From NCBI GenBank assembly GCA_964017185.1, contig OZ024874.1:54973356-55037355 (forward strand): a DNA stretch of 64,000 nt, read 5' to 3'. Source of the stretch: Rugalucina vietnamica (taxonomy: Eukaryota > Mollusca > Bivalvia > Lucinida > Lucinidae). Positions within the stretch are counted from its first letter, which is position 1. Each line of letters opens with the position of its first letter. Below the pieces are notes generated by a model, which saw only the letters and a program-made list of their open reading frames with translations, searched no databases and was not told where the DNA came from. Position numbers and translations under genes: made by a program. Of this stretch, positions 1-64,000 are shown in pieces.

Positions 1-2490
1 AGATTATATTTATATAAAGCTAGAGGGCAACAGTGCATTGCATTAATCATCTGTTTGATACCAATATAAGCAATCTAGGTCTATAAGCAGCCGAGGCACA
101 AAACTTTGTTATTTTGTAGGTACATGTATATCCTTTATTTTCCAAAGTTTTCAGCGATTTCTTAAGTTTTTATTCGTATTAATGAGTATGCAAATTAAAT
201 GGTTTGCTTATTTGGTATGAAGGAAAAAGTGCTGCGCCCATGGATGCCTTTGATGAAGATTAGTTTTAAATAACAATTGAAATAATCATTGTCTACGCGC
301 CAGCGCGTAGACTACTCTAAGGTTTGAGATTGACCTACTTACAAGACAACTCATACACCTCTCTACAACTGCAACTGCACGTTTGAGTCTAGTGGCTTGA
401 CCATCGTGTTAGTAGGATTCCGGGTCGTTTCGCCAAGGACCGTGTAAACACCCCCAAACACCCATGCAAACCTCCCTTTGGCTGGTAACATTTGTACCAG
501 TGGTGCATTAGGTACCAAAAATGAGGCAAATTGTTAAATTAGTGAAACTGGTGCGTGATTGCATTCTATCTAAGCAACAACGGAATGAAATGAACCGACG
601 GTATTGTGACGCTATATGGTCAGGTATGAAAGCTTTGACCGTGCGCCACCTGCCGTGTAGCCAATTACATTCCTTCCAAGCCACAACGGAATGAAATGAA
701 CCGACAGTATTGTGACGGTCGATTGTCAAGTATGAAAGCTTTCACAGCGCTGCGTTTTATTTCTGTTCAGTCAAATGCACCACGATGAAATGGGAGTACG
801 GTCAGATTCTTTGACATTCTAGTTTATATATGCGAAGCGTAGACCAAGCTTTTTGTTAAAGCTTATACTTGTTTATTTGTTTTGTTCAAGATGAAGCTTA
901 TCTTCTCTGCTCTACATATATTTCAGCATTAGAAAGGCAGTATTTGAATACCCTTTATTCTATACATAGATTCATAGGCATGATTTTTAGAAATGAATAA
1001 GTAATATCTGTTGTTTTATTTACATTAAAGACTTTCAATTACTCATAGGAAACATAAAGTCTTCACCTTGTTCTGAAATATTACATGTAGACAGCGACCT
1101 TCATAATTCATAACATGTAATATTACATGCGTTACATTATTCAGTAAGATCTCTGAGCCTAGGTTCTTGGTAACAGTCGCAACAGTTGTTCAAAGCTTTG
1201 TTACTCAACTATCAAGGAAGCATCAAAATCATAAAATATAACAACTATTCCAAAGAAATAACATGTAATAGGTAAATAGTAATACATCATTTGGCATATG
1301 AGACTGGGGGTTAGGCTGCTGAATACTTCATTTTAGACAATGCATATAAGAAAGAAAAAATAAATTGTGTGTGTCATTTGTACATGGTAATGGAAATAAA
1401 TATCTTGTTTTTGGCAAAATGCATAGAACACCTACAAAAGTGGATGACGCCACTTAAAATTGTGTTTTTCAAAGGATATTTTAATTTACATAACATGTAA
1501 ACATTACAGTCAGTGGAGGTCAGAAGTTTGTTCAAACAGCTTTAATGATAAAGTGCTGTCATTTTTCTGTAGCTCAAACAGTCCTATCATATTTTCATTT
1601 TTTACCAGTAATGTATGTAACAGCCTATCACATGACAATGCCTCGATGCTCAGAGTGCAAACTTCTCTTATTCAACCAAGCTTGAGTTTTCTCTAAATTA
1701 AATGCTTTTCTATTGTCCAAAGACAGTACTCAACACCTGTTTCAGCAAAAAATGACTAACCAAAGTGATATTATGAAGCTATTTCTTTGTTTTGAGCCTT
1801 ACTTATTGACAAATTAACTCTGTTACATACGTTACATGTCACAAAAAGCTAAAATAAAATTGTCAAACACATAAATTTTGTAAAAAAAAAAAATATTTTG
1901 CTAGCTTCCTTTTTTTGCAGATATTGGCTCTAAGGTTTTTTAAAATGAATTTTCAAGTTGACGGGTCACTACAGAATGACGCAAATACAGGGATTTATTC
2001 TGTTTATAGTGTTACACTATGGACAATTATTTATACTGTAAGGATCTATAGCCTTCCATTATCTTAAAATAGTCTATTACTTTCTAAAGTTTAATGCAGA
2101 ATCAAACAATTAGGCAAAGTGAACCAATTAACAAAAGACTATAATTTACAATTCAAAATAAAATTTTAGACATCTCTTACAGATGGCGTAGTTACGTCCT
2201 TAAAGCGTAACGTATGTAACTTTATTTTTGTTTTAAAAAGCATATTCAAGTCTCACTAGCAACTATATGTAATTACTAGCAGCTGCAATGAAAACATATT
2301 GCATGAACATGAAAATAGGCAATATATTTATGGTTTGGGAATCTGCTGGCTGTACTAGAAGTCACAAATCAAATAAGCTAGGGTATGCCCTTCTAACCCA
2401 CAATAAAAGTACTTTTGCAAGACCAAAAAAAATTAAAACATTGGTTTTCATACTTCCCAAAGACAGTACTAAACAACCATACAAAGGAAA
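1..2490. other. AT-rich intergenic DNA, no gene seen
   Basis: I see no coding exon or RNA gene. The stretch lies beyond the 3' end of the minus-strand AMBRA1 gene. It contains a perfect 22-bp palindrome at 291-312 (centre CGCGCCAGCGCG), a diverged direct repeat of period 106 around 575-745 (shared core AACGGAATGAAATGAACCGAC, shortened here to its repeated half), and several ACATGTAA inverted motifs near 1080-1135. Open frames here are short and have no recognisable domain. Confidence 0.6.
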
Positions 2491-2499
2491 TTTTTGCTA

Positions 2500-2862
2500 A
2501 ACAGCTGGCCACCTAAAGTGCATTTTTGGTGGCTTTTTCCCATCTGGCACCTTCACTACGATGCTACATACCAAGTTTGGTTGAAATTGGTCGACCGTCT
2601 CCGGAGATTTTTAAGGTTCTTACCATACTTGCACCTTTTTTTTACCATACGTATATGGACATCTTGGGTCATCTTGGTGGACCATTTATATAAACCATGA
2701 GCCCCGTTTCCCAGGAATACTCATCATATTGTTTGGCTTTAATGGGCCAAGCAGTTTCAGATGAGAAAAATTCGAACATTTTGAAGGACGACAGTGACAA
2801 CGACGGTGCGTGCTTATCCTATCAGCTCTCCTATGAGCCTTTGTCTCAGGTTAACTAAAAAG
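2500..2862 (+). repeat. Single-unit tandem-core (pearl/HINE-like) element
   Basis: This has the phrase order of the 454-bp tandem-core family at 9217-10532 and 36752-39012: 'catcttgggtcatcttggtgg', then an 'accatttatataaac' block, a 'tttggctttaatggg' block, a short GAC/ACGA-rich tail and a terminal CTCAGGTTAACTAAAAA-like end. It is diverged and holds only about one unit. I infer a non-autonomous Helitron-like element; the exact 5' end is unclear. Confidence 0.55.
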
Positions 2863-3383
2863 GTATAACCCTGTACATCCTAGTCCTACCATATAAAAGT
2901 GTGGTGAAATGTGTTATACATGTTACAGATATGTTACCCTGGTGAATATTGATGGATATTCCTGTAGCTTACCGGACACAGTTCCTCGTTGTTACCTTAA
3001 AGGTCATAGAAATCATTTAGTTTCATATCAACTTAGAAGTATAATTCGTTTTAGATTCACAAGTCTTAAGAACAGCTTACTCTATATCAGTGATGAAATC
3101 CACCTTTAATCTGGCTGAGTTAAAACTCAGCAAAGATCGATGGTTGGTAGCGTTGCCTGTACGGTCGTAGATCTAACCAAATTTGGAAATGCTAGCCTTA
3201 GTGGTCAAACTGTTCCGTTATAATGAATGAGATATCAGACAACGCAGTAACTATTGTTGTTGACTTTAATATACATCAAATATTTTAATATTGTGGAAAT
3301 TCTCATTATAGACGAAAAAACAAAGCGACAGATTGGCCATAACAATTTTTATAGTCATTAGCCTGTTGGGGTTATTAAAAACA

Positions 3384-4180
3384 GCAGTCACACATTAGCG
3401 TATAACCCAAACGCGCGCCGGGCGTATGAAAAATCTCAACACGCTGAAGATTTTGGATGTATAAAAATTAACTTGTATCTTTAACTCGCTTCAGCAGTTA
3501 CACATTAGCATGTGACTGAGGCGTGTGCCGGACGTATGAAAAATCTCAAAGTTTTAGAACTTGCGTTTGTGTTAGGTCACAGACACGCTAAGCACGCGCT
3601 ATAGATGCACAGCAAACGTTCAACGCGCGTCTCACACACGCTTGGGACACAGTACTGAAGCATTATCTCATAAAATCGGAACGCACATGTAGCGCACACT
3701 GACGTGCCTGTAACGCATGTGGAACTTAATGGAAACGTATAAGTCACACGCCCGTGACACGCCGAGCTTCTAGAAAATTTTAAGCATGTTTAAATTTTTT
3801 TGATCACAAACGCGCATGAAACGCGTGACGAGTTTAAGCGATGTACGACGACGCGCACCAGACTTACACCAAGCGTACCCAACGTACTTGTGTTCTTGCT
3901 TCCAACGTGTCTTCGACGTGCATCTGGCGTATAAGGAATTTCTGTTTGTTTGTGTTGAGGCTTAACGTCCCAGTCAACAATTTTTCAGTCATGTTGGGGC
4001 GGAGCCAACGCTTCCTGGGTTTAACTAGTACTGTAGGGAGTTAATGTGTCTTGCTCAAGGACAACACGATGACGCCTGTGGCGATCGAACCCAGGACCTC
4101 TCGATTCGGAATCCGACGATCTACCACTACGCCACCGTGCTCCATGTGCACGTTTCACCTATACGCTAATGTATGACTGC
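3384..4180. mobile_element. TIR element D, split by a SINE
   Basis: The ends are inverted copies of GCAGTCACACATTAGCGTAT with one mismatch (3384-3404 and 4160-4180). The interior is unusually CpG/ACGC-rich for this window (3400-3860). A second copy of the same element lies at 58146-59431 in the opposite orientation, and internal sections align well. A SINE (3945-4145) sits inside near the right end, so element D is older than the SINE insertion. No transposase frame is present, so it is a MITE-type element of unknown superfamily. Confidence 0.7.
3945..4145 (-). repeat. tRNA-derived SINE, copy 1
   Basis: On the minus strand the 5' end has a box-A-like GGCGTAGTGGTAGA and a box-B GGTTCGATCGCC, then a body with TTGAGCAAGACAC, AACATGACTGAAAA and the 3' section TTGACTGGGACGTTAAGC before a short AAACA-rich tail. 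The same body recurs at 11826-12275, 26866-27085 and 35305-35440. The cloverleaf does not close at the acceptor stem, so it is a SINE head, not a tRNA gene. Confidence 0.75.
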
Positions 4181-4189
4181 TATTTTAAG

Positions 4190-4960
4190 ACGTACGTAGG
4201 CGGCTACCTCCGATGTTCAAGGTCGAACTGACAAAACTGCGAACTCTTCTGAGACATTGTTTGCTTTTGTTCCCTAAAAACATGAAAAAGATCAAGATCA
4301 AATAGGCTAGAGTTGATTAATGCCTTTGGCTCAGGTGAGAGCCTTTGGCTCAGTTTATTCCGAAAACACAAAATATCTTACTCTTCATCATTTATTTTAC
4401 TTTAAAACAGATTGCACCACATTGCAAACACAGGACTTATTAACAAAATTACTATCAAAAAGTCAAAAACAAACTGTTCCATGACAAAAGAACTCTTTTT
4501 ACATCTGAACCACAATTGTTAATACTTTTATATCAAAAAGAACAAAGCAAGCAATTTTGATGCATTTTCATTTTTCCATTCTTTTTACATCTTCTATTGA
4601 TGGGATATGCAAATTTCTTCCATCTCAATATATGTAGTTTATATTAAACCATACAAATTTCACAATTATAACCAAATAACAATAACTCTTTCTTTTTGAG
4701 CTCATTACAGTTGTCTTATTTATTACTATCGAAACGACTTAGGCGTGTTATGTATACATGTACTATACAAATTTGATTGGAAATTTTTATTTGGTAACCA
4801 ACTTTCAAAATTTTTGCAATACTTTTTAAGACTTTTACAATGCAAAAAGGTGTCATAATCATATATTTCTCAAGATGAGTTGTTCCAGAAAAGCGTGATT
4901 TTATTAAATTCAATTTCTGAAAGATAGTGTAAGGACAGTAATCAGAACCCTGAAGGTATG
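4190..4960. other. AT-rich intergenic DNA
   Basis: No gene is seen. The only recognisable piece is a doubled 'gcctttggctcag(gtgag)' at 4322-4352, matching the 3' terminal hairpin of the 454-bp tandem-core family, probably a remnant. Confidence 0.5.
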
Positions 4961-4964
4961 ATTT

Positions 4965-5134
4965 GAGCCGATGCATGGGAAAACCAATGCATATGCGAAA
5001 ACAAAGACGCAGATCACAACTGCACAGCTGATCAGCGCCTTTGTTTTCGCCACACGGACAGTACAATTCCTCCAGGCCAGTTTGTGTCGGACCTGGTCGG
5101 AACCCAAATTTTTGGTTTTCTCATGCACTGGCTC
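4965..5134 (+). mobile_element. Family 1 MITE, internally deleted, TSD ATTT
   Basis: It begins GAGCCGATGCATGGGAAAAC and ends GTTTTCTCATGCACTGGCTC, a terminal inverted repeat. The flanks carry a perfect 4-bp duplication ATTT (4961-4964 and 5135-5138). The internal hairpin region is shortened, giving 170 bp against ~235 bp for full copies. It has no coding capacity. Confidence 0.85.
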
Positions 5135-5255
5135 ATTTCTAAAGAGCAACTAATATAAAAGTCACATCATGAGAATTCATTACAACAGATAAACTTTCTC
5201 ATTCATAAGGCATCAGTGCAGTTGTAATACCTACTGTATACTCAATTGGTTCACA

Positions 5256-5526
5256 TAACGAAAACATGCCCATGCAACAGTCAATTTTTTCTCTATTAGC
5301 TGTAAAACTTGAAAAATTTCAGTTTAATTTTTTACATGATGATTTTTTTAGTTAATTAAAAAAAAAAATAGATTGTGGGTACATGTTAGAACCGCCTCAG
5401 CAAGGCAATTTTAACGTCTTAACGAGTATCCACAATCCGTTTTGGATCAAAAATAAGAAAAATTCTTTATTCCTGTACATCCCAGTTGTAAGTTGATATA
5501 AAGTTCATGGACATGTGTTGCTGATG
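5256..5526. mobile_element. Family 3 palindromic MITE
   Basis: The left end is CATAACGAAAACATGCCCATGC and the right end is GGACATGTGTTGCTGATG, imperfect inverted repeats typical of this family. The centre is the family palindrome, TAGATTGTGGGTAC..GTTAGAACCGCC followed by its inverted copy (5371-5445), here decayed. Related copies lie at 6053, 10993, 13055, 16885, 20406, 20849 and 48870. Confidence 0.7.
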
Positions 5527-5865
5527 ATGTGGTCACTTCCTGTGAGGCTTAGTCAGGGGGCGCGGTAGGCAATATCCTATATTCTTGCACACCAGATAGA
5601 GAAATCTTACGTTTTACCCCATGTGAGAAATTCTTATCCCACCCTCGTTATATCACCCCAGTCGCACACTGCGTTCAAGTGTTCTTTTTTAACATTGGTT
5701 GTTTAGGACGTCACGTTATTTCGTCGCTAAGCGCACACGTCACAATGACGTAAAAGGTTTTAATTCAAAATGGCGGACGTCGCGATTGTAGCGTTTTTCT
5801 AGGTAAATAGTATGAAAATCAAGTTTCGCCGCATTAAGGCGTGCAAGAAAAAGAATCCATCATGC
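5527..5865. other. Non-coding stretch with a CpG-richer section
   Basis: No gene is seen. Positions 5650-5800 are rich in ACGT/GACGT words compared with the AT-rich surroundings, possibly part of an unrecognised repeat. Confidence 0.4.
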
Positions 5866-5982
5866 GTGTCAGGTATGGATAGACAAATCTGTCCCTCAGG
5901 TCACAGTTTGGCATCACTTGGCTGAGCCTCGTGATTCCAAACTGTGACCCTCAGGACAGATTTGTCTGTCCATCCCTGACAC
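5866..5982. repeat. 117-bp hairpin element
   Basis: GTGTCAGG(T)ATGGATAGACAAATCTGTCC and onward is matched by its reverse complement ending at 5982 (GACAGATTTGTCTGTCCATC..CTGACAC), giving two arms of about 50 bp around a short loop. A single arm-like fragment occurs near 53845-53893 (CATCGTGATGCAAAACAGTGACCCTGAGGACAG). Confidence 0.75.
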
Positions 5983-6052
5983 TCATGTAAGATTCTTATA
6001 TTCCAAACTAAACAGTGCACAATATACCACAGTACAATGGTACAGCATGATC

Positions 6053-6340
6053 ATCAGGATAACATGTCCGTGTAATGTTATACCTCCTTATACCTCACAT
6101 TTCTAAATTAGCAGAACTGGGGTATGCAGGGGATGGCCTATTTTTCTCATTTTTGCTCTAAAACATAAATTGCGGTTACTCGTTAGAACCGCCTCACCGA
6201 GGCAGTTCTAACGTGTACCCACAATTTATGTTTTGAGCAAAATTAAGAAAAATATCAATACTTTTCTACTGCAGATTCTTAATTTTTGCAATTTAGGAAA
6301 AATATGTATATTACATTGGCTTGTTTTCATATTGGTCTTG
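6053..6340. mobile_element. Family 3 palindromic MITE
   Basis: It starts ATCAGGATAACATGTCCGTG and has the central palindrome ATTGCGGTTACTCGTTAGAA..TTCTAACGTGTACCCACAAT at about 6168-6230. The right end (TGTATATTACATTGGCTTG) is diverged. It is non-coding. Confidence 0.65.
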
Positions 6341-6404
6341 TTTTAATATTGGTAATGGTTTAGTCTGTATGTTACATGGGCATGTTTTCATAATGAGAAC
6401 TGGT

Positions 6405-7080
6405 TTAGAAGTAACAATGGCTCCATCTCAACATGACTGAAAATTGATTGACTAACACATAAAAAGGTACAAGCAGGCAAAGATCAGGAAAAGGCGCAAT
6501 CAGAAAAAGACTCCCACTCCAAAAACCGAGGTGGGAAAAAACCAAACCAACAATCAGGCACCCACACCATGAAACATATCGTAAGCCGAATGAGCAGCTA
6601 TTTCCCAATAGGTGGCCACTCAGTTACCTTAACTTAACTAAAAATATGAAAACACACATAAGGCGCCAACAGCACAAAAAATTTTAAACACCAAGACATA
6701 AAACAAAAAGAACCACCACAGAAGCATCGACCCGGAACGACCAGCAACACAAAGCCACCGGCGGGCCTAAACCGGTTTTACAGGTACCTAACCTCACCCT
6801 CAGCTTCCGCAGTGGTTCACAACATTTAGTTAGTTCTTCGGTCCTCGTGGTGAATCTCTAACTAGTCAATGAATCATCAAGAACAAACAAATAAATCATG
6901 ATAAACATCCTGATGAATCAAAAACCAGGACTCACAGATTGAGTAAGCTGCCCGACGATGGAGATCCCTGGGCGCCGAATAACCTACTAACTCCGGAGCA
7001 AAAGAAAAACACCAGTTGGACCCCGGTGGGCCAAGCAACAGACAAGAAGCTCCGGCCCCAACCAACTAAAATGAATAGCT
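6405..7080 (-). other. 3' flank of the Penelope-like element
   Basis: This lies downstream of the reverse transcriptase stop at 7081. Short open frames here are not convincing proteins. A SINE tail fragment (CAACATGACTGAAAATTGATTGACT) is at 6427-6452. I read the stretch as 3' untranslated sequence of the retroelement plus flank, without a defined end. Confidence 0.45.
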
Positions 7081-8337
7081 TTAAGTCGGGGCCATCATAG
7101 AGTCTGACGCCCGACCCACCGGCGTGCAATTAAAGAAGGCAGCATAGTTATCAACCATGATTGGGTTAAAAACTAAGCATGCAGACTGTCGCATAACATT
7201 CAAGTTATAACCTATACGTCTGTAACGTGATATGATTTTTCCGAACTGAAGAGAAAAATCATTTATTCCTTTAAGTTTCTTTAATTTGTAAACCAAGTCA
7301 CCATAAAATTCAGGTTCCGAAAGGCCCTCACTTAAAAGTGTCTTTAACCCAACATTATATTTGGAAATCAATTCATAGTGTCTACGATAAAATTTAGAAA
7401 AGGTTTTTCGAAGTTTATGATACCGATAGCCCTGTTGGAGAAGTTTTGCCGTTAAACATTTATTTCGAGCGTTGAAGTCTGTAACATGATTGCAGACTCT
7501 AGCAAACCTAATAAGTTGCGAAATGTATACACCATAAGAAGCACGACGAGGAACGTCACCATCCAAAAAAGGAAAATTTACTATATCAAAATCAAAGTCA
7601 TCGCGCTTATCATAAATTTTAGAAGAAACAAATCCATTTGCAACAGAAAGATGTAGATCTAAAAAGGGGGCTTCGGTATCTGAGATATTAGCTTTGTTCA
7701 ACTGAAGTTCAGGTGGATAAATTTGATTGACCATACCTTCAAAATAAGGGTTGTCAATGTTCAAAAGGTCATCGAGGTACCTAGATGTGGAATTAAAAGC
7801 CTCGATAACATCAGCTTGATTATCATGGTTAAGAGAATCCATGAAATCTCTTTCGTAGCAGTATAAAAATAAATCAGCTACGAGAGGTGCGCAATTTGTA
7901 CCCATCGGAATTCCAACAATTTGTCTGTATAACTTGGTCCCAAATCTAATATAAATATTATCAAGGAGATAGGATAAGGCGTCGCACACATTCTGACATG
8001 ACCAAAGGGTATACCGACTTTGGTCAGAGGAAGTGAAAAAAGCCTTTCTGTCATTACATGCCAAATAAAGTGAACCATAGTTTTTTAATGCCCTTTTGAA
8101 GGTCCACTCTATCAAATCCAGAAGTTTTTCTTTAATTAGATTATGTGGTAATGTTGTATACAGAGTAGAAAAATCATATGTGGACAAGCTTGTCGCACGG
8201 AACCCTCTACACTTCAATTTACTGAGCACCTCACCAGAATTTTTTATTGACCAAAACCAATTTTTATTTGAAGTTTCATACACTGTCTCACAGTATCTTA
8301 TAACATGAGATTTGATAGCAGTAAAGTTATAACTCAA
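7081..8337 (-). CDS. Penelope-like reverse transcriptase, 5'-truncated
   Basis: A 418-codon open frame without an ATG start (the frame opens at a TTG), so the N-terminus is missing. Reverse-transcriptase motifs are visible: STYDFSTLYTTLPHNLI, then VGIPMGTNCAPLVADLFL (motif B-like), SRYLDDLLNID with the YLDD catalytic box, and TEAPFLDLHLSV. The C-terminal third is basic (LLQQGYRYHKLRKTFSKFYR) and ends ASDSMMAPT. No GIY-YIG endonuclease is visible in or directly after the frame. The motif style resembles Penelope-like elements more than LINEs or LTR elements; that family call is from memory. The frame is intact but N-terminally truncated, so it is probably not functional. Upstream in-frame codons (8338-8400) contain stops. 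Confidence 0.65.
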   Translation of the reverse strand: MSYNFTAIKSHVIRYCETVYETSNKNWFWSIKNSGEVLSKLKCRGFRATSLSTYDFSTLYTTLPHNLIKEKLLDLIEWTFKRALKNYGSLYLACNDRKAFFTSSDQSRYTLWSCQNVCDALSYLLDNIYIRFGTKLYRQIVGIPMGTNCAPLVADLFLYCYERDFMDSLNHDNQADVIEAFNSTSRYLDDLLNIDNPYFEGMVNQIYPPELQLNKANISDTEAPFLDLHLSVANGFVSSKIYDKRDDFDFDIVNFPFLDGDVPRRASYGVYISQLIRFARVCNHVTDFNARNKCLTAKLLQQGYRYHKLRKTFSKFYRRHYELISKYNVGLKTLLSEGLSEPEFYGDLVYKLKKLKGINDFSLQFGKIISRYRRIGYNLNVMRQSACLVFNPIMVDNYAAFFNCTPVGRASDSMMAPT

Positions 8338-8444
8338 TCAACCAATCTAATTAGTATCAGATTTGTGTAAACAATGACATTTTGCATTATTTCTTTTACA
8401 TATTAGGCAAATATTGTACATGATCTTCGTTTCAAAATCTAAAT

Positions 8445-8677
8445 GAGCCGCTGCATGGGAAAATCAACAATCTGCATATGTGAAAACAAAGGCGAAGATC
8501 AGCTTCGCAGTAACTGCGAAGCTGATCAGCGCCTTTGTTTTCCCTACACAGATAGTATAATCCCTCTTCTTTTTATATCCGAAATTTCAAGCTTCAAGCT
8601 GCTTCTGTTATTGTACAGGCTGGTTTGTGTCGGACCTGGTCAGAACCCAAATTGTTGGTTTTCTCATGCACAGGCTC
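8445..8677 (+). mobile_element. Family 1 MITE
   Basis: A full-length copy, GAGCCGCTGCATGGGAAAATC at the left and TTTTCTCATGCACAGGCTC at the right. The central hairpin GATCAGCTTCGCAGTAACTG..CGAAGCTGATC is at about 8498-8529. The flanks are AAAT and ATTA, so the duplication is not exact. Confidence 0.8.
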
Positions 8678-8773
8678 ATTAATATAACAAAGCAACAGAC
8701 TTCCCTTATTTCATTAATTGGAAATGCATTTTTTCTGTTTTGTGTTGTTCTTTAAACCACTAAAAACACAACT

Positions 8774-9009
8774 GAGCCACCGCATCAGAAAACCAACAAT
8801 TTGCATAGGCGAAAAACAAAGGCGCAGGTCAGCTTCTCAGTACCTGCGAAGCTGATCAGCGCATTTGCTTTCCCTAAACAGATAGTACAGTCCCTCTTCT
8901 TCCTAAACCCGAAATTTCAAGGTTCTAGCCTTCTTCTGTGATTGTACAGCCTGGTTAGTGTTGGACCTGTTCGAAAACCCAAATTGTTGTTTTTCTCATG
9001 CAAAGGCTC
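8774..9009 (+). mobile_element. Family 1 MITE
   Basis: GAGCCACCGCATCAGAAAACC at the left and TTTTTCTCATGCAAAGGCTC at the right. The central hairpin is degraded in its left arm (GTCAGCTTCTCAGTACCTGC). It lies 97 bp from the preceding copy in the same orientation. Confidence 0.8.
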
Positions 9010-9175
9010 AAGTAATTTAAATTTTGTTTCCACCTTTCATGGCTACCTGGTATACTTTATTTAATATATGAACCGCAATGTGAAAAAACAGGCCTTCCGG
9101 TTTCCAGCCAGGTCTGGATAATACCTTGCTCATACAAAATATTTGCTAATGAAGATACTCTATACAAATAAGTTT

Positions 9176-10713
9176 GAGCCACTGTAAAAGAAAACCAACA
9201 ATCTGCAAATACAAAAACCAGAGGACCAATGGTCCTGTAAACGCTCACCTGAGACCTGAGACATATACCAATAAACTTGTTTGACTAGAATGGTAATATA
9301 CATGTATATAACCCCAGGGCAGGGTCAGAGCAATGTCTGGAGTCAATTTCATTTTTAAATCACAAAGATTCAGTCCATTTGCCAATTTACTGCAAGTTTT
9401 GCCCTTCAAATGACATTGTAACGATTTTCCCCATTCAAATGCATGGGCAACCTAAGTTGACCTTGCCGTAAAAAAGGTCAAGGTCATCCCAGGGTCATGA
9501 TTTATATAAACTTTGTAGAGCTCCATTGCCTGATGCTTCATGCCAAGACTCAAACCCATAGGCCTTCTGGTTCTGGGCCCAAAATATTTTCATAAACATA
9601 AATCTTCTGTCCATTTGCTCATTCCTAGCAAATTTTCAGCCATTAAATGACATTTTCCTATTTTTCCCCATTCAAATGCATGGGCGGCCTAAGTTGACCT
9701 TGCTGTAAAAAAGGTCAAGGGCATCCCAGGGTCATAATTTATATAAACTTTGTGGAGCTCCATTGCCTGATGCTTCATGTCAAGTTTCAAAATCATAGGC
9801 CTTCTGGTTCTGGAGAAGAAGATTTTTAAAGGTTTATGCTATTTATAGGCATGGTGGCCATCTTGGTCATGTGACCTGGACCATTTATATAAACTTTTTT
9901 TCCCTCTTCCTAAGGATGCTCCACATGAAGTTTGGCTTTGATTGGCCAAGCGGTTTCAGAGGAGAAGATGTTTCAATATTATGGAAATATACATGTATAT
10001 AGCCCCGGGGCAGGGGCAAACAACCCCCAGGGGCCAAAATTTTTCCATAAACATTAATTTTCTGTCTATTTGCCTATTCCCAGTAAGTTTTACCCATTTA
10101 ATAGCATTTTACCATTTTTCCCCATTCAAATGCATTGGAGACCTAAGTTGACCTTGCCGTAAAATAGGTCAAGGTCATCGCAGGGTCATGATTTATATAA
10201 ACTTTGTAGAGCTTCTTTCTGTGATGCTTCATGCCAAGTTTCAAAATCATAGGCCTTCTGGTTCCTGAGAAGAAGATTTTTAAAAGTTTTTGCTATTTAT
10301 AGCCATAGCGGCCATCTTGGTCATGTGACCTGGACCATTTATATAAACTTTCGTTCCCCCTTCCTAAGGATGCTCCACATGAAGTTTGGCTTTGATTGGC
10401 CAAGCGGTTTCAGAGGAGAAGATCTTTGAAATTGTGGACGACGGACGACGACGGACGACGGACGGACGCCGGAGCATGGGTATACTATAAGCTCACCTGT
10501 GAGCCGAATGTGAGCCTTCGGCTCAGGTGAGGTAAAAAAGGCGCATACCAGCTTGGCGGTAACAGCGAAGCTGATCTGCGCCTTTGTTTTTGCAAACAGG
10601 ATAGTTCAATCCCTCTCCTTCCTTCATCTGAAATTTCTTCTGTGACTGCAAAGGCTGGTTTGTGTTGGACCTGGTCGGAAACCAAAATTGTTAGTTTTCT
10701 CATGTGAAGGCTC
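9176..10713 (+). mobile_element. Family 1 MITE split by a tandem-core element
   Basis: The left half (9176-9216: GAGCCACTGTAAAAGAAAACC..CAATCTGCAAATAC) and right half (10533-10713: AAGGCGCATACCAGCTTGG through TTTTCTCATGTGAAGGCTC) together make one family 1 element. The tandem-core element 9217-10532 is inserted in its A-rich AAAACAAAG segment. The right end lies only 22 bp past the AMBRA1 stop codon, so the AMBRA1 3' UTR would run into it. Confidence 0.75.
9217..10532 (+). repeat. 454-bp-type tandem-core element (pearl/HINE-like)
   Basis: It opens with ACCAGAGGACCAATGGTCCT and an inverted GCTCACCTGAG. Two to three diverged units follow, each with 'aagttgaccttgccgtaaaa', 'gatgcttcatg(c/t)caag' (near 9533, 9769 and 10215), 'gccatcttggtcatgtgacc' and 'gatgctccacatgaag'. 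It then has a GACGGACGACG tail (10435-10468), GGTATACTATAAGCTCACCTG, and a terminal hairpin ending CTCAGGTGAGGTAAAAA. This order (5' palindrome, tandem core, microsatellite, 3' hairpin) is that of bivalve pearl-type, Helitron-associated non-autonomous elements. Confidence 0.8.
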
Positions 10714-10735
10714 AAGATCAAACATGTCCCAGTAC

Positions 10736-10976
10736 TCAGTCAGAGTCTGAGTTGTCTGTCTGTGTGCCAGAGTTTTGTCGAATACCCCGTATGTTGGTCT
10801 GAGTCGATATACTGATAGTTCTGGGGACACTCGAGTGTGAGAGTCCAGTTCTGGGGACACTCGAGTGTGAGAGTCCAAGTATTTGTTGGAGATTTCGGCG
10901 TCTCTGGGAGCCTGATGATGACTGGGTGACACCGTCTTGACTATCACCGACTTTCTTGTCCACATTCACCATACAA
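10736..10976 (-). CDS. AMBRA1 last exon: LC8 motifs and stop
   Basis: The acceptor is TTTCCCTAG. The frame reads [15 protein letters not shown] and onward to STQTNIRG, then [10 protein letters not shown] and TGA at 10738-10736. The two TQT motifs, 13 residues apart, match the paired dynein-light-chain-binding motifs of AMBRA1. A perfect 30-bp tandem duplication (10817-10846 and 10847-10876) gives [10 protein letters not shown] twice. The human protein continues ~150-200 residues after the TQT pair; here it stops. No WxxL LC3-interacting motif is seen between CRP (previous exon) and the TQT pair. Confidence 0.85.
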
Positions 10977-13900
10977 CTAGGGAAAGAATACAAGTCATTA
11001 CGAAAATTTGCCCATGCAATATACAGAGATTGTTTTCAGTTGTAAATATTGGAAAATTTCATGAGAAAAATCATGATATCTTTCTTATTTTGGCTCAAAA
11101 CATAGATTGTGGGTACACGTTAGAGGCGGTTCTAACGAGTACCCACAATCTATGTTTTGGAGCAAAAATAAGTATACCCCTGCAAACCCCAGTTTTTTTT
11201 TCTATATAAAAGTGGGGTTTCAGGGGGTATACATTGCACGGATATGTTTTTCTGATAGTTGCATGAGCATTCAATTTTGGTTATGTGGTTGCACAAACCT
11301 TTTATTAGCTACTGTTTCAATCTGACTTTAAGTTCCTACTATCACTTGGTAAACTACTGAGCCATTGGTTATTCAATTTATTTGAGCCGTATTGTGAGAA
11401 AACTGGATTTTTGCCTATGAGAAAACAAAGACGCAGACCAGATGTGCAGTAACTGCACAGCTGATCAGCGTCTTTGTTTTCGCTACTCTGATAGTACAAT
11501 TTCTCTTCTTCCAAAATCAAAAATTTCAAGCTTCTAACCATCTTCTGTAGATGCACAGGCCTGTTTGTGTCTGACCTGGTCGGAAATCCCGAAGACCGGT
11601 TTTTCTCACGTAGCGGCTCATTTAGTCCTATTGTTCTCTGAAGGTACTTAACCAGTACTTCATGCAAATCCTTTTACCAGCAACTAACCACTTGCCTTTT
11701 GTAAATCAGTAGTTACAGAAAACATTCTTTCGTCTTTCACAAAAAATGAGCCATACAGGGGGATCCAATAGTTACAGATTTTATAAACTACTGACTGAAC
11801 ACGGCCCCAGCAAAAGACCTCTTTTGTTTGTTTGTTTGTATCGAGGTTTAACATTAATATCAACCATTTCTCAGTCATGTCGGAACATAGCCACTACTTC
11901 CTTGGCGTTAACCACTACTCCGGGGAGTAAATGTGTTTTGCTCAAGGACACATCACATGCATCCAAGTGGGAACTGAACCCAGCACCTCTCGATTTGTTT
12001 TCCGGTGCCCTACCACCAGGCCCCAAGGTTATAAAACTTTTTTCGTGCTCAACTCAGCTGAGCATGAAATTTAAACTGCTCACAATTACTGAAATAGCCA
12101 AAATTAGTTGTAATTCTGGCTTCACTCCCTTCAGACAGTAACTTGTCCTGCTAATAAATGTAAAAATGCCAACAGTTGTTGGCATTTTAACATTTATGAG
12201 CAGAATAAATTTTAGTCTCAGCTGAGCTGAGCATGAAAAAAGTTGCATAACCTCAGGGCCAGGCCCCTACCACATCCACTAAAGAACTAGCTAAAATACT
12301 TACAATGGTCTACATAGCCTGAGATGACCTCTATTGGTGCCATACACGAGCCCATGCCCAGGGGTGGGTAACCACTTCGCTGCGTTGCCACTGACATGCA
12401 TACGAACCCACGAATCACAGGGGTGGAACACATCTGTTACATGCTGGAAAAAATTGATAGGAGCCGTCGCATGAGAAAACCAACAATATGGGCTTCCAAC
12501 CAGGTTTTAACACAATCTGCCTAAAGGGTCATATGAGAAAACTAGAAGCTTGAAATTTTGGATTTAAGTAGAAGAGGAACTGTACTATCCAAGTAGCTAA
12601 AACAAAGGCAGTTACTGCACCTTTGGTTTCTCATATGCAGATTGTTGGTTTTCTGATGTGGCAGCTCACACGAGAACCTGTCTACACGATTTCACACAAG
12701 GTCTAACACAAACCAGTCTGTGCAGTGACAGGAAAGGCTAGAAGCTTGAAATTTTGTATAGTAGTATGACACACTTTGGACATTTTATGTTCCTTAAGCC
12801 CCGTTCACATGGACAGGATTTGCATATATGCAAATTTTGCATACATGCAAATTTTGCTCACTTAATGTAAAAGCAAATTTTGCTTTGTGTTCACATGACT
12901 TCTTGAGGTCTGGTCAGCTGAAATTGTCAAAGAGTAAAGTTGTGATTTTATATCGGATAACATTTATATATGTATCAGTATCATGTTTTCAGTATCATGA
13001 AAATGAATGGACTGTTCAGGTTTAGGTGATGTAGAATCTTGGATTGGGATTTGCCAATACAAAAACAAACCCATATAATATACAGATTTTTCTTAAGTTG
13101 TAAAAATAGAAATTTTTCAGAAGAAAAATTTTGATATTTTTCTCATTTTTTGCTCAAAACATAGATTGTAGGAACACGTTAGAATGGCCTCGGCGAGGCG
13201 GTTCTAACGAGTACCCACAATCTGTGTTTTGGACCAAAAATAGGTATACCCCTGCATACCCAGCTTTGCTATATAAAAGTGGGGTCCAAGGGAATATACA
13301 TTACATGGATATGTTTTCCTGAGAGATTTAGGAGATGCAAGGCGGGAAAGCAAAAAGAACTAGAAATAAGTGTTTGTAAAACACTATGCCCCCAACTGTA
13401 TGCTTGCCACTAACCTGGCACAGTTTTTTCATTATTTTTGAAAATCATGTAAGCAAACAGAGTTGACCTGGGCACAAATAGCAAACTTGAGGACTAACAG
13501 TGATAACAGATGCACACTTACATGTAAATCCGAAAGTGGTAAAATTGATAAATATTCAAAATTCCGTAATTTTGTCAAAATTTGACAAAAAAGTTCTCAA
13601 AAGTTAATCAGGTGATCTACTCCTTGGCCCCAATCAGCATACCAAATATGAAAGCACTAGCTCAAATACTTTTTGAGACATCTTGCACACAAGATTTTCA
13701 AGATTTTTTTCAAAGGGAGATAATTCAGAAAGGGGGCATAACTCAGAAAAGAAAAAAAATACGGGTCATCTTTTATTTCATGAGGAATTCATATATGAAA
13801 TTTCAAGACACTAGCATCCACTGTTTAAAACTTTCAAATTTCATCCGAAAGTGGTAAAATTGATAAATTTTCAAAATTCCGTAATTTTGTCAAAATTTGA

Positions 13901-16900
13901 CAAAAAAGTTCTCAAAAGTTAATCAGGTGATCTACTCCTTGGCCCCAATCAGCATACCAAATATGAAAGCACTAGCTCAAATACTTTTTGAGATATCTTG
14001 CACACAAGATTTTCAAGATTTTTTTCAAAGGGAGATAATTCAGAAAGGGGGCATAACTCAGAAAAGAAAAAAAATACGGGTCATCTTTTTTTTTCATGAG
14101 GAATCCATATATAAAATTTCAAGACACTAGCATCCACCGTTTAAAAGTTAAGAAAAAAGTGGTGCGGACACACAGACACACGGACAAGCCAAAAGCAATA
14201 TGTCCTACCAACTTTTTCAAAGTTGGGGGCATAATGATCCATTGACTGGTAGGACAGGATCATAGTACTGCAGACATGTGGTCCACAACGCGAGAAAACC
14301 AGTCTTTGGGGTTTCCGACCAGGTCTGACACAAACCATGCAAGATGGAAGGCTTTTGAGCAGGTAAACGTGATTGTTTTCACATAAAATTTATGGGATAG
14401 AATCACTATTTAGAAAGGTTTGTAAAACTTTCATAGTACAGTTTTTTAATAAAGAGGCGAAATGCTAACTTTGTCGCCTATGTAAATTTAACGGTGTTTC
14501 CGAACATGTTGGACACAGTCTGATCTCTACTGTTACTACAGTCACAGAAGATGGCTAGAGGCTGGAAATTTTGTATTTAGAAAGCAGAGGAAATGTGCTA
14601 TCCATTTCGGCGAAAACAAAGGCAACTAGAATTTGTTTTTGATGTGAAAACTGATGTCTCCCCACTTTCTATGTGCATGTCCAAAATATGCAAGCAAGAG
14701 CTATAGTTCTTGTGCATTACATATCCTGTCAGTCTGTTTTATAAGTGTACCAAGTTTCATTGAAATATCTCTTACGGTTTTCAAGTTATAGAGCGGGCAC
14801 GAAATTGTATGGAAAATAATCAAAGGGAAATAACTCCAAAGATATGCAAGCAAGAGTTATGGTTCTTTAGCACGACACATCATCTTATCGTGCTTTATAA
14901 TGTACCAAGTTTCATTGAAATATCTCTTACGGTTTTCGAGTTATAGAGCGGACACGAAATTGTATGGAAAATAATCAAAGGGAAATAACTCATAAAATAC
15001 TCAAGCCAGAGTGATGTTTCTTATGCATGACACATCGTCTGATCATGCTTAATAAGTGTACCAAGCTTTATTGAAAAATCTTAAATGGTTTTCAAGTTAT
15101 AGAGCGGACACGAAATTGTATCGAAAATAATCAAAGGGAAATAACTCCAAAAATACTCAAGCTAGAGTTATGGTTCTTGTGCATGACACATCGTCTTGTC
15201 GTGGTTTACATGTGTACCAAGTTTCATTGAAAAATCTTTAACAGTTTTCAAGTTATAGAGCGGACACAATTTGTGACGGACAGACAGACAGACCGATGGA
15301 CAGATGGACAGACAGACGCACGGGGAAAAACAATATGTCTCCGGACCCTGAAGGGGGAGACATAATTATCAGCATCACAGTTAATGCAAAACTGATCTGC
15401 GTCTTAATTCTCGCATATGCAGATTGTTGGTTTTCTCATGATGCGGCTTATTTAATTTCATATAATTTACCTTCATTGATTTTTCCCCAGCATTTTCCTT
15501 CTGAAACTTATAGATCTGAGCCACCATCTGCAAACAGACAAAAGAATTTATCCTACTTGTGACAAATAGAATTGTGCATTATTATGGGGGAGTTGAAAGT
15601 CAACTTGACTTTCATATAAGGGGTATCAGTTTACAACTTTTCTCCCTAAAAATCCTTTTAATATACTGACGTCAATAAAAAACGCCTCATCGAAAATGTT
15701 GCATAACTTGGTCAATAAATACACAATATAAAAGAAATTTGCATTTATCTTATTTTTACGTTCTTTCTCATGGTATAGCTTAAATCGAATTCGGTTAAGA
15801 TGCGTAGTTTTCTCAAAACTTGCGTGGGTGCACCATTTTTAAAAATGCATCCTGACGTCATTATACAGACGTTTTTGACGTGAAAATTCCTGAAAGCCTT
15901 GCAAAGTTGATTTACAAACTTAAGAACATCAAAAGTTTGAAACGTAAAATTACTGGACAACGTGAAGTTGAAATACTGAACATAACATAAGGGCTTTTCA
16001 CAAAAAAAGAAACAGTCGGAACGAAAAAATGATCCTGTTCGGTTTCTGGCGTTCAAAGTGACTCCAAAGTCCGGGACCATCGTTCGCTTTGGTATAAGAT
16101 TCCTTCTATCGATTTTTGTGACCGTACCTCATTCGCCGACGCTTCTGTAGCAAAATCTTGTTGACGTCGACGTCTCTTATGCTTACGAATTCTAATGATG
16201 AATTATTTCAGAAACAATGTCGTTGTATTCGGATGCACGACTTGAGTTAATTTTCATAACGTAATCGCATTATTTCAAATGAATAGCCAAGAATGGAGCA
16301 ACGGTATTCTGACGCTTATTTCACTAGACGTCAAATACACGTAATCCGTAAGGACGTTCGTTTCACGCTGAAAGGCAGGATAAATAACAATAGAAACTAT
16401 TCTTTGTCAGATAGCCATGCCATGATAGCCTTTGAAAGCTTTTTGACCATTATGACGGCGATTACCTTTCATTAGCTGCAGTGACGTCAATGGCCCTAGA
16501 GAACATATTCGGTATTCAAAAAATGTGTTTCAACAGCATATGGTCACGTTGGATATTCCATTCTATGGCATATGTGTTGGTATTGCAACGGAGACTTTCA
16601 GTAATCAAAAGAAGCGATGCCTGATAGACCGGTTTATGAACAGAATAGGGATTTTGCGAGGGGTGTGCGTATTCAACAGCATCTCATTTTTCAAGCAATT
16701 GTCTGAATAATTCCATTTCAGCATTTCCGAATGCGTGAAAGGTTTGTGAAAGATATGACTAATATTTAAAATAATTTAAGTTGTTAATCTTGGCATTATG
16801 ACGTGTCAAAGTTGACTGAGGCGTTTTTTGTTGACGTCAGTATAAATTAAGCAAACAGAGTAGCCCAAGGTAAAACAGGCATTAAGAAAACATGTCCGTG

Positions 16901-19900
16901 AAATGTATACCCCTCATACCCTACTTTTATATAGTAAAAGTAGGGTTTACAGGGGTATACTTATTTTTATTATTTTTGCTCACAACATAGATTGTGGGTA
17001 CGAGTTAGAACCACCTCGCCGAGGCGGTTCTAACGGGCGAGGTGGTTCTAACGAGTACCCACAATCTATGTTTTGGAGCAAAAATAAGAAAAAACAGGTA
17101 TACCCCTCCATACCCCAAGTTTGCTATATAAAAGTGGGGTATAAAGGGGTATATATTGCACAGACATATTTTCATGATGCGTTTGTTTAAAGAAAATTCA
17201 CTACCTCCTAATTCCTTGATGATGGCAGTCATTTGGACACACTTCAAATTAAGTCATTTTTGCTTTATTGGTTTGAGTATCTTCATTGCTATATACTGTA
17301 ATGCACCAGTCAGGGGAGCTGGAGATAGCGGGGACACAGCGGGGCTTAAGTGCCAGTATTTAACCTCTGATGAGTCCTGGCAGTGCCGGGGATGTGCCAG
17401 GATTTTAATTTCCCGCAAAAACAGGATTCCATTTGGAGGCCACATGGGGAAACCAACAATCTGCATGTGCGAAAACAAAGGCACAGATCAGCTTCGTAGT
17501 AACTGTGAAGCTGATCAGCGCCTTTGTTTTCGCTACTCGGATAATACAGTTCCTCTTCTACTTAAATCCGAAATTTCAAGCTTCTAGCTCTTTTCTGTTA
17601 CTGTACAGCCTGATTTGTGTCTGACCTGTTCGGAAACCACATTATTGGTTTTCCCACGAGGCGGCTCATTTATTCAAATTAGATATTAGTTGTATTTTAA
17701 CACTTATTTACTTTTACGGTCCTTATTTAATTTGCTAATGTACCTGTACAATTACATGCAAAGATTCAATTCCCTGTTTCATATTTCTGTTTCATCAGAA
17801 CAACTCACAGTTGTTGCTCTACATATTGTCTGTCTCCGGGGAGCCAGGGCTTTTAGCAGGGATTTTACCACAAATCTGACCCCAGTAGTGCCGGGCTTTT
17901 AGAAGGGCTTTAAAAATTGAAAAGTTAAAAGTCCCGCTATTCCCCTGCCCTAGGGGGGCCGGAGATACAAATGACTGGTGCATAAAGCATTTGACAACAT
18001 ACCTGGTTTCTAATAAACACCCAGGACAGTCGTTTAGCAGCAAGACCAACCATCACAAAGTTGTTACGGGGTGATATACTGATGGAGATGGCATTTGGGC
18101 CTGGAATAAATAAGAAGTCTTTAAAAAAGAACGGAAAAAAAAAATCATTAAAAACAACAGGAAAAAATCAATAAAATATTAACTTGAACATATGTACACT
18201 ATATACACTGAGCTAAGGAAATGCGACTTGCTCAAGGCCACAACAGACGACGCCCTGGATGGGGATCAAATGATGCGCTACCAACTTATCAAAAGATAAT
18301 TGCAAAGCTAGAAGCAAAACAACACAAAGGTATCTCATTATTTTATTTTTCAGGGAGGTCCTTTCTGTTTTGTTATTGTCAGGCAAGATCACAACAACCT
18401 GGGCATCCCACGAAAGTAGGTGGGTCACCCTGGGGCGACCTGTGCCTCTTCAGAAATTCCTCAGAGACTAGGCTCTGGGGCCAGTCATCAACCTGGCCCA
18501 TTATTTTCCTTACTCATTAGTTTAAGGCATACTGTAAAAATTTGATTTTTGGAAGTCTATCAATTGCTTTTCATTCTTTATACGGTTTACTAATTTGCAT
18601 ATCAGACAATTTACAGTTTAATTTCAAAAATTAAACATTTTACCCCAAAAACGCTATTTGTTCAAATAGAAGAATTGTAATTATTAACATGTTTGTTCAA
18701 ATAATTTATATTATGAACATAAAATATTTGTATCTGCAATAAAAATAATTCTACATGACTAATGACATGAAACATAATTGAGTAGTTTCCCTTGCATTTA
18801 TTTTTTTTTTTTTATTGGATTAGTGCCCATGACTATGAGACAAGTATTAGCTTTTTTAAAAGGGTAATTTTAAAGCTAAAATATCTAGACAAAAGGCCTG
18901 GGGAATTTAAGGCCATATTTCGGCCTAATGTGTTGGTAAAAAATTGAATTTTGGAATTTTGAGGAGAGCCGTATTGCAAATAGCAGGTACAGGTCCCGGC
19001 TTATAAATTCTAGCACAGCTATCAAAATCAAATTACACAGGTTGCCATGGCAATGCTCTGAAAAGCATAGAAATACCACTTTTTGCAATTTTGGGTCTAT
19101 TTTTCACCATTCAACATCATTTTCAACTACCTGCCAAAGCGACGAACAATTTCTTATTATGAAATAATTATGGAGTTTCATCCAGAGATATTGTATGCTA
19201 AGTATCATTTTGTTCGTCGTGTGGGCTGGCACTTAAAAATTAAAAAAATGTGTTCAGGAATGGTCAAAAATAGACCAAAAAGTGCAAAATGTGCTGTATC
19301 TATGGTTTTTCTGGGCGTTGCCATGGCAACATGGCAACGCTGGCAACACTTATAGGATAAATGAAGTACTTGCTCCTGTTTTTAATAGATTAGACATATC
19401 ACGGTTTTAAGGAATAGTTTTCTCACCTAAATTCCAAAATTTATTTTTTAGCTAACTCTGAGGCCAAAATCAGGCGTTAAACGCCCTAGTCCTTTGATCA
19501 AGGTTCCCTGCCTTTCTTTGTGAGTGATGACTTACTTTTTATATTTTTCAAAAGTAGCTATAAAGAATAATGGACTAGCTATTGTCCAACCTAATAGGAT
19601 CCTTGATGGTAATTTTTCTCATTATATAATGGGGTATATGATACCATAGTTACCGAAACTTTTTGTATACAAGCACTGTCCCCTCGTACTGGGAACCAGA
19701 GAGTAGACTGCCAGGATGTTGTCGTCAGGGAAACCGTGGTGACTCGGGATAAAGGTGGCGAGAAGTGTTCCGTTCTGGGAGATATCACAACTGGCGTCGT
19801 TGTGAAGTTTACAGTGTGGGACGACTATATTCTGGTTAGCTGAAATGCAATAGAATCTTCATACATGTGATACCTCCCTCATCATCAGGGAGACTCCAGG

Positions 19901-22900
19901 AAATAAGCCTTAAAATTGGCAAAAAATCTTCTAAAAAGTACCACTTTTTAACAAAAATTCAAAATCCCCCTGAAATGAATCAGGAATTTTCCTATATATT
20001 CTATACATTTTTCAAAAATCTCCCTGAAATGGAAGAAAAATCTCCCTGATTCCTGTCCCAAACTCATCACATGTATGAATCTTTGTACAAGTAAACCTCA
20101 AGAAAATGCTATCTTTGGGGTCCATACAATACGACCATGTTATAAGTGAACCGTGTTATAATGAGATTGCTTACAATAGACATAAAGTAAAATAATCCTT
20201 TTAGGAGCCATATAACATGGCCATGTTATAATGAATATTGAATTATAATGAGGCATGTTATACTGAGGTTGAACTGTCCTTCAATATACACATAAGCATA
20301 AGGTATTAAAGAATCAAGTTGCAGACATCAATGTTTAATGTGTGAGTTATGTAATTCTTACTGACATGATTCAGAAACCAAATACCATGATAGCAGAATA
20401 CATTGATCAGGAAAACATGTCCGTGCAATGTATACCCCCTTATACACAGCTTTTATAATGTAAAACAGGGGTAAACAGGGGACAGGGGTATACATGTACC
20501 TATTTTTCTTAATTTTACTCTAAAATATACATTTTTAGTACTCGTTAGAACTGCCAGTAATGTTTTTCAATTTTTTACAACCAAAACAATTGATGTATAT
20601 TTCATGGGCAAGTTTTTGTAACGTGTGGTTCTTACTGACATAATTCAGAAACCAAGTAATACCTTTAACTTAAAGCTCACTTTCATTTTTAGGATTAACA
20701 GGTGTTTTTAAATTTTTTATTTCATTTTTTTTTATGAAATTCCTTTGAGCATGCAGATAATACCGAGATAGGATGCCACATTCTTCGGCGTCACATCTGG
20801 GGCTAATCTGTTTGCCTGTGTCCCATAAATGGGACACTAGGCTAACATTACGAAAACTTGCCCATGCAATATACAGAGAATTTTTTCAGCTGTAAAATTG
20901 AAAATTTTTAAATTTTGTTGGGAGATTTTTTATTATATTTTTGCAGAGGCGGTTCGAACAAGTACCCACAATCTATGTTTTGGATAAACAAGAACTCAGC
21001 GGAGGTCGATATCGCACCTGCATCGGGCAAAGTCAACAGACCGTGAAATATAGTTCAAGGGCACTGGGTCAAGGTGCGTGCTTGAAGGGCATGTCAAGGA
21101 GAATTACTATGCAAGGTTTCAGATTCGCAGCTATCTCTGATGTCGAGAAAACCAAACTTCGACGTAAAGATTTTCAAAGTCAGTGGACCATGAAATATAG
21201 GTCAAGGGCACCGGGTTAAGGTGCGTGCTTGAAGGGTATGTCAAGGACAATTACTATGCAAGGTTTCAGACTTGCAGCTATCTCTGATGTCGAGAAAACC
21301 AAACTTCGACGTAAAAATTATCAAAGTCAGTGGACCGTGAAATATAGGTCAAGGGCACCGGGTTAAGGTGCGTGCTTGAGAGGTATGTCAAGGACAATTA
21401 CTATGCAAGGTTTCAGACTCGCAGCTATCTCTGATGTCGAGAAAACCAAACTTTGACGTAAAAATTTTCAAAGTCAGTGGACCGTGAAATATAGGTCAAG
21501 GGCACCGGGTTAAGGTGTGTGTTTGAAGGGTATGTCAAGGACAATTACTATGCAAGGTTTGAGACTCGCAGCTATCTCTGATGTTGAGAAAACCAAACTT
21601 CACAAAACTTCGACGTAAAAAGTTTCAAAGTCAGTGGACCGTGAAATATAGGTCAAAGCCACAGGGTTAAGGTGCGTGCTTGAAGGGTATGTCAGGGACA
21701 ATTACTATGCAAGGTTTCAGACTCGCAGCTATCTCTGATGTCGAGAAAACCAAACTTCGACGTAAATGTTGACGGACGGACGGACGTACGGACGGACGAA
21801 CGGACGGACAGAAATTTGGACTCCTATATCGCACCCTGCTATAAGCAGGTGCGATAAAAATAAGATTAATAGGTATACCCCTATACACTGCAGTTTTACT
21901 ACTAGTATATAAAAGTGGGGTTAAAGGGGGTCCTTATTTAATGGACATATTTTCCTGATGTATAGTAAACTCATTTAAGCCTTGCGTCCCTTTTGTGGGA
22001 CATAGGCAAACAGAATAGCCCCAGATGGGACGCCGCACAACGCGGCATCCCATCTGGGGCTATTCTGTTTGCTTAGAGAATTTTCATCGAAAAATTGAAT
22101 AAAATTTAAAAATCACACCTCATGCCCCTAAAAATGAAAGTGGACTCACACAAATGATAGTGATGGGAAAATCCATTCGTCAAATATGGGTTAAACTAGC
22201 AATTGATGGAAAAAGGTTCCTTACCATTAGTAATATCAGGTATATCCAGTTTGGTGAAGTCCCAGAATTGTATACGATGTGTCTGGTTAATGATGTTGTT
22301 AGCAACGGCAGATTCCCCCGTCCCCATGAAAGCACCTGAAAATTCAAATACATGTAGATACCAATTGAGTCGTCTCATGAGAAAACCAAGATTTTGAATA
22401 TGCGAAAACAAGGGGCAGATCAGCTTCGCAGTTACTGCAAAGCTGATCAGCGCCTTTGTTTTTTGCTATATCGACAATAAGATCCCTCCACTTTCTAAAT
22501 ATAAAATTTTTAGCCTCTTGCCATCTTCTGTGCTTGTACAGCTCGGTTTGTGTCGGACCTGTTCTGAAACCACATTGTTGGTTTTCTCATGAGGCAGCTG
22601 AAATTATCAGAATTTATGAACTTCATTGTATCAAATGCATTTCCCTATAGTACAACTAATTTTGTTGTTTTTTGTTTCATTTGTTGATTGAGCGCTTAAC
22701 GGCCCAGTCAACAGCTCTGAACATTGCCTCCATTCTGGGATTTCTAACCAACAATTGGATGTCTTGACATCCAAAATGTGCTTAACTTTATAATCCACCT
22801 AAGTAAACATCCATTGTTTTCATGTATGTATGGTTTGACTAGACAAATTTTCCTCAGCAGGCTTAGACCTTCTCAGCAGTTATTCAGTAATCAGTTGGTC

Positions 22901-25900
22901 AGTAAGCTTATAAGCTTTATAAGGTTTGCTTTCAGACAGAAGAAGCCCATCGATCTTCTCAAGAACTAAATCTGCGGTTTATTTCATAATACAATAATAC
23001 ATGGGTATACAGGAATAAGTAAATTCTGGGTACTAATTAAAACTGTGGGTACTCATTAAAACTGTCTCCGTTTCAAAAAAAAAAAAAAAAAGAAAAAAAA
23101 AGAAGACGAAGACGAAATAACATTTTTGAGTCAATTTTCTCATTTTCTACATGTACATGTACATTTTGTTTCAGCATAAAGTCATAGCTCCACATTATGT
23201 AAAGACATCTATCAAACAGATTTGTTTTTATTTAAGAGGGAAAAATAAAGAAAAGAAATGAGCCACTGCATGGGAAAACCAACAACCTGCATAGACGAAA
23301 ACAAAGGCGCAGATCAGCTTGGCAGTAACTGCGAAGCTGACTGCGAAGCTGATCACCGCCCTTGTCTTCGCTACACAGATAGTACAATTCCTCTTCTTTC
23401 TATATCCAAAAGTTCCTGCCTCTAACCATCTTCTGTGACTGTACAGCCCAGTTTGTGCCGGACCTGGTCGGAACCCAAATTGTTGGCTCTCTCATGCATA
23501 GGCTCAAATAGTTTCACACGGACATAATTTTTCAGGATTCTGTTTTGTTTTTTTTTTTTTTTTGAAAAAAAAAAAACCAAACAAACAAGTTCTTTACTTG
23601 TACATGTACCTGCTATGGCTCTATTTATTGCACTCTGTATAGCGTTGTTAGGTCTGTTTATAGTCTCGTCCAGTATACTCCGAGAGTAATGAGGGTGTAG
23701 ATAATGTCGCTGTAGCTCGTGCCAGTGATGCGGTTCAATGTTCTCTACACTGTCTTCTTGGGGACTGATGAAATATTATAGCGCATAGGTTTTAAAATTA
23801 TTGCATATATACCCGTGTCACACAATATTATTATAGCTAACATGATAAACAGATATGTATTATCGAAGAAAAAGCTGTGTATTAATGAGGCATTCATGTG
23901 CACACATGCTTTTATTTAAGAAACAGCATTTATTTATGCTTGTTACCAGGCGCCGCACCAAGCACGTGCTCATAATGAGAAACTGAACTCTGACGGAACA
24001 ATCATGAGAATGAATGATTTAACGTGTATGAAAATATGACGAGGCTGTAAAATATAGTGCACCATAATTTCTTTCATTTGTGCAGAATTTATGCAATAAT
24101 TGCGATCAAAAAAGATTTTGTCATTCATTAACATTCACAAATCATGTTTGATCCCTGTATTATTTTTTCATATTATCCAAATACCAGAGGACCAATGGTC
24201 CTGATATCGCTCACCTGAGATTTTGTCTTTGATCAATGACCTTTGGCTAAGGCATTATTAGTCAATTAACGTAAAATGTAAACTTGACCTTAAATACTCA
24301 CATAATTATTAACTCTATAGACTGTCTGTCTCTACCAACTTTCAGATCTTTCTGGCAATATTTAGGGTGCGTTCATTTACCGGAATGGACATAATTACCG
24401 GAATGGACTACCGGAATGGACATTATGCTATGGCTCTGGGTGCTTTTAATGTATTTACTTGCATAAAATGTACTTCTGTAGTCGTATGAGTAGTTTGCAT
24501 CAGATAAAATTCATCTAAGTATAGCAAAATTTACTTCCCAGGGTGGTTAGGGAAGCTCAGAGGTGGGGTCTGGGATAGGGCCACTGTTCATAGGTTTCTT
24601 TGATTGAAATATATAGAGATCACCAGTGGTTGTTCTATAGCAAACATATGGATATATATAGAAGTAGAAATGAGTAAAATGTGCTGGCACTGTGACGAGG
24701 ACCTATATAACCATATATGGGCACCTGACCCAGGCTACCCGACCGTAAGGAACACAATTTAACTAATTATCGTTAAATTCTATAACTTATCACTGTATGT
24801 ATATATTCTAGGCCAGTCTGTCCTCGAAAACCAAATGAAAAGTACTCAATGACACATATAAATGTCCATTCCAGTAGTCCATTTCGGCAATCAGGTCCAT
24901 TCCGGTCCATTCTGGTATAGGAATGCACCGCAATATTTGACCTTTCTGTTTTAATCAACAGTTTCGTAGGTCAATTTCAACCCAAGGTCATGATTTATAC
25001 CAGAGGACCATTGGTCCTGTAAATGCTCATATAAGACCCTAATAGATAGCTATCGCCTGTTCCGGGAGGACATTCTGGTGCACCCAAAGCCTCTGTAGAA
25101 TGTTGGTTAAGCTACTCCTCAGGATCCTGGATTCGATCCCAGGCTTCTCCAGTTTTTCTGATAAGGCTTTAAAAGAAGGTTTTGCTTTTAGCTCTTGAGT
25201 GGAATATAAAACTTAAATGAAATCAACTGACCAAATCTGATGAAACCATTTACCTTAATTACCACTTGGTGCCTCCTTTGATTTCGAGCGCAGTGTTAGG
25301 CGCCTCTCAAAACTAATTAAAGCCCAATAACAGTAAAATATATTGCTGAGCATTCAAAGATAGTAGTTCAGCAGTAGTTCTATCTATTCTATGTTTTGGT
25401 ATGGATTTTGGCCACCTTTAAGGAAATAGCTACTACATTTAACTCTGCTTATTATACTATGTTCTCTTTAACCAGTACCTGTTTTTGTAAATTTGGTTGT
25501 TTCCCATATGGGATTTTGTGAGACTTTGTTCTCATTGTGCCAGTTCTTGATCATAGCTTTAATGCCTTCTACTTCTCTGTCCTGCCATACCCAACTTTGT
25601 AATCAATAGGTCAGAATCAACCAACTGTCATCATTTTAACGGTACTACACAGGTAAGCAAAATTAGTTGCTGCAAAAGGAGTTTCAGTGAAAACACAACT
25701 AGTGTCGCTTTCTAATATTTTTTATTCATTGAACTACAGTACACTGAATCTTATAGTTCATCTATCAAAATGTATTTACTTTAGACACTTATTTTTAAAT
25801 AAAACACAAAGATACTACATGATAAGGGCTACTATAATCTAATGACAACAATTTAAAAGGTGATTATAAAAGATGAAGAAACTTAATCATGAATCTTAAT

Positions 25901-28900
25901 AATCTTGGGTAATCTAGTATCTTATTGTAGATGTAGAAGTAATGAGACTGTGTCTATAACATTAACAGTTAGAAAACATTCCAAGTCTGGACTTATGCAT
26001 GTAAAATTTCTGTGGCTTAAATAGATACCTTGTAAAATCATTGTAAATGTATAGTTTTACACAATCTATTAACAATACAAGACTACATCATAGAGAATAG
26101 GACAAATAATGACACATTTTTAATGGGCAATATGTTTATAAACTTGTCAATAAAATTAAGATTGTATGACAGTTTAAACAAAATGAAATATATGTACTGA
26201 TAGTATATTTCTAATATTCATTCAATCCAGCATAATGTTCATTTTTGTTTAAATCTATATACATAATTGTAAATAATAAATACTTTTGACCAGTATTTAT
26301 GTACATTATCAACACAGAATCAAACTCTAAGTCACTATGCTTTTGTGAAGCAATACAACCATTCACTAATGTACAGAATCTTTACAATAAAAAAGACCAC
26401 TCCCACTAACTGTTTATCAATATATTGCAATAATGTCTTTTTACAAAACATTGCATAATTTGCATTAATATATAGTGAAAAGCATATCCTCTTGCCAAAA
26501 ATTTATAAAACAAATATAAAACTATATAGCACTTGTTACATCAGTTATCACCATATCATTACAATGAAATTTTCACAATGCATCTAACTGCCTGCTTCAA
26601 TGTTATTAAAAAAAAGTAATATACTGCATATTTGAGATTCTACTCAAATCATATGTTATAGTCACAGTCTCTTTAATTCTAACATCTTGTTTGAGAATAC
26701 ATGTATTTTTACATGTTCTTTATACACAAATTATATATATCACTATAACAACAGTTACTGCATTTTACCATAGTGAAATTTGCTATTAATAATACATAAC
26801 TTTATGATACTTTTTACAGCCTAAATGTAACAATAATGATAAAAGAATTATTTTGTTCTTTGTTTTGGTTAGAGTTGAGGTTTAATGTCTCTCTCAAAAT
26901 CTTTTCAGTTATGCCTAAATAGAACAACTACTTCATAAGTACTAGACCAATACTTTGGTGATTACAGCTTCTTCTACAAATATATGACACCTCAAAGAGA
27001 TGGCTCTCGCTCCAGTTCTAAGGTCTACTACTGAGCCTCCACACTCCCTATTCAGGGAGTAAAAAAGTAAAGCTGAGATCCTTTAAGAGCAGTAATTAAG
27101 CCTCAATTCAAAAATAATTCATTACTGATACAGAACATTAAGTATGCCACTGTGAACTAATTGTAAGAACTCACCATAGTGCCAAAAAATGACTGAAATG
27201 AATATGATTGGATGTAATGTTACACTTAAACAGAGAGAGAGAAAAAAATTAAACAGAAAAAAAAAGGTGGCAACCCCAATAATAAGCTAAACCACCTGAT
27301 TCAATTCCTAGTGGGGTTACGCCTACATTTTTAATGATTTCCACAAAGACCAAAATTCTCAATTCTACTCTGAAATGACATACAATTCGGAAGATTTTAG
27401 TAATACTGAGACAAAGCAATTTTAGTTGCTAGTCCTAGTCAACAACAATACATGTATTTAGCTCATTTAAATTTCCATGTTCTTGCCGAGTTGTAAAGTT
27501 GCCATGTAACTTGAGGGTGCTATCTTTATTCTGATTTTTGTACTTCATAACTTCATTCATGTTCAGCATCATTCATTTGAATATCTATTTGTCTATGGCA
27601 CAATATATTAGTTTATGATCAGACCAATAAGCCTCAATGACATCACAAAGCCCTTCAGAATTTGAAAATATCAAATCTAGTACTGATCCAGAGTCCGTTG
27701 TACATTGCTTGATTTGCTGCATACACCCAAATAATGTCTCCACAAAATCCACAAACCCTGTACTGGTACCATCTATCTGTATGTTGAAGTCACCTAATAT
27801 GACTAATTTAGCATTCAGATCAATAACAGGCCTAAGATGACAATTAAGATCTTTTCTAAAATCTGTCTGTGAACTTTTTGGGTATTTGTACAACACAACA
27901 ACTTGAACATAACTTCGTTGAATGCTGAAAGTGTTAGTGAATATGAATTCAAATGACTTGCATTGCATTTTAACAACTTTCTGAATCTGCAAGTACTCCT
28001 TTACATACAATGCAAGTCCATGATATGGTCTGTTGTTTGTCTCTTTTACTGTGTCATCAAGTCTAATAAGTCTGAACCGTTTCAGGGCAAAATGTACATT
28101 TTCATCCCTACTACATAACCTTGTTTCAGCAAATCCAATGATATCTGCTGCCAACACATTTGGTTCAAATTGGACATCCTTATAATGTTTATGCAAGGAT
28201 CTAGCATTGTTGAATGCAATTTTGGTTTTGTCTGATCCGATTTTATACAGAGGAACATAACACAGTTCTAAGGCAGCATCTGTGCGTAGCCTTTGCATCT
28301 CTATAGTCACATCATCATCTAGCGCCATAGCAGCTTCATTCATATTCAGTATATATAAATCTTCCAGCTTTTTCACTCTACTAAATGCAACATAGTGAAC
28401 GTGTGGTATTTTCTTTGTTACAATCTGGGACAAATCAACAACTACCTTGTCAACTGTTGCACCTTCAGCTTTCCAGACTGTTTTACCTGAAGCTGGTGTC
28501 ACTGGGAACTGGCTTCTCTGAAATGTTTTGTAGTTCACTATAAATGTTCGTTGTGTTTCAAATACAGGTGTCCAGTCTGAATGAATGCTTGAATTGTAGA
28601 ATTTCTTGTTTTTCTCACGTGTTGCTCTACCAACCCGAGGGTCATCAAACAATACCCAAATAATGCTAGGACGGTTAGTTCCTTCCATCCACCTGAAGTC
28701 AACGTGTTTTACTACACCAGTAGCACCATTAGTTAAACCATCTTCTACATCTACATTAGCTGTATGAACAACAATCATTCCAACAACTACAGTCAATGAT
28801 TTCTTTAGCTGGCCTGTTTGTCCATAGTCCTTTGGGAGATTATCAATCAAGGACTGGTGCCTGCTGGCAGGAATGTTTGCTGAGACAACACTGTCATGGC

Positions 28901-31900
28901 ATGGAATCACAAACTTTTCTCCAGGCAACTGACTCAAAATAGTGTCATTGTGTTTGTCTACATAACAATTCATAGCAAACAAATGAAGGGCATCCTTTGG
29001 ATAGTCACCAGTTTCACGGTCAACAACACGGGTCTGCAGCTTTTGTTTGTCTTCCTCTGTCATTTCATTCAATCGAAGTCGATTTAATAACTGTGCAAAT
29101 GCTAGATCGTCTTTCTGTCTCATGATATCAACCAATTCGTACATCGTAAAGAGCTCTTTCCATAAGTTCCTTCCCAGTGAAGATGCTCCCTTTTTCAAAT
29201 CAAGACATATCAAGTAATCACCTACTGGCTTAAGCTGGAAAAGATCCCCAACAGCAATAACACTTAAACCACCAAAAACTTCTTTTGTTCCCATCAGCTG
29301 CTGTAAGCGAGTGTCAATAAAGCTTAGTGTCATGTTGCCTACCATTGATATTTCATCAATAATGATAATTTTCAGATGTCGGTACTTAATTCTGAATGTA
29401 TTTAACTCATCAGCTGAAAGATGATTTGTGCCCTTTTGATACATTTTCCTGTGAAATGCAGAGCAAATAGTTTGGCCACTAATATTAAATGCAGCAAAGC
29501 CCATGTACGCACACAGCAGAATTCTTTTTTCATCTGGATTTTCTCCATCTTTCAAATTCAAAATCCTGAACAGACTTTGATAAAGTGCTCGAATCACTAC
29601 TGATTTACCAACACCTGCCCCTCCTGTTAGGAAAGCGTAGACTGGTTCATCTTTACACTTAATCCAGTGCACAATATGATTAAAGAATTCTCTTTGTCTC
29701 AAATTAAGACTTCTGAGTAGTCCTAAGTATTCTTCTTCTGGTAATAAAATGCTGTTAGTTTCTACTGGGGGTACTGAGCAAGTTGACTGTAGTTCTATTC
29801 CAATATCATAATGTCTCTGCTCTACAACTCTACTTGGGTTAAAACAAACAAACTTTTCTGATTCTCCTGACCCTTCTTCTTCTGCCTCCCTATTTTCTTG
29901 CTCTGCATTTGGTGCAATTTGATCATAGTCCCTTTCCTCAGCTTCCATCATCTGCCTTGCAAGCTCAAGCTCTTCAGCATGATGCTCATATTCATTTCTT
30001 TTGGATATCAATGATGTCTGTACAGAGTTATAATGAGCTTCATATGTGCCAAAACAACCAATTAAATCTTTTAGTTCATTTCGCCAAGGTACAAAAAGCA
30101 TTAGCTGCTCTCTGAAGTAATTTTCTGGATCCTTTTTCTGGTTGTATTTAACATACCTTATTATTCTTGGAACTTTTCTTTTCTTGTATTTTGTTCCATT
30201 CTTTGCTTTGAACAGCAAATCTGAAGTTTTTGTGTCACTTTCATCCAAACTTTCATGACCTTCATCTTCAGAGCTACTGACGAAACTGTCGTCATCATTA
30301 GTATCATCAAATTTCTCTGGTAGTTTATTTCCTTTCGGATAAATAACATCAATCTTTGAAACATAATCAGCCAGGCAAAACTTCCCAAGCTGCCTTGGTC
30401 TTTTAGAATACCTCTGTATGACATTTTCTGATTCTATATCTGTAGATTCAGCAGGAAGTTCATCAAGAGCAGCTTTTGGCTTCAGCAGGAAGATTCTTTC
30501 TTCAGGTATAGATGTATTGATGAAAACAATATCCCTTGTGCACTTTGTCAAAGGTATTTGCAGATCAAGATAAACTGCCTCTTGAGCACTAACCTCCACA
30601 CAGTTTGAAAATACATTCCCAATATGCCGGACTTGTTTTTTAAGGTCAAGGTTTCCTCTTCTAGCCTCTTTTGCTGCTGCATCAAGTTGTGCACTCATTC
30701 CTCTTTGTGATTTACTTATATAACCAACTATATATGAAGCACATCCATATGGTTCAAGAACAATCTGAATGTCAAGATTAGCTTTCCAGGCAAGAAGTAT
30801 GTTTTCATTAAATGGATTTATCCTCATTTCCTTTGTTTTACGTTTTAAGAAAACCTTCGGTGCTTTCAAAGAGCTTCTGATGCAACAAATGTAGTCTTCA
30901 AAGTCCATTTTAGCGATGTTTTGTAGAAATTCGTTAAATGTCATATCTTCATTTTCTTTACACTCATTCATCACTTTTTGGAGCTCTGTATTCTTCTTTT
31001 TGTACTTGTCAACATTCTCCTCAAGAGGGTACAACAACATAGTTCTTGGCAATGGTGGCAATGGAAATCCAAATCGACATATTGGTTTTCCCTTTTTTCT
31101 GCAGGTTCTAGAATGTTTGTGACTTTGAAGTTTAACAAGATCTGCTGTCTTCTCATTATCACTACTGCATGTTAGATACTGATCAACAAACTGAATTATT
31201 TCCTCTTCAGAGTTTGTTTCTAAAGTTGGAGCATTTTCTACCCAAACAAGCATATGGATATGAGGAGAGCCACGCTGCTGAAACTCAACTCTATAAAAAT
31301 AGTCACATACCTTTCCGACTGGCTCACAACTGCTTTTTAGAATAGTATTGAGGAACTCTTGTACCCTATGATCAAAGTACCTTGAACATGTAACTGGGTC
31401 TTTCTGGACAAGCTTTGTTTTCTGTTGCCAAGTTAGCTTTTCTAATTCCTTTTCAGAATATTCAGTGCCATCATTCAATTTTGCTAACATCTTCAACAGA
31501 TCTGTCCATCTAGTATCAGCAGCTGACAATGACATAAACCAAGTAGGCAAGGAAAGTTGTCTAATCATTGCAAAAATGTCTTTCTTGCGCATTTCCAAAT
31601 AGGCTGGAGAATTTCGCAGCTGGCGAAATATATAGTAACCTTCATCAAGATTTACAAGTTTGTCCAAATAATTGGAATCTCTAGCTTCAGCTGCTGTGAT
31701 TTTTTGGCCTCTTTTTTTACACCTTCTAATGGCTAAGTTGACTTTGTCACTTATTTGTTTCATCTGTAGCTTTTTATGTTTAAAGAATATATTGGGAACT
31801 GACTGTGCAGCTCTCCTGTCAACACTTCGTAATTCCCACTTTACAATGTCACTGTAATGAACTGGCACTACCCTTTCATCCTTGCTGGGCGGGGTCTGGC

Positions 31901-34900
31901 CACAAAATATTGTTGGAAAGCATAAGTACTCAGCCTCTTGATCTTGATATAAGCTTAATGGATGTTGTCCTTCACCTGGTGCAAAAGTGAACACTTTATC
32001 ATATTTATTGTCAATATCAGCATCATCCACTAATGTATCTATATTTCCAACATGATCATTAACATCAATCTCACTGTAATGATCAGATTCATAGTCAGTA
32101 GCCTCTTCAATTGCATTTTCACTACTTTTATCTTGTTCCTGCTTTTCATTTTCTGTACTACTTCTACCCGTGGATTGCTCTTTTGACACTTCCAAAAATT
32201 CTCTGACTGTATCCTCAGCACTTTCAGTAACTTCCTGAAACCAGCTATCATTAATAACTATGCCAGAATTTTTATATAGTTTGCTATTGTTCATAAGCCA
32301 GTGTAATGCAGACAAAACTCTTAATGGTCTTACATTTTCTTTGAAATCCACCTTCTTGTATGACAATTTCTTTTTCAGTTGGATGGCAACTGTAAAATTT
32401 TCATCCATTGGCCTTGGGAGACAGTTTATAGTGGGCTGAATGTCAACAGGTACATTTATAACATTTCCTTTCAAAGAATATTGACCACCACGTGGCAATT
32501 CCCTAATCTGCATAAATGGGATACGCAGGGCTATTAACCTTTCTTCTAGCTGATGTAAATTGAGCTCTGGAGGCTTGTCTGGCCATTTCATGCCATTAGC
32601 AACTGATAACTTTGGAATTTTACTATCTTTCAGGGCACTCAAGCAGGTATGACAAATCCATTCTTCATTTCTTAAAGATGTCAAACCTGTACAATGGAGT
32701 CTTTTACTTTCTGCTGAAATATGGGTGTTCTTTAACATTGAAACACTTTTCCTGAACCATGTCTGATGGCAACATGAACAAGCATATATAGGTCCAATAG
32801 AGATATCTGAATGGAATTGTTTGATAGCATTTTCAATATTTTCAAAATGTTTATGATGAGGTTTTGAAACAGTATCTGTGTCATGCTTACATCTTTTTCT
32901 AGGAACATTTATCTCTGAATTATCTTCAATTTTTCTTTTTTCCTGCCTTACTTGTTGCTTCTTAATTCTCTCACATTCAAGAATATAAGGGTTTTCCCTT
33001 GCCTTCTTTTTAGATGCATTCTGGTATACTCGCTCACGTGCTCTAAAAGCCTGATTTTCCCTTGCTATTTGCTTTGATTTCCTTTCCTTTGTTTTGAATG
33101 CCTGATTTGTCCTTGCAGATTGCTTTGATTCTCTTTCTTTTGCTTTAAATACAGGGTCTTTTCTGGCTGCTCGCTTCGATTCCAACTGATACACAATTTC
33201 TTTGGCATTTAAATCAGGATTGGCTCTCACAGATTGCTTTGCTATTCTTTCTTTTGTTCTGAAGACAGGGTCTTTTCTTGCTGATTGCTTTGCTATTCTT
33301 TCTTTTGTTTTGAAACCAGGGTCTTTTCTAGCTGATTGCTTCGATTCCAACTGGTACACAGTTTCTTTGGCCTTAAAAACAGGATTGGTTCTCCTATATT
33401 GCTTTGATATTTTTTCTTTTGTTCTGAAGACAGGGTCCTTTCTTGCTGATTGCTTTGATTCCAACTGGTACACAGATTCTTTGGCCTTAAAAACAGGATT
33501 GGTTCTCCTATATTGCTTTGATATTTTTTCTTTTGTTCTGAAGACAGGGTCTTTTCTTGCTGATTGCTTTGATTCCAACTGGTACACAGTTTCCTTGGCC
33601 TTAAAAACAGGATTTGCTCTAGCAGTCTGCTTTGATTGTTTTTCTTTAGCTTTGAATGCTGTGATTTGTCTACATTTTCTTCTATAAAGTTTATAATACT
33701 CCATGCGATTTTTCTTCCTTTTTTTTCCTAATGCCGCCTTTGATTCTTCAATTGATATGCTTGAAATTCTACTTCGTTTTAATTGTGCTTTGTGAGCTTG
33801 TCTCAACCTTTGATCATTGAAGTAAGCTTCCATATTTCTATCCATTTGATCTTTAAAACTTCGTGTTTCTTCAGTCATTTTAATTTTGATAGGTAAGAAG
33901 TCAAACTGTAAGTTGGTGTTGGTATCCAAATTTAAACTGTCATAAAATGCATACATATATGTAACTAAGTCATTGATACTTGTGAAAGTTATCAAACAGG
34001 ACGTACCATCATTTGACGAAAGTCCATTTTCTCCATGGGAATGAGAATCAAAAAATACATACATGTCATTCTTTCTAAATACAGCAGAGCATATGGCTCC
34101 AATAGTTAAGAGCCCTGATGTTGCATACAAAAAGACGGATTGCAATACTTCGTGAAGTGTTGGCAAACCAAGATTTTGAGTATCAAGAAGCACACCACTT
34201 ACAATAGGCAATTTCTCAGATGTAAATTTTCCTATCTCTACCTTAAAGTCATCTGGAATTTCTTCTAAAGTCAGCAGGTGGTTAACAAATTTTCCATCCT
34301 CTCTTAATTTTTTTATAACACTTTGATACAGAACATCTCCCTCACAAAGCACCTTGTCTAATATAGAGCTTTTTTCGGTATCAAGGCATGAAGAGTATGA
34401 CAGCATACATAATGCGTTACATGTGCATTGATATCCTCTTGATTGCTCAGAAAATCTGACATCATTCTGGTGAAAACTTCCAAAGACCAAATCACAGGCA
34501 TTCCACAATTGTACCGATGATTTTACTGCTTGGTAACACACCACATCATTATCTAATCCCGGTTCTGATGAATCTCTGTTGACATGAGGCTGTGCTGTAA
34601 TGTCTTTCTTATGCCATGCATGTTGTTGGAACATTGTTTTTTGTGAACAAACCGTTATATCCTGTCTTTCAGACAAATTTTCAATGTTTCTTGATTGATA
34701 ATCAGCATCCACACCAGGAAAAGTATCGAGAAATACTGCATCAAAATCTGTCTGTACATTTGATTTAACATTTTCTATGAGCTTGCTGAGATCAATAACT
34801 AACTGTTGAAACTCATTTGTATTTGCCTGATTGTCTTTGTTAGCCCTTTTTTGTTCTGAATCAAGACTTGTCAATAAAGCATCCTCTAACAAATCATTAT

Positions 34901-37900
34901 GCTGAAACTCAGTCTGTTTATTTTGTATATTTTCACCTTCTAATTCAGTGTTGTATACTGACTGTTTTTGATTATATGCCTGTTTCTTTTCATGTATAAA
35001 CACCGGCATCTTTTCCGGACTTAGTGCCTGCATCTTTTCAGGTCTTAATGCCGGCTTCCATTCCGGACTTTGTGCCCACTCGCTGATGGGACTAAATGCC
35101 GGCCTCCTTTCCGGACTTTGTGCCCACTCGCTGATGGGACTTAATGCCGGCCTCCTTTCCGGACTTTGTGCCCACTCGCTGATGGGACTTGTCGATGATT
35201 CATACTTACCTGTCCTCCAGTCTGTCCTCTTGCTCTTTGACTTTTTCCACCCTTTCCTCTTAGGCATCTTTACTCAATCTGAAAATATAAAAGAAGACAC
35301 CATTTAGCAAGACACATTAACTAACATTAACTCCCAACAGTACTGGTTAAGCATGGGAAGCATTGGTTCCATCCCGACATGACTGAAAATGTGTTGACTG
35401 GGATGTTAAGCAAACAAAATAAATAAATAAATAAAATATATATTTTCCTTGTGAAAAAAAATGGACCCAATTCTTCTGAGTAGGAGTAACTTTTTAGGGT
35501 TAATCACATATGGGGGAAACAAACTTAATTTTAGTTTTGGCAGGGTGAGGGGTGGGCAGAGGGGGGGGGGGAGGATTTAAACGAAAACAAACACATTTAT
35601 ATTTTTGCATTTATTCCATTACATCATCATATAACAATATATTCACCTCTTCCATGCCTCCAATACCCAATCCCCTACCACCCCTATGAGAATCAAATTA
35701 AGTTAAAATGGAGGAAACAAAATGTTCAAATATATGTTATTTTTAATCTTTTCTGAAGGAAGTTTTTGTTTATAAATCTACTTTAAACACAGCTAGAACT
35801 TTTTCTCAGTTCAATAAAATTATATATGATGAATAAATTTTCAATCTGCATTTTATTTGTATATTATACTCACCCTCATAAAGTACCATTTCTAATAGTG
35901 AACTTTATTCTACATCAAGGCAAACTGAGTATGCCAATGCATGTGCACTTATAACCTCTAGACTGTTCGGAAAAAGTTTGCATCATTTTGATGAACACTT
36001 CTAAACACAATGGTACTTAAATAATCTGAAGAATGGTTATCTGAGATTTTTGTGTTCGAAGTATTAGGCAGATTTGTTTCATGACTATACACAGAAGCAT
36101 TTTCTAGTTAATAATTGTACTGTAATTCACAGTGTCATCATTTCTTGAATTAGTGCCTGTATTATTTCAGGACTTCATGCCGGCATCATTTCCGGACTGT
36201 CATTTGCATGTATTCTTTAAAGTCTTTATGCCGGCTTCCTTTCCGGACTTGTTGCCCACTCGCTGATGAGACTTGGTGCCCACTCACTGATGGAACTTGT
36301 TGCCCACTCGCTGATGGGGCTTAATGCTGGCTTCTTTTCCACACTTTGTGCCCACTCACTGATGGGACTTAATGCCGGCCTCCTTTCCGGACTTTGTGCC
36401 CACTCGCTGATGGGACTTGTCTATGATTCATACTTACCTGTCCTCCAGTCTGTCCCCTTACTCTGTGAATTTTTCAGGTCTGAAAATATAAAAGAAATCA
36501 TTTAAATCTAAGCATCTACACCAAAAAAGCACTGTGTTATGCATCAAAAGCTACCAAGTGGATGCACAAATCAGCTGCAAAAACCCACAGACTCTTCATG
36601 TGACCTGGAAAATTTAACAATTTTTTTTGCTTCCAAATGAAATTCATTTTTGACTAATCAAATTTTCAACGGCTCTTGATTGATAATCAGTTCCACACCA
36701 GGAACAGTATCAAGAATACTGCATTAAAATCTGTCTGCACAATTGAGCATGTCGGACATCTTGGTCAAGTGACCTGGACAATTTACATAGTTTTAGGTCC
36801 CACTTTCTAAGGAGGCTCCACATGCAGTTTGGCTTTGATTGGCCAAGCAATTTTCGACAAGAGGATGCCTGACTATTTCTATCAATTACATTTATAAAAG
36901 CCCTGAGACAGGGGCAGATAACCCCCTGGGACTAAGAAGATTTTTAAAGGTTTTGCTATATATAGCCATGGCGGCCATCTTGGTCATATGACCTAGACCA
37001 TTTATCCAAACTTTCGTTCACCCTTCCTAAGGATCCTCTGCACAGTTGGCTTTGATTAGCCAAGAGGTTTCGGAGAAGAAATAATTTGAATATTATGGTC
37101 ATATACATGTATACAGCCTCAGGGCAGAAGCAGACAACCCCTTGGGCCCATAATATTTTCAGAAGCATAAATCTTCTGTCCGTTTGCTCATTCCTAGCAA
37201 GTTTTCGGACATTAAATTACATTTTCATATTTTCCCCCATTCAAATGAATGGGAAACCTAACATGACCTTGCCATTACATAGTTCAAGGTCATCACAGGG
37301 TCATGATTTATACAAACTTTGTAGAGCTCCATTGCCTGATGCTTCATGCCAAGTTTTAAAATCATAGGCCTTCTGGTTCTGAAAAAGAAATTTTTTAAAC
37401 ATTTTTAAAGGTTTTTGCTATTTATAGACATGGTGGCCATCTTGGTCATGTGACCTTGACCATTTATACAAACTTACATCCACTCTTCCTATTGATGCTC
37501 CACATAAAGTTTGGCTTTAATTGGCCAAGCGGTTTCAGAGAAGAAGATGTTTGAATATTATGGTCATACACATGTATATAGCCCCGGGGCAGGGGCAGAC
37601 AACTGTCTGGGCCCAAAATATTTTCATTTACATAAATCATCTGTCCATTTGCTCATTCCTAGCAAGTTTTTTGACAATATATGACATTTTACTATTTTTT
37701 CATGGGCAGCCTAAGTTGACCTTGCCATAAAAAAGGTCAAGGTCATCCCAGGGTCATGATTTATACAAACTTTGTAGAGCTCCATTGCCTGATGCTTCAT
37801 GCCAAGTTTCAAAATCATACGCCTGCTACTTCTGGAGAAGAAGATGTTTTAAGGTTTTTGCTATTTATAGTCATGGCGGCCATCTTGGTCATGTGACCTT

Positions 37901-40900
37901 AACCATTTATACAAATTATCATTCTCTCTTCCTATTGATGCTCCACATAAAGTTTGGCTTTAATTGGCCAAACGGTTTCAGAGGAGAAGATGTTTGAATA
38001 TTATGGTCATACTCATGTATATAGCCCCAGGGCAGGGGCAGACAACCCTTGTGGCCCAAAATATTTTCATAAACACAAATCATCTGTCCATTTGCTCATT
38101 CCGAGCAAGTTTTTTACCAATATATGATTTTTTCCTATTTTTTTCCCATTCAAATTCATGGACGGCCTAAGTTGATCTTGCTAAAAAAAGGTCAAGGTCA
38201 TCCCAGGGTCATGATTTATACAAACTTTGTAGAGCTCCATTGCCTGATGCTTCATGCCAAGTTTTAAAATCATAGGCCTACTAGTTCTGGAGAAGAAGAT
38301 TTTTTAAGGTTTTTGCTATTTATAGCCATGGCGGCCATCTTGGTCATGTGATCTTGACCATTTATACAAGCTATCATTCACTCTTCCTAATGATGCTCCA
38401 CATAAAGTTTGGCTTTAATTGGCCAAGCGGTTTCAGAGAAGAAAATGTTTGAATATTATGGTCATACACATGTATATAGCCCCGGGACAGGGGCAGACAC
38501 CCCTCTGGGCCAAAAATATTTTCATAAACATAAATCAACTGTCCATTTGCTCATTCCTAGCAAGTTTTTTGCTATTATATGACATTTTCCTATTTTTTCC
38601 AATTCAAATGCATGGGCAGCCTAAGTTGACCTTGCCATAAAAAGGTCAAGGTCATCCCAGGGTCATGATTTATACAAACTTTGTAGAGCTCTATTGCCTG
38701 ATGCTTCATGCCAAGTTTCAAAATCATAGGCCTTCTGGTTCTGGAGGAGAAGATTTTTAAAGGTTTTTGCTATTTATAGCCATGGCCGCCATCTTGGTCA
38801 TGTGACCTGGACCATTTATACAAACTTTCGTTCCCCCTTCCTAAGGATGCTCCACGTGAAGTTTGGCTTCGATTGGCCTTGTGGTTTCAGAGGAGAAGAT
38901 CTTTGAAATTGTGAACGACGGACGACGGACGACGGACGACGACGGACGACGACGGACGACGGAGCATGGGTATACTATAAGCTCACCTGTGAGCCTTCGG
39001 CTCAGGTGAGCTAAAAATCTTACTACATGGTAATTGGTATAACATGATATTTGTTTGTTTGCAAAATTTTAATTGCACTATGATGTATATAGAGGAAATG
39101 TTGATACTATATGAGCAGCGTTGTGAGAAAACGGATTATAGTCCTGTAGCCATCTGGTCTATTTGAGGTTGACCTGGATTTAAAGTACATAGAAAATGTT
39201 TTTACATATTTGGAAAGGTGAGGTCTTCTGCATTAAGAATCCGATGGGTGACATCTTGTCACCATTGAGCAATTTGAGAAATTCAAGATGGCGTCCAAGA
39301 TGGCTGCCCATATACAGAGAATGCTATTTTCCTGTGAAATAATCATGTTTTGTCAGACTTTTAGACCTGATATCACTTGTATTTAAAACCTGAATTAATT
39401 GTACATTAAAATGAGTCCAAGAAAATATACTCTGTAAAAGGGGCATCAAAGATGGCTGCCAAAACTAAGGAAAAAGCAATATTTGAAAGCAGTGCCTTCC
39501 AAAGTTCAAAATTTTCAAACTGAACCACTTGCTGGTATTTTATTTAATGTTTATGGATCCAGTGGATGGCATCTTGTCACCAGTGAGCAAATTAAGAAAT
39601 CCAAGATGGCATTCAAGATGGCTGTCAGTATACGGAAAAGTAATTTCTATGCAAATATTCATGTTTTGGCATATTTAATTTATGAAATCTGTGCAATTAA
39701 TACCATGTTAGGAGTGCATCTAAGATGGCCACCACAGAAAAGGAACATTTTACAATTTTGGCTTGTTTGTTTGTTTGTTTTGTTGCTTACGCCCAAGTCA
39801 ACCGATATTGTCATGCCGGGATATTACCTCCATTTCCAACATTGGGATGCCATGACATCCGAAACATACTCAAACTACAACCACTAAATTAAACAACTCA
39901 TGCTTATAAATATGGATGCTCTTAAAGGATCTCAGTCTTTTTTATTTGTCTAAACCACTTTTTCCAGGCAGGTTCAGATCAGTCATCAAACGGCTCGTCA
40001 GTTTTATCTGTAAATACACGCAACCCATATTTCTCTCACAACCTAAAATGACAGGTAATATCTCCTTTTGTGCTGCATGCGTAATACTACAGAATGGTGG
40101 TCAAGAGGGAATGTGGGCATCGGGTCAAGAGAAATATATTAGCTGCTTTTGTCTCCAGGCAAAGTTTTGAAAAATCTACTGAATGACCATCTGAGTAATG
40201 GGTTACAGCACAAGGAAAGTGGTTAAAGTAAAACCATCCATACATGTAAGCCTTAGTTGTTAACTTAGGTGGTTTTATTTTCAAGCACATTCTGCGTCAT
40301 GTCATCCACGTTTGGTAGAAGTCCCAACATGACCATAGCTGTTGACTGGGACATAAAGCACCAGCACAAGCAAACAAACAAACAAGTAATGTGGTCACTT
40401 TCACATAGTATAAAAGTCAAAGATCTGTTGACAAATCACTGCAAAATACAGGGACATGTAGTTCACAGCGCCCTAGACTAAGAATTATGGTTCAAACATT
40501 GGGGTTTAATGCCTCATTATCTATAGGCCCACATACATGTATCTTTTCTCATATACATGTATGTATCTTTTATTCTGGAAGACAGACAGCAAAGTCTGGA
40601 AATGTAGATCCAAGTGACCTATGATTATGATTTTAGGGGGCGGGCTGTAACTAATGTTGTCAGAACTTGGAGCCCAATCCCTTTGAGATGACAATAAAAT
40701 ATGTTTAAGCTATGATTACTGTAACAGCATGTACTCCTATTGATTGAAAGTCAATAGCTGATAACTAATATGGAACATGATACTAGAAAACCTGGTGGCC
40801 AGACAATGGCTCTGAATACAGGTAGGTTTCCAAAACGAAAACTCAATATTGATTGCGAGGGGGGGGGGGGGGGCAGTTTTACTGTACAGGTAATAAGGGG

Positions 40901-43900
40901 TCATTAAACCAATAAACAATGGTATCACATGCATTATTCTATAGGAACCCCTTAATTATTCCATAAAGCGATGAAATAATCACCTTATTATGGCAGTCCA
41001 TTGATCATTGACAAATATTGCACAAGGGGGGTCATAAATTGAATAAACACTGGCACCAATTTAGCTCATTCAGAAGAATATACACTGTATCTCTTTTAAT
41101 TGTAGAACAGTGGGTTCTACTGACAAACACTCTATATGCACACTTTCATGCATCCTTGGTCAAGAAAATATGCATGTACAACTAAATGGTATACATTCAA
41201 ATATTATAGGCTGGACTCAAGCTTGACACCAACCAAGCTGAAAGTCTACAAGGCTGTGGTACTGCCAACCATTTTCCATGCATGTGAGACCTGGACAGTA
41301 TACCAATGTCATCAAAGAGACTTCACCATTTCCACATTAAGCTGTTAGAGAAAGCTGTTAAAATCAAGTGGCAAAACAAGATTCCAGACACGGAGGTCCT
41401 GAAAAAAGCAGGAATGCAAAGCATGAATACAGTCTTCAATGTACATAGCTAAGATGGACTGGCCATGTTATAAGCATGCCGGATGCGTGACTTCCAAAGA
41501 AAGTTTTCTATGAAGAACTACAGGAGGGAAATCGCTCTTAATGTGGCCAGAAGAAACGCTAGAAAGACATACTCAAAGCCTCTCTGAAGGATTTTGAAAT
41601 ACCAATGGGTTCTTGGGAACAGACTGCACAGGAGCGATCAAAGTGGCGAGGTCTCATCAACAAAGGAGCAACTCTATATGAAAAAATAGAGAATCTGTGA
41701 AGGTGAAAAAAAAACGCAGAGAATGCAAAGCCAACCACCAGCAGCTTCCATAACACTGACTTGCTCTACTTGCAATCGACAGTTTAGAGCTAGAATTGGC
41801 ATAATCAGCCATCAAAGAACTCACCAACATACATGAACCTTATTCAAGAAATAATGATGATCTTTCTCATTAGTCAGAGACGATGTCTTGAAAACAATAA
41901 AGGGAATGGAAAACCATATTTGATGTCATAATTTGAGCCAAAACAGACATTTTCAGAACAGTTTCAAATTATGGAGAACGAGTAATTAGCATGTAAAGCA
42001 CTGATATTGTGTATGTCTTACTGGTATATGTATTTTAATCTGCAGGAGTCATTAATATATTAAATATACTAAATGATGACCATAAGTCAATCCAGATTTC
42101 AAAAATACTTTTATCTATTCGGACTTATTCTTTGACTGATGTTTACAAAAATTGCCACCTTACTACTTGTTTTGAGAAATTCTTTAGTTTCAATATCAGC
42201 ACTTTTCAATATTACATTTTCCTTTATTCTGGCGAACATTTTAGATGATCTCCATACTTTGTGAATTTTTGAACTGGTTTCGATGTACACAGACTAGTTC
42301 AGCCTTTAAATGCGAGTTATTTCAGGTCTTACATCTGCCAAAACACGATTATTTACATGCTAATTACTGTTCTCTGTATAGGGGCAACCATCCTGAATGC
42401 CATCTTGAATTCTCAAAGTGTTCAATGGTGATAAGATGACATCCATCGGAGTCTTAAATGTTAACAAAATGCCACCAAATTATTTGTCTTACGAAATTCA
42501 TTAGTCTTGAAATCACCTCTTTTCCATTATGTAATTTCCTTTATTCTGGCGGCCATCTTGGATGCCCTCCATACAGCCTGTTTTCGTGTGCTAATTTCAA
42601 TGTACATTTGATTCAGCTTTCAAATACAAGTAATCCCATAATTTAAAATATCTCAAAATTTGATTATTTCCATGGAAACTACTGTTTTCCGTATACGAGC
42701 AGCCATCTTGGACGCCATCTTGAATTTCTCAAATTGCTCAATGGTGACAAGATGTCACCCACCGGATTCTTAATGTAGAAGACCTCACCTTTCCAAATAT
42801 GTAAAAACATTTTCTATGTACTCTAAATCCAGGTCCACTGAAGGTTCTGCCGGATATTACCTTTGCGAAAACAAAGACACAGATCAGCTGTGCAATAACT
42901 GCACAGCTGATCAGCGCCTTTGTTTTCGCTACACGGTTTGTTCGATTCCTTCTCTACTTATACTCAAAATTTAAAGATTCTAGCATTCATCTGTGCGTGT
43001 ACAGGCCGGTTTGTATCAGACCTGGTATCAAACCCCGAAGACCGGGTTTTCTCGCGACGCGGCTCATGTGTGTTGTAGTATCTGTTTCTTTTTAATGCAT
43101 TATCAGATTGTGTGTGTCTACTTATATCTTTCTCAGTATGAGTTTATATGTCTATTTATAACATACTCAGGTAAGCTGTTGGTTCCCAGTAAGTTGCTGG
43201 TTCCCCGTCTCTGCCTGTTGTGAGATCTGAATGAGGTCTCCAGTAGTGTAGGAGGCTGGGAAACAGTCACATCTGTAAACAAAAATGATGTTTTTTTTTT
43301 TCTTTCTCTCAAAACATTTTTGTTCTCTGATTATAGGTACATGTAAGCTTTCTACAAAAAGAAAGGTGATAACATAGGACAGTTCCTATATAAGGATGAC
43401 AGAATTTTCTTGTTGAAATCAACTGACAGCAGATAATACAACTGCTAATTGGTACTATATATGAGCTGCATCGTGATAAAATGGGATTATTGTCTATGCA
43501 AAGCTGATCAGCACCTTTGTTTTCGCTTCTCGGATAGTACAATTCCTCTACCTATTTGCAAAATTTCAAGCTTCTAGCCTACTTCTGTAGCTGCACAGAC
43601 CGGTTTGTGTCAGATCAGGTCGGAAACCCTGAAGACCCGTTTTCGGGGCTCATACATCAATTTTCATAAGAGCTTTAATAATTACCTCGAGAGCTTGCCG
43701 GTATTGTCATCTCTCCACTTGCTGAAGCTGCTGGATCCTCAAGTCCAGTCACTCTGATCACTGGAACATCCCTTGAGTCGTTATGAGGGTTGTTTCCCCT
43801 GAGAGCATTCTCTCCCCTGGCAGCTCTTTCAATGGAGGTCAGGTTGGTATTGGTATCAGTCAAACTTTGCCCAAGACTCTGATACCTTTCTCTATCTTGT

Positions 43901-46900
43901 CTGAGGGCCTGCAGACTTTGATTGAAACTATCACGTAAGGAATTGATTCGTCTATTTAGCTCATTCATTTCTTGTTCTATCTGGTCTGTCATAGTCACAA
44001 GATTATCTCTTAAAGCAAGGATTGATTCAGACCCTTGGGCTGCTTGTGCAGTATTTCCTGGATTGTTAGCAACTTGAATGGTATTATTGTTATCATCTTG
44101 GTCATTATTGTTATCATCTCTATTAAACAAAGAATTAGCATTTGAGTTTTGTGGGTTGTTTGGCTGCCTCTGTCTCTCAGATTCCAAAACACTGTTTCTA
44201 CTAAACCGATGCATGTCTTGTACAAAGTTATCAGCCACACTATTAATATGACCTTGAATTTCATTCACTGATGTACGACCTTGCGCACTATCAACGGAGT
44301 CTCGAGAAACACTCCTTTGTCTTAAAACATTATCGGATGACTCAATACTTGAAGTTGATTGAATTGAGGTTGAGGAAACAGTCCTCGTCTGATCTTCTGA
44401 TATTGGCAGAAAATAGGCTCTGTTGTGTAAATGGGTATTCAATTCAGATTCTGTATCACTAGATTCCAGTACATTTGACTGTGTTGCTGGTGGATTTCCA
44501 GCCGATACTGGCACACCACTATATGGTATCCTGCTTTGGCTATCAGAATACGCTGGACTGAAGGTATGGGCAGCTGTGGTTGGACTAGCAACAGTACAAC
44601 GACTGGGATTATTTTCGCTCATTCGATTTGATCCAAATCCACGGCTTTCTAAATAAGGTCCCATCAGAGACATGAATCTAGACCTATTTTGAAGATACGG
44701 CTGTGTCCTAGAGCTAGACAGTGTTGTGTTTCGTATCTGTCCACCTCGAAAGGCTCCTCTAGTGTTGTAATTGTAAGTACCTCGAGAGTTATGGTATATA
44801 TTCTGGAAAAGACTGGCATGACTGCTAGTGCTAGCTATCACAGTGGGAACGATGGGAGGATAACTCAAACCTGTGAGAGATGACGAGGAATTAAGATTAG
44901 ATCTAGCGCTACTTGAACTAATAGCTGTGCTCAAACCAGTCCTAACATTAGCAGCATTTGTTCTTAAAACATCTGACCATCCGGCCACTACAGGCCTGTT
45001 TCCCTCTGAAACCAGAGATGTTGAAGAAGAGCATTCACTGGCAGAAACTACAGTCACCACAGGAATTTCACCACGGGATGATAGAACTTTGACAGAACTA
45101 CTTTTTGATGTACTATCACATGACGTTAAGGGAATGCTGGTTTGAAGTCTCTCTCTGATACTAGGAAAAACAGATGTCGTGGCTTTACTGCTACTAGTTC
45201 CTGAACTTCCTGAGGCCCCTTTCTGTGCCTGCAAGTATCGTGTCAAAATTGAAGGCCCTGAAAGTATATTAGGTGCTTTATCAACTTTAGACTTTGAATT
45301 TGTATTCTTAGGGTTTCCAGTGTCACTAGAAGTAGAAGAGGATTTCAGTTCTTGATTAGCTTGACGATGGTAGCACTCATTACTGCTTGTAGCAGATGAG
45401 ATGGCAGAATTTGCCACATCGCTCTGAGAATCGTTTGACATTTGCACTTTTGATAAATCTGCAACAGAGCTTTCTTTGCATGGTCCCAAATTATCACTTT
45501 GACTTGATGTTACGCACTCGCTATGTCCTGTATCTTGGCCTACCATAGTTACTCCATGTTCTGGAGGAGGCAGGTGTGTAGGGTGAGGACTCCACACACT
45601 GCTTGAGTTTAACGTTTCAGTCTTCCCCTTAATGTCAGTAGCACTATTAGCAGCACCAACAATTGCCCTACCATCACTCATATTAACAACTTCAAAACTA
45701 TTATTGCTTTCTCCCAATTCTGCATTTAATGCTCCAGATACACCAATATCTTCACCTAAACCTTCAAAGTTGTCATTCTCTTCTCCACCTGAATCTACTA
45801 AGTCTTCATTCACTTCTGCTTCAGAATTTACTACTTCATTATTTTCTTCAATATTTTCCTCATCATCATTAACTTCAGTTTCAATGCCTAGTATGTTATT
45901 CAATTCTGCATCATAAGTTTCAGTAGTAAAAGATGCTGGATCAAAAGTCACAACACTAGCTCCCTCAGGTATACTTATTTCTTCATCTTCCACTTCAACA
46001 CTTTCATTTTCTTCAACATTTGATGCAAATTCAGCATCAGAGTCCCCAAGACCAACAGCTATTGCTTCAGATTCCATTGCACCTGAGTTTTCAATTTCAC
46101 TTCTTTCTCTATTTAATCTCCTAGTTAAAGAAGTCCATCTATCAAGTATAGAAATACTATGTTGAGCTCTCTGCCTAACTTCCACTGCCTGTTGTTCTCT
46201 CTGTCTTGCCCTTTCAACTGCATCCGCAACAACCTGTCTAGCACGATTTTCTAATTCATTATCTATATTCCCTAAATCATAACTTCCTGAGCTCCCTATA
46301 TTGTCAGACCTTGACTCTGACTCTCCCCTAAGAGCTCCCCTGGCAGAAAAATGTGCCATCCTCAGTCCTGTAGCAGTATCATGCCTTAACCTATCTGTAG
46401 CTTGCTGCGTCAGCTGATTAGCATAATGTCTAGCACTGTCTAAAGCATGTTCTGTTGCTTCAGTATCAGATTGTCCAGTCCTTCTCCTTGTTGTCAGCTC
46501 TCGAAGACCTATTTCTGTCGCCCTTCGAGTGGCCTGAGCAAGCTGTCGACTGAATGTTTCACTAGCTCTCTGTGTAGCTTCGGCAGCATATTGTCTGGCA
46601 TCACTCAACATCTGGGCATGTTCAGGTGATGTAGGGCGCACAATTTCATTGTCAGGCACTCCAGGGTACATTTCTGCTTCTATAACAACAACAGAAGTTA
46701 CATTAATCTTTTCACAACTAAACATATCCTTAAAATATCTAATCAATTCAAGAAGTTTTCCAATACAGTAATGTTTCATGGCATATCAGACTGCAACCCT
46801 CCTCTCAGTGCAGTCTGATAATAATTTCCACTCTAGGGTCCAATTCAAAACAAACAAATCAGGTTATTAATTGACCTGATTTCAAGCCTCATGTCATCTT

Positions 46901-49900
46901 GTATTTGCCATGGTAAGGAATCCCAAAGACATTTTTCCATTAGCCTTTTTATTCTTTTACTTTTAATATATTATTTACTTTTTTCTTATACTGCCCTATT
47001 ACTATAACAGTTTACCTGAGCCAGGGTCCTGTGAGCTTGTTGTCTGTGGTGGTCCCCATCCTAGTTGTGACTGGACCTCGCCCATCACCTGATCTCTACG
47101 GTAATCCTGGAACCGGCTCATCAAGTTGTTGTACAGGGAACCAAGCCGCTCCGTCTGTTCACCTGGGGCTGCAGTTTGTCCCCTTTGGCTGCAAGATAAA
47201 GTATTATATGAATCATTCCTTTCAGCATATACTTAAAAACCCACACACTACAGGATGTTTATAAGTGCACAATGGGTCAGTGCTTGCACTAACTTTTTGG
47301 GCCAGGAAGTCATGACTTCCACCCTTTAAGATTTGGAAGTCACAGGCCCAAAATCTGGAAGTCATAGATTAGTCGCGGTGCCGCTTGTCTAAATTACTCG
47401 CGTGCGACGTGTCAAGTGTGCATGCACACCTTTAATTATTTTGTAACTACATCCTATATATATAGAACACTTCCAAGGTGAAAATTCTGTTATGGTTCTA
47501 TTTGTCTGTTTTAGTGTCATTTTTGTACTGTTTGCACCTATAATGCATGTATTCATATGTTTAGTGTTCAACGTTCATGTAACTTAGTGGCCACCTTTAG
47601 GGAAATAGTCTCTCACTTTGCTTGGAGTATGTATTCCCTGTACCAGTAGTGGCCACCTTTAGGGAAATAGTCTCTCACTTTGCTTGGGGTATGTATTCCT
47701 TGTACCAGTTATGACTTTAAATAAATATAATTCATGAATATGTGAAAATTATTATTAATTTACATATTTCATTTTTTATTTTCATTTATTATTATACATT
47801 TTAATCCTTAATAGTAGATCTATCTTATTTTATTATTGTTATTATTATTATTAGTGTCTGGTCAAAGTTCCCTAGATAGTTTGCTGAACAAGAAAAAAAA
47901 ATCTTTTAATTTTTTTTTTTTTTTTTTTTCTACAACTTGCTTAAAAAAGTTTTGAAAGAAAAAATCCTCCAACACTTGCCTTTCATATATCCCCATGTGA
48001 CAATAATAAAGTGGAAAATATCTCAGTTCAAAAAAAAGAAATGCAAAGATGAGATGCTTCAAAAATGTGTATTGATTTCCTTCACAGTATTGATATTCAG
48101 CCTAGAGTGGACTATTCCCTATTGCAGTTTTACCCAATATTAATGGATTAGTCCAATATCACAGTAGATAATCACGTGACTTGCGGACAGTCCGCCTAAT
48201 CGGAACTCGCTACACTGTCCGGTCCAATCATAACGTGGATCGCAATATTGCCCTAAACACCTCAAGGTGAGTTATACACATATTTTCGATTTTTTCCACT
48301 ATACACGTTGCATAAAATTATTAAAACGACCTACACATTAAAAGAGGCTGGTACGAAAAGCAGTTGTACAGAATCTGACAGGTAATTTCCTTTTCTATGA
48401 GCCATACGACACCAAAATATATCGGGAAAATCACCGGCTCCCGAGAAAAATATTGCCCGATCAGTGTCAACATTTCTGTCTATTTTCCTAATAATGTGAA
48501 GTCAAAGAGTTTTCGCGAGGAATATGTGTACATCAATCTATTTTCTATTACAAACCACATGGGCTTGGGTCAAATCATCGAAAATAGCGTTTTTCAAGGC
48601 TATTATTGCTACGCAGTGTTTGCCACATGACTGACCGCAATATTGCAACTGTACGGAATCAAATATTGCTCGCGTCGAGATTTGGACTGTCCGCAATATT
48701 GCGCATAAAAATACACAGAGAAGCCGCGTTATGAGATGGAAATTGAGATAATAAAAGATTCCAAAGCCTACCCATGTAGTATAGAGATTATTGATGCTAT
48801 AAATTTATTTCTCCCACAGTTCTAACTACCCTCTCCAGTGGTCTCAGTTAAGACCGCCGAGGCGTTTTCATTATGAAAACATGCCCATGAAGTATATAGA
48901 GATTTTGTCAGAAGCAAACATTTGAAAATTTCATTGAAACATTTTGATATTTTTAATATTGTCACTCAAAACATACATTGTGGGTACACGTTAGAACCGC
49001 CTGGTTCTAACGAGTACCCAAAATATATGTTTTGGAACAAAAATAAGAAAACTAGGCATACATGTACCCCTGCATACCCTTGTTTTGCTATATAAAAGTG
49101 GGGTTCAAGGGGGTATACATGCCACGGACATGTAATCCTGATGCTTAATTGAGATTTGTGGTACAAAGGTAATGTGTTTGTCTGCTTTTTGTACGAGTAA
49201 ATAGTTTTATTGGCGCATCCCGAACGTTTCATTTTCTTTTAACTAGCTAAGTATAGCCAGTCTCCTCGCCTGAGGTGATGATCAGAAAATGATCTATTCA
49301 GTTATTATTTACTTTTTCATAATTTTCAGGATTATTTCACTCATGTCGAGAAGAGTCATTATGCAGGTTAGCGAAAATGGAATTACCCCGAGAAAACCTA
49401 CATGTCTCACCCGCAATAAGCACTTGGTTTGTCTCACATGTGACCCCAGTGGGATTCGCACCCACACCAGTCCACACTCAACTAGTCATCAATACATGTA
49501 GTTGTGAGATGAGAATGATTTATTTGATAAACGATGTTTTGTTGAAACAATATGTTCAGGTTGATTTCGCTAAAGCGTATAGCCTACTTGTGTAGTCTGT
49601 CATTTATGTTTTGCAAGGACATTTCACATTTATATGTGTCACACCATGGAATCGCCTGACTGGTGATCCGCCTAAGGTCGTAGTCGGACTATGACTGTTT
49701 TGTTTCTTTTTCTCCACCCCCCCCCCCCCCCCCACGCACTTTCCTAAATGTATCAACACGTGATGGATTACGTAGTTACTACAGTCTACTCGTATATTGT
49801 TGCATTTGTACACCTCTTTGTGTTGGCATTGGGATGAAGTTACAGTTTTAGTGATTCTCTGATAAAATATTTTATAAGCATTTACAAAAATAGTCCAGCA

Positions 49901-52900
49901 ACAGTTTGGATTTGCATCTTTTACTCATTGATATGTTGAATTATGCGTGCATGCAGATGCATTTTCAATTTCTTGCCATTTCGTACCATAATCTGGGAAC
50001 ACATGACTGAGCCGCATAGCGAGAAATCCACCGTTTTGTATTGGCTTAAAAAATATGTGTGCTTCAGGTTACATGAAATTTCAAAATAGGGACGCTAGGT
50101 AGGATTTTTTTTTTATATTTTACATGGGACAGATAGGAAAACAAAATGGTGGAACAGGGAAATCCCTAGGAAATCCCTTAAAACTGCTAAAAAAAGTTAG
50201 AGTCGGCGGTAAAAAATTAGGCACGGTCGGGTAACCTGAAACACACAATTATTTTTAGGCCATATAGAAATTATATGAAAACAAAATATCGAGCCTCTAA
50301 CTATCTTCTGTGGCTGTAGAGCCCAGTTTGTGTCAGACCTGATCGGAAAACACATTGTTCCAGCGTTGGTTTTCTCAGTGGGGTTGTGCGCCTATGGGAA
50401 ATTACACACACTTCCATGATGGTAAATGATCTTTCTTGTACAATTTATTTATCGCAAGTATCTACATTTTGATACAAAGCCTAAATGAAATTATACAACC
50501 GGAGTGTGGTTCATTGTTCCAGAAATACATTGCGTCACGACACGACGTCATATAATGAACTTAGAAGTAGTGACGTCAAAAGTCGTGGCTCTCACCGATG
50601 TGATTGGATGTTGTTAGCGCTATTATGTCATTGATGCCGTGCCGTTGTTTGAAGAAAAATTGTGTGTAAACTTTCTACATGTATTTGCATGTACATGTGA
50701 TCGTCTCGGTATATTTTTTCAACAATTTTTAGACTGAAATGAATGTAGATATAAACAAATTCTTCCTTTGATTACTGTTCATAACACTCCTTTGGCAGTC
50801 TCGGCGCCCGCTGATTTCATTGTCGCTCTTAATTTATTCGATCATCCGCTGTGGCCTGGTCACTGGGTGTGTTAGAGCGCCAAGCTCTGTATGAGGTTGT
50901 GTCTGGTGATTTTTCTCAGGATATTCACGTTTTCGCCGCATCTATTTATTGCCTCGTCTTGACATGAATGAAATAACATATTGAAAGCACTGGGGCTTTT
51001 ACTGAGAAGAAAAAACCCTCAAAACACTCGTGCCAGCTTGAACATTAAGGCAGCAATTGTATAATGTCGAAAGCTTTGAGGTCTAACCCTGTTTTTAACG
51101 CAAACTAGAATATGAGCTTTAATGGCTATATTGCGGACAATAATAAAATGCAATGGCTATATTGCGGTCAGTAGAAAAATGCATACGAGCAATATTGCGT
51201 ACAGTAGTTATCCACAGGGTGTGATTACATTTTTGATGCAAAATCAAAGAAATCTTGTGGTTTCTGTTAAACCGTGGTTGGAAAGGGAAGGGACATATGC
51301 TAGTTTGTAACCACCCATCAAGAATGCCTTAAATATCCGTGTAGTATTGATTTTATTCCCATTTCACACAGATGTGTTGGATCATTATGTCAGAATTGAA
51401 ATGATCAATTCGCAGATTTTTCAGTTTCATTTTACAGTGTAGGTGGCATTATGTTGCCGTGGGCTTCAAGCAAAAATACTCACGTTATGGCACACGGTTT
51501 GATTTCGAGCAAAAATACGAATAAAAATAAGAAAATTGACAAAGTGAAACGGTCACTCACCTTGAGGTGTTTATGCCAATATTGCGATCCTCGTTATGAT
51601 TGGGCCGGACAGTGTAGCGAGTTCCGATTAAGCGGACTGTCCGCAAGTCACGTGATTATCTACTGTGAATATACCTGTCTTAGTGTCTAGCGGTAAACTT
51701 TGGATCACACTTGACCTTGATCTGTTTATTGTTTTGACACAAATTTCTCTGCTCAGCAGTTAAAATAAGACACCTTTACACCCTGAAGGCATGGACTCGC
51801 TGTCACTAATCCCTAATTTAAGAGTTTTAAGATGGATTTCAATACAATGAAATAGGTAAATTTTCATTTCTGACCATACGTCGCGTGCCTTGCTGCAGGA
51901 CGTAGGAGGATTTTTGTGGAAGTCAGCTGACGTCTGCTGTGTCATTTTTCGACGTACGGGAGTCATTTCAAGACGTAAAAACGCCCAAAACGTCCACTAG
52001 TGCAAGCACTGAAATGGGTGCCAGGTGGGATAATAAATATCAGTGTTCCATGATAGTTTCATTATATATATGAATGCCTTGGTACGAGTATTAATACATG
52101 TACTTATTTGTGCAAGGAATTTCAAACAAGAATACATAATTTAAGTCCTACTTGCATTAACATTTGAACATGCTTACATGTTTATCAGAAGCTTATTCGT
52201 TTGAAATAATGCTTTACTTGGACCATAAATGTAGGAATGGCCTGCTTACTTAATCACACATTTGAACATGCTTACATGTATATCAGAAGCTTATTTGTTT
52301 GAAATAGTGCTTTACTTCCATAAAATATAGGAATGGTCTGCTCACTTAATCACACATTTGAACATGCTTACATGTATGTATATCAGAATCTTATTTGTTT
52401 GATATAGTGCTTTACCTCCATAAATAACCACTAAGGTCATATAGGAATGATCTGCTTACTTAATCACACATCTTTTTCTAAGGAAAGCTACCACAGGACA
52501 TTCACCAGTGTACATTCTTTCCTCATTTACAGACAACTGCCCTTCTTTATTAATATACTACATGGTCAGAATTGCCATAGAAATATTTTCAGGAAAATGT
52601 CTACTCTAAAGACTGTGCAGGAAACTTCTGTGGTGTAGTGACTAAGCTACTTGCCTTGTAAACCAGATGCTGTTGGTTCATTCTTTGGATGAGACATTTA
52701 ACCTACTAAGTCCCATGACAAGTTTCCATGACAAACTAGTGAAGAGGCTGGAGACTATGCTGTGACTAATGTGTTAAGTCTTCAGACTGGATTTCCGGAC
52801 AATACTGTACATGTATATCAACAAACACATATACCTACCCCACCACATGCTAAAATAAAAATCAGACAGTTTACCCTGTAACTGATATCCTAGCGGCATC

Positions 52901-54966
52901 TTCTCTCTGTCCAGTCGTGTTATTGGATATCCCAGTAAATAGCACATGACCTAAAGGGTCAAACTTTACCCATCTGGAAAAGGAGAATAAAAAGTTTGAA
53001 TAGTCAATTTACCAGAAACGGGGTGTATTGTTTCAAAATTTATGAAGTGCAAATTAAGGTTTTGCAGATTAAGTGTACATAACTGCCTTTGTCATGACTA
53101 TTTCTAAGCTTAGCTGCTACTATTTCTTTTTTCTTCCTCGTTCACAGAAAGTCTATCTTCCTCTGGTGTTAATGTTATTGTGGCACTCCTCTGATATTAA
53201 TGTTACTATTCTTAAGCTTTAAAAGGCCAGTTTAAGGATATTGTGAAATTTTGTATCCTGTTATATGGATACATTATTTGGCAATATTAAATGGCAGGCA
53301 AAGAGAGAGCATTCAGAAGGTTTGACATGGTACCTGATTCTTTCATACTGTAACTTTGTTGTGCACTGTGCGAATGGTTCAGGTCGACTCCAGTCCCAGA
53401 AGTATATGGTCTTTCCCGATGCGAACACCAGCACATGGTCCACGGGGTGAAAGGTCATCGAGGCTATAGGGGAACTTCTCTCTGTGTGCCACACCTCACA
53501 GCCCTCGCCCTGTAAAGGAAGAAAATCAATAACCTATCTGGTCTTTCAGTAAAAATTAAAGATGATTTTGGAAACATTGTGACATAAAAGCTTTGGATGG
53601 TACTCAAAAGAAGGGGCATAATGCCTGTTTGAGCTTGGAAATATGGCCATTAACACCTTTATCACCAAATGTTTTTTTTTTTGTTTGTTTTTTATTTTGG
53701 TGTTGTTTTTATATAAAAAGATGGGCAATGATTTTGCAAGCCAACCTATTAATAAAACAAACTGCTTGTGCTTATATAGTATACTTCAAACAGAAAGTTG
53801 CAATTTGAGTAATTAAACCAAAAGATTATAATAATCTATCATGTCAGAGTTTGGGCATCGTGATGCAAAACAGTGACCCTGAGGACAGCATTGTCTACTG
53901 TAAATTCAGATATTTTCTATTTCTGAATTATGCGCGATGTTTTTAATTCATTAATGATTGTTCATGTAGTCTTAATGGCTTTAAAAGATTCTTTATTAGC
54001 GAGAACCTTGTATTCACGAAGAATCAAATTTACGATTATTCGCGAAAATTACATTTACACTAACATTTCCGAAATTACAGTATCTTATCTACACACTCAT
54101 GATGAATTCTTATTATCAGATGTGCAAGAAATATGAGCCGCTGCACAAGAAAAACAACAATCTGCATATGTGAAAACAAAGGTGCCGATCAGCTTCGAAG
54201 TTACTGCAAACACTGGGTGCTTCCTTGGTCTCGATATAAAAAGGTTTTGTTTGACTTTTTGGTACTGGATTTTGTTCTACTTCTTTAACATAGTAAATCT
54301 CCACAAAACAAGAGTCGACAATAATATAATCTGCTGAATTTATATCTTTTTTTAACGAATCAAATTAAATTTTACCTTAAAATTGCATTAAAAGCACTAT
54401 ATTATGACTTGAAATTCTTTCAGTGACGTCATAAATTAGAATCAAATCAAATCTTTGACCAAATTCTAGGAATTATTGTAGAAAAAAATCTGGTACCTGA
54501 CTCAAACAAAACCAAATCCTATCGGTACCTATAGTAAAAGTCAAACAAAACCTTTTCATATCGGGATGAAGGAAGCACCCAGTGGCAAAGCTAACCAGCA
54601 GCTTTCTTTTCACTACATGCATCGTACAATTCCTCTACTTTCTAAATACTAAATTTTAAGCCTCTAACCATCTTCAGTGACTGTACAGCCTGTTTTGTGT
54701 CGGACCTGGTCGGAACCCAAATTGTTGTTTTTCTCACACACAGGCTCATAAATTATATTCTCTTCTACAGACTCATACTCACATAAAGATCCCAGATCCT
54801 CACTTGCCCGTCCAGACAGCCCGAGGCCAGGATATGACTGGATGACGGGTGGTAGGCGAGGCACCACGGTGTACGGGGGTGACCTGTCAGGGTGCGGACA
54901 CACTTTCCCGTGGCGATGTCAGTGACACGCACTGTGTGGTCCCCGTGAGTGGAGGCTACTTTTGTT
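10736..54966 (-). CDS. AMBRA1, 12 exons joined, 5'-partial (gene span)
   Basis: AMBRA1 binds BECN1 to promote autophagy and acts as a DDB1-CUL4 substrate receptor, controlling D-type cyclins among others. Exons, from 5' to 3': 54966-54783, 53509-53334, 52973-52875, 47188-47016, 46679-43686, 43272-43167, 23764-23610, 22335-22225, 19839-19654, 18100-18003, 12443-12304, 10976-10736. Every junction is GT-AG and phases match at all eleven joins, giving about 1553 residues against ~1298 in human. The first ~60 residues are not found. N- and C-terminal WD40 halves form one split propeller in the human protein, and the same split is visible here around a ~1000-residue disordered middle. Introns total ~39.6 kb and are dominated by transposons. 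An extra exon between 18003 and 12443 cannot be excluded, since a human segment (near VAQVFRL) has no visible counterpart. Confidence 0.92.
10993..11250. mobile_element. Family 3 palindromic MITE
   Basis: Left end CATTACGAAAATTTGCCCATG, right end GTATACATTGCACGGATATG..TCCTGAT-like. The central palindrome (11104-11156) is TAGATTGTGGGTACACGTTAG..CTAACGAGTACCCACAATCTA around a short loop. It lies about 17 bp upstream of the acceptor side of the last AMBRA1 exon. Confidence 0.8.
11384..11619 (+). mobile_element. Family 1 MITE, TSD ATTT
   Basis: GAGCCGTATTGTGAGAAAAC at the left, TTTTTCTCACGTAGCGGCTC at the right, with perfect ATTT duplications (11380-11383 and 11620-11623). The hairpin belongs to the TGTGCAG..CTGCACA subtype (about 11432-11464). 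Non-coding, within the last AMBRA1 intron. Confidence 0.88.
11826..12275 (-). repeat. tRNA-derived SINE, copy 2, split by a MITE
   Basis: The same SINE body as at 3945-4145: TTTGCTCAAGGACAC (plus-strand view), AACCCAGCACCTCTCGATTT, and CAGTCATGTCGGA..AACATTAATATCAACC at the 3' end. The head is split at 12023/12261 by the 237-bp element 12024-12260; the SINE resumes as CTACCACATCCACTAAAG. Confidence 0.65.
12024..12260. mobile_element. 237-bp MITE inside the SINE
   Basis: The ends are inverted: left CAAGGTTATAAAACTTTTTT and right AAAAAAGTTGCATAACCTC-AGGGCC. AGGCCC is repeated directly at 12018-12023 and 12261-12266, a likely target duplication. Inside are ACTCAGCTGAGCATGAA with its inverted partner, and an ATGCCAACAGTTGTTGGCAT palindrome (12167-12186). 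The right end is 44 bp from an AMBRA1 exon. Confidence 0.65.
12304..12443 (-). CDS. AMBRA1 exon: C-terminal WD40
   Basis: Acceptor TTTTTTCCAG, donor CCATT|GTAAGT. The frame reads [12 protein letters not shown], then [19 protein letters not shown] and HLRLCRP. It corresponds to the human segment [20 protein letters not shown]..CRP, the last blade region of the split propeller. Phase 0 at the start and 2 at the end fit both neighbours. A family 1 MITE starts 17 bp upstream of the acceptor junction. Confidence 0.9.
12461..12667 (-). mobile_element. Family 1 MITE beside an exon
   Basis: GAGCCGTCGCATGAGAAAACC on the left and GGTTTTCTGATGTGGCAGCTC on the right. The interior is partly deleted in the hairpin (GGCAGTTACTGCACC). 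A second fragment of the same family follows at 12685-12760. Confidence 0.75.
13055..13322. mobile_element. Family 3 palindromic MITE
   Basis: The central palindrome at 13163-13223, TAGATTGTAGGAACACGTTAG..CTAACGAGTACCCACAATCTG, has CCTCGGCGAGG at its middle. The right end is ACATTACATGGATATGTTTTCCTGA. It is followed by a remnant of the hairpin family with 'gtaagcaaacagagttgacctggg' near 13447. Confidence 0.75.
13530..14235 (+). repeat. Tandem-core element, 315-bp units x2
   Basis: Two units begin at 13530 and 13845 (CCGAAAGTGGTAAAATTGAT), 315 bp apart and nearly identical, including AAAGGGAGATAATTCAGAAA. They are followed by GGACACACAGACACACGGAC and AGCAATATGTCC, the same tail logic (core, GACA-type microsatellite, terminal section) as the 155-bp family at 14632-15372. 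Non-coding; short open frames merely repeat with the unit. Confidence 0.8.
14475..15450 (-). mobile_element. Family 1 MITE split by a tandem-core element
   Basis: The left part (about 14490-14631: TTTCCGAACATGTTGGACAC..GAAAACAAAGGCAACTAG) and right part (about 15373-15450: AAACTGATCTGCGTCTT..TTGTTGGTTTTCTCATGATGCGGCT) form one reverse-oriented family 1 copy, interrupted by the 155-bp array. The left terminus is decayed. Confidence 0.6.
14632..15372 (+). repeat. Tandem-core element, ~155-bp units x4
   Basis: The marker GAGCGG(G/A)CACGAAATTGTAT starts at 14791, 14946, 15102 and (shortened) 15258, spacings 155, 156 and 156. Each unit has ACCAAG(T/C)TTCATTGAAA and AAAGGGAAATAACTC. The array ends in GACGGACAGACAGACAGACC.. 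and CAATATGTCTCC..GGAGACATAATTAT, a short terminal hairpin. Confidence 0.85.
15664..16842. mobile_element. 1.18-kb TA-flanked TIR element (mariner-like)
   Basis: The left end TACTGACGTCAATAAAAAAC and right end GTTTTTTGTTGACGTCAGTA form a ~26-bp inverted repeat (continuing ..GCCTCA) with two mismatches or fewer. TA flanks both ends (15662-15663 and 16843-16844). The length fits a Tc1/mariner element. A minus-strand frame (15745-16080) contains CIFKNGAPT, faintly like a transposase xDGAPxH motif, but no complete transposase is readable. GACGTC words recur inside. I regard it as a decayed or non-autonomous copy. Confidence 0.65.
16885..17180. mobile_element. Family 3 palindromic MITE, full length
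   Basis: Left GAAAACATGTCCGTGAAATG, right ATATTGCACAGACATATTTT. The long central palindrome (16987-17070) contains GTTAGAACC(A)CCTCGCCGAGG and GGTTCTAAC and carries an extra internal copy of the GGTTCTAAC unit. Subterminal TATATA-AAAGTGGGGT blocks are also inverted. Confidence 0.8.
17435..17667 (+). mobile_element. Family 1 MITE, TSD ATTT
   Basis: The left end is slightly altered (GGAGGCCACATGGGGAAACC); the right end is GGTTTTCCCACGAGGCGGCTC. ATTT flanks both ends (17431-17434 and 17668-17671). The hairpin has paired substitutions: CTTCGTAG in the left arm and CTGTGAAG in the right arm. Confidence 0.85.
18003..18100 (-). CDS. AMBRA1 exon: C-terminal WD40
   Basis: Acceptor TTTATTCCAG, donor AACCAG|GTATGT. 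The frame reads [20 protein letters not shown] and [11 protein letters not shown]. The human protein has [20 protein letters not shown] at this place. The first codon is completed by the G that ends the preceding exon (TTC G|GC CCA). It ends in phase 0. Confidence 0.92.
18890..19490. repeat. Inverted-repeat element in AMBRA1 intron
   Basis: The left half (GGCCATATTTCGGCCTAATG, AATTTTGGAATTTTGAGG, GGTTGCCATGGCAATGC) is mirrored by the right half (GGCGTTGCCATGGCAAC, CCTAAATTCCAAAATTT, CTCTGAGGCCAAAATCAGG). The arms are diverged. It is non-coding; the surrounding 18105-19650 holds no exon that I can see apart from those listed. Confidence 0.5.
19654..19839 (-). CDS. AMBRA1 exon: C-terminal WD40
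   Basis: Acceptor CATTTCAG, donor AGTTTCG|GTAACT. The frame reads [20 protein letters not shown], then [20 protein letters not shown] and [17 protein letters not shown]. It aligns with human [41 protein letters not shown], so this is among the best-conserved exons. Phase 1 at both ends fits its neighbours. Confidence 0.94.
19858..20079. mobile_element. Short MITE with 14-bp TIR
   Basis: TTCATACATGTGAT at 19858-19871 is perfectly inverted as ATCACATGTATGAA at 20066-20079. The interior repeats CTCCCTGA(A/T)-type words (CATCAGGGAG, CCCCCTGAAATG, CTCCCTGAAATGG, CTCCCTGATTCC). Non-coding. It starts 19 bp upstream of the acceptor edge of an AMBRA1 exon. A diffuse 'gttataatgag' repeat follows to about 20280. 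Confidence 0.6.
20406..20620. mobile_element. Family 3 MITE, decayed
   Basis: It begins AAAACATGTCCGTGCAATGT and keeps GGGGTATACATG and CTCGTTAGAACTGCC, but half of the central palindrome is lost. The right end is ATTTCATGGGCAAGTTTTTGT. Confidence 0.6.
20849..21960. mobile_element. Family 3 MITE split by a tandem-core element
   Basis: The left part (20849-20986: ATTACGAAAACTTGCCCATGC..CCCACAATCTATGTTTTGGA) and right part (21858-21960: AATAGGTATACCCCTATAC..GGACATATTTTCCTGAT) are the two halves of one family 3 element. The 147-bp array is inserted in its A-rich segment after TGTTTTGGA. Confidence 0.7.
20987..21857 (+). repeat. Tandem-core element, ~147-bp units x5-6
   Basis: The marker CTATCTCTGATGT starts at 21131, 21278, 21424, 21572 and 21729. 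Units share GGACCGTGAAATATAGGTCA and GTGCGTGCTTGAAGGGTATG. The element starts with GGTCGATATCGCACCTGC and ends with a GACGGACGGACGGACGTACG-type tail, then CTATATCGCACCCTGCTATA and a terminal hairpin (CACCCTGCTATAAGCAGGTG) before GCGATAAAAA. Same layout as the other tandem-core elements, different core. Confidence 0.85.
22006..22072. repeat. 67-bp near-perfect hairpin
   Basis: GCAAACAGAATAGCCCCAGA and onward pairs with TCTGGGGCTATTCTGTTTGC through ~30 bp of stem around ACAAC, with a single mismatch. Decayed relatives occur near 20770-20845, 16852-16885 and 13445-13475. Confidence 0.8.
22225..22335 (-). CDS. AMBRA1 exon: C-terminal WD40
   Basis: Acceptor ATTTTCAG, donor CTAATG|GTAAGG. The frame reads [20 protein letters not shown] and [19 protein letters not shown] and the following IPDIT are typical of the start of the AMBRA1 C-terminal propeller half. 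Phase 1 on both sides. A family 1 MITE starts 30 bp upstream. Confidence 0.92.
22366..22599 (+). mobile_element. Family 1 MITE beside an exon
   Basis: Left GAGTCGTCTCATGAGAAAACC, right GGTTTTCTCATGAGGCAGC. The hairpin GATCAGCTTCGCAGTTACTGC..AAAGCTGATC is nearly intact. It lies between two closely spaced AMBRA1 exons, nearer the 22225-22335 exon. Confidence 0.75.
22668..22760 (-). repeat. SINE-tail fragment
   Basis: Plus-strand TTGAGCGCTTAACGGCCCAGTCAACAGC (20-base core CTTAACGGCCCAGTCAACAG) resembles the inverted tail of the local SINEs, and GGGATTTCTAACC..GATGTCTTGACATCC resembles the end of the variant at 39760-39865. Head not seen. Confidence 0.45.
23260..23505 (+). mobile_element. Family 1 MITE, TSD AAAT
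   Basis: GAGCCACTGCATGGGAAAACC at the left, GCTCTCTCATGCATAGGCTC at the right. AAAT is duplicated exactly (23256-23259 and 23506-23509). The right hairpin arm is doubled (GCGAAGCTGACTGCGAAGCTG). It lies 105 bp downstream of an AMBRA1 exon. Confidence 0.87.
23610..23764 (-). CDS. AMBRA1 exon: before C-terminal WD40
   Basis: Acceptor TATTTCATCAG, donor ATAGCAG|GTACAT. The frame reads [40 protein letters not shown] and [19 protein letters not shown] runs directly into GAFMG of the next exon. The leading T completes the GA left by the exon at 43167, across a 19.4-kb intron: phases match exactly. An amphipathic helical segment is likely before the propeller half. Confidence 0.88.
23775..24170 (+). 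repeat. Dispersed repeat, inverted copy at 55090-55490
   Basis: Shared landmarks in opposite orientation: GCATTTATTTATGCTTGTTA-like, CAGGCGCCGCACCAAGCACG, CATAATGAGAAACTGAA, TATGCAATAATTGCGAT and CATTCATTAACATTCAC..AATCATGTTTGATCCCT. Both copies are about 400 bp and non-coding. The family is not recognised. Confidence 0.6.
24182..24240 (+). repeat. 5' end of tandem-core element, solo
   Basis: ACCAGAGGACCAATGGTCCT followed by CGCTCACCTGAG, the same start as the element at 9217, but no core follows. A second solo start, ACCAGAGGACCATTGGTCCT, is at 24999-25018. Confidence 0.6.
24365..24932. mobile_element. 568-bp hAT-like MITE
   Basis: Inverted ends GGGTGCGTTCATTTACCGGA and TCTGGTATAGGAATGCACCGC; each arm carries about three copies of CCGGAATGGAC (partly decayed at the right). 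The flanks AATATTTA (24357-24364) and AATATTTG (24933-24940) differ in one of eight bases, consistent with an 8-bp hAT duplication. No transposase. Confidence 0.7.
25075..27580. other. AT-rich intron DNA downstream of the Helitron gene
   Basis: No exon is seen. A tRNA-like head (TTGGTTAAGCTACTCC and GGATTCGATCCCAGG, 25105-25148) suggests a SINE fragment. A decayed minus-strand SINE of the 3945-4145 family lies at 26866-27085 (GAGGTTTAATGTCTC..TCTTTTCAGTTATG..TTCTAAGGTCTACTAC). The Helitron 3' terminus should lie in this region, but I cannot place it. Confidence 0.5.
27585..35267 (-). CDS. Helitron (Helentron) Rep-helicase-endonuclease polyprotein
   Basis: One uninterrupted frame of 2560 residues from ATG at 35267 to the stop at 27585. 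In order: three [16 protein letters not shown]-type units (27-74); a cysteine-peptidase-like region with [13 protein letters not shown] (~276) and [11 protein letters not shown] (~405); a basic tandem repeat block (~540-755, units like [16 protein letters not shown]); Cys pairs CSCC and WICHTC (~826-875); Rep with [17 protein letters not shown], the HUH motif SPHIHMLVW (H1336 and H1338) and two tyrosines in [13 protein letters not shown] (~1510-1515); a PIF1-type helicase with [10 protein letters not shown] (~1882), [10 protein letters not shown] (~1970) and [13 protein letters not shown]; and an EEP/APE-type endonuclease (~2344-2560) with [21 protein letters not shown] and SDHKLIY. Rep plus helicase plus C-terminal endonuclease is the Helentron/Helitron2 layout. 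It replicates by rolling circle. All visible catalytic motifs are present, suggesting recent activity. It lies in, and on the same strand as, an AMBRA1 intron. Confidence 0.93.
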   Translation of the reverse strand: MPKRKGWKKSKSKRTDWRTGKYESSTSPISEWAQSPERRPALSPISEWAQSPERRPAFSPISEWAQSPEWKPALRPEKMQALSPEKMPVFIHEKKQAYNQKQSVYNTELEGENIQNKQTEFQHNDLLEDALLTSLDSEQKRANKDNQANTNEFQQLVIDLSKLIENVKSNVQTDFDAVFLDTFPGVDADYQSRNIENLSERQDITVCSQKTMFQQHAWHKKDITAQPHVNRDSSEPGLDNDVVCYQAVKSSVQLWNACDLVFGSFHQNDVRFSEQSRGYQCTCNALCMLSYSSCLDTEKSSILDKVLCEGDVLYQSVIKKLREDGKFVNHLLTLEEIPDDFKVEIGKFTSEKLPIVSGVLLDTQNLGLPTLHEVLQSVFLYATSGLLTIGAICSAVFRKNDMYVFFDSHSHGENGLSSNDGTSCLITFTSINDLVTYMYAFYDSLNLDTNTNLQFDFLPIKIKMTEETRSFKDQMDRNMEAYFNDQRLRQAHKAQLKRSRISSISIEESKAALGKKRKKNRMEYYKLYRRKCRQITAFKAKEKQSKQTARANPVFKAKETVYQLESKQSARKDPVFRTKEKISKQYRRTNPVFKAKESVYQLESKQSARKDPVFRTKEKISKQYRRTNPVFKAKETVYQLESKQSARKDPGFKTKERIAKQSARKDPVFRTKERIAKQSVRANPDLNAKEIVYQLESKRAARKDPVFKAKERESKQSARTNQAFKTKERKSKQIARENQAFRARERVYQNASKKKARENPYILECERIKKQQVRQEKRKIEDNSEINVPRKRCKHDTDTVSKPHHKHFENIENAIKQFHSDISIGPIYACSCCHQTWFRKSVSMLKNTHISAESKRLHCTGLTSLRNEEWICHTCLSALKDSKIPKLSVANGMKWPDKPPELNLHQLEERLIALRIPFMQIRELPRGGQYSLKGNVINVPVDIQPTINCLPRPMDENFTVAIQLKKKLSYKKVDFKENVRPLRVLSALHWLMNNSKLYKNSGIVINDSWFQEVTESAEDTVREFLEVSKEQSTGRSSTENEKQEQDKSSENAIEEATDYESDHYSEIDVNDHVGNIDTLVDDADIDNKYDKVFTFAPGEGQHPLSLYQDQEAEYLCFPTIFCGQTPPSKDERVVPVHYSDIVKWELRSVDRRAAQSVPNIFFKHKKLQMKQISDKVNLAIRRCKKRGQKITAAEARDSNYLDKLVNLDEGYYIFRQLRNSPAYLEMRKKDIFAMIRQLSLPTWFMSLSAADTRWTDLLKMLAKLNDGTEYSEKELEKLTWQQKTKLVQKDPVTCSRYFDHRVQEFLNTILKSSCEPVGKVCDYFYRVEFQQRGSPHIHMLVWVENAPTLETNSEEEIIQFVDQYLTCSSDNEKTADLVKLQSHKHSRTCRKKGKPICRFGFPLPPLPRTMLLYPLEENVDKYKKKNTELQKVMNECKENEDMTFNEFLQNIAKMDFEDYICCIRSSLKAPKVFLKRKTKEMRINPFNENILLAWKANLDIQIVLEPYGCASYIVGYISKSQRGMSAQLDAAAKEARRGNLDLKKQVRHIGNVFSNCVEVSAQEAVYLDLQIPLTKCTRDIVFINTSIPEERIFLLKPKAALDELPAESTDIESENVIQRYSKRPRQLGKFCLADYVSKIDVIYPKGNKLPEKFDDTNDDDSFVSSSEDEGHESLDESDTKTSDLLFKAKNGTKYKKRKVPRIIRYVKYNQKKDPENYFREQLMLFVPWRNELKDLIGCFGTYEAHYNSVQTSLISKRNEYEHHAEELELARQMMEAEERDYDQIAPNAEQENREAEEEGSGESEKFVCFNPSRVVEQRHYDIGIELQSTCSVPPVETNSILLPEEEYLGLLRSLNLRQREFFNHIVHWIKCKDEPVYAFLTGGAGVGKSVVIRALYQSLFRILNLKDGENPDEKRILLCAYMGFAAFNISGQTICSAFHRKMYQKGTNHLSADELNTFRIKYRHLKIIIIDEISMVGNMTLSFIDTRLQQLMGTKEVFGGLSVIAVGDLFQLKPVGDYLICLDLKKGASSLGRNLWKELFTMYELVDIMRQKDDLAFAQLLNRLRLNEMTEEDKQKLQTRVVDRETGDYPKDALHLFAMNCYVDKHNDTILSQLPGEKFVIPCHDSVVSANIPASRHQSLIDNLPKDYGQTGQLKKSLTVVVGMIVVHTANVDVEDGLTNGATGVVKHVDFRWMEGTNRPSIIWVLFDDPRVGRATREKNKKFYNSSIHSDWTPVFETQRTFIVNYKTFQRSQFPVTPASGKTVWKAEGATVDKVVVDLSQIVTKKIPHVHYVAFSRVKKLEDLYILNMNEAAMALDDDVTIEMQRLRTDAALELCYVPLYKIGSDKTKIAFNNARSLHKHYKDVQFEPNVLAADIIGFAETRLCSRDENVHFALKRFRLIRLDDTVKETNNRPYHGLALYVKEYLQIQKVVKMQCKSFEFIFTNTFSIQRSYVQVVVLYKYPKSSQTDFRKDLNCHLRPVIDLNAKLVILGDFNIQIDGTSTGFVDFVETLFGCMQQIKQCTTDSGSVLDLIFSNSEGLCDVIEAYWSDHKLIYCAIDK
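35202..35214 (-). promoter_or_regulatory. Consensus splice donor in Helitron 5' coding part
   Basis: On the minus strand, near codon 20, the sequence GGACAG|GTAAGTATG matches the metazoan donor consensus fully, with GT at 35209-35208. A copy of this site is kept in the decayed fragment at about 36432-36445. It could splice the Helitron mRNA or trap AMBRA1 transcripts, but no use is shown. Confidence 0.4.
35305..35440 (+). repeat. SINE 3' part upstream of the Helitron start
   Basis: GCAAGACACATTAAC, CAACAGTACTGGTTAAGC, CATGACTGAAAATG and TTGACTGGGATGTTAAGC, then an (AAAT)n-type tail. It is the 3' part of the SINE at 3945-4145, in the plus orientation, 38 bp upstream of the Helitron ATG; the head is absent. 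The stretch 35441-35880 that follows is AT-rich with a G-run at 35558-35569. Confidence 0.7.
35880..36750 (-). pseudogene. Scrambled, decayed pieces of the Helitron 5' end
   Basis: Three blocks match the intact gene: 35880-35995 resembles 34345-34500; 36165-36500 resembles 34990-35290, including GCCCACTCGCTGATGGGACT repeats and the donor-like site; 36655-36745 resembles 34672-34765 (TTGATTGATAATCAG, CACACCAGGA). All are in the same orientation, but the last two are swapped relative to the gene, and intervening parts are missing. Frames are broken. This is a relic of another copy, or of an abortive or rearranged replication event. Confidence 0.8.
36752..39012 (+). repeat. Tandem-core array, ~454-bp units x about 5
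   Basis: The marker GCCTGATGCTTCATGCC starts at 37334, 37787, 38242 and 38696 (spacing 453, 455, 454). Each unit runs ATGTATATAGCCCCGGGGCA, CTGTCCATTTGCTCATTCC, AAGTTGACCTTGCC, TTTGTAGAGCTCCATTGCCT and GCGGCCATCTTGGTCATGTG. The end has (GACGACG)n (38916-38962), GGTATACTATAAGCTCACCTG and the terminal hairpin GTGAGCCTTCGGCTCAGGTG. The 5' palindromic start seen at 9217 is missing; the array instead abuts the Helitron fragments. Confidence 0.88.
39755..39870 (-). repeat. SINE variant tail
   Basis: Plus-strand TTGTTTGTTTGTTTTGTTGC, then TACGCCCAAGTCAACCGATA and GGATGCCATGACATCC. On the minus strand this is a (CAAA)n-tailed SINE 3' end. A similar plus-strand tail is at 40300-40385 (CCCAACATGACCATAGCTGT..TTGACTGGGACATAAAGC). 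Confidence 0.5.
41195..41845 (+). pseudogene. LINE reverse transcriptase 3' end, dead
   Basis: Broken frames encode [46 protein letters not shown]-like, [20 protein letters not shown] and a C-terminal C2H2 finger [18 protein letters not shown] with a stop at about 41836. This is the C-terminal part of a non-LTR reverse transcriptase, the segment after the catalytic domain, with several frameshifts and internal stops; the catalytic part is missing. It sits in the centre of the inverted-repeat composite. Confidence 0.78.
43167..43272 (-). CDS. AMBRA1 exon: linker
   Basis: Acceptor TTTGTTTACAG, donor CCTGA|GTATGT. The frame reads [20 protein letters not shown] and [15 protein letters not shown]. 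It is completed by G from the exon before and T from the exon after (LPD-PQEDS). It has no recognisable domain. It is supported by phases on both sides rather than by strong conservation. Confidence 0.8.
43463..43651 (-). mobile_element. Family 1 MITE beside the large exon
   Basis: GAGCTGCATCGTGATAAAAT at the left and CCCGTTTTCGGGGCTC at the right. One hairpin arm is deleted. It ends 34 bp from the donor edge of the 43686-46679 exon. Confidence 0.75.
43686..46679 (-). CDS. AMBRA1 large central exon
   Basis: Acceptor TTGTTGTTATAG, donor CTCGAG|GTAATT; 2994 nt in one open frame. It starts (G)[20 protein letters not shown]. Then come an Ala/Arg/Gln-rich helical section ([20 protein letters not shown]), an acidic tract ([20 protein letters not shown]), long Ser/Thr-rich parts, an Arg-Gly patch ([13 protein letters not shown]), an Asn/Asp run ([13 protein letters not shown]), and a predicted coiled coil ([20 protein letters not shown]). 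In human AMBRA1 the middle is also mostly disordered and carries the BECN1-binding region; I cannot place that region here. It forms the insert between the two WD40 halves. An in-frame ATG at 46779 lies in the intron and is not the start. Confidence 0.9.
47016..47188 (-). CDS. AMBRA1 exon after N-terminal WD40
   Basis: Acceptor TTATCTTGCAG, donor GGCTCAG|GTAAAC. The frame reads [40 protein letters not shown] and [17 protein letters not shown]. The other two frames have stops. Its single leading base and single trailing base match the neighbours exactly. Confidence 0.87.
48870..49143. mobile_element. Family 3 palindromic MITE
   Basis: Left ATTATGAAAACATGCCCATG, right CATGCCACGGACATGTAATC. Centre ACATTGTGGGTACACGTTAG and CTAACGAGTACCCAAAATAT. 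It is third-level nested inside the 3.5-kb element. Confidence 0.78.
49150..51540. other. Interior of the 3.5-kb element
   Basis: No gene is seen. It includes a C-run (49718-49733), a family 1 remnant split by other DNA (50009-50390: GAGCCGCATAGCGAGAAATC..GTGTCAGACCTGATCGGAAA), and GCAATATTGC-type words towards the right arm. Confidence 0.5.
52155..52480. repeat. ~97-bp tandem repeat x3-4
   Basis: CATTTGAACATGCTTACATG starts at 52161, 52259 and 52355 (spacing 98 and 96). Units share TCAGAAGCTTATT(T/C)GTTTGA and GTGCTTTAC. Non-coding. Confidence 0.8.
52625..52800 (+). repeat. tRNA-derived SINE, other family
   Basis: GTGGTGTAGTGACTAAGC (box-A-like) and GCTGTTGGTTCATTC (box-B-like), followed by TTGGATGAGACATTTAACC. 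It ends without a clear poly-A. Not a folded tRNA gene. Confidence 0.5.
52875..52973 (-). CDS. AMBRA1 exon: end of N-terminal WD40
   Basis: Acceptor CTTTTCCAG, donor ACAGG|GTAAAC. The frame reads (R)[18 protein letters not shown] and [15 protein letters not shown]. The human protein has RLVRFDPLGHYLLTAIVNP here. Phase 2 at both ends. Confidence 0.93.
53334..53509 (-). CDS. AMBRA1 exon: N-terminal WD40
   Basis: Acceptor CCTTTACAG, donor AATCAG|GTACCA. The frame reads [40 protein letters not shown] and [19 protein letters not shown]. The human protein has HFWDWSRREPFAVVKT; the FWDWSR..EPFA signature is diagnostic of AMBRA1. Confidence 0.95.
53898..54080. mobile_element. 183-bp TA-flanked MITE
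   Basis: CTGTAAATTCAGA at the left and TCCGAAATTACAG at the right are inverted with two mismatches, flanked by TA on both sides (53896-53897 and 54081-54082). The interior is AT-rich with ATTCACGAAGAATC-type words. Tc1/mariner-like target choice. Confidence 0.65.
54134..54747 (+). mobile_element. Family 1 MITE split by a 374-bp MITE
   Basis: The left half (54134-54210: GAGCCGCTGCACAAGAAAAA..GATCAGCTTCGAAGTTACTG) and right half (54590-54747: GCTAACCAGCAGCTTTC..TTTTTCTCACACACAGGCTC) flank the insertion at 54211-54584, which entered the central hairpin. The right end is 35 bp from an AMBRA1 exon. Confidence 0.82.
54211..54584. mobile_element. 374-bp MITE, ~49-bp TIR, TSD GCAAA
   Basis: CACTGGGTGCTTCCTTGGTC at the left matches the inverse of GATGAAGGAAGCACCCAGTG at the right; the repeat extends ~49 bp with four mismatches, including AAAAGGTTTTGTTTGACTTT. 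GCAAA is duplicated exactly (54206-54210 and 54585-54589). The interior is AT-rich without a frame. Confidence 0.9.
54783..54966 (-). CDS. AMBRA1 exon: N-terminal WD40, first exon found
   Basis: Acceptor ACTTTCAG, donor CTTTAT|GTGAGT. The frame reads [40 protein letters not shown] and [16 protein letters not shown]. The human protein has [20 protein letters not shown] and HRRTPWCVTFHP..ASGCLDGEVRIWDLHGG. It starts with one base of a split codon, so at least one upstream exon must exist. Confidence 0.96.
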
Positions 54967-55089
54967 CTGAAAGTAAGGAGAGAAAATAAGATATTAGTGA
55001 CAGTTTGAAGAGTCTTCAACAGCATTCTTGTAATTTACTATAGCATATTTCTTTTCACTACCTTACAAGACCTCTATATATTATGACTA

Positions 55090-55490
55090 AGGGATCAAAC
55101 ATGATTTTCCGAGGTTTTCAACACTCCCCGAGGGACCTAGCGAATGTTAATGAATGACAAAACCATTTTTGAGCGCTATTATTGCATAAATTCTGCAGAA
55201 ACGAAAGAAATAAGGTGAAGAAACGATAGAAATATGGTGGACTATATTTTACAGCCTCATCACATTTTCATACGCGTAAAAACTTTTTTATGCTCGTTCT
55301 GGGCGTACTTCAGTTTCTCAGTATGTGCACGTGCTTTGCGTGGCGCCAGGTAACGAGCATACGTAAAAGCCATGTATTAACAGCACATGCGCTCGTAAAT
55401 TGCAATATATATGGATGGCTTTCTCTTCATTAATAAACGGCTGTTAATATCGTGTGACATTGGTATTTATGCAATAATAGGTCATTAATT
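55090..55490 (-). repeat. Dispersed repeat, inverted copy of 23775-24170
   Basis: Carries GGGATCAAACATGATTT, GAATGTTAATGAATGACAAA, ATTGCATAAATTCTGCAGAA and GCGTGGCGCCAGGTAACGAG, the reverse complement of the landmarks at 23775-24170. Divergence is moderate. Non-coding. Confidence 0.6.
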
Positions 55491-55655
55491 TACAAATCAT
55501 GAGTAAAATGAACAATTATTACAATAAAGTGGCTTAATAGAAGAGTATCACACTGCTGACAGTATGATAGGGTTCACAATGCAGTGCTCTGTAGCAATTC
55601 CTTACAGTACCAGTTAAGTACTTATGCAGGAAGCAGGGGCTCCATAATAATTTGA

Positions 55656-55887
55656 GCCGCCTCGTGGGAAAACCAACAATCTGGTTTCCGAACAGGTCCA
55701 ACACAAATCAGGCTGTACAGTCACAGAAGCAGGCTAGAGGCTTGAAATTTTGGATATAAGTAGAAGAGGGATTGTACTATCCGGTTAGCGAAAACAAAGA
55801 CGCTGATCAGCTTTGCGGTTACCGCGAAGCTGATCTGCGTCTTTGTTTTTGCATATGCAGATTGTTGGTTTTCTCATGAGGCGGCTC
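55656..55887 (-). mobile_element. Family 1 MITE, full length
   Basis: GAGCCGCCTCGTGGGAAAAC and GTTTTCTCATGAGGCGGCTC give one of the best-preserved inverted repeats in the family. The hairpin is GATCAGCTTTGCGGTTACCG..CGAAGCTGATC. The flanks ATTT and AATT are near-duplicates. Confidence 0.85.
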
Positions 55888-56366
55888 AATTGTTGACAGT
55901 CATGACACACAATACAACAAGCATAGTCAAACCCAGACAGAATGTTAGAAACTGCCACAGGAAATGCCCATCAACAGTGACCAAATTTACAGCCATTATC
56001 AATGTCCCACAAAAAAACCTGTTTTCAAGAATCTATAGGTCTGATACTTAGCGAACCTGAACAGATCAAGAGGCTAGATTATTGCCTTGAAACTCTGATG
56101 TACATGTATGTAAGATTTTTATACTACATGCATTCAGCAAAGAAACATGTTTAAGGCTTGCAGGGTCTATGACATCTCCACATCTCAAGGGCTTGCTTTC
56201 CTGTTGTAAAACGGAGGTGTTCTCAAAAGGTGGGTCATATATTGCATCATCCCATCCCCCCTGTGCTACTGTGGTCAGTCACATCAAATTAATCATTTGA
56301 GCTATGGCATGAGAAAACCTGTCTTCAAGTTACTAACAGATCTAACACAGGTTTTGATACCATATG

Positions 56367-56571
56367 AGCCTTGGGAAAACCAACAACCTGGCATTCCGAC
56401 CAGGACTGGTGTGACACAAACCAGGCTGTTCAGTCATAGAAGATGGATAGAGGCTGGGAATGCTGGATTTAGTAAGGAAAACAAAGACGCTGATCAGCTG
56501 TGCAGTTCCTGCACAGCTGATCTGCATCTTTGTTTTCCCATATACAGATTGTTGGTTTTCTGATGTGTAGG
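56367..56571 (-). mobile_element. Family 1 MITE
   Basis: GAGCCTTGGGAAAACCAACA at the left and GTTGGTTTTCTGATGTGTAGGC at the right, with hairpin GATCAGCTGTGCAGTTCCTG..CACAGCTGATC. An extra family 1 end (GAGCTATGGCATGAGAAAAC) lies at 56299-56318. Confidence 0.78.
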
Positions 56572-56867
56572 CTCATTGGCTCTCAGATCACAATGAATTT
56601 TTTGCATGACACATGTTTCAGTGCTGAAATGCTACAACCAATGCAGAAAAAAAAATGATTTAAATAAAAAAATACAATGTATTGATAATCACAAGTAGCA
56701 GACATTTGAGTGTCTATACTGTTCTTTGCCCAGGGGAAAAATCCAAATTATTTCACTACATTCTGCCCAAACTGACCATTATAAAGGGTCAATTAGGGGC
56801 CAGTCACCTGAGATGACCAGAGCATGACCAGGATACCCTGTCCTTAAAGGTCAGGTCAACCCAGCCA

Positions 56868-57098
56868 CATCATGAGAAAAACAGATTTTCACAAAATGTG
56901 AAAACAAAGACACAGATCAGCTGTGCAGTAACTGCACAGCTGATCAGCGCCTTTGTTTTCACTTCAAAGATAGTAAATCACTGTTCTTTGTTAATTTGGA
57001 ACTTCAACCTTCTAGCATTCTTCTGTGACTGTACAGAGGGATCTGAGTCAAGGCCTGGTCAGAAACCCAGAAGATCATGTTTCTCATGTTGTGGCTCT
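56868..57098 (+). mobile_element. Family 1 MITE
   Basis: CACATCATGAGAAAAACAGA at the left and ATGTTTCTCATGTTGTGGCTC at the right, with hairpin GATCAGCTGTGCAGTAACTG..CACAGCTGATC (TGTGCAG subtype), perfect. Confidence 0.78.
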
Positions 57099-57371
57099 AA
57101 CAACCAATAACATTGGCTGACCCTGGCTACTGTTCAGGATGATCAACATATTGGGTTATGAAACTAAAATGAGCAGCTTGTGAGGGCATATACTAATTCA
57201 TGGAGTCAAGAGTCTTGGAGCCGAGTGTATTGTTTTTAGTGTATTGTCTGGAGTCAAGGTCATGTCATTTAAGGTCAGATGTTGACCTATGCTTGACTCC
57301 TGAACTAGAAACCAGACTCTGCCATTGAGGGTTATAGCCTGGTCAGTGTAGATATACACATGGCAAAAAAT

Positions 57372-57672
57372 TAGGGAACACCTCTGCTGATCTGAGGGCA
57401 AAATTGAGACGTGTCATTTGAAAAAATGTAATGTGGATAAGCAGTTGTTCTACGAGCAAATCACAAAGTGCCAGTAGATGGTACTCTGTCTTAACAATCT
57501 TTGACCAACCTTCATTATCTTTTTTTCTGAAAGGCACCAGTGGTCGGTTTTGGAACCACATTTCCTTCTTTCGTACATAATAACAGGCTGGTAAATTTGT
57601 GTATCAGACATTATTTTAGGATGTTTGAAGCATACGGCCTGTCCATGAATAATCATTAAAGTGTGTTCCCTA
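57372..57672. mobile_element. ~300-bp short-TIR element
   Basis: TAGGGAACAC (57372-57381) is inverted as GTGTTCCCTA (57663-57672). The interior has no recognisable protein. Its superfamily is uncertain and the end repeat is short. Confidence 0.4.
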
Positions 57673-58145
57673 GTGTCTGATAATAGTTTTCGCAGATATT
57701 TTGAAACTGTTTTTATCTAGATGAAATATTTTCTTGGAATAAATGACCATTTTATTTTGTCGCAAAGTGTGTAGCAAACATTTTGAAAATTGGTTGACAA
57801 ATGAAAAAACGTTCTGGTCAAGATAATTTTGAATAGGGATTTTCTGTACAAAAATCGCATGAAAGGGGGTAAATAATTTAACACAAGTCTTAAATTCTCG
57901 TGCTCAATATCACTAAATAATAAAATGACACAAACGACTTACCTGAGGCAAAATCTTCATGATCAACTTTGCCAATGCAAAATTCATATTCACAACTAAT
58001 TTTTCCCATGAAAACTTTATCTGCTAACTGATTTTCAATTTTTTGCATGTCCTATTAGGACAAACTCAGATTAAGATTTTGACATGAAAATAACATTCAA
58101 ATCGTCATCGACACACAAAAAAAAAATCTGAAAAAAAGAAAAGTT

Positions 58146-59431
58146 ATTCACACATTTGCGTATAAGCCAAACGTGCGCCAGTCGTGTTGACAAAAATGTA
58201 AAATTCAAAATACGTCGGGAGCACGTCGAAGATGTTAAAAACCTGTTACAAGCATATTTTGTACGCTTGGTGTACAATGATAATTGATATACGTCGCTGT
58301 AGGTCGGTGCGCGCTAAACATGAAGAAGATTTGTAAGCATACTGAACAATGTTCTCGAAGCTCGGTGTGTTTAGGACATTATACGTTGTGAACAAGTGCC
58401 ACGAGCATGACAGATTCTGGGTTTAGGAGATATGACTTCCAGAACGTGTCTAAAGCATGTATGATACGCGCATTTAATGTTTGCTGCGAGCCTGTAGCGC
58501 GTGTTTAGCGTGTCTAGGACGTAACACAAACATACTCCACTTTTTTTCAGCGTTTTGGGATTTTTTCATACGTCTGACACATGCTTCAGTCACGCACTAA
58601 TGTGTGACTGCTAAAACAATTTTAAGAAACAAATTTATTTCATACGTCCAAAATCTTCGGCATGTTGAGATTTTTTAAAAACACCCGGTGCGCGTTTGGA
58701 TTATAGGCTTAAGTTACTGTCTCACTGGAATGCGACAACTGGAGACTAGTTAGCAAATTGTTCGCGACTATTTTGCGACAAAGATTAATAATATAAACAT
58801 AACCTTCACGTTGCAGTCTCATTGAATGGACATTTATGAGACGAATTCGCGAATTTTGGTCTATTTTGAAAATATATCTACTGTCTGTTGTGCGGCAGTC
58901 GCGAGACATTCATAAGAGTGTCTCACGATTCCCATGAATGTAGCTTTATTTTCTGTTTCATTCGTACGTCAGTCATCGTGAGTCATTCATGCGAGTGTTG
59001 CAAGACATTCGTGCCGCTTAGTTTTATTTTCTCGCCAGATAGTCGCGAGGTGTTGTATGTTTTCTCAAGACTGCCACGCGACTGTCGTACAACATTCCTG
59101 CGAGTGTCGCGAAAATCTCGCGTTGTAAATTCTCCCAAAATTCGTGGTGACAGGTTTGCGAAACTCGCACGAACATCATACGACTGTCGCAAGTCATGCG
59201 ACAGTCTTGGGAAATATGCTTTTTTTTTTTTTTTTTTTTTTTTTTACTTCACATCATGCATACAAATTCTGAGCATGTTTAAAACCTAAGCGACCAGTTG
59301 TGACACATAAAAAGTCTCACGACACTCGCGCTACACTCACACAAATGTTGTGCGAAAGTCCGCGACTAGATTCGCAAAACAGTTGCTAGAAATTCGCAAG
59401 CCAGTGAGTTACTAGCTTAATGTGTGACTGC
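58146..59431 (-). mobile_element. TIR element D, second copy, split by another element
   Basis: This is the reverse complement of 3384-3860: TGAGATTTTTTAAAAACACC, GCGCGTTTGGATTATA and AATGTGTGACTGC at the right end. Its two halves (58146-58715 and about 59410-59431) are separated by the element at 58722-59407. Confidence 0.65.
58722..59407. mobile_element. 686-bp element inside element D
   Basis: TCACTGGAATGCGAC at the left and GAATTTCTAGC..CGCAAGCCAGTGA at the right give TCACTGG(N)(N)TGCG inverted ends. GTTACT occurs just outside both ends. The interior is full of TCGCGAC/GTCGCGAG words and CATTCATG(A/C)GAGTGT-like repeats in both orientations, with a T-run at 59220-59245. Confidence 0.55.
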
Positions 59432-59439
59432 TCTATAAC

Positions 59440-60340
59440 GTTTCTTGTTGATTTTCTGTAAACCTTTCTATGTTGTGTGTATTGATAAGCAAAGCCAAAA
59501 ATATATATTATGAAACATATTGGTTATTTGATCATAGCACAAAAAATAATCTTGTTTTCTCAAGTAATTCAGTATGAGTCTAGATGATGTAAAAGTCATT
59601 TTCACCAAGCTACCAAAATTAAAATTGATGGAAAAGTGTTCCTTAACCTTTTTCCAGTTGTATACAGGTCTAATCTTCATGATTCTGTTGGCCAATAAAT
59701 GATGTCAAAACAATCTCCTATTAATTGCTAATAATGGGTTCAGCACAGTTTCCTGACATAATATTTCTCCCATTTTCCATTGAAATGTGTGGCAATCTTC
59801 AATAGTTTATCCATCAGAGGCCAGGTGCTGCCTGATTTGTTTATACTAATTGAGAATGGCATTTTTTATGGATACTTATGATCCTGGTATTGAAACCAAG
59901 GACTCTCTTGACTGATGTACTAAGTACATGTATTTGTTCTGGTATTTTGGTGAGCCTGTCCATGAATAAAAGTTTGCTCAAACATTGCTGACATAGAATT
60001 TCCTAATAAAGTAAGTGGTTTCAATATTTCGCTGCTGTTGATTTTTTGATGATGACTTGGATGCAACCTGAATGAGTACCCACTTGATTTTAGTGGACAA
60101 TCATTAGGCAATGATGAAGCCAGAACTGTAAATTTTATTGTTTGCTTGGTATTGTTTTACATACTATAAAGATGAACGAAACAGATAGAGTGTCCCTGAT
60201 GAAAAGTAACTTTTTAAAAGTTTCCATGCTCGAAACATGCCCCCCCCCCCCCATTATAATAGCATATTGCTCCTCCCATAAAATCGCATAAAATCGTCTT
60301 ATCTGGCCATGAGTGTCTCTAGTACACAGGGAAACATTAC
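59440..60340. other. Non-coding stretch
   Basis: I see no exon or clear repeat, only a C-run at 60240-60252 and AT-rich unique-looking DNA. If AMBRA1 extends 5', this is intron. Confidence 0.45.
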
Positions 60341-60394
60341 TACCGGTATTTAATTTTGCATAATAATTTTCATGAAACTTCCTATCCTAGGACT

Positions 60395-60870
60395 TTAATC
60401 AAAATTAAAGTGGGGGGTCACCGGCCTCGTTTCCTTGGTATCAGAACTTTTTGGATGTTTCTCGTGCATTTCAGAACACCGCACTCGTAGCGGACTTGTG
60501 TTTAAATATACATGTTATTACTGCAAAAACAACTTTAACACACGATGAGCGTTATTTTCTTATATATTGATATTATTGGCTCTTAAACTGAGGAGATTAC
60601 ATGCAAAATTAACTTTCCCGCCATCTTTTCAAACCTGGAAAAAGTACGTATTTTTGCGAGATCTCCTAAACTACACATATGATTTTGACTAAATTACACC
60701 AAAGGATAGGAAACGTGGTAACTATTTAAAAGTCCAAATAAAAAGTGGGGGTCACCGGATTGCGTCGTAAGACATACAGAAAAAAGTTCCATATTCCCGC
60801 CTTTTTCGTTTTAACGCCAAACGTTGCACTGACGTCGCGTATTTTTATGCGACGTCATCAACAGCGAATA
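60395..60870. repeat. Duplicated GTCACCGG module and GACGTC hairpin
   Basis: AAAGTGGGGGGTCACCGG (60409-60426) and AAAAGTGGGGGTCACCGG (60741-60758) each follow a 'cctatcctaggacttt' or 'aggataggaaacgtgg' block, and GACGTCGCGTATTTTTATGC (60832-60851) is a hairpin with TGCGACGTC. Probably one unrecognised element. Confidence 0.4.
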
Positions 60871-61183
60871 AACGTTTTCACATAATAATTAACCTTATTA
60901 ACGAATTTGGGTATACCAATTGCCACGGAACTTCTTTTAAAATAAAAATTAACAATATGTATACCTGCTTTAGGACTACAAACAGAATACGATTCTACAG
61001 CTTGCAACGTCATTGAGAAATCAAAACAATTCATAGGCCTATTGGCATGTAGACACTTATATGAAACATTATTTTTATGATTTATGGGAATAACTTCATT
61101 TAGCAAAGCTTACATGAACCCCTTTGAGGTTCATTCACTTTGCACTCGACCCAATGTGGTTCACTTAAGAAATGAATTTAATT

Positions 61184-62212
61184 ATACCCCCGGCATTTAT
61201 GCCGACGGGTATATAGTTTTCGCTTTTCCGTTTGTCCGTTCGTCCGTTCGTATGTTCGTTAGTTCGTTTGTTCGTTCGTTCGTTCGTTAGTTCGTTAGTT
61301 CAGTAGAATTTGCGTCAAAGTTTTGGTTAAAGTTTCTCTAGTGGTGTATATCTCATGCAGTTATAGTCAGAAACCATTCATATTTGGACCATAGGTACCC
61401 TATAGGGTTTGCCTTGTTTCCATGAGTTCGGACCCCTGGGTCCATGCCCGGGGGTGGGGCTAGAGATAAAAATCTAGGTCACCTCTAATTTGCGACAAAG
61501 TTTTGGTTAAAGTTTCTCTAGTGGTGTATATCTCAAGAACCGTTTATCAGAAATCATTCATATTTGGACTTTAGGTACCCTATAGGGTTAGCTTTGATTC
61601 CAAGAGTTCGGACCCCAGGGTCCATGCCTGGGGGTGGGGCTAGAGGTCAAAATCTAGGTCACCTTTAATTTGCGTCAAAGTTTTGGTTAAAGTTTCTCTA
61701 ATGGTGTATATCTCATGAGCCAATTTTCAGAAATCATTCATATTTGGACTTTAGGTACCCTATAAGGTTTGCTTTGTTTCCGTGAGTTCAGACCTGAGGG
61801 TCCATGCTCGGGGGGTGGGGCTAGAGTTCAAAATCTAGGTCACCTTGAAAATGTGCTATTTACATAGTGTTTTTTTCTTCTCTAAGTTCATATATTAACA
61901 AAGACTTATAGGAATGTATTCCTATTTGGATCATAGATACCCTTTAGGGTTGAATTAAATTCCATGGCACCAAACTCTAGGGGTGGGGCTGGAGGTCAAA
62001 ATCTAGGACACATTTATAAAATACAGAATATTTACCAAGATTAATATTCTGTAGGTCTATATCTTGACAACCATTTGTCAGAAAGTATTCATACTTACAA
62101 CATAGGTACCACATAAGGGTTAGACCCAAGGGTCCATGCATGGGGGTGGGGATGGGATGGACCCAAGGGTCCATGCATGGGGTGGGGGTGGGACTTGAGG
62201 TCAAGGTCTGGG

Positions 62213-62247
<35 letters not shown>

Positions 62248-62576
62248 ATGACACTCTATTTTCATTCCAATCTAGGACTGAGGACCTGACCCATAATGTC
62301 CGTGGATTATGTCCTAGATTGAGTATACACGTCAGCTCTGTATACTGCTCTAAAATAGATCTGTCATTCTAAAACACCACTCCCCCATGTTTGTATGCAA
62401 TGTGCTTTACAGTGCTTATTTCTAAATTGTACTTGATAAGGGTACTGTCTTTCATTGGGGGGTTGAGGTTCAATGTCAGGGGTGAGCATGTGCAGGGTTG
62501 TATAGGTAGGGGGTAGGGAGGCGGCTTTGTGGCTACCAGCCGGGGGTATACGTGCCTCTCAAGGCACTTTTTTCTA
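61184..62576 (+). repeat. Tandem-core element, 180-bp units x3+
   Basis: TGCG(T/A)CAAAG starts at 61311, 61491 and 61671, exactly 180 bp apart; each unit has GGTGTATATCTCA, GGACTTTAGGTACCCTATAG and CATGCCCGGGGGTGGGGCTA. A fourth, decayed unit and shorter GGTCCATGCATGGGGGTGG repeats follow to ~62200. The start is TATACCCCCGGCATTTATGC with a (TTCG)n microsatellite (61228-61292), the end CCGGGGGTATACGTGCCTCTC. Here the microsatellite is at the start, so the element may lie in reverse relative to the others. Confidence 0.8.
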
Positions 62577-62589
62577 GTTTTTCTGGTGT

Positions 62590-63475
62590 TCATGGAGCTA
62601 TGAACCGCAGTGGGTCGCGTGCAAAGCTTACATGAACCCCGACATGGAGCTATGAACCGCAGTGGGTCGCGTGCAAAGTGAATGAACCCCGAAGGGGTTC
62701 ATGTAAGCTTTGCTAGCGACCCACTGCGGTTCATAGCTCCATGAACAACAGAAAAATTAAACTCATTGCTTATATTTACATTCATTTCTCTCTGTCGCTT
62801 GTTGAAAAATCACCAAGGCGGTCACATTTACCAGCAAACAGAGAATCTACACACAGTGTGTGTTCAAACAGCGGAACGGCGTCGACGTTTACAACCGTCC
62901 AATCAGATTGGCGAGATTAATGTTTTTTGACGTCAAGTTTGGATTACGTCACGTCGCGTGACACAATGTTGTTCATGGAAGTATGAACACAGATGAACAT
63001 CTAATGGTTCATCTAAGGAGGTTTTAGAAAAATGTAAATATTTAAGCAATGAATTTCATTTTTCTGGTGTTCATGGAGCTATGAACCGCAGTGGGTCGCG
63101 TGCAAAGTGAATGAATCCCGAAGGGGTTCATGTAACCACTGCAGTTCATAGCTCCATAAACATCAGAAAAATTAAACTCACTGCTTATATTTATATTCAT
63201 TTCACTCTATCGCTTGTTGAAAAATCATCAAGGCGATCATACTTACGAGGAAATAGATAATTTACGCACACTGTGTAATCAAACAGCGGAACGGCGTCGA
63301 CGTTCACAACGTCCAATCAGATTGGCGAAAGCATTGTATTTTGACGTCAAGTTTGACGTCATGTTACGTTATTGACACGATGTTGTTCATGGAAGTATGA
63401 ACACAGATGAACATCTAATGGTACATCTAATGGTTCATCTAAGGAGGTCTTAGAAAGATGTAAATATAGCGCCAT
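62590..63475. repeat. ~415-bp tandem duplication with 28-bp hairpin
   Basis: GTTCATGGAGCTATGAACCG starts the two modules (62590 and 63070; a partial extra copy precedes the first). GCGGAACGGCGTCGACG is at 62871 and 63286 (415 bp apart). The first module has a perfect 28-bp stem (62643-62670 with 62716-62743) around a smaller hairpin TGAACCCCGAAGGGGTTCA. A related piece lies at 61103-61160, on the other side of the 180-bp element. Confidence 0.75.
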
Positions 63476-63479
63476 AAAC

Positions 63480-64000
63480 ATCATAAAATGTAATTAATTT
63501 CTTAAATAAAGCAACCAGAATGGTTTACACATAGACAGGTTTGCCCAAGACAAGGCGTTATACTGTAGTCACAGTCATAAATTCCTTTTAATCAGTCATT
63601 CATGTGCAAGGTCAGTCCATGCAGATATTATATAAGATGACCTTCCCTGACCACTAGTAATGGGGGCAGTACCCTAGTTTAATGTCTTTTGTTATGTAAC
63701 AAAGATGCTTCCAAATCGCCCATAAGGTCAAGTCCAAGGATAAGCTACACCAAAGAAAACAAAATCTACATGCTGGAAATGAAGAGGGATTATACTAGCC
63801 CTGTATCAGAATCAGAATAGTTTACTGGTGAAACGTCAAACTGACAATAGCACACCAGTAGTTAACCGAAGCTGATCTGCGCCTTTGGTTTCAAATATGC
63901 AGATTTTTGGTTTTCTTGTGTGGCGGCTAAATTTATACAATATACTATAAATGTGCAATGCATTGACCCATGCAGAGGGCTGTCTGATCGGGCGATTTGT
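63480..64000. other. Non-coding stretch with family 1 remnant
   Basis: No exon is seen. A decayed reverse family 1 piece at about 63770-63930 (GAAGAGGGATTATACTAGCC, GAAGCTGATCTGCGCCTTT, TTTTGGTTTTCTTGTGTGGC). Confidence 0.5.

Follow-up and report, generated by a model that had tools for sequence, protein, structure and literature searches.

Current ideas on how Helentrons move come largely by analogy with Helraiser, which to our knowledge has neither an EEP nor a VTD domain. Published hypotheses assign the EEP domain a role in nicking the T-run (PMC4067079) and VTD a protective one (PMC9741609); the zebrafish Helentron VTD that aligns with the VTD described below was assayed as active (PMC9741609). 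The HINE partners of Helentrons share ends with them that are more than 95% alike (PMC4067079).

We analyzed a 64,000-nucleotide stretch of contig OZ024874.1 of Rugalucina vietnamica (the window), in which an earlier note had placed a Helentron at 27585..35267. Its identity stood, whereas that interval proved to be the open reading frame (ORF) only: the mobile unit is 24183-39017 on the minus strand, 14,835 bp including five T at the 5' end, since identity among copies with different flanks starts and stops there. Aligning copies, as the note had proposed, thus mapped both ends (24183 and 39017). This unit is very probably an autonomous Helentron copy from a family that amplified recently, with the following parts around its ORF:

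24183..39017, minus strand: whole Helentron, bounded by identity across copies with unlike flanks
38981..39017, minus strand: 5' terminus, T-run (39013-39017) and hairpin AGCTCACCTGAGCC..GGCTCACAGGTGAGC (DNA fold)
36934..38907, minus strand: satellite-like tandem array within the Helentron, 455-bp unit, 4.4 units (TRF)
35900..36746, minus strand: decayed, non-collinear duplicate pieces of the 5' part of the ORF (BLAST)
24997..25036, minus strand: relic second 3' end, internal, 816 bp before the real 3' end (repeat similarity)
24209..24219, minus strand: 3' subterminal inverted repeat (subTIR), 11 bp, pairing with 5' GCTCACCTGAG (copy-defined ends)
24188..24202, minus strand: 3' palindrome AGGACCATTGGTCCT, 5 bp from the 3' end (sequence; weak fold)

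The 5' hairpin folds as DNA at -13.5 kcal/mol (z -5.7), and the DNA fold of the 3' palindrome is not significant (z -0.2). The two subTIR copies lie 6 bp (5') and 26 bp (3') from the respective ends; their 11 bp and the palindrome agree with two features that characterize Helentrons, subTIRs no shorter than 11 bp and a 3' palindrome. The internal relic resembles the real 3' end at 80% over 40 nt, with one mismatch in 16, and is a candidate for end-bypass. The duplicate pieces comprise seven BLAST matches (75-96%) to ORF nucleotides 21-265 and 505-594, and contain a broken VTD active-site remnant with stops on the minus strand.

The ORF is present as the earlier note had reported it, and a run of 2,560 stop-free codons has a chance of ~10^-87 at its base composition. 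It is organized as follows:

27585..35267, minus strand: single 2,560-aa ORF, ATG to stop, VTD / DUF6570 / HUH-Y2 Rep / PIF1 helicase / EEP-like
33885..34481, minus strand: tegument-like deubiquitinase (VTD), C281 and D407-x-H409 (PDB 8add and Pfam PF04843)
33039..33685, minus strand: tandem repeats inside the coding sequence (TRF, repeat similarity)
31245..31733, minus strand: HUH nuclease (Helitron_like_N, Pfam 98.3 bits)
30720..30734, minus strand: paired tyrosines YIVGY (1512, 1516; motif)
29052..29708, minus strand: PIF1 helicase (Pfam E 3.5e-18; PDB matches to PIF1 and Helraiser)
27615..28148, minus strand: C-terminal EEP-like nuclease (Exo_endo_phos below the Pfam cut-off)

Four Pfam families exceed their cut-offs in the ORF: Helitron_like_N, PIF1, DUF6570 and Herpes_teg_N. 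Among the catalytic motifs claimed earlier, those of the HUH nuclease (HIH, 1336), the paired tyrosines (YIVGY, 1512) and the helicase (Walker A, 1882; Walker B, 1968) held. Those of EEP (GDFN, 2492; SDH, 2549) are also seen, and they and their C-terminal position fit EEP, but the Exo_endo_phos profile reaches 22.4 bits against a cut-off of 24.5 (E 1.2e-4, scanned alone). The HUH Rep aligns to Helraiser 7lcc (E 1e-4) and carries the diagnostic residues, an F/Y-x-R ahead of motif 2 and an S that separates G from P (rule from PMC4067079); the HUH/Y2 Rep and the PIF1 helicase lie in one ORF, as in Helentrons. The element is thus a Helentron on its domains, Rep signature and ends, and weakly on its EEP profile. 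The VTD aligns to PDB 8add (E 9.5e-27, with QCTCNAL and FDSHS common to both), scores 35.3 bits with PF04843, has the catalytic Cys and Asp-x-His and is a predicted deubiquitinase; VTD domains in Helentrons are already known. A Pfam scan of the 2,560-aa ORF found no RPA or OTU domain. Splice-like sites lie near 35279 and 35207. One substitution, R1321C, is private to the window copy (1 of the 52 copies with the HUH 60-mer described below). We considered it as a disabling change, but the residue is not conserved, Helraiser having Ile at the aligned position, which gives no support for lost function.

The earlier note had located the element within the host autophagy gene AMBRA1 on the same strand, in agreement with two flanking stretches that we take to be AMBRA1, a name that comes from their resemblance to fragments of that gene:

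54980-52922, minus strand: AMBRA1-like stretch, one side (AMBRA1 fragments; WD40 by Pfam)
22282-12306, minus strand: AMBRA1-like stretch, other side (AMBRA1 fragments; no Pfam match)

The name was not recovered through PDB: querying 54980-52922 returned 555 sequences, and the 60 listed were all other WD40-type proteins, with AMBRA1 absent. A 1,036-codon frame at 43675-46785, which matches no Pfam family and whose best PDB hit (E 0.085) is unconvincing, is possibly AMBRA1 coding sequence.

Across the genome, an exact 60-mer of the HUH region occurs at 52 separate places, and for at least 27 of these tagged copies both ends are present among the matches listed (40 per end), with a modal length of 14,834 bp. 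The 18 best-scoring ORFs, window copy included, are free of stops and together show 7 copy-level differences over 138,294 bases; this set is the best 18 of 2,354 candidates, hence biased toward intact copies, and covers 18 of the 52 tagged copies, and assembly polishing could have erased true differences between copies. The 17 other ORFs are all full length and differ from the window copy by 1-2 positions per 7,683 bases. Because the protein-coding part is near-identical in the copies compared, this Helentron copy is, judged from sequence, young and spread very recently, as claimed earlier; the search for near-identical copies that the note had proposed did not return only highly diverged ones.

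Copy identity places the burst ~5,000-25,000 years ago if substitution rates are taken to lie between 1e-8 and 2e-9 per site per year. Such identity dates the burst and not its present state, and there is an appreciable, if minority, chance that the family amplified in the last tens of thousands of years and is now fixed and silent, being repressed or immobile. The copies examined are nonetheless intact and numerous, and the occurrence of several multi-copy sublineages points to more than one burst. The possible activity that the earlier note had claimed for this copy is well supported for the family (each of the 18 scored copies is full length and stop-free), whose present mobility we infer; the window copy itself may be active.

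Among 17 dispersed copies, 14 have five or more T at the close of their 5' flank, and the 3' flank starts with T in 12 of 15 copies, plus one more (L060). One copy sits inside a HINE unit, where comparison with the unfilled site reveals no target duplication; these flanks and this one comparison agree with the T-run insertion without target duplication that is typical of Helentrons. We also looked for an empty allele of the copy on a small contig (C32), but its 552-bp flank had no near-identical second place among 40 scored candidates (of 7,973), these 40 being dispersed repeats only (75-94%).

The 33-bp 5' hairpin is found exactly at 6,505 places genome-wide (reversed control, 0). Junctions between ends are head-to-tail (3'-to-5') in 285 cases, tail-to-tail in none and head-to-head in 2, as rolling-circle concatemers predict. 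Head-to-tail junctions might instead have arisen as younger copies inserted into the T at an older copy's 3' end, since T-run targets and mostly T-starting 3' flanks favour same-strand adjacency, and a minority of the listed spacers are longer and T-rich. We consider this fairly unlikely: the spacer is exactly T or TT in 71 of the 100 junctions listed (of 285), whereas a T-run of 2 precedes only 3 of the 17 dispersed copies and a T-run of 1 none, and in one tandem (C10) a 3'-truncated inner copy adjoins another copy that has a 3' end of its own. Beyond rolling-circle multimers, we tentatively suggest two integration routes, in which dispersed copies would enter behind ~5 target T as if EEP-cut, and multimers would be joined by 1-2 T as if sealed by HUH alone. 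If so, the genome would be a natural record separating the work of both Helentron nucleases, and the autonomous copy, through its 455-bp array, would directly drive the spread of satellite DNA.

The window also contains a short relative of the element:

9217..10540, minus strand: HINE-like, non-autonomous relative whose ends and tandem unit resemble those of the Helentron (end matches, BLAST)

It has the 3' 16-mer of the Helentron exactly and the 5' 13-mer with 1 mismatch, matches the Helentron 5' region over 948 bp at 87.9% and its last 38 bp at 92%, and holds a unit related to the 455-bp array. The 6,505 exact 5' hairpins compare with 130 places that match the HUH 60-mer with no more than 3 mismatches; the single HINE body compared is 88% alike over the 948 bp. 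Among 100 of these 130 places listed, 17 have one mismatch and 31 two (at least as many in all), in shared forms. Because these sublineages differ from the window copy almost only synonymously within the 60-mer, they suggest that the family is resident and long maintained, with a recent burst. Near-zero divergence among the copies compared would also be expected had one copy arrived recently from another species and then multiplied, but the shared mismatch forms disfavour such a horizontal arrival, the 6,505 hairpin ends and the 88% HINE in the same window point to long residence, and viral contigs had no match to either end or to six peptide patterns, which makes it quite improbable. Phage records gave 247 matches, all below 60% identity, and the 10 listed span the helicase part only. 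That polishing or collapse made copies seem identical is more improbable still, given that flanks differ among the 15 copies checked at both ends and that several copies carry substitutions or indels of their own, even though two copies (L021 and L039) abut or contain N gaps.

We propose that the HUH/two-tyrosine nuclease of the ORF product would nick the T-flanked 5' end, and that the PIF1 helicase would strip one strand as far as the 3' palindrome. The copied strand or circle would then enter a T-run with no target bases duplicated, the EEP-like domain probably making or biasing the nick there, while the VTD domain probably shields the transposition proteins from degradation. The same machinery most likely mobilizes short partners with the common hairpin, and may sometimes leave head-to-tail multimers. 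Dozens of near-identical natural copies whose ends are defined, together with 5' ends in the thousands, would make the roles of the T-run, both nucleases and the deubiquitinase testable, and the family is a natural candidate for studying self-copying of Helentron-type elements. The true ends, the deubiquitinase domain, R1321C, the sublineages and the thousands of further 5' ends were absent from the earlier note.

The element shares with the Helentrons of PMC4067079 the Rep signature (F/Y-x-R before VExQxRG-S-PHxH), PIF1, a putative fused C-terminal nuclease, 11-bp subTIRs, a 3' palindrome and T-run insertion with a variable number of T. Mite Helentron elements have the 3' subTIR 38-60 bp and the palindrome 8-35 bp from the 3' end (PMC4067079), against 26 and 5 bp here. 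Unlike the Helentrons in the available part of that source, the autonomous copy itself bears a 455-bp satellite-like array, and its 2,560-aa ORF has no RPA or OTU domain. As in the zebrafish VTD Helentrons DrT1 and DrT2 (PMC9741609, PDB 8ADD), a VTD with Cys and Asp-x-His kept lies in the RepHel-nuclease ORF; DrT1 has two VTD (PMC9741609), whereas here the second copy is broken, upstream and outside the ORF. Cg_HINE of the Pacific oyster is likewise a short HINE that inserts into T-runs and carries satellite-like repeats at its centre, but an autonomous partner could not be assigned to it (PMC7492417). In the window, the HINE and the intact Helentron have end types in common and, at 88%, a repeat unit, which gives satellite-bearing HINEs an autonomous relative, the connection that the oyster study had left open. 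Finally, the HUH-PIF1 core and head-to-tail end junctions are common to Helraiser, the bat Helitron (PMC5876387, PDB 7lcc), which was reconstructed, whereas the family described here is intact in nature.

The element in the window is, on well-supported grounds, a young autonomous Helentron. To map its ends, we set the window's reverse strand against the DNA upstream of four other copies and downstream of two, and then against 13 further 5' ends and 12 of 13 further 3' ends; start and end points were shared across those copies, and the flanks varied from copy to copy. The thirteenth 3' end (C7:9.7 Mb, on contig C7 of the source genome) has an N gap, with no end at the expected place. By this copy-to-copy comparison, the interval 27585..35267 given in the earlier note holds the coding core, but not the full element. 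The features are as follows (window positions, or residues, aa, of the encoded protein).

24183-39017 (-): whole Helentron, 14,835 bp, from T-run and hairpin at 39017 to CTCTGGT at 24183
27585-35267 (-): stop-free frame, 2,560 aa
around the coding core: tandem array, 455-bp unit, 4.4 units
around the coding core: decayed duplicate pieces of the 5' part of the frame, with a broken remnant of the tegument-like deubiquitinase domain (VTD)
24997-25036: internal relic of a 3' end, 816 bp ahead of the true end
aa 264-414: Herpes_teg_N (Pfam; the VTD)
aa 882-1009: DUF6570 (Pfam)
aa 1179-1341: Helitron_like_N (Pfam)
aa 1854-2072: PIF1 (Pfam)
aa 2374-2551: C-terminal EEP-like stretch, just under the Pfam cut-off
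aa 1336: HUH motif HIH
aa 1512: paired Tyr, YIVGY
aa 1882 and aa 1968: Walker A and Walker B
aa 2492 and aa 2549: GDFN and SDH, which we take to be EEP-type motifs

The relic has the look of an earlier bypass of the 3' end, by which the element would have gained flanking DNA. The 3.4 kb of 3' sequence contains no frame of 100 codons.

The stop-free frame described previously was borne out, and since the computed probability of 2,560 codons without a stop is about 10^-87, it is not a chance frame. All the catalytic motifs claimed for it were also present, but the EEP domain fell short of the Pfam cut-off, staying just under it when aa 2374-2551 were scanned separately. The VTD stretch, which keeps its catalytic Cys and Asp-x-His, matched that of a zebrafish Helitron (PDB 8ADD; E 1e-26). 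According to PMC9741609, mollusc Helentrons are among those known to carry VTDs, and the zebrafish VTDs act as deubiquitinases. An acceptor-like TTTTCAG lies at 35279 (-), just ahead of the ATG, and a donor-like CAG/GTAAGT at about 35207 (-), inside the first codons; both recur in the decayed upstream duplicate. Judged from sequence, splicing may shape the true start of the mRNA.

We searched the source genome (1.09 Gb, 47 contigs) for further copies. In the protein search, the best 18 of 2,354 candidates, which include the window copy and form the best-scoring end of the family, all spanned residues 1-2560 with no stop. The earlier claim of a young copy held, as the 17 other ORFs in this best-scoring set differ from the window copy by one or two bases. 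Against the commonest base there were seven copy-level differences in 138,294 bases (six distinct, three of them synonymous), and if 1e-8 to 2e-9 changes per site and year are assumed, the burst would date to roughly 5,000-25,000 years ago. A 35-mer at codon 1321 occurs at 52 places, with C (Arg) in 51 and T (Cys) in the window copy alone. This R1321C change lies 15 residues ahead of the first HUH histidine, in a stretch alignable with the bat Helitron Helraiser, where the aligned residue is Ile.

A 60-mer of the HUH motif was found at 130 places with up to three mismatches. Among the 100 listed, counted by hand, 52 were exact (tagged copies), 17 carried one identical change and 31 two changes (19 of one form, 10 of another and two single forms). 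The three changes defining the shared forms are all synonymous (Ile and Ser third positions); one single form is synonymous, and the other turns the Ser before PHIH into Phe. Position 45 was T in all 48 non-exact places listed and C in the window's sublineage. From these sequences, we read the family as resident, with several multi-copy sublineages and a catalytic core held by selection, and the window's sublineage as having burst very recently.

Against 40 listed 5' and 40 listed 3' ends, at least 27 of the 52 tagged copies had both ends paired; among the ends listed, nine copies matched a 5' end alone, 12 a 3' end alone and four neither. Paired copies, among the same ends, measured 14,826 to 15,660 (mode 14,834). 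Two tagged copies, on the small contigs C19 and C32, may represent second haplotypes of copies already placed. By end spacing, length variants were seen at C2:11919722-11935381 (about +0.8 kb), C11:24590921-24606229 (about +0.47 kb) and C4:67777127-67792226 (about +0.27 kb); copy L018 (C4:67.78 Mb) has an insertion of about 0.27 kb in its 3' part, about 1.54 kb past the ORF stop. One end pair just 5.4 kb apart (C4:54421037-54426410) is probably a deletion form.

Insertion sites were examined in 18 5' flanks, the window included; one (L039) was set aside, being itself a junction between two ends, next to an N gap. The other 17 end in five or six T (14 copies) or two T (three copies), and 3' flanks start with T in 12 of 15, as does a sixteenth, L060. 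The copy at C7:41.9 Mb sits within the repeat unit of a HINE, a short non-autonomous relative. Its filled site, CCATTTTT[element]TTCCCATTC, was compared with unfilled units such as CCATTTTTCCCCATTC and CCTATTTTTTTCCCATTC, which are related units and not the same locus; on this comparison the target is a T-run, with no bases other than T duplicated.

A genome pattern search found 285 places where a 5' end comes no more than 10 bases after a 3' end (reversed control, 0), none with tail-to-tail ends within 10 bases, and two with head-to-head ends within 20 bases. The spacer was a single T in 43 and TT in 28 of 100 listed junctions, which lie on C1-C4 and are known from end sequences alone; the 71/100 differs from the 3/17 dispersed copies with so short a T-run (Fisher p 5e-5), junctions of the same array not being independent. 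On C1, three junctions are spaced 1.5 kb, like a tandem array. A copy on C10 that is truncated at element position 11,681 of 14,835 runs straight into a second one (L060), which has its 3' end in place. The simplest reading is that head-to-tail junctions are rolling-circle multimers; for the minority with long T-rich spacers, the explanation may be a later insertion into T at a 3' end.

An exact copy of the 33-bp 5' hairpin is present at 6,505 places (reversed control, 0), and since the HUH 60-mer has 130 within three mismatches, most exact hairpins probably belong to non-autonomous elements. The window also has a short relative:

9217-10540 (-), same strand as the Helentron: HINE-like element, 1.3 kb

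Its 3' end is exact, its 5' hairpin is a variant, and it shares the Helentron's 455-bp-type repeat unit (88% over 948 bp). Because PMC4067079 gives more than 95% likeness for direct partners, this element could come from a sister sublineage.

The host gene was sought with fragments that we presume to be AMBRA1, which matched:

54980-54783, 53503-53330 and 52975-52922 (-): AMBRA1-like stretches
between 22282 and 12306 (-): five further AMBRA1-like stretches

The location claimed earlier, inside AMBRA1, thus stands insofar as these stretches flank the element on its own strand; a PDB search with the first stretch, however, returned other WD40 proteins alone among the matches listed. Pfam identified 54980-52922 as WD40 and gave no match at 22282-12306. 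A 1,036-codon open frame at 43675-46785 (-), with no Pfam match, may encode AMBRA1's long middle portion. Another dispersed repeat family occurs at 8440-9029, 17430-17658, 22362-22591, 23255-23514, 54585-54759 and 55643-55889; the flank of the C32 copy contains two inverted pieces of it.

In open-access literature, one of the end sequences tested appeared in three papers, none of them related by title. The Helentron is of interest chiefly as a test system found in nature. Among Helitrons, those of plants and bats are known to form tandem arrays and head-to-tail junctions (PMC5876387), and PMC7492417 mentions inner copies truncated at the 3' end. The comparison with bivalves is one of likeness to their published HINEs. 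Helentrons as a kind are already known, and the window element is a further member.
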